A stretch of DNA of 20,818 bases from a virus. The DNA is taken from IMG/VR virus record IMGVR_UViG_3300042900_000713, positions 103,886-124,703 of that record. The stretch is one strand, 5' to 3'. Below the pieces are notes generated by a model. It saw only the letters and a program-made list of their open reading frames with translations, had not been told where the DNA came from and did not search any database. Numbering within the stretch: position 1 is the stretch's first letter; every line of letters starts with the position of its first letter. Positions 1 to 20,818 of this stretch are shown here, piece by piece. The position numbers and the translations under genes are program-made.

Positions 1-441
1 ACGAAACTTACTTATCATTTCCACTCTATCCGTTTTAATTGAACCAAAAAAAGACCATTTTAAATTTTTATCTTCTTCAAAAACTTTACAACCATTTGTA
101 TAACCAAGAGGTATGTGTAAAGTATTTGAAGTATATTTATATTCTGGATGATGATATTGTCTTAAAAATAATTCACATTCATTTCCAAGTTCATTGTAGA
201 TTGAATTATTATCTTGATAAAATTCATCAGACAGCATAATAATAATCTTTGGTCTAAGTCTTTGTATCGTAGATTTTATATTTGAAAAATTATGAACTCT
301 ACAAGAAAAAGCAAAAACCTCACATTTAGATTGAGTATTTTCTAAATTTGAGGTATTTACATATTCAACATTTCCTTTTGGTAATATTTCATTTAACAAA
401 AAGTCAGTTTCCCATAATCCAGTTTCAAACACATAATTCAT
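1..441 (-). CDS. Exostosin-like (GT47-like) glycosyltransferase, 3' end cut by window edge
   Basis: The first 147 residues are visible; the frame runs open through the left edge, so the C-terminus is missing. The start ATG (441-439) overlaps the stop of the preceding gene as ATGA. The visible part resembles the N-terminal half of exostosin-like glycosyltransferases found in algal viruses and cyanobacteria. It has an SDE motif near residues 71-73, a segment LFLRQYHHP near 91-99, IPLGYTNG near 110-117, and WSFFGSIKTDR near 128-138, the order expected in that family. The likely role is sugar transfer to a glycan or protein in the host cytoplasm. The donor and acceptor cannot be told from this fragment. 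It is the last visible gene of a coupled run that also encodes a methyltransferase-GT2 fusion, a GT-A-like enzyme and a sulfotransferase. The family call is from recognised motifs, not a search. Confidence 0.6.
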   Translation of the reverse strand, partial: MNYVFETGLWETDFLLNEILPKGNVEYVNTSNLENTQSKCEVFAFSCRVHNFSNIKSTIQRLRPKIIIMLSDEFYQDNNSIYNELGNECELFLRQYHHPEYKYTSNTLHIPLGYTNGCKVFEEDKNLKWSFFGSIKTDRVEMISKFR

Positions 442-2588
442 AAAGGTCTTGATAAATCAAAATTATTTTGAATTAATTTAATTAACTGTTGATTTTTTGA
501 TACTACTCCAAGACCATAGGTGTGAGTAAAAGTACATTTTGGAAGGTCAATTTCATCAAAAAATCTCTTGACTCCATATTCATTACCAAAGGCACTTTCT
601 ACACAAGTATCGTGTAAAAGAATTACTCCATCATCACTTAAGAACTTACTCCAAGTTTCAAAATCATTCTTAACATCTTCGTATTTGTGACTTCCATCAA
701 TATGAAGAATATTAATCTTCTTATTCCAGGTTTCTGCAATTTCATTAAAATCTCCTTTAATAAAAGTCACATTTTCGTCCATAAAAAGTTTCTCTCTTTT
801 CGTCAGAACATAATCATAATTATGTCCTCCAGTAAGTCCTGTAAAGTCATCACCCATAAAATTATCAATTCCATATACTTGACCAATTCTAGGCATAGCA
901 AAGCAAAAGGTTGAGAACCCCCAATCAACACCTAAATCAACAGTTACTTCTGGTTTTAGATAACTTACAATCCATTCAGCAAATCTACGATGTCCAGTCC
1001 AACAGGTTGATGGAATATCATCAAGATTAGTTAAAAATAAGTTATCAATTGCTTTATGCCTTTCTGCAGATAGTAATGTATTTTGATTAAATGCTGTAGC
1101 AAAGACAGTAATATTTGGATTGTTTAATTTTTTAGAGAGTTCAGTGAGATATGAAAATGCTTGAGAGAGATAAGGTTCTCCTAGATTCATTGCTTCACTT
1201 ACTGCGTGAAAAGCATAGTTTGCTCCTTTTGGAGTATCTTGAAGTTGTATGAGGCAAATACTACACTTAATGAAAGCAATAATTCTAAAAGTATCAAAGT
1301 ATGATTTGGATACATTTAAATATTCTTGACCAAACTCAAGTGCCTTTTGATGATTTCCAACATTAAAATAGTGATTGAAAATAAACCAAATATAATACCA
1401 GTTAGTTTTGTCTTTTTGATATTCTCTTTCACAAATATCAAAGTAAAATAGTTCCTTTGAGACTGAACGATTAATCTTTTTTGTAATCTTAATAGAAGTT
1501 TCTATATGAACTTCATTTTCAAACTCTTCACTAGAAACAAACACAGGCATTTCGTGAACTGCATTTACCCACTTATAATTCTTGGTGCGATGAAATCTTG
1601 TATGAACTTCATTTGATTGTTGTGGTTCTTCTTCACCAATATCATCAAATCTCAAATGTTTAAAGGATGTGAGTTCATTCTCAATCATATTCAATCCTTC
1701 TAAAAATAAGTCTTGAATATCTTCATTAAAATCAATTGAAAATGCCCAGTCAGTTTTTACATAAGAAAGTGCCTGATTTCTTGCTACCGAAAAATCAAAT
1801 TCCTTTTTAGATTGTGAATGCTCATAAACTTCAATTCCAGCGTCTTTAAGTAATGAAACTGTATTATCAGTGCTTCCAGTATCAACTACTACTGTATGAG
1901 AAAATCTTTTTGAGTTTTTAATGAACTTCTCAATATTTCTCTCTTCATTTTTAGCGATAGCATATAAAGTTACATTCATTTTAGTCTCCTCGGGTTTTGG
2001 TTTAAAGTTACACCAGTGAAAAATTCTTTGAGAATAATCATAATTCAAATTCCCATTTAGAAAAAATGTAGTCTTATTTTTAAAATACTCATCAACTGCT
2101 TGAATAACCCCACTCCAACAGAGAGCATAATCATCACCAGCAATTAATCCACCTGGTTTAAGTTTTGGATACCAAGCAGTAATGTCTGCTAAAACATTTT
2201 CATAATCGTGAGATGCATCTATAAAAATAAAGTCAATACTTTCATCATCAAATTGTGATGCAATATCTAAACTTCTTCCTTGAATTGGAGAAACAATATC
2301 ATCAACTTCACATAGAGACATATTTCTTTGAAATATTTCTAATAATGAAGTTGAATTATTTCTTATATCATTTACTATTTCAGTATGCTCTTCACTACCT
2401 TCAAAAGTATCTACGGCAAATACCTTGATATTCTTTTTAGATTCCTTAATAAGTTGCCCTAAACAAGATGCAGACTTACCCATCCAGGAACCAATTTCAA
2501 CAAAAGTTGAATCATCCGAAAACTTATTTACTGCTAATTTATAAACTAAATCAGAATCAAAGAATCCAGGAACTTCTTTCCAATTCAT
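438..2588 (-). CDS. Three-domain methyltransferase / GT2 glycosyltransferase / methyltransferase fusion
   Basis: This 716-residue protein has three enzyme domains. Residues 1-200 are a class I SAM methyltransferase (Methyltransf_24-like): VEIGSWMGKSA at 30-40, IDASH at 123-127, LKPGGLIAGDD at 143-153. Residues 204-300 are a GT2 domain: DTGSTDNT at 236-243, DFSVARNQA at 265-273, and SIDFNED at 284-290 where the usual acidic motif is DADE, so metal binding may be altered. Residues 390-490 are TPR-like helices. Residues 540-690 are a second methyltransferase: VDLGVDWGFST at 550-560, HIDGSHKYEDV at 629-639, VILLHDT near 655-661. I chose the ATG at 2588 because it gives an ATGA overlap with the upstream gene and has GGAG nine bases upstream. 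A TTG five codons earlier is the alternative. A strong ribosome-binding site precedes internal Met204, so a shorter GT2-methyltransferase product is possible. The likely job is sugar transfer plus glycan O-methylation. Confidence 0.82.
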   Translation of the reverse strand: MNWKEVPGFFDSDLVYKLAVNKFSDDSTFVEIGSWMGKSASCLGQLIKESKKNIKVFAVDTFEGSEEHTEIVNDIRNNSTSLLEIFQRNMSLCEVDDIVSPIQGRSLDIASQFDDESIDFIFIDASHDYENVLADITAWYPKLKPGGLIAGDDYALCWSGVIQAVDEYFKNKTTFFLNGNLNYDYSQRIFHWCNFKPKPEETKMNVTLYAIAKNEERNIEKFIKNSKRFSHTVVVDTGSTDNTVSLLKDAGIEVYEHSQSKKEFDFSVARNQALSYVKTDWAFSIDFNEDIQDLFLEGLNMIENELTSFKHLRFDDIGEEEPQQSNEVHTRFHRTKNYKWVNAVHEMPVFVSSEEFENEVHIETSIKITKKINRSVSKELFYFDICEREYQKDKTNWYYIWFIFNHYFNVGNHQKALEFGQEYLNVSKSYFDTFRIIAFIKCSICLIQLQDTPKGANYAFHAVSEAMNLGEPYLSQAFSYLTELSKKLNNPNITVFATAFNQNTLLSAERHKAIDNLFLTNLDDIPSTCWTGHRRFAEWIVSYLKPEVTVDLGVDWGFSTFCFAMPRIGQVYGIDNFMGDDFTGLTGGHNYDYVLTKREKLFMDENVTFIKGDFNEIAETWNKKINILHIDGSHKYEDVKNDFETWSKFLSDDGVILLHDTCVESAFGNEYGVKRFFDEIDLPKCTFTHTYGLGVVSKNQQLIKLIQNNFDLSRPL
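1977..1991 (-). promoter_or_regulatory. Strong internal ribosome-binding site and ATG at the methyltransferase/GT2 boundary
   Basis: On the minus strand GAGGAG (1991-1986) is followed by the six-base spacer ACTAAA and then ATG (1979-1977). It is in frame with the fusion gene and sits where the GT2 domain begins (MNVTLYAIAKNEE, a typical GT2 N-terminus). It is among the best Shine-Dalgarno matches in the window and resembles the CTAAAATG starts of the fibre genes. This suggests either a relic of two separate genes or a real second start. Whether ribosomes use it cannot be told from sequence. Confidence 0.6.
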
Positions 2589-3283
2589 AGATAAAGACTC
2601 CAATCAATACAAGGGGAAATCATTTCTTTTACTGCGTGTGTTGAATAACCAGGAAGACAAGAAATTAAATATCTTCCTTTTTGATTTAAATCTAAAAACT
2701 TTTGATGGTCTGCTGTAGGTTCTACATTTGTAGAATATTGATAATGAATTCTCTTATCTTCTTTTAGTGTTTTGAACTTTGTTGCAAAAGTATTTGTAGT
2801 GGAAGGAACTGGTTTCCAATGAGAACTCTTTGTAATTAAAATCTTACTCATCAAATCCCCATACATTTCTGAATATTTGTCTTTGTGGTCATATAAAGTC
2901 ACATAAGAAACTGGAAGTTCAAATCCTTCTTGTAAAATTGTATCCCAGTTTGGGCGATGAACATAATCATCTTCTAGAAAATAAATGATTGTATCATCAT
3001 CAAAGTTCTTTGAAAGAACATATTCTAAAGTTTTTAGAAAACTTATTGATTCTCCTCCCGCATTAATGATATGAATATTCTCTTCTTGAGAAAGAAAGGT
3101 ATCTTCAATCTTCCCATAATGCTCATCATAAATGAGAGTATAATTAGTGGTTTCTGAATTTAAAGTATTTTTGAAATTCCCAAATACTTTTTCCTTATTC
3201 CACCAATCTGGTCTTTCTTTATTCGGTTGTTCTTGTATCTTTGAATAATAACAATGTCTTAAGAAGACTTCAATTTTTTTCAT
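2585..3283 (-). CDS. Putative GT-A-fold glycosyltransferase with EDD motif
   Basis: This 232-residue protein has no signal peptide or membrane segment. Residues 98-113 contain a hydrophobic strand running into FLEDDYVHRPNW. A short acidic cluster after a beta-strand is the nucleotide-sugar and metal-binding signature of GT-A glycosyltransferases. The C-terminal part has STTNTFATKF (161-170) and CLPGYSTHA (209-217), which look conserved but which I cannot assign to a named subfamily. The ATG overlaps the upstream sulfotransferase stop as ATGA, and the stop forms another ATGA with the downstream fusion gene, so all three are probably translated together. It likely adds one sugar to the glycan that the neighbours methylate or sulfate. 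GT-A is the best call; donor and linkage are unknown. Confidence 0.6.
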   Translation of the reverse strand: MKKIEVFLRHCYYSKIQEQPNKERPDWWNKEKVFGNFKNTLNSETTNYTLIYDEHYGKIEDTFLSQEENIHIINAGGESISFLKTLEYVLSKNFDDDTIIYFLEDDYVHRPNWDTILQEGFELPVSYVTLYDHKDKYSEMYGDLMSKILITKSSHWKPVPSTTNTFATKFKTLKEDKRIHYQYSTNVEPTADHQKFLDLNQKGRYLISCLPGYSTHAVKEMISPCIDWSLYL

Positions 3284-4059
3284 ATATTAAATTTATCATA
3301 AAGTTTTACATTTTCTTCTCCAATAATTTCTTCTGGAGAAGGTGAAGTTCTTTGAAGTTTTGGACGAATTTGATGAAGATTATCAATTCCCCAGGCATCA
3401 TCTTTATCTTCGGCACAAGTATTTAGAATGTTGGAAAAATCGTGTTTATGAGATTCTATTTCTAGAAATTCATAAATCTTTTTCACTTCATTCTCTGGAT
3501 TTTCTATAAGATGATTATAATCAACTAAATGAATATTATGTGAATGATGTTGTAATCCATAGACTAGACTTTGATATGGGTCACTTACATAATTTTTCCA
3601 AAGACATTCAATACGATTAGTTGTTGTGATGGGAGTTCCTTCTCGTCTTAAATGAGCATCTACAAAATTATTAGTTCCATTTTTTTCCAAAAGAATAATA
3701 TAAGAAGCAAGAACTTCTGAAATTCTACGATTAGTTGCTATAATTTTTGGTTTTTGATGAATATACTTTTCAATTGAAGAGACATTCTTACACCATCCAC
3801 GATGCTTATCTAATATACAAGGTTTTTCAATATGATTATAAAAATTTGAAAGAATTGAATGATAAGTATTGTATTGAATGTTATCTTTGTCGTATGTATA
3901 TTGAATATCTAATTTAGAAAATCCTTCATCAATCCAACAAAGTAAATCGGCAAGAGGAGATGTTGGAGTTGCTTGAAGTTTGGAATGTTGAGAAAGAATG
4001 GAACCTAATAATGTTGAACCACTTCTGGGAAGACCAGAAAGAAAATAAAGATTTTTCAT
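3280..4059 (-). CDS. PAPS-dependent sulfotransferase
   Basis: This 259-residue protein is a typical length for the bacterial and phage Sulfotransfer_3/Sulfotransfer_1 family. Near the N-terminus, SGLPRSGSTLL (8-18) is the 5'-phosphosulfate-binding loop. KHRGW (85-89) and a TNRRISEVLASY segment (109-120), whose Arg and Ser are in the expected place for 3'-phosphate binding, complete the cofactor site. HLVDYNHLIENP (177-188) matches the conserved segment before the last helices. The enzyme would move a sulfate from PAPS onto a hydroxyl or amine, most plausibly on a sugar given the surrounding glycosyltransferases. The acceptor is not known. It starts 13 bases after the third RCC1 gene and has no visible Shine-Dalgarno sequence. 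Its stop overlaps the next start as ATGA. Confidence 0.85.
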   Translation of the reverse strand: MKNLYFLSGLPRSGSTLLGSILSQHSKLQATPTSPLADLLCWIDEGFSKLDIQYTYDKDNIQYNTYHSILSNFYNHIEKPCILDKHRGWCKNVSSIEKYIHQKPKIIATNRRISEVLASYIILLEKNGTNNFVDAHLRREGTPITTTNRIECLWKNYVSDPYQSLVYGLQHHSHNIHLVDYNHLIENPENEVKKIYEFLEIESHKHDFSNILNTCAEDKDDAWGIDNLHQIRPKLQRTSPSPEEIIGEENVKLYDKFNI

Positions 4060-4072
4060 TTGTTATGATATT

Positions 4073-5245
4073 TTAGGGGTCAGGTTGATATTGAATTGCT
4101 ATAGTATGATAACCTCCAGCAATAGATTTCCAATTGTTACCACCAAGTAGTGTAGTGACTGGAGTATTTCTTTGTGTAATATCATTGACTCCTAATTGTC
4201 CATAAACATTACGACCCCAAGTCCATAGAGTTCCATCAGTCTTAATTGCTATGGTATGAAAAAATCCACTCGCAATAGATTTCCAATTGTTACCACCAAG
4301 TAGTGTGGTGACTGGAGTGCTTCTATGTGTGGTATCATTTACACCTAATGCTCCATAAGAATTACGACCCCAAGTCCATAGAGTTCCATCAGTCTTAATT
4401 GCTATGGTATGAAAACCTTTACCAGCAATAGATTTCCAATTGGTTCCACCAAGTAGTGTGGTGACTGGAGTGCTTCTAGATGTAGTATTATTTACACCTA
4501 GTTGTCCATTATCATTACTACCCCAATTCCATAAAGTCCCATCAGTATTAAGTGCTATAGTATGATAATATCCACCAGCAATAGATTTCCAATTGGTTCC
4601 ACCAAGTAGTGTGGTGACTGGAGTGCTTCTAGATGTAGTATTATTTACACCTAGTTGTCCATTATCATTATAACCCCAAGACCATAGAGTTCCATCAGTC
4701 TTAAGTGCTATGGTATGATAAAATCCACCAGTAATAGATTTCCAATTGTTACCACCAAGTAGTGTAGTGACTGGAGTGCTTCTTCGTGTAGTATCATTTA
4801 CACCTAGTTGTCCAAAAAGATTAGAACCCCAAGACCATAGAGTTCCATCAGTCTTAAGTGCTATCGTATGATAACCTCCACAAGCAATAGATTTCCAATT
4901 GTTACCACCAAGTAGCGTAGTGACTGGAGTGCTTCTATGTGTATTATCATTTACACCTAGTTGTACACTATTATTACCACCCCAAGACCATAGAGTTTCA
5001 TCAGTTTTAAGTGCTACTGTATGAGATTTTCCACTCGCAATAGATTTCCAATTGTTACCACCAAGTAGCGTAGTGACTGGAGTGCTTCTATATGTGGTAT
5101 CATTTACTCCTAATTGTCCATAAAAATTAAGACCCCAAGACCATAATGCAGGTTGTCTAAAAGTTTCTGCCGGAACAAAGACATCATAAAAATTATAAAC
5201 TACTCCGTTCTCTGTAAAACTATAATTAATATCGTCTGCGGGCAT
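4073..5245 (-). CDS. RCC1-repeat seven-bladed beta-propeller protein (copy C)
   Basis: The 390-residue protein has a unique N-terminal cap of about 32 residues and then seven tandem RCC1-type repeats of 51 residues, the last one residue shorter. Each blade reads roughly LWSWG-N-GQLGVN-TP-VTTLLGG-NWKSIAGG-HT-ALKTDG. Seven blades match a complete RCC1 propeller. There is no signal peptide. The role is not shown by the sequence; RCC1 propellers are binding platforms, and position next to fibre genes suggests a virion surface or adhesion protein. Alternatively it is a substrate of, or partner for, the modification enzymes around it. The start is supported by AAGGA placed seven bases upstream and partly overlapping the previous gene's stop. 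Blades differ at a few loop positions only. This copy lies inside the enzyme cluster, unlike copies A and B. Confidence 0.85.
   Translation of the reverse strand: MPADDINYSFTENGVVYNFYDVFVPAETFRQPALWSWGLNFYGQLGVNDTTYRSTPVTTLLGGNNWKSIASGKSHTVALKTDETLWSWGGNNSVQLGVNDNTHRSTPVTTLLGGNNWKSIACGGYHTIALKTDGTLWSWGSNLFGQLGVNDTTRRSTPVTTLLGGNNWKSITGGFYHTIALKTDGTLWSWGYNDNGQLGVNNTTSRSTPVTTLLGGTNWKSIAGGYYHTIALNTDGTLWNWGSNDNGQLGVNNTTSRSTPVTTLLGGTNWKSIAGKGFHTIAIKTDGTLWTWGRNSYGALGVNDTTHRSTPVTTLLGGNNWKSIASGFFHTIAIKTDGTLWTWGRNVYGQLGVNDITQRNTPVTTLLGGNNWKSIAGGYHTIAIQYQPDP
4091..5149 (-). repeat. Seven 153-bp RCC1 coding repeats (copy C)
   Basis: The array has a 153-bp period. Blades 4 and 5 share a 97-bp exact match (4421-4517 and 4574-4670), which points to recent unit duplication or gene conversion. 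The first repeat opens at Leu-Trp-Ser-Trp-Gly near 5146 and the last has a one-codon deletion in its GG-HT loop. Confidence 0.9.
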
Positions 5246-5250
5246 TTTAG

Positions 5251-5257
5251 GTTCCTT
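5251..5257 (-). promoter_or_regulatory. Shine-Dalgarno site of RCC1 copy C
   Basis: AAGGAAC on the minus strand partly overlaps the stop codon of the YkgJ-like gene and lies about seven bases before the ATG at 5245. It supports the chosen start and coupling of the two genes. Confidence 0.6.
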
Positions 5258-5609
5258 ACTGTTTTACAAATATTATAGGAGTATTCATTTTTTGACTCCA
5301 GTTTTCAAAATACTCTACTATATTATTATTTATTGATTCTTTAATTGTTTCAATAATTTTGAGATATTGTCCATTCTCATTATTTTCTACAGAAACTAAA
5401 AATCCACACTTATCTGGACGATATTCTTCGTCTATTAATTCTTGAGACCAGGCACAAAAATAATTCTCACAGGATTTTGGTCTTACTTTATGAACATCAC
5501 ATTTATTCTCACATAAAAATCTACAAGACTTTCCATTTCCAAACTCCCATCCATAAGCATCACCAGTCAACCAAGTGCAACAAACAGTGCAACCATTACA
5601 GTCTTTCAT
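5256..5609 (-). CDS. YkgJ-like cysteine-cluster protein
   Basis: This 117-residue protein carries the cysteine pattern of the YkgJ (UPF0153) family: C4-x2-C7-x2-C10-C11 at the N-terminus, then Cys29, Cys33 and Cys37, and a VRPKSC segment (42-47) followed by Cys52. The family is annotated as zinc- or iron-cluster binding, and its biochemical role is poorly known. The core ends near residue 75; the rest is a short tail without clear features. Its ATG forms an ATGA overlap with the upstream glycosyltransferase gene, and its stop provides part of the Shine-Dalgarno site for the downstream RCC1 gene. Its position between sugar-transfer and propeller genes suggests it serves the same modification process, possibly as a metal-centre oxidoreductase or maturation factor. 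That is inference only. Confidence 0.7.
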   Translation of the reverse strand: MKDCNGCTVCCTWLTGDAYGWEFGNGKSCRFLCENKCDVHKVRPKSCENYFCAWSQELIDEEYRPDKCGFLVSVENNENGQYLKIIETIKESINNNIVEYFENWSQKMNTPIIFVKQ

Positions 5610-6292
5610 TCAATATAATCCTCTTCTTTAAAATAATGATTCACTAAATCTATCTCACCATTATGTAGTCTTGAAGAGAAATTTTCATCCCATACTTTCA
5701 AAGATTTTACTTTATATTTTCCACCACTTCCAATCCAGAATTCTCTATCCAGTCTATATCCAGTTTCCAGATACTTATCATTTAGTTTGTTAATATAAGA
5801 AGCATTTGCCCACCAGAAGTTTCCAGGATAATGTCCAATATTATCTACATTTTTTGTAATCTCTCCATTCTCCCAAATCGTATCTCCCAAAATCAACCAA
5901 GTCTGCCCCACACAATCATAAGTATTCAAATATTCTACACATTCTTTCCATCTATCAATCACAAAGTATTCCATCATTAATCTCCAAGATTGTGATTCTA
6001 ATGTATTTTTAGAAGATCCTTTAGTATGAAAATATAGAATCTTATAGTCTGAATTTTCCTTACAAAAATCTCTTAAAGAAATCAAAGTTTCAGTCTCTTC
6101 GTTCCAGTTGGTATTTCTTTTAATTACTGCTTTTTCAGGAACATTAAAAAGTTCTTGGTCTCCATTTATCCCAAAATGAATATAATCTGATTCTTTAATT
6201 AATCCAGAAGCATATAATCTATGCAATTGAGATTGATAAATGAATGCTCCCAATCCTATTTGTGCGATATGATAGAAAATTGCAATCTTCAT
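5606..6292 (-). CDS. Putative glycosyltransferase of the HTKG / NFWWA type
   Basis: The protein has 228 residues. It starts with a beta-strand MKIAIFYHIA and has no secretion signal. The recognisable features are YFHTKGS (87-93), NFWWANASYI (158-167) and REFWIGSGG (183-191). The HTKG and NFWWA combination recurs in uncharacterised proteins of marine phages, giant viruses and some bacterial polysaccharide loci that are usually labelled glycosyltransferase. I recognise this from general knowledge and have no structural proof. The start overlaps the upstream stop as ATGA and its own stop overlaps the YkgJ-like start the same way, so it is part of a tightly coupled run. Its likely role is a sugar-transfer step in the same pathway as its neighbours. 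A non-catalytic glycan-binding role remains possible. Confidence 0.5.
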   Translation of the reverse strand: MKIAIFYHIAQIGLGAFIYQSQLHRLYASGLIKESDYIHFGINGDQELFNVPEKAVIKRNTNWNEETETLISLRDFCKENSDYKILYFHTKGSSKNTLESQSWRLMMEYFVIDRWKECVEYLNTYDCVGQTWLILGDTIWENGEITKNVDNIGHYPGNFWWANASYINKLNDKYLETGYRLDREFWIGSGGKYKVKSLKVWDENFSSRLHNGEIDLVNHYFKEEDYIE

Positions 6293-7074
6293 ATTGAATA
6301 ATTTGCGGTCTCCATTCCTTTATTTACATTTAATCCTAGATTTGGAATAGATATAATTCTTTCTTTATTTAAAAATCTATAGAGTGCGTGTTCAATATCA
6401 TTTCCTGTAGTATACTGTATCATTTTTTCCAAATATACGAAACTTCTTTCTAATGCTTCTATCGTCTCATTAAATAACATTTTATCAAAAGACCATAACC
6501 CAGTCACCATCATTCCTTCTGCCTGATATAGATAGGCATAAATATTTTCCAAATTATCAGTATTCATACTTTCTATTTCTTTATTTAAATAACTATAAGT
6601 CTTTGCGATGTAATAGTTTTCTAATAATTTACTTTCATAATCTTTAATTTCAAAATATTCATTTAAAGTATATCTTCCAGTTAATTTAAAAATTCTAGTT
6701 ACATCAGTAAAGAGTTGCTTATCTTTCATTAGATACAAACAGTTTAATATACCTCTGGTTTCTAGTAGTGACTTACCAAAAGTAATGAGTTCTGGTTTTT
6801 GTGAGAAATTTTCATAAAGAGTTTCAATTCCAGGTTCATTATAAAATTCTAAAAATAAATCTGATTTCTCCTGAAGAATTGATTTATATTCACTTGAGAT
6901 TGATTTATAAGAACATTCAAATAAACAAATATAAGCATTTGGAACTTTGGTTCTTATGGATTCAATTGTATCTAAAGTTTGAAAAAATCTTTGCTCTGTA
7001 TTATAACGACTATAATTCTTTTCGGCAAAATGCTCTAGTGAAGAACCAACTAGAAATAAAAATTTATAATCCAT
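6289..7074 (-). CDS. Putative glycosyltransferase-like protein with FKLTGRY motif
   Basis: The protein has 261 residues and begins with a hydrophobic strand (YKFLFLVGSS, 3-12) that looks like the first strand of a nucleotide-binding fold, not a signal peptide. The most distinctive stretch is RIFKLTGRYTLNEYF (127-141). K-x-(S/T)-G-R-Y is seen in phage and viral proteins annotated as glycosyltransferase-like. Later segments IEHALYRFL (227-235) and SIPNLGLNVNKG (242-253) also look conserved. It overlaps the upstream TPR-GT9 gene by 11 bases and joins the next gene by ATGA, so it belongs to the same translational unit. I cannot name a CAZy family. The glycosyltransferase call comes from the motif and from context. 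Confidence 0.45.
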   Translation of the reverse strand: MDYKFLFLVGSSLEHFAEKNYSRYNTEQRFFQTLDTIESIRTKVPNAYICLFECSYKSISSEYKSILQEKSDLFLEFYNEPGIETLYENFSQKPELITFGKSLLETRGILNCLYLMKDKQLFTDVTRIFKLTGRYTLNEYFEIKDYESKLLENYYIAKTYSYLNKEIESMNTDNLENIYAYLYQAEGMMVTGLWSFDKMLFNETIEALERSFVYLEKMIQYTTGNDIEHALYRFLNKERIISIPNLGLNVNKGMETANYSI

Positions 7075-8404
7075 TTAAAAACTCTCTCAATTGTTGTAAC
7101 GGTGCATCCCAGTTTCTGGGTTTCTTTTGACGAAATAGATGAACATTATCACCATACCACCAAGATTTTCCTGTTGAACTAGTCCAGGCATAATACTCCA
7201 TAATAGGAACAAAGACACATACTTCTTTACCCATAGAAGATGCAATATGAGCGATTGATGTGCAAGAAGTAATCACCAAGTCCATTTGATTTATAATAGA
7301 AAAAGTATCAGCAAATTCTCTATTTTTTGAATGAAATTCTTTGATGTTTCTTTTACAAGAATCTGGAACAGGAGTATCACTCATTTGTAAGGAATAAAGT
7401 GAATATTCAGGTTTGCCTAATACATTAAACAAATTAAAGAAATCTACACTTCTAAAATGTGCCTGTTCAAATCCAGAATCAGAATTCCAGAACATTCCAA
7501 TTTTATACTTTGTGTCTTTTTGAATATAAGAATATTGCTTTTCCTTCTCTGGTAATGGATTAAGATATGGTTCTTGACCTAAATCTTGCACTGAAAGTTG
7601 AAGATAATATGGAAGAGCAAGGGCATAAACCCAACAAGAGTTATCTGGATATTCTGGTTTATCCCAGACACAAACACTTTCAAAACCATTATAATTGAAA
7701 ATATCTGCTAAATGTTTTCTAGTGGTTGCCCATATAGGTCTCATTCCAAGTTCTTTCAGGTTCTTCATAAACCGAATATGCATAATTTCATCACCAGCAC
7801 CACAATTCGCATCAATCACAATTGTCTGATTTGGAGTAATTCTACCATTCCATTTTTGAAAAGGCAATTTAATATTCTTATATGCAGTCTTTTCTGTTTC
7901 TATGAGAAAGTGTTCAAGTGCCTTTGGTAAATCATCTTTATGAAAATAATAACCCGAAAGATTGTGATGAACCTTCTTTTCTATTTCCTCTGGTAAATCG
8001 TTTCTCTTTGAAAGATTAAAAAGTAACTTATGTGCCTTATCTAATTGTCCAAGTTGTGAATATGATGAGGTTTCTTCAAATAAAAGTTCTGGGTCATTTG
8101 GAGTGATTTTCTTACACTTTTCAATTTGAGTAATTGCTTTCTCTGGATAATTAAATTGATTATAAGCATTAATAAGATTTTTAGAAGTAATATATTTTTC
8201 TTCTGTGGTTGTTGCCTTATGAAGTGTCTTTTCTCCATATTCTATTGCTTTTGGAAGATTTTTAAGTTCAAAGAATATTTTTGATATTTCATCATATTGT
8301 GAAAATAGTTCTGCTCTTTTTCCAAATGCTTCTAATAATTCATAAGTAAGTTGTTTTTCATTAAACGAATATAAGGTTTTGGAGACCAATTCAAGAGGAT
8401 TCAT
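7064..8404 (-). CDS. TPR protein with C-terminal GT9/heptosyltransferase-like glycosyltransferase domain
   Basis: The 446-residue protein has two parts. Residues 1-175 are helical repeats of TPR type, with pairs such as LPKAIEYGEKTL (50-61) and QLDKAHKLLFNL (120-131). Residues 190-446 match the C-terminal domain of TPR-linked GT-B enzymes: CGAGDEIMHIRF (201-212) is the glycine-rich entry loop, KIGMFWNSDS (301-310) and FRSVD (317-321) follow, and DLVITSCTSIAHIASSMGK (375-393) with VHLFRQ (421-426) forms the nucleotide-sugar site. The order and spacing fit bacterial TPR/glycosyltransferase family 9 proteins, often found in glycan or flagellin glycosylation loci. The TPR part may bind the acceptor protein. 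It begins 25 bases after RCC1 copy B with no clear Shine-Dalgarno sequence, and opens the enzyme block. Confidence 0.8.
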   Translation of the reverse strand: MNPLELVSKTLYSFNEKQLTYELLEAFGKRAELFSQYDEISKIFFELKNLPKAIEYGEKTLHKATTTEEKYITSKNLINAYNQFNYPEKAITQIEKCKKITPNDPELLFEETSSYSQLGQLDKAHKLLFNLSKRNDLPEEIEKKVHHNLSGYYFHKDDLPKALEHFLIETEKTAYKNIKLPFQKWNGRITPNQTIVIDANCGAGDEIMHIRFMKNLKELGMRPIWATTRKHLADIFNYNGFESVCVWDKPEYPDNSCWVYALALPYYLQLSVQDLGQEPYLNPLPEKEKQYSYIQKDTKYKIGMFWNSDSGFEQAHFRSVDFFNLFNVLGKPEYSLYSLQMSDTPVPDSCKRNIKEFHSKNREFADTFSIINQMDLVITSCTSIAHIASSMGKEVCVFVPIMEYYAWTSSTGKSWWYGDNVHLFRQKKPRNWDAPLQQLREFLNGL

Positions 8405-8429
8405 ATAAAAATAATATATTTAAAAGTAT
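8405..8429 (-). promoter_or_regulatory. AT-rich spacer before the enzyme block, possible promoter
   Basis: This is the longest untranslated gap in the window, 25 bases and almost purely A/T. On the minus strand, TCTAAATA (8434-8427), overlapping the RCC1 stop, is two changes from the T4-type late promoter box TATAAATA, and no Shine-Dalgarno sequence is present before the ATG at 8404. The match is weak, so a promoter is only a possibility. Confidence 0.2.
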
Positions 8430-9653
8430 TTAGATGTAATCTACAGATTGAATTGCTATTGTATGAAAACCTCCACCAGCAATAGATGTCCAATTGGTTC
8501 CACCAAGTAGTGTGGTGACTGGAGTTCTTCTAGGGGTAAGATCATTTACTCCTAATGCTCCATAACCATTAGCACCCCAAGACCATAAAGTTCCATCAGT
8601 CTTAAGTGCTATTGTATGATAACCTCCACAAGCAATAGATTTCCAATTGGTTCCACCAAGTAGTGTAGTGACTGGAGTGAATTTAGTTGCATTATTATTT
8701 ACACCTAGTTGTCCAAAATCATTATAACCCCAAGACCATAAAGTTCCATCAGTCTTAAGTGCTATGGTATAAGAAAGCCCACCCGCAATAGATTTCCAAT
8801 TGGTTCCACCAAGTAGTGTAGTGACTGGAGTGCTTCTATTTGTAGTATCATTTACTCCTAGTCGTCCATAAGAATTATAACCCCAAGACCATAAAGTTCC
8901 ATCAGTCTTAAGTGCTATTGTATGATAATATCCACCAGCAATAGATTTCCAATTGGTTCCACCAAGTAGTGTAGTGACTGGAGTGCTTCTATGTGTAGTA
9001 TCATTTACTCCTAGTTGTCCAAAATTATTACGACCCCAAGACCATAGAGTTCCATCAGTCTTAAGTGCTATGGTATGATAACCTCCACAAGCAATAGATT
9101 TCCAATTGGTTCCACCAAGTAGTGTGGTGACTGGTGTAAATATACCTGTTCTAGTATCATTTACTCCTAATGCTCCATAATTATTAGCACCCCAAGACCA
9201 TAGAGTTCCATCAGTCTTAAGTGCTATGGTATGATATTGTCCACCCGCAATAGATTTCCAATTGTTACCACCAAGTAGTGTAGTGACTGGAGTTCTTCTA
9301 GTTGTAGGATCATTTGCACCTAATGCTCCATAATCATTATTACCCCAAATCCATAAAGTTCCATCAGTCTTAAGTGCTATGGTATGATATTGTCCACCAT
9401 CAATAGATTTCCAATTTGTTCCACCAAGTAGTGTGGTGACTGGAGTGCTTCTATTTGTAGTATTATTTACTCCTAGTTGTCCATTAACATTATAACCCCA
9501 AGACCATAAGGAAGGAGTAACTGATAATCCAGAATTACCGAGTGAATCTAAAATAGGACCATAGACCTCTAAAAGATAGTCTTTACTGACTAACTTTTTA
9601 CCTAAATCTACACCATCACTGTCTTTAAAATTAGTTGTTGGTTGGTAAGGCAT
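8430..9653 (-). CDS. RCC1-repeat seven-bladed beta-propeller protein (copy B)
   Basis: The 407-residue protein has an N-terminal cap of about 47 residues and seven RCC1-type blades of 51 residues (blade 3 has 52). The cap contains FKDSDGVDLGKKLVSKDYL (9-27), a type of opening I associate with marine phage structural proteins, which supports a virion role and suggests the cap is the docking part. The blades are close to those of copies A and C in both protein and DNA, but loop residues differ; for example blade 2 has LGANDPTTRRTP and blade 6 has NNNATKFTP. The C-terminal tail QSVDYI is nearly the same as QSVDFS in copy A. The gene overlaps the end of the DUF4376-like gene by 23 bases and has only a weak upstream AGAG, so translation is probably coupled. 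Confidence 0.85.
   Translation of the reverse strand: MPYQPTTNFKDSDGVDLGKKLVSKDYLLEVYGPILDSLGNSGLSVTPSLWSWGYNVNGQLGVNNTTNRSTPVTTLLGGTNWKSIDGGQYHTIALKTDGTLWIWGNNDYGALGANDPTTRRTPVTTLLGGNNWKSIAGGQYHTIALKTDGTLWSWGANNYGALGVNDTRTGIFTPVTTLLGGTNWKSIACGGYHTIALKTDGTLWSWGRNNFGQLGVNDTTHRSTPVTTLLGGTNWKSIAGGYYHTIALKTDGTLWSWGYNSYGRLGVNDTTNRSTPVTTLLGGTNWKSIAGGLSYTIALKTDGTLWSWGYNDFGQLGVNNNATKFTPVTTLLGGTNWKSIACGGYHTIALKTDGTLWSWGANGYGALGVNDLTPRRTPVTTLLGGTNWTSIAGGGFHTIAIQSVDYI
8448..9512 (-). repeat. Seven RCC1 coding repeats (copy B)
   Basis: Six units are 153 bp and the third is 156 bp, with one extra codon in its TP loop. The scaffold codons are nearly identical between units, and differences cluster in the codons after WG, before LG, before the TP segment, and in the GG-HT loop. 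Confidence 0.9.
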
Positions 9654-10308
9654 TAGGTGTCTCTACTATTTGAGGTTCTCTTAAAATTATATTATAAACT
9701 TCTTCACCAGTGGTACAAGCATCAATTTCTTGAAGTTTTTGATACTCCCAATCAAATGCTTCTTGAACTTTTAAATCAATCTGTGAAATAATATATTCAA
9801 GTTCTGTAGTTGTAATTTGCAACCAAACATCATTACCAAATTTAAAGTTATGAGGTCCTGGAGAAGCAATCAATTTACTCATATAAACTAATCTATTCTC
9901 ACGACTAGTTGAAACTGAAATAGTAGTTCCATTTAGTTCAATTTCAATATTGATATTTTCCTTTTCTTTACGAACTGGGGATACCTGTTGCTTATATTCA
10001 TATTTGATTGTTTCTAATGCCTTATTATAAACTGGATAAGTCATTTCAACTCTTATTGGAATATTATTTTCTTTTATAATTTCCCATTCAAAGTTTCCTA
10101 GACTCTGATATCTTGAATCGTGTTCTGGAATAATTTGAACTACAGAAAGAAGATAAGTATTCTCATCAATTTGTAGAGGTATATTCTCATAATCTCTTGG
10201 AGTAACTTTGCCTTCAACTTCAAGTTCTTCTAGTTCGGCATTAATTAATCGGTAATTATAACCAATTGGTCCTAAAATCAGTTGAGAATCGTGAATAAGT
10301 GAGTACAT
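9631..10308 (-). CDS. Tail-associated protein with DUF4376-like C-terminal domain
   Basis: The 225-residue protein has a DUF4376-like region at about 120-208: the block SRENRLVYMSKL (135-146), the strand NFKFGNDVWLQIT (154-166), a helix, and a closing FDWEYQKLQEIDACTTGEEVYNI segment (about 185-207) that fits the family's usual end. DUF4376 domains occur in phage tail-fibre assembly or tail-tip proteins; the precise function is not established. The first 110 residues are beta-rich and unassigned. It sits between RCC1 copies A and B: it starts 16 bases after copy A ends, in an AT-rich spacer with no Shine-Dalgarno sequence, and its end overlaps the copy B start. A role in attaching or assembling the neighbouring propellers is plausible, but comes only from position. 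Confidence 0.6.
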   Translation of the reverse strand: MYSLIHDSQLILGPIGYNYRLINAELEELEVEGKVTPRDYENIPLQIDENTYLLSVVQIIPEHDSRYQSLGNFEWEIIKENNIPIRVEMTYPVYNKALETIKYEYKQQVSPVRKEKENINIEIELNGTTISVSTSRENRLVYMSKLIASPGPHNFKFGNDVWLQITTTELEYIISQIDLKVQEAFDWEYQKLQEIDACTTGEEVYNIILREPQIVETPNALPTNN

Positions 10309-10324
10309 ATTGTTTTATAATTAT

Positions 10325-11503
10325 TTAGGAGAAATCTACTGACTGTCCTGCTGTGAGTGCTACTGTATAATAAGATCCACCAGCAATAGATTTCCAATTG
10401 TTACCACCAAGTAGTGTAGTGACTGGAGTGCTTCTATATGTAGTATCATTCACTCCTAGTTGACCATTACCATTATACCCCCAAGACCATAAAGTTCCAT
10501 CAGTCTTAAGTGCTACCGTATGAACACCTCCACCAGCAATAGATTTCCAATTATTACCACCAAGTAGTGTAGTGACTGGAGTGCTTCTATTTGTAGTATC
10601 ATTTACTCCTAGTTGTACAGAAGTATTAAGACCCCAAGACCATAGAGTTCCATCAGTCTTAAGTGCTATGGTATGATAAGATCCACAATCAATAGATTTC
10701 CAATTGTTACCACCAAGTAGTGTAGTGACTGGAGTGCTTCTAAATGTAGTATCATTTACACCTAATGGTCCAAAATTATTACTACCCCAAGTCCATAGAG
10801 TTCCATCAGTTTTGAGTGCTACCGTATAATAAAGCCCACCAGCAATAGATTTCCAATTGGTTCCACCAAGTAGTGTGGTGACTGGAGTGCTTCTAGTTGT
10901 AGTATCATTTACACCTAATTGTCCATTATTATTATAACCCCAAGTCCATAGAGTTCCATCAGTCTTGAGTGCTACTGTATGATAATATCCACCAGCAATA
11001 GATTTCCAATTGGTTCCACCAAGTAGTGTAGTGACTGGAGTGCTTCTATGTGTAGTATCATTTACACCTAATGCTCCATAAGTATTACGACCCCAAGACC
11101 ATAAAGTTCCATCAGTCTTAAGTGCTATGGTATGAAAACCTCCACCCGCAATAGATTTCCAATTGTTACCACCAAGTAGTGTAGTGACTGGAGTGCTTCT
11201 ATGTGTAGTATCATTTACACCTAATGGTCCAAAATTATTATAACCCCAAGTCCATAGAGTTCCATCAGTTTTGAGTGCTACCGTATGAACACCTCCACCC
11301 GCAATAGATTTCCAATTATTACCACCAAGTAGTGTAGTGACTGGAGTGCTTCTAAATGTAGTATCATTTACACCTAATTGTCCATTATTATTATAACCCC
11401 AAGACCATAAGGTATCGCCGATATATTGGTCTATTAACTTATAATCAGTTATAAAATAATCTTCAATATCTCCAAATTGGTCAGATAAAAATTGATTAGG
11501 CAT
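10325..11503 (-). CDS. RCC1-repeat seven-bladed beta-propeller protein (copy A)
   Basis: The 392-residue protein has a 30-residue acidic N-terminal cap (MPNQFLSDQF, GDIEDYFITDY) and seven regular 51-residue RCC1 blades. Blades vary at the residue after WG (Tyr, Arg, Ser, Leu), at the two residues before GQLG or GPLG, before the RSTP segment (Phe, His, Thr, Asn, Tyr), and in the GG-HT loop, while the rest is nearly constant. The cap differs from copies B and C, so each propeller may attach to a different partner. The ATG abuts the stop of the S74 fibre gene as TAAATG and has AGGAG seven bases upstream, so it is co-translated with a fibre. This is the best evidence that the RCC1 family belongs to the tail or fibre module. 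Function beyond a binding platform is not shown. Confidence 0.85.
   Translation of the reverse strand: MPNQFLSDQFGDIEDYFITDYKLIDQYIGDTLWSWGYNNNGQLGVNDTTFRSTPVTTLLGGNNWKSIAGGGVHTVALKTDGTLWTWGYNNFGPLGVNDTTHRSTPVTTLLGGNNWKSIAGGGFHTIALKTDGTLWSWGRNTYGALGVNDTTHRSTPVTTLLGGTNWKSIAGGYYHTVALKTDGTLWTWGYNNNGQLGVNDTTTRSTPVTTLLGGTNWKSIAGGLYYTVALKTDGTLWTWGSNNFGPLGVNDTTFRSTPVTTLLGGNNWKSIDCGSYHTIALKTDGTLWSWGLNTSVQLGVNDTTNRSTPVTTLLGGNNWKSIAGGGVHTVALKTDGTLWSWGYNGNGQLGVNDTTYRSTPVTTLLGGNNWKSIAGGSYYTVALTAGQSVDFS
10355..11413 (-). repeat. Seven 153-bp RCC1 coding repeats (copy A)
   Basis: This is the most regular of the three arrays. Long stretches of scaffold are identical to units in copies B and C at the DNA level, which gives substrates for recombination between the three genes. 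Confidence 0.9.
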
Positions 11504-12997
11504 TTAGATTCTCCTCTCTAATTCTTCAATACGAAGTTGTTGTTCTTTAATTGCCTCAATCAATACTCCTATAAGATTTCCATAAGATACTGATTTTGTT
11601 CCATCATCATTAGTCTCAACAACTTCTGGAATAATTTTTTCAATATCTTGAGCAATTACACCAATTGAAGGTTTATCATTATGCTTCCAATCAAATCTTA
11701 CTCCATTAAGTTGTTTAGTGAGTTCAAGTGCATTCTTAATAGGTTCAATATTAGTTTTTCTAGATACATCTGAAAGTGAAGTGAACTGTGTTGCTGATAC
11801 GGTTCCTGTTGATGTAGTAAAGGTAAGTGCGGTAGATGAGGTATAAGCAGTTGAATATGTTCCAACAGTTGTAGCACTCATTGTTGGATATAAAGTTCCA
11901 GATGGAGTATTATTGAGTGTTGCGCCACCACTAAATGTTGTCCATCCAATTCCAGTTACAGTTGATTGAAGAACCTGACCTGTAGTTCCTGATGAATTTG
12001 TTGAGTCATAAATTGACCTTCCAATTCCCACATCACCAATTATAGAAAGAGTTCTTGTTGGATTTGTGGTTCCTACTCCAATATTACCACCATAAGCACC
12101 TAAAGAAATTACTCCACTTGCATCTACATCAATACTTGGAATACCTGAAATATCATTTACAGAGAAGAGGCTTCCAGTTGATAGATTATTTGTAATTGAG
12201 AATAATTGACCCGCACTACCTTCCCAAGATAAGGTGCCGGAGTTTAGAGTATCATAAGGAACAATATCAATTATAGTACCAATTCCAAGTGTACCAGTTG
12301 AAGGATTGAATTGGAGTTTTGTTGAAGAAACGTGAGCAGTTTTGGCAATTCCTGATGTGACCGAAAGAATTCCAACATACCAGTTTGAATTTGTTGTGGT
12401 GTTATCAAATACAGTAAATCCACCATCACTAGAACCTTGAACTCCTTGAACTCCTTGAGCACCTTGGACTCCTTGGGCACCCTGAACTCCTTGAGCACCT
12501 TGGACTCCTTGGGCACCCTGAACTCCTTGAGCACCTTGGACTCCTTGAGCACCTTGGACTCCTTGGGCACCCTGAACTCCTTGAGCACCTACAATTCCTT
12601 GAGCACCCTGGACTCCCTGAAGTGCAGCAGTTGCAATTGGTATCCAACTGACTCCAATACCAGTGGAAATTAATACAGAACTTGCAGTACCTACTTGATT
12701 ATTACTATCCTTTAATCCCCCAGCAATTTTGATATAACTATCAGTCTGCCCTAATGATACTGTTTTATTAGTAAGACCTCGTATTTCTCCACTCTGTTCA
12801 AAAACAATATCTACGTTATTAACACCATCACCAATAAAAATATCACGACTTGTATCACCAAGAGTTAAATCTCCACCCGGATTTGCGATGTTGAGATTTC
12901 CATTATCATCCAACTGAATAGTCGCACTACTAATGCCGGTATTTCCTTGAAAATCTACTAGACCCGATGCGGGTGTTATGATTACATCTTTTGGCAT
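11504..12997 (-). CDS. Collagen-like tail fibre with C-terminal S74 intramolecular chaperone
   Basis: The 497-residue fibre has a beta-rich N-terminal region (1-125), a collagen-like arm of about 21 G-X-Q triplets (about 127-188), a modular shaft containing VGIGRSIYDST and GNIGVGTTNP, and a C-terminal peptidase S74 chaperone (about 407-497). The chaperone motif SDVSRKTNI starts at Ser409 and has Lys414 five residues later, the Ser-Lys spacing of endosialidase-type chaperones that cut themselves off after the trimer folds. IGVIAQDIEKIIPEVV, SYGNLIGVLIEAIKE and a final coiled coil follow in normal order. I chose the ATG at 12997, not an upstream TTG at 13018, because GGAGGGGGAG sits nine bases before it and because all nearby structural genes start MP. 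The fibre is likely trimeric and part of host adsorption. Confidence 0.85.
   Translation of the reverse strand: MPKDVIITPASGLVDFQGNTGISSATIQLDDNGNLNIANPGGDLTLGDTSRDIFIGDGVNNVDIVFEQSGEIRGLTNKTVSLGQTDSYIKIAGGLKDSNNQVGTASSVLISTGIGVSWIPIATAALQGVQGAQGIVGAQGVQGAQGVQGAQGVQGAQGVQGAQGVQGAQGVQGAQGVQGAQGVQGVQGSSDGGFTVFDNTTTNSNWYVGILSVTSGIAKTAHVSSTKLQFNPSTGTLGIGTIIDIVPYDTLNSGTLSWEGSAGQLFSITNNLSTGSLFSVNDISGIPSIDVDASGVISLGAYGGNIGVGTTNPTRTLSIIGDVGIGRSIYDSTNSSGTTGQVLQSTVTGIGWTTFSGGATLNNTPSGTLYPTMSATTVGTYSTAYTSSTALTFTTSTGTVSATQFTSLSDVSRKTNIEPIKNALELTKQLNGVRFDWKHNDKPSIGVIAQDIEKIIPEVVETNDDGTKSVSYGNLIGVLIEAIKEQQLRIEELERRI
11511..11518 (-). promoter_or_regulatory. Shine-Dalgarno site of RCC1 copy A
   Basis: GAGAGGAG on the minus strand lies seven bases before the ATG at 11503 and within the last codons of the S74 chaperone (ERRI). 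It supports the start and coupling of the two genes. Confidence 0.7.
12432..12620 (-). repeat. Collagen-like G-X-Q repeat array (S74 fibre)
   Basis: About 21 tandem 9-base units encode Gly-(Val/Ala)-Gln, mostly alternating GVQ and GAQ. The plus strand reads as CTTGAGCAC-like units. Proline is absent, and nearly every third triplet residue is Gln. Confidence 0.9.
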
Positions 12998-12998
12998 T

Positions 12999-15458
12999 TT
13001 AGAAAACTCCCCCTCCAAGTCTTATTTTTCTTTCTGATAGAGAACTTCCAACATTAACAAGTGCTGAATTAGTTTGACTACCATTTATTGTGGCAAATGC
13101 TTGAACGGCGTATGGTTTATCTAATAAAACAGTAATATTTTTCATCCAGCATCCCTCAGAAGAAGTGGCTGAATCTACATGAACACCTATATTTATATAA
13201 CGAGAAAATGCCACTGGAGCAATTGTCAATTCTTTTGTTTCATAAGCACTTGTTGCAGCAGCACTAAACCGAACTGCTTCATTGCCACCAGCCATCCAAG
13301 TGCTGTTTTGACCACCAGAATTTGCTAACTGATTTGGTCCAACTCCAGATATTACATTTCTTTGTTCAAATATTGGATAAGTTCCAGAAAATCCTGGCGC
13401 CAATTTGATTTGTGCTTTTGCTCTTACAGTAACTCCTGCTGGAACAAAAACTGATTCAAACCAACCACTTCCATAATCAGAACCATCTGCAATCCAATAA
13501 ACTCTCCAAGCATCTTCGGCAGAATCCCAAAATCTTACAGAAAGATAAGTTTGTTGATAGATAGCATCATATTCCATATTATGTTCAATAACACTTCCAG
13601 ATGCACCATTATGTCCTCTATCAATATGCCCACCATGAAAACTTCCTCTAACCTGCAGATTATTGGCAGCAGGAGAATAACCACTAACAAACTCAAATAT
13701 AGAATATATTAGAGTGTTATTATTGTATGGATCCATTTCCATACCTCGTCTGTTTCCCGTATGTTTATGTTTATAGTATCCTCTATAAAAACCACTAACA
13801 AAATTAAGGTAGTCGGTTCCATTAGAAATGTAGTGATGAATCCCAACATTACCATCATAGAAGTGAAATCTACCTGCCCTAGTTGAACGAGAAATATAAA
13901 CATAACCAACTTCTGCCCATTCACTTGATCCCTCCAATCTACATCCCCATGCTTCACTAGCAACTCCTATACTATTATAAAGACATAGACCCTCACGATA
14001 CCATAAAGCATATGAAACGTTGAATCTACCTTGAACATGGCAACATCTTATCTGATCATATCTACCATAAATCCAAAATCCCCCCAAATCTCTAGTAGAG
14101 TTTGAACCTGTCATTACAATTCCTTCTAACCAACTATTCTGACTGTGTGCTGGAATAGTATTTGTTAAAGTAACAGGCAAACTCACATTAGATTTCCAAG
14201 TACCGGGTCCAAGATATAATCCCCCTTCTGCTTGCCCTTGACTGCTGCCCGCATACTTCAAATATACATCTTTAAAAATTATTGCTCTGGAGTAATTGGT
14301 GCCACCTGCTTCAATATACACTCCATAATAGTCTGTGTTTGGAGTAACTGGTTCAATAACTACATCTCGTGTTAAACGATTGACTAATGCACCAGAAACT
14401 ACATTATAACCAACGGCAGCAGTAAGTGTAATAATACTTCCAGAAACAGATGAAATTGTGTGTTTATATCTTGGTCCGGGTGTTTCATTTCCATACGCAC
14501 TTTGGGCATAGTCAGTTGATCCTCCTGCCTCACTTCTGGCTTCAATCCAAATATCATCATTTGCAACAAACATATTGGCATTTGCTACAGTAATTGTTGT
14601 TGATGCTGCAAGAGAAGAAACAGTAGTAACAGTAGCACACTTTCTCACTTTGTTATTAATAGTGTGAATCTTATCGGAACCAGTTTCATAAACAGTTAAT
14701 CCCGTAACAGTACCAGTAACAGAACCTGATAGTGTCAGTGTGTGGTTGAGATAATTAATTGCACTAATAGTATGAATATTACGATTTGCACCAGTACCAA
14801 AGATAATTATTTGACCAACACGGAATACTTTTGAATTAACAACAACTAAACTTGTTCCAGAAGCAGAAACAACTGTAGATTCTGGTCCAACAAACTGTCT
14901 AAAATAAACTGTATTAGAATCAATATCGTGAATCCAAAACCCCTCATCTCTTAATGTAGATGCTCCTGCATTTGATGCTTGAGTGGTTGTATTATCAAAT
15001 ATAGCAAACCATTCTCCCACTGCAAAATTTGTAGCAGAAGTAAAAGCAAAACTTGTTGCTCGTTCATTTGCACCAGATGAAAGAGTGGTGGTTGGCATAC
15101 CATCACTACCTTCCATAATAACGCTTGCGCCAGTTTCTCCTTGTCCATAAAGGATATGAGAAGCAGCAGCAGTTCCTCTAAATTGTAACTTATGTCCTGC
15201 TCTTGCGTGATAAGTTCCATTAGTTCTTATTCTTAATCTTCCATTCATTCTCAAGGTGGTTCCTGCACCAACTTGAGTTTGTAAAGTTCCATAGACATCA
15301 CTATCATCAAAACCGTTTGTGACTGGTGTTGAGACATTATAAGTGACTGTATGTCCAGTTGCAATTACAAAACTATCAGCATCAACAGGTGCTACTCCAC
15401 CAACCCAAGTTGCTCCTGCTGAAAAATTACCAGTTGTAGTAGATGTAATAACTGCCAT
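12999..15458 (-). CDS. G8-like / right-handed beta-helix virion protein
   Basis: The 819-residue protein starts with a region that resembles a G8 domain: GATWVGGVAPVDADS (15-29), IATGHTVTYN (32-41) and VYGTLQ (55-60), the W-x-P-G pattern and hydrophobic strands usual for that fold. After this come many short beta-strands with Gly, Asn and Ser turns, as in right-handed beta-helices used by phage tail spikes and lyases. The segment near 490-640 has several Cys, Tyr, His and Trp residues (for example IRCCHVQGRF, GYYKHKHTGNRRGMEMDP) and could hold a binding or active site; I cannot identify catalytic residues. There is no signal peptide. The ATG overlaps the stop of the 52-residue gene as TAATG, and there is no good Shine-Dalgarno sequence, so translation is probably by re-initiation. 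The likely role is a receptor-binding or polysaccharide-degrading tail protein. Confidence 0.6.
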   Translation of the reverse strand: MAVITSTTTGNFSAGATWVGGVAPVDADSFVIATGHTVTYNVSTPVTNGFDDSDVYGTLQTQVGAGTTLRMNGRLRIRTNGTYHARAGHKLQFRGTAAASHILYGQGETGASVIMEGSDGMPTTTLSSGANERATSFAFTSATNFAVGEWFAIFDNTTTQASNAGASTLRDEGFWIHDIDSNTVYFRQFVGPESTVVSASGTSLVVVNSKVFRVGQIIIFGTGANRNIHTISAINYLNHTLTLSGSVTGTVTGLTVYETGSDKIHTINNKVRKCATVTTVSSLAASTTITVANANMFVANDDIWIEARSEAGGSTDYAQSAYGNETPGPRYKHTISSVSGSIITLTAAVGYNVVSGALVNRLTRDVVIEPVTPNTDYYGVYIEAGGTNYSRAIIFKDVYLKYAGSSQGQAEGGLYLGPGTWKSNVSLPVTLTNTIPAHSQNSWLEGIVMTGSNSTRDLGGFWIYGRYDQIRCCHVQGRFNVSYALWYREGLCLYNSIGVASEAWGCRLEGSSEWAEVGYVYISRSTRAGRFHFYDGNVGIHHYISNGTDYLNFVSGFYRGYYKHKHTGNRRGMEMDPYNNNTLIYSIFEFVSGYSPAANNLQVRGSFHGGHIDRGHNGASGSVIEHNMEYDAIYQQTYLSVRFWDSAEDAWRVYWIADGSDYGSGWFESVFVPAGVTVRAKAQIKLAPGFSGTYPIFEQRNVISGVGPNQLANSGGQNSTWMAGGNEAVRFSAAATSAYETKELTIAPVAFSRYINIGVHVDSATSSEGCWMKNITVLLDKPYAVQAFATINGSQTNSALVNVGSSLSERKIRLGGGVF
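13007..13016 (-). promoter_or_regulatory. Shine-Dalgarno site of the S74 fibre gene
   Basis: GGAGGGGGAG on the minus strand ends nine bases before the ATG at 12997 and overlaps the last codons (GGGVF) of the upstream gene. It decides the start. Confidence 0.65.
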
Positions 15459-15616
15459 TATGGTGTTGTGCTAAGGTATGGATAATTAACTTCTGGTTCT
15501 GGAATACTGATTTCAAGTTCAATCATATTCTCATCTTCTCTTATGTAGTTTATTACACAAGGTTCATCCGCAGTTGCTTCAAGTGTATTCTTATTAATTG
15601 TTATTTTGGTAATCAT
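15458..15616 (-). CDS. Small 52-residue hypothetical protein in the fibre operon
   Basis: This short gene lies between the giant fibre and the G8-like protein. It starts with ATG at 15616-15614, sharing a base with the fibre stop (TAATG), and ends with TAA at 15460-15458, sharing a base with the next ATG (also TAATG). GAGG lies ten bases upstream. The protein begins [10 protein letters not shown], is acidic, and ends in a proline-containing tail EPEVNYPYLSTTP. It has no membrane segment or motif that I know. The two exact stop-start overlaps and the complete lack of space around it are strong evidence that it is real. It could be a small tail chaperone or fibre-associated peptide, but nothing in the sequence establishes that. 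Confidence 0.7.
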   Translation of the reverse strand: MITKITINKNTLEATADEPCVINYIREDENMIELEISIPEPEVNYPYLSTTP

Positions 15617-18600
15617 TAGAATTCAACCTCTAGTTTTGCTACATCCTTTCTTTCTGCAAATATTGTGTAGTAATAATTCAGTTCACCCTCTTCTTTAGAG
15701 AATATTTCCACAGTATTATTTATTACTCTATTTACTCTTGGTGTTGCACTCTCACCGATTGGAGTGAGATTGACTGTAATTGTTTCTGCATCAACTAATC
15801 CAGTCCAATAATCTGGAAGTTCTATAATAGAACTTTGAGTTCTTCCTCTCACGTAAACACCAAGTTCCGGTCCTTCTAACGAACCATACTGAAGTTTCTT
15901 ACCTTCTTTTGTTGGGTGGTCGATAATGAAGGACTTTGTGGTTGCACCGAAGGAACCGACAACGTGAAGTTTGTATTGAGGATTTGTGGTTCCTATGCCG
16001 ACATTACCTGTTGTTCCTTTAACTAGAATTCCAAGTGATTGATCAGTAAATCCATTTGCTGGTTGAATTCTTATATCACCAATATCATTTCTAATTGTTA
16101 CATTATTTGCCCCACCATCTGTCGTTCTTCCAGAAGAATTAAGGAAAAAGTAAACGCCACCGCCACTTGAAACAAGTTTTAATCCAACATAAGATGCTGC
16201 ACCACTATTTGGATTATTAAATTCACTGAAATGAGAAGCGTTCTGATTTTTAAAAACTACAAGACTGTCACCTGGATTTGTTATTCCAACTCCAAGATTA
16301 CCAGAAACATAAGCACCACCAGTGACTTGAAGTCTTTGTGATGCGGTTCCTGTTGATGTTGCTGCTCCTACAAAAACATTAGCAGAACTTAAAGTATTAG
16401 TAGAAGCATTAAAGGCAAATGCTTGTGCAGTACTTCTTGCCTTTGCTGTTTGATTACTTCCAGTTCCAGCAACCATAACAGGATAAAGTGTTGTGGTTGA
16501 AGTATCATCAGTAGCATTAATAGTTGTGGATGGTCCCCCAGCACCCTGGACTCCTTGAGCACCTTGAACTCCTTGAGCACCTTGAACTCCTTGAGCACCT
16601 TGAACTCCTTGAGCACCCTGGACTCCTTGAGCACCTTGAGCACCTACATTACCAGTTCTTGAAAATTCTACTACTAATGTAGTTCCATTTGTTGGTAAAG
16701 AACCCGAAATGTGTGTTACTGGAATCTTAAAATAACCAGCAGCAGCAGTAACAGCACCAGTAACATTCCATACATTAACAATTGTTCCTACTGAAGATGC
16801 TGAAGTTATGTAAATATAACCTTTTTGAGCATTTGTAGAATCATCCCAAGTATCATACCAAGTGGTTTGAACATTTGAGTTTGAATCATTATTATCAATA
16901 AAAATTTGAGATACACTTCCTATAGTGGCATTATTATAAGCAATAACACCATTACCTGGATCTGCATCTGTAGTAGTGGTATTAAATGTATAAGGTACTC
17001 CACCTCTATTTCCTACAACTCCTTGAGCACCCTGGACTCCTTGAGCACCCTGGACTCCTTGAGCACCTTGAACACCTTGGGCACCCTGGAATCCTTGAGC
17101 ACCTTGAACACCTTGAGCACCTTGTGCTCCTTGACGACCTTGTGCACCTTGAGCACCTACATCACCTTGTCTTCCTTGAGCACCCTGGAATCCTTGAGCA
17201 CCCTGGAATCCTTGAGCACCCTGGACTCCTTGAGCACCTTGGACTCCTTGAGCACCTTGGAATCCTTGAGCACCCTGGACACCTTGAGAACCTGTTGCAC
17301 CTTGGATTCCTTGAGCACCCTGAACTCCTTGAGCACCTTGTGCACCTTGAGCACCTTGAGCACCTGTAGCACCCTGGATTCCTTGTGCTCCCTGAACTCC
17401 TTGAGCACCTTGAGCACCTTGAACACCTTGAGCACCTTGAGGACCTTGTAGTGCTGCTGTTGCTATTGATTCCCACTTAACACCAGAACCAGTAGAAAGT
17501 AATACAGAACTTGCAGTACCTACTTGATTATTAGAATCATAAAGACCAGCACGAAGTCTTATATCTCCATTTACATCAAGTTGTCTTGTTGCATTTGTGG
17601 TTCCAATACCAACAGAACCGGAAACATAAGCGCCGCCAGATACTTGTAAATTTTGTGAAGAAGTTCCTGTTGTTATTGAAGTTCCAACAACAACAACACC
17701 TTTACTCGGACTTAAAAAAGTATTACCATCATTTAAATTAATTATTATAGAATTATGTTCTATAGTAGTTCCTATAGACCTACCCTTTACTACAAATGAA
17801 TTGCCATCACCAAATCCACCGGGTCTAGTATCTAATCTAAAAATACCTCCAACTCGCCCGGTTTCAATACCTATTATTTGTGATACATTAATTCCATAAG
17901 ATAAAATTTCACCATTTACTTCTGTAAATAAAGCAGACGTAATTGTCCCAAGTCCACTAAAAATAATGCCACCATCTGTTGATGGAGTTCCTTCAGTAAT
18001 ATCTCCTATTTTTATATCACAGTCAGTATCTAAGATATGAAGTCTTGATGTTGGATTTGTGGTTCCAATGCCAACTCTTTGATTTACCGCATCATATACA
18101 AAGTTAGTTGCGCCGGCAGATACATTATTATTGTTAAAAATAACTTGAGAGTTGGAACCTGCTATTGGTCCTATGAGACCTTGAGCACCCTGGATTCCTT
18201 GTGCTCCCTGAACTCCTTGAGCACCCTGAGCACCTTGAACACCCTGGACACCTTGAGCACCTTGAGCACCCTGCACACCCTGGAATCCTTGTGCACCCTG
18301 AACACCCTGGAAACCCTGAGTACCTACTGCACCTTGAACTCCTTGTGCACCTTGAGCACCAACAGCACCTTGAATACCTTGAGCACCCTGAATGCCTTGA
18401 GCACCTTGTACACCTTGAGAACCTGTTGCACCTTGTGCTCCCTGGACTCCTTGAGCACCCTGGAATCCTTGAGCACCTTGAGCACCTTGGACTCCTTGAA
18501 CTCCTTGAGCACCTTGAACTCCTTGTGCTCCCTGGACTCCTTGAGCACCCTGGAATCCTTGTGCACCTTGGACTCCTTGAGCACCTTGGGCACCTTGACG

Positions 18601-20818
18601 ACCTTGGGCACCTTGAGGACCTTGCAATGCTATTTGTTGAATATTTGCCCAAGAAACACCAGCACCAGTAGAAATAAGAACTGAAGACGCAGTACCTACA
18701 TTATTATAAATGTCCCTTAATGTAGAATTCAATTCAATAGGACTCTCAAAAACAAAGTTTCCAGAACCATCAATTTGTGCTCTTACTGCCGCATTAGTAA
18801 CATCAACAAAACGAAGATTTGGTGTTGAAGTATTACCATAAACATCGAGATACCAAGCAGTTGCATTATCAGTTGCTCTACCAAAACTTAACTGACCACC
18901 TTCATTAGATGCATCAACTCTACCTGCCTTGATTTCTCCACCAACAACATCAAGTTTAATTCCTGCTGCTGGATTTGCTGTTCCTATACCAACACTCTGA
19001 TTTACTGCATCATATACAAAGTTAGTGGCACCTGCAGAAACATTATTGTTGTTAAAGATGATTTGTTTATTAGTACCAGCAATTGGTCCCGTTAAACCTT
19101 GAGCACCTTGAGCACCCTGGACTCCTTGAGCACCCTGGAATCCTTGAGCACCTTGAGCACCCTGGACTCCTTGAGCACCCTGGACTCCTTGAGCACCTTG
19201 AGCACCTTGAGCACCTTGAGCACCTTGAGCACCCTGAACACCTTGAACACCTTGGGCACCCTGGAATCCTTGAGCACCTTGAACACCTTGAGCACCTTGT
19301 GCTCCTTGACGACCTTGTGCACCTTGAGCACCTACATCACCTTGTCTTCCTTGAGCACCCTGGAATCCTTGAGCACCCTGGACTCCTTGAGCACCTTGGA
19401 CTCCTTGAGCACCTTGAGCACCCTGGACTCCTTGAGCACCTTGAGCACCCTGGACTCCTTGAGCACCTTGAACTCCTTGAGCACCTTGAACTCCTTGAGC
19501 ACCTTGAACTCCTTGAGCACCTTGAACTCCTTGAGCACCTTGAGCACCTTGACGACCTTGTGCACCTTGAACTCCTTGAACACCCTGAAGTGCGGCATTC
19601 TGTATTGTTGCCTTTCCTACAACAGTTCCACTTACATCATAAAGTGCAATAAAGTCACCACTTTGAGGGTCTGTAACGGTAGGTAATCCATTAATATCAA
19701 GACTTGTGGCAGTTCCAATAAATCTAGAAGCCGTGATTTGAGTATCAGTAACGTGAACTCCACCAACTGCCAAACGAACTCCATTTGGTACTTGAGTGCT
19801 TCCAATACCAACACCATAGTTGAATAGCCAGGCATCAGTAGTACCGGCACCTAAAGTACCACCTTTAATCCACATAATTTGCTTATATGTGGAAGAAATA
19901 CTATCAATACCAACAATATTAATATTAATTAATGGAGTGCCTTCGGTAGAAGCAATTGCAATACCACCGTGATTTGCCGTAGTATCAGTAGAAACATCCT
20001 GACCAAAGGCATTTGTTGTAAATCCTAATATAATATCTTTATCTTTAACAACTAGTTCATTAACAGAAATAAATGCCGTAGTACCACCAACAGTTATATT
20101 TCCAGTAACATTTAGATTTGAATTAATATTGGTAGCACCATTAACAGTGAGACCAGTAAATGTAGGAATATCAGTTAGTGTGATTGTCGCACCAACTCCA
20201 GATGCCGTTGCAGTTAGATTTCCACTTACAAAGTTGATTGAAGAAACTGAATTTGCACCACCTACAACAGAACCTTCTTCACGAATTGTAATACCAGTAA
20301 TTGCACCAGCAGAAGCAGCAGCAACCCAAGTAGGAGCAGCACCAACTCCATTTGATTGAAGAACAAATCCAGATGTACCGTTTGCTAAGAATACAGTACT
20401 ATCAGATGCAGATTGATAAGGTATATTACCAACAACACCACCTTTTAGATTAGTTGCTATACCAGCATTAGAAACATAATCAGCAATTGTGATAGTTGCC
20501 CCAGCACCAGATGCCGTTGCAGTTACATTTGGTCCTACAAAGTTAACAGAATTAACACTATCTGTAGTTCCTACAACAGAACCTTCTTCACGAATTGTAA
20601 TACCAGTAATTGCACCAGCAGAAGCAGCAGCAACCCAATCTACTCCAGAACCAGTTGATGCAAGAACTTGTCCGGGTGCTCCAGATTCATTATCCTTGTC
20701 AAAGAGAGAACCACGAAGTCTAATACCACCATTTACATCTAAGTTTGTTGTTGCATTTGTGGTTCCAATACCAACCTTACCAGTAACCTCTAATACTGTT
20801 TGATTTTCAGTATAAGAA
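15616..20818 (-). CDS. Giant collagen-like modular tail fibre, 5' end beyond window
   Basis: The frame is open from the stop at 15616 to the right edge, giving at least 1733 residues and no start. The first ATG inside (19875) is internal: upstream codons are open and encode typical fibre modules. In visible numbering, residues 1-400 contain VGIGTTNAT, two copies of [16 protein letters not shown] and [12 protein letters not shown]. Collagen-like arms lie at about 408-579, 731-882, 1121-1268 and 1391-1426, separated by beta modules with GIG-TNP and [11 protein letters not shown]. The last about 105 residues ([31 protein letters not shown], ending LEVEF) are a conserved C-terminal domain seen in other phage fibres, different from S74. 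This is probably a long trimeric fibre that reaches for the host, assembled with the neighbouring fibre proteins. Confidence 0.85.
16541..16648 (-). repeat. Collagen-like array D of the giant fibre
   Basis: About 12 Gly-X-Gln triplets, the shortest of the four arms. It lies between an Ig-like or beta module and a final VGIGTTNP shaft. Confidence 0.85.
17015..17456 (-). repeat. Collagen-like array C of the giant fibre
   Basis: About 49 triplets, mostly GAQ, GVQ, GFQ, with interruptions such as GATGSQ and GRQGDVG. It contains one copy of a 144-bp exact repeat (17064-17207). Confidence 0.9.
18171..18628 (-). repeat. Collagen-like array B of the giant fibre
   Basis: About 51 triplets with more Ile and Phe at the second position than the other arms (GIQGAQG, GFQGVQG). 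It ends in GLIGPIAG, nearly the same as the end of array A. Confidence 0.9.
19081..19595 (-). repeat. Collagen-like array A of the giant fibre
   Basis: About 57 triplets, the longest arm, ending GLTGPIAG. It carries the second copy of the 144-bp exact repeat (19239-19382). Confidence 0.9.
20261..20329 (-). repeat. 69-bp exact direct repeat in the giant fibre, copy 1
   Basis: Identical to 20570-20638. It encodes [19 protein letters not shown] plus a few residues, so the N-terminal fibre region contains a duplicated module of about 103 residues. Confidence 0.85.
20570..20638 (-). repeat. 69-bp exact direct repeat in the giant fibre, copy 2
   Basis: Second copy of the repeat at 20261-20329, offset by 309 bases, which is 103 codons and keeps the frame. 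Confidence 0.85.

Follow-up and report, generated by a model that had tools for sequence, protein, structure and literature searches.

Predicted Adhesin Propellers with One Diversified Face Encoded in a Phage Tail-Fibre Module

INTRODUCTION

In the fungus Podospora anserina, concerted evolution keeps the WD40 repeats of the hnwd family (het-d/het-e) nearly identical, both inside a gene and from one gene to another (PMC1805685). A few codons per repeat, with positions 7 and 9 flanking a fixed position 8, are diversified on one face of the propeller (PMC1805685). A frozen scaffold, variable NNY-type codons and a presumed binding face are likewise features of the Mtd-type phage adhesins altered by diversity-generating retroelements (DGRs). 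Propellers of the RCC1 type are found in UVR8, RCC1 and the RLDs of HERC proteins, and the Pseudomonas phages PollyC and Littlefix carry the fold inside annotated tail-fibre or tail proteins. The authors of the phAPEC6 study knew of no function for phage "regulator of chromosome condensation" genes, and the literature terms that we tried returned nothing in which RCC1 propellers are presented as diversified adhesins of phages. A single scan of IMG/VR alone yields 298 candidate stretches.

Here, we describe three RCC1 genes in a 20,818-nucleotide stretch (the window; positions 103,886 to 124,703) of the viral record IMGVR_UViG_3300042900_000713. We consider it probable that these genes encode seven-bladed RCC1-type propellers and that the phage tail uses them as exchangeable, predicted adhesin domains for receptor binding.

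RESULTS AND DISCUSSION

The phage comes from a freshwater source, and its RCC1 propeller genes adjoin tail-fibre genes. psbA is absent from the record, which alone leaves the host unsettled. All genes described here lie on the minus strand of the window. RCC1 gene A (4073..5245, 390 aa) has its blade array at 4091-5143, gene B (8430..9653, 407 aa) at 8445-9506 and gene C (10325..11503, 392 aa) at 10355-11407. A sulfotransferase gene (3280..4059; PF13469/PF00685) lies directly downstream of gene A, as it does in Synechococcus phage S-SRM01. Just downstream of gene B is a gene for a TPR + GT-B-fold protein (7064..8404); of 136 similar genes, 119 have an RCC1 gene at most 100 bp away. The 225-aa protein encoded between B and C (9631..10308) has no PHROG or Pfam match; S-SRM01 gp336 occupies the same place. 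The start of gene C is abutted by the stop of a tail-fibre gene (11504..13018) with collagen-like repeats and a Peptidase_S74 domain. A collagen-like ORF (15616..20817, 1733 aa) runs open past the window end and probably encodes a tail fibre or baseplate protein, with the S-SRM01 baseplate wedge gene at the matching position. The RCC1 genes are encoded in the tail-fibre module, and the gene order in S-SRM01 is baseplate wedge, fibre, RCC1.

In one relative (L019), RCC1, collagen and S74 occur within one ORF, and PollyC combines RCC1 with a weak N-terminal match to Phage_T7_tail (23.1 bits; cut-off 25.2). Given that relatives carry RCC1 propellers joined to collagen/S74 or T7-fibre domains, we read those of the window as tail adhesins. 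The PollyC and Littlefix versions differ in that their blades are degenerate and fused to fibre parts, rather than encoded as separate genes. Rather than being adhesins, the propellers could have DNA or the chromosome as their target, which is what the family name implies, or they could work within the host cell. PHROGs places them in the category DNA metabolism, and the phAPEC6 authors speculated on a role in DNA ordering. However, the tail-fibre neighbourhood, the collagen, S74 and T7-fibre N-terminal parts joined to RCC1 in relatives, and the gene-level turnover beside conserved neighbours (see below) all speak against such a role, which we regard as quite unlikely.

The three ORFs contain 7 + 7 + 7 blades in a register of 51 aa (one blade has 52, one 50). 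The 124.7-kb record gives 21 matches to PF00415 over the curated cut-off, all inside the three RCC1 genes, and gene A scores 329 bits against PF25390. Seven blades are present in 351 of 402 RCC1 genes. About 22 of the 51 blade positions are invariant. Amino-acid entropy across the 21 blades is highest at positions 5, 7, 8, 18, 39 and 40, with lesser peaks at 2, 10, 16, 20 and 37. These peaks are the positions that a first-pass annotation had named when it described a frozen scaffold with a few hypervariable codons, a description that our analysis confirms. Across 129 records it is these columns that vary most. Among the blades of the window, the three main loops vary without linkage to one another (r near 0 or negative).

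For gene C, AlphaFold2 gives a closed seven-bladed beta-propeller (pLDDT 90) whose best matches are UVR8 (TM-score 0.83-0.88) and other RLDs. The UVR8, RCC1 and HERC propellers have the fold in common with the phage proteins but are eukaryotic, lack near-identical blades and are not tail proteins. From the alternating strands of the model, loops 5-18 and 38-40 belong to one face, whereas loops 25-31 and 47-50, which are frozen, belong to the other. Mapping onto a structure, which the earlier annotation had proposed, thus gathers the variable loops, with six to eight strongly diversified positions, on one predicted propeller face. The Trp of the GWRHT motif of UVR8, located at the UVR8 dimer interface, is the residue aligned with variable position 39. 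Host binding would be mediated by this variable face.

The 21 blades of the window group in a single clade (support 0.98), and scaffold identity is 0.937 within genes and 0.930 between them. The N-termini, by comparison, pair one-to-one with S-SRM01 orthologues: A with gp344, B with gp337 and C with gp335. A single clade of 21 blades despite orthologous N-termini indicates concerted evolution across the three genes, whose blades descend from a recent common blade. S-SRM01 gp335, gp337 and gp344 resemble the window in gene order, N-termini, fold family and variable columns, but their propellers have their own scaffold version and a larger scaffold divergence (0.90 versus 0.93 in the window). 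The S-SRM01 paper mentions neither the RCC1 genes nor mass spectrometry.

The variable codons had been noted to end mostly in T. At positions 5, 7, 8 and 40, 84 of 84 codons are NNT, whereas the amino acids at these sites and the codon usage of the record predict 57.7; third-base use at variable sites is therefore unequal to the background. For four/six-fold residues at variable positions, the column's third base is kept in 70 of 73 cases (32.8 expected); with each distinct codon counted once, it is kept in 28 of 30 (13.2 expected, P = 4e-9). Plain codon bias would attribute the T endings to AT-rich usage and to the loop-preferred residues Tyr, Asn, Ser, Phe and His, and two-fold NNY residues alone do predict T in about 63-83%. 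Among four/six-fold residues of the same genes, however, T ends 46 of 47 loop codons (98%) versus 170 of 372 scaffold codons (46%), so AT-rich codon use is not the sole cause. Codon bias also does not fit the A kept at position 10, where the codons CAA, GCA, CCA and CGA all end in A, or the relatives, whose conserved third base at the corresponding or adjacent positions is A or C. As a full account it is refuted by the scaffold, which does not favour T, and we hold it to be highly improbable. The same position-10 codons and relatives rule out NNT as a code: the T excess far above codon usage stands, but no general rule follows from it. Among 94 non-redundant phages, the diversity of loop third bases rises with that of scaffold synonymous sites (Spearman 0.63, P 1.5e-11), whereas loop bases 1-2 are at saturation whatever the age. 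The third-base T is thus the retained third base of the ancestral blade, not a randomising code.

The combination of NNT/NNY variable codons, a frozen scaffold and a phage adhesin recalls DGR variable regions, and the first-pass annotation had considered a targeted process with its template elsewhere. A DGR, or similar template-directed adenine mutagenesis, would randomise the loop codons. No RVT_1 match is present in the record, which is probably a fragment, and no real match was found in 22 related records, one of them the complete S-SRM01. The sole sub-threshold match in the related records is an SbcC/gp46-like ATPase. Blade-like DNA beyond the three genes is limited to chance matches of ~31 bp or less in this possibly incomplete record. 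Adenine-specific substitution was not found, and synonymous adenines next to the loops are unchanged: the third A of GGA at position 9 is kept in 20 of 21 blades, and the third A at positions 10 and 11 (TTA/CTA at the latter) in 21 of 21. The AAT of position 6, flanked by variable codons 5 and 7, is fixed in 21 of 21 blades, which upholds the earlier argument from invariant AAT codons against adenine mutagenesis. Finally, an aligned set of ten near-identical genomes contains just one changed RCC1 codon. With neither reverse transcriptase nor template located, the targeted process is unsupported, and a DGR appears extremely improbable.

Among the window blades, the loops have a pN of 0.52 and a pS of 0.06, and the scaffold a pN of 0.025 and a pS of 0.19; the resulting pN/pS, by a counting method only, is 9.4 for loops versus 0.13 for scaffold. 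Together with homogenisation across three genes and the single variable face, these values support the diversifying selection and gene conversion proposed at first reading. In orthologous genes 85-90% identical, the loop pN/pS is only 1.08, and in closer pairs it is 0.43-0.44, so the large excess is seen only among the blades of recently homogenised genomes. Orthologue values of about 1 or less are what relaxed constraint would give, with loops tolerating any residue without positive selection. Against this, in the window and in L021, both recently homogenised, loop pN is larger than scaffold pS by a factor of 2.7-5.8, which lies above the neutral limit, and the loop residues are non-random (Tyr 27%, Asn 14%). 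We therefore view relaxed constraint as unlikely.

Variation within populations was also assessed. Because RCC1-based retrieval is biased towards identical alleles, a flank-based scan was added. Where a neighbouring gene is 90-96% identical, the RCC1 alleles nevertheless align at only ~64-80%, with one pair excepted. Across 27 near-identical populations, changes are 21 N : 3 S in loop columns and 21 N : 59 S in other blade columns. Near-identical phages have 148 changed codons in 71.5 kb of RCC1 genes versus 696 in 152.8 kb of neighbours; this lower density per kb speaks against population hypermutation, subject to the retrieval bias noted above. From the window's own population just one further contig was recovered, and the two are 100% identical across 11.6 kb. 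Some near-identical phages differ solely by clustered double changes in loop codons, and L088 and L089 differ by three SNPs in 9.4 kb, all within the loops of one blade. No convincing intragenomic donor blade for the loop changes that separate near-identical phages was found in these incomplete contigs. An unrecognised process that does not involve reverse transcriptase, rapidly re-diversifying the loop codons of all blades after each homogenisation, would account for these clustered double changes and for loop divergence among blades that, in the window and in L021, goes beyond the orthologue prediction. We nonetheless judge such a process very unlikely.

Our analysis allows a mechanism to be proposed. 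In this lineage, the loop codons of one face changed at bases 1-2, with the ancestral state retained at third bases and in the scaffold. Blades and alleles may be spread and shuffled by recombination, both between near-identical blades and with relatives infecting the same cell, and ordinary point mutation under strong diversifying selection may then re-diversify the loops. Purifying selection would hold the scaffold and also keep the repeats recombinable, while the variable face would bind a variable host-surface ligand. The diversified face is most likely host-binding, shaped by recombination and natural selection and not by a dedicated mutation machine.

CONCLUSIONS

We argue that a large class of aquatic-phage RCC1 genes encodes tail-module propellers with one diversified face. 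Such propellers would be a testable determinant of cyanophage host range and a natural counterpart of designed repeat-protein binders. Compared with DGR-diversified adhesins, the window genes differ in that no reverse transcriptase, template or adenine specificity was found. The nearest known analogue is the fungal hnwd WD40 family of P. anserina, which the phage blades match in a variable pair (5 and 7) around a fixed residue (Asn6), in the use of one face and in concerted evolution across loci. Diversifying selection of the hnwd type, on a few codons of one face, is seen here by counting-method pN/pS and the loop topology of the model. The two systems differ in that hnwd proteins are WD40 rather than RCC1 propellers and belong to NACHT allorecognition receptors of fungi, whereas the phage genes consist of an RCC1 domain and a short N-terminus only; no sequence homology is claimed. 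The phage propellers may thus be a natural binding scaffold in which concerted evolution and diversifying selection act together, as in the fungal allorecognition propellers, but in an unrelated family.

RCC1 Genes and Their Surroundings

Genes A (4073-5245), B (8430-9653), and C (10325-11503) are all on the minus strand, and each encodes seven RCC1 blades in a 51-residue register. The window covers the final 20.8 kb of its IMG/VR virus record (124.7 kb), and the order of genes around A, B, and C is the same as in S-SRM01, a cultured freshwater Synechococcus phage (Kyanoviridae): baseplate wedge, long tail fiber distal subunit, RCC1, hypothetical protein, RCC1, TPR protein, several genes, RCC1, and sulfotransferase. 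In the window, gene C is directly adjoined by a collagen/Peptidase_S74 fiber gene. An 819-aa ORF between tail-fiber genes (12999-15458) is without any Pfam or PHROG match, and a 721-aa ORF (438-2603) matches methyltransferase families in two stretches as well as GT2 glycosyltransferase families. A small cysteine-rich protein (CNGCTVCC; 5256-5609) adjoins gene A; its sole match is PHROG 9155, of unknown function. A profile made from blades of related phages yielded 3112 blades in 402 RCC1 genes, 351 of which have exactly seven blades.

Variable Loops on a Near-Constant Scaffold

Among the 21 window blades, amino-acid entropy is 1.5-3.0 bits at blade positions 5, 7, 8, 18, 39, and 40 and 1.1-1.5 bits in a second tier (2, 10, 16, 20, and 37); some 22 positions do not vary at all. 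These window data bear out the frozen scaffold with a few hypervariable loop positions described in the first-pass annotation. In averages over 129 records, variation again peaks in these loop columns (5, 7, 8, 18, 38, and 39 in profile numbering), and the version of the scaffold differs record by record. AlphaFold2 models the gene C product (58 sequences, pLDDT 90) as a propeller with blade strands at positions -1 to 4, 19-24, 32-37, and 41-46. Because connecting loops alternate between faces, this strand order would place variable loops 5-18 and 38-40 on one face and frozen loops 25-31 and 47-50 on the opposite one. The top fold match of the model is UVR8, and in a sequence alignment the variable pair 39-40 coincides with the Trp-Arg of the GWRHT motif, known as the dimer interface of UVR8.

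The N-termini of genes A, B, and C pair one-to-one with gp344, gp337, and gp335 of S-SRM01 (scores of 101-107 vs ≤21); therefore, the three genes were already separate. The nearest scaffold match of every window blade lies within its own record, the 21 blades form one clade (support 0.98), and blade likeness between genes (0.930) is about that within genes (0.937), a pattern of concerted evolution across the three genes. Among these blades, likeness in one of the three loops does not correlate with likeness in another, consistent with shuffling or independent change.

Third Base of the Loop Codons

Codons at positions 5, 7, 8, and 40 end in T in 84 of 84 cases (57.7 expected), an excess of T over the codon-use background. 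Four/six-fold residues at variable positions keep their column's third base in 70 of 73 cases (32.8 expected), or in 28 of 30 when only distinct codons are counted (13.2 expected, P = 4e-9). Of the scaffold four/six-fold codons in the same genes, just 46% end in T. The NNT pattern read earlier holds at these four positions but is not a general rule: position 10 varies as NNA in the window blades, and related phages retain A (L021) or C (L024, L036, and L153) at the same or neighboring columns. In a set of 94 phages, the more diverse the synonymous scaffold sites, the more diverse the loop third bases (Spearman 0.63); diversity at loop bases 1-2 averages 0.6-0.7 at every age. The NNA column, the bases kept by relatives, and this covariation identify the loop third base as retained ancestry. 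The common ancestor of the blades is therefore recent; there has been little time for third bases to diverge, and the loop coding bases are already saturated.

A targeted process with its template elsewhere, also proposed from the first reading, is not supported by these searches. Neither the record nor any of 22 related records, among them the complete S-SRM01 genome, yielded a reverse transcriptase; the single weak match is an SbcC/gp46-like protein. No template for the blades was found in the record, and synonymous adenines adjoining variable codons are unchanged. A diversity-generating retroelement is thus rejected as far as the incomplete record allows. It is implausible that gene conversion left just bases 1-2 of adjacent codons untouched, and we therefore infer that the loops diversified after blade homogenization.

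Selection and Turnover

By counting, pN/pS among the window blades is 9.4 in loops and 0.13 in the scaffold. In 27 sets of near-identical phages, retrieved via RCC1 sequence and hence biased to identical alleles, changed codons per kb are lower in RCC1 genes than in neighbors, with N:S of 61:87 vs 135:561. Within the blades, N:S is 21:3 in loop columns vs 21:59 in other columns (Fisher P = 9e-8). The counting and the loop-column ratio support diversifying selection on the loops, suggested earlier as a possible source. Orthologue pN/pS is 0.14-0.19 in the scaffold; in loops it is ~1 at 85-90% identity and <1 in closer pairs. Because these loop values are only ~1 or lower, the excess in recently homogenized genomes is a burst, which selection could explain, though it is not fully accounted for.

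A scan by the flanking sulfotransferase gene frees one lineage from the RCC1-retrieval bias. Here, RCC1 alleles are near-identical when the flank is >99% identical, except in phage L152 (75%), and align at ~64-80% when the flank is 90-96% identical, with one exception (the pair L097/L264). Phages L152 and L159 are near-identical, with 99.3% identity in the flanking gene, but for an entire RCC1 gene swapped for a 75%-identity allele. RCC1 turnover is thus fast at the gene level, yet it is not constant hypermutation. Related contigs L088 and L089 differ by three SNPs in 9.4 kb, all within loop codons of a single RCC1 blade (L088:2984-3012) and including a change of two adjacent bases (ACT to GGT). 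No within-population variation is visible for the window phage; IMG/VR contig 3300042356_000788 shares 11.6 kb (4328-15921) with it at 100% identity, RCC1 genes included.

Possible Modification, Function, and Known Comparisons

The window TPR/GT-B protein (7064-8404; 119 related loci) is of a kind encoded, in 119 of 136 cases, ≤100 bp from an RCC1 gene. A sulfotransferase (3280-4059 in the window) is present in 97 of 144 RCC1 loci and is fused to a TPR region in a related phage (L159:6228-7988). Residues 175-446 of the window TPR protein resemble GT9/TibC heptosyltransferases (VIA-align; Z 15.6-17.6, rmsd 3.0-3.5), and Foldseek matches to SPINDLY/OGT have low TM-scores, a domain-level hint only. 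OGT, SPINDLY, and TibC act on proteins, so it is a testable idea that the propellers may be glycosylated by the TPR/GT-B protein or sulfated. Tyrosine makes up 27% of window loop residues.

In a related contig, a single 1999-residue ORF (L019:2-5998) combines RCC1 propellers, collagen repeats, and a Peptidase_S74 chaperone, and in Pseudomonas phage PollyC RCC1 occurs together with a weak T7 tail-fiber N-terminal match; collagen-like stretches share the ORF in 4 of the 402 RCC1 genes. These fiber-domain architectures, which are the direct evidence on function, together with the one-sided variable face and gene turnover suggest that the RCC1 propellers bind a receptor. A role in DNA metabolism, implied by the family name and PHROG category and by the DNA ordering speculated for an RCC1-type protein in the phAPEC6 publication, is not supported for this group.

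No description of this pattern for phage RCC1 proteins was found in the literature searched. The fungal hnwd WD40 repeats of Podospora anserina (PMC1805685) likewise undergo concerted evolution across loci, with diversified codons paired around a fixed residue and all on one propeller face. The phage genes, however, are RCC1 rather than WD40 and are without NACHT; they match hnwd in evolutionary pattern and are not members of that family.
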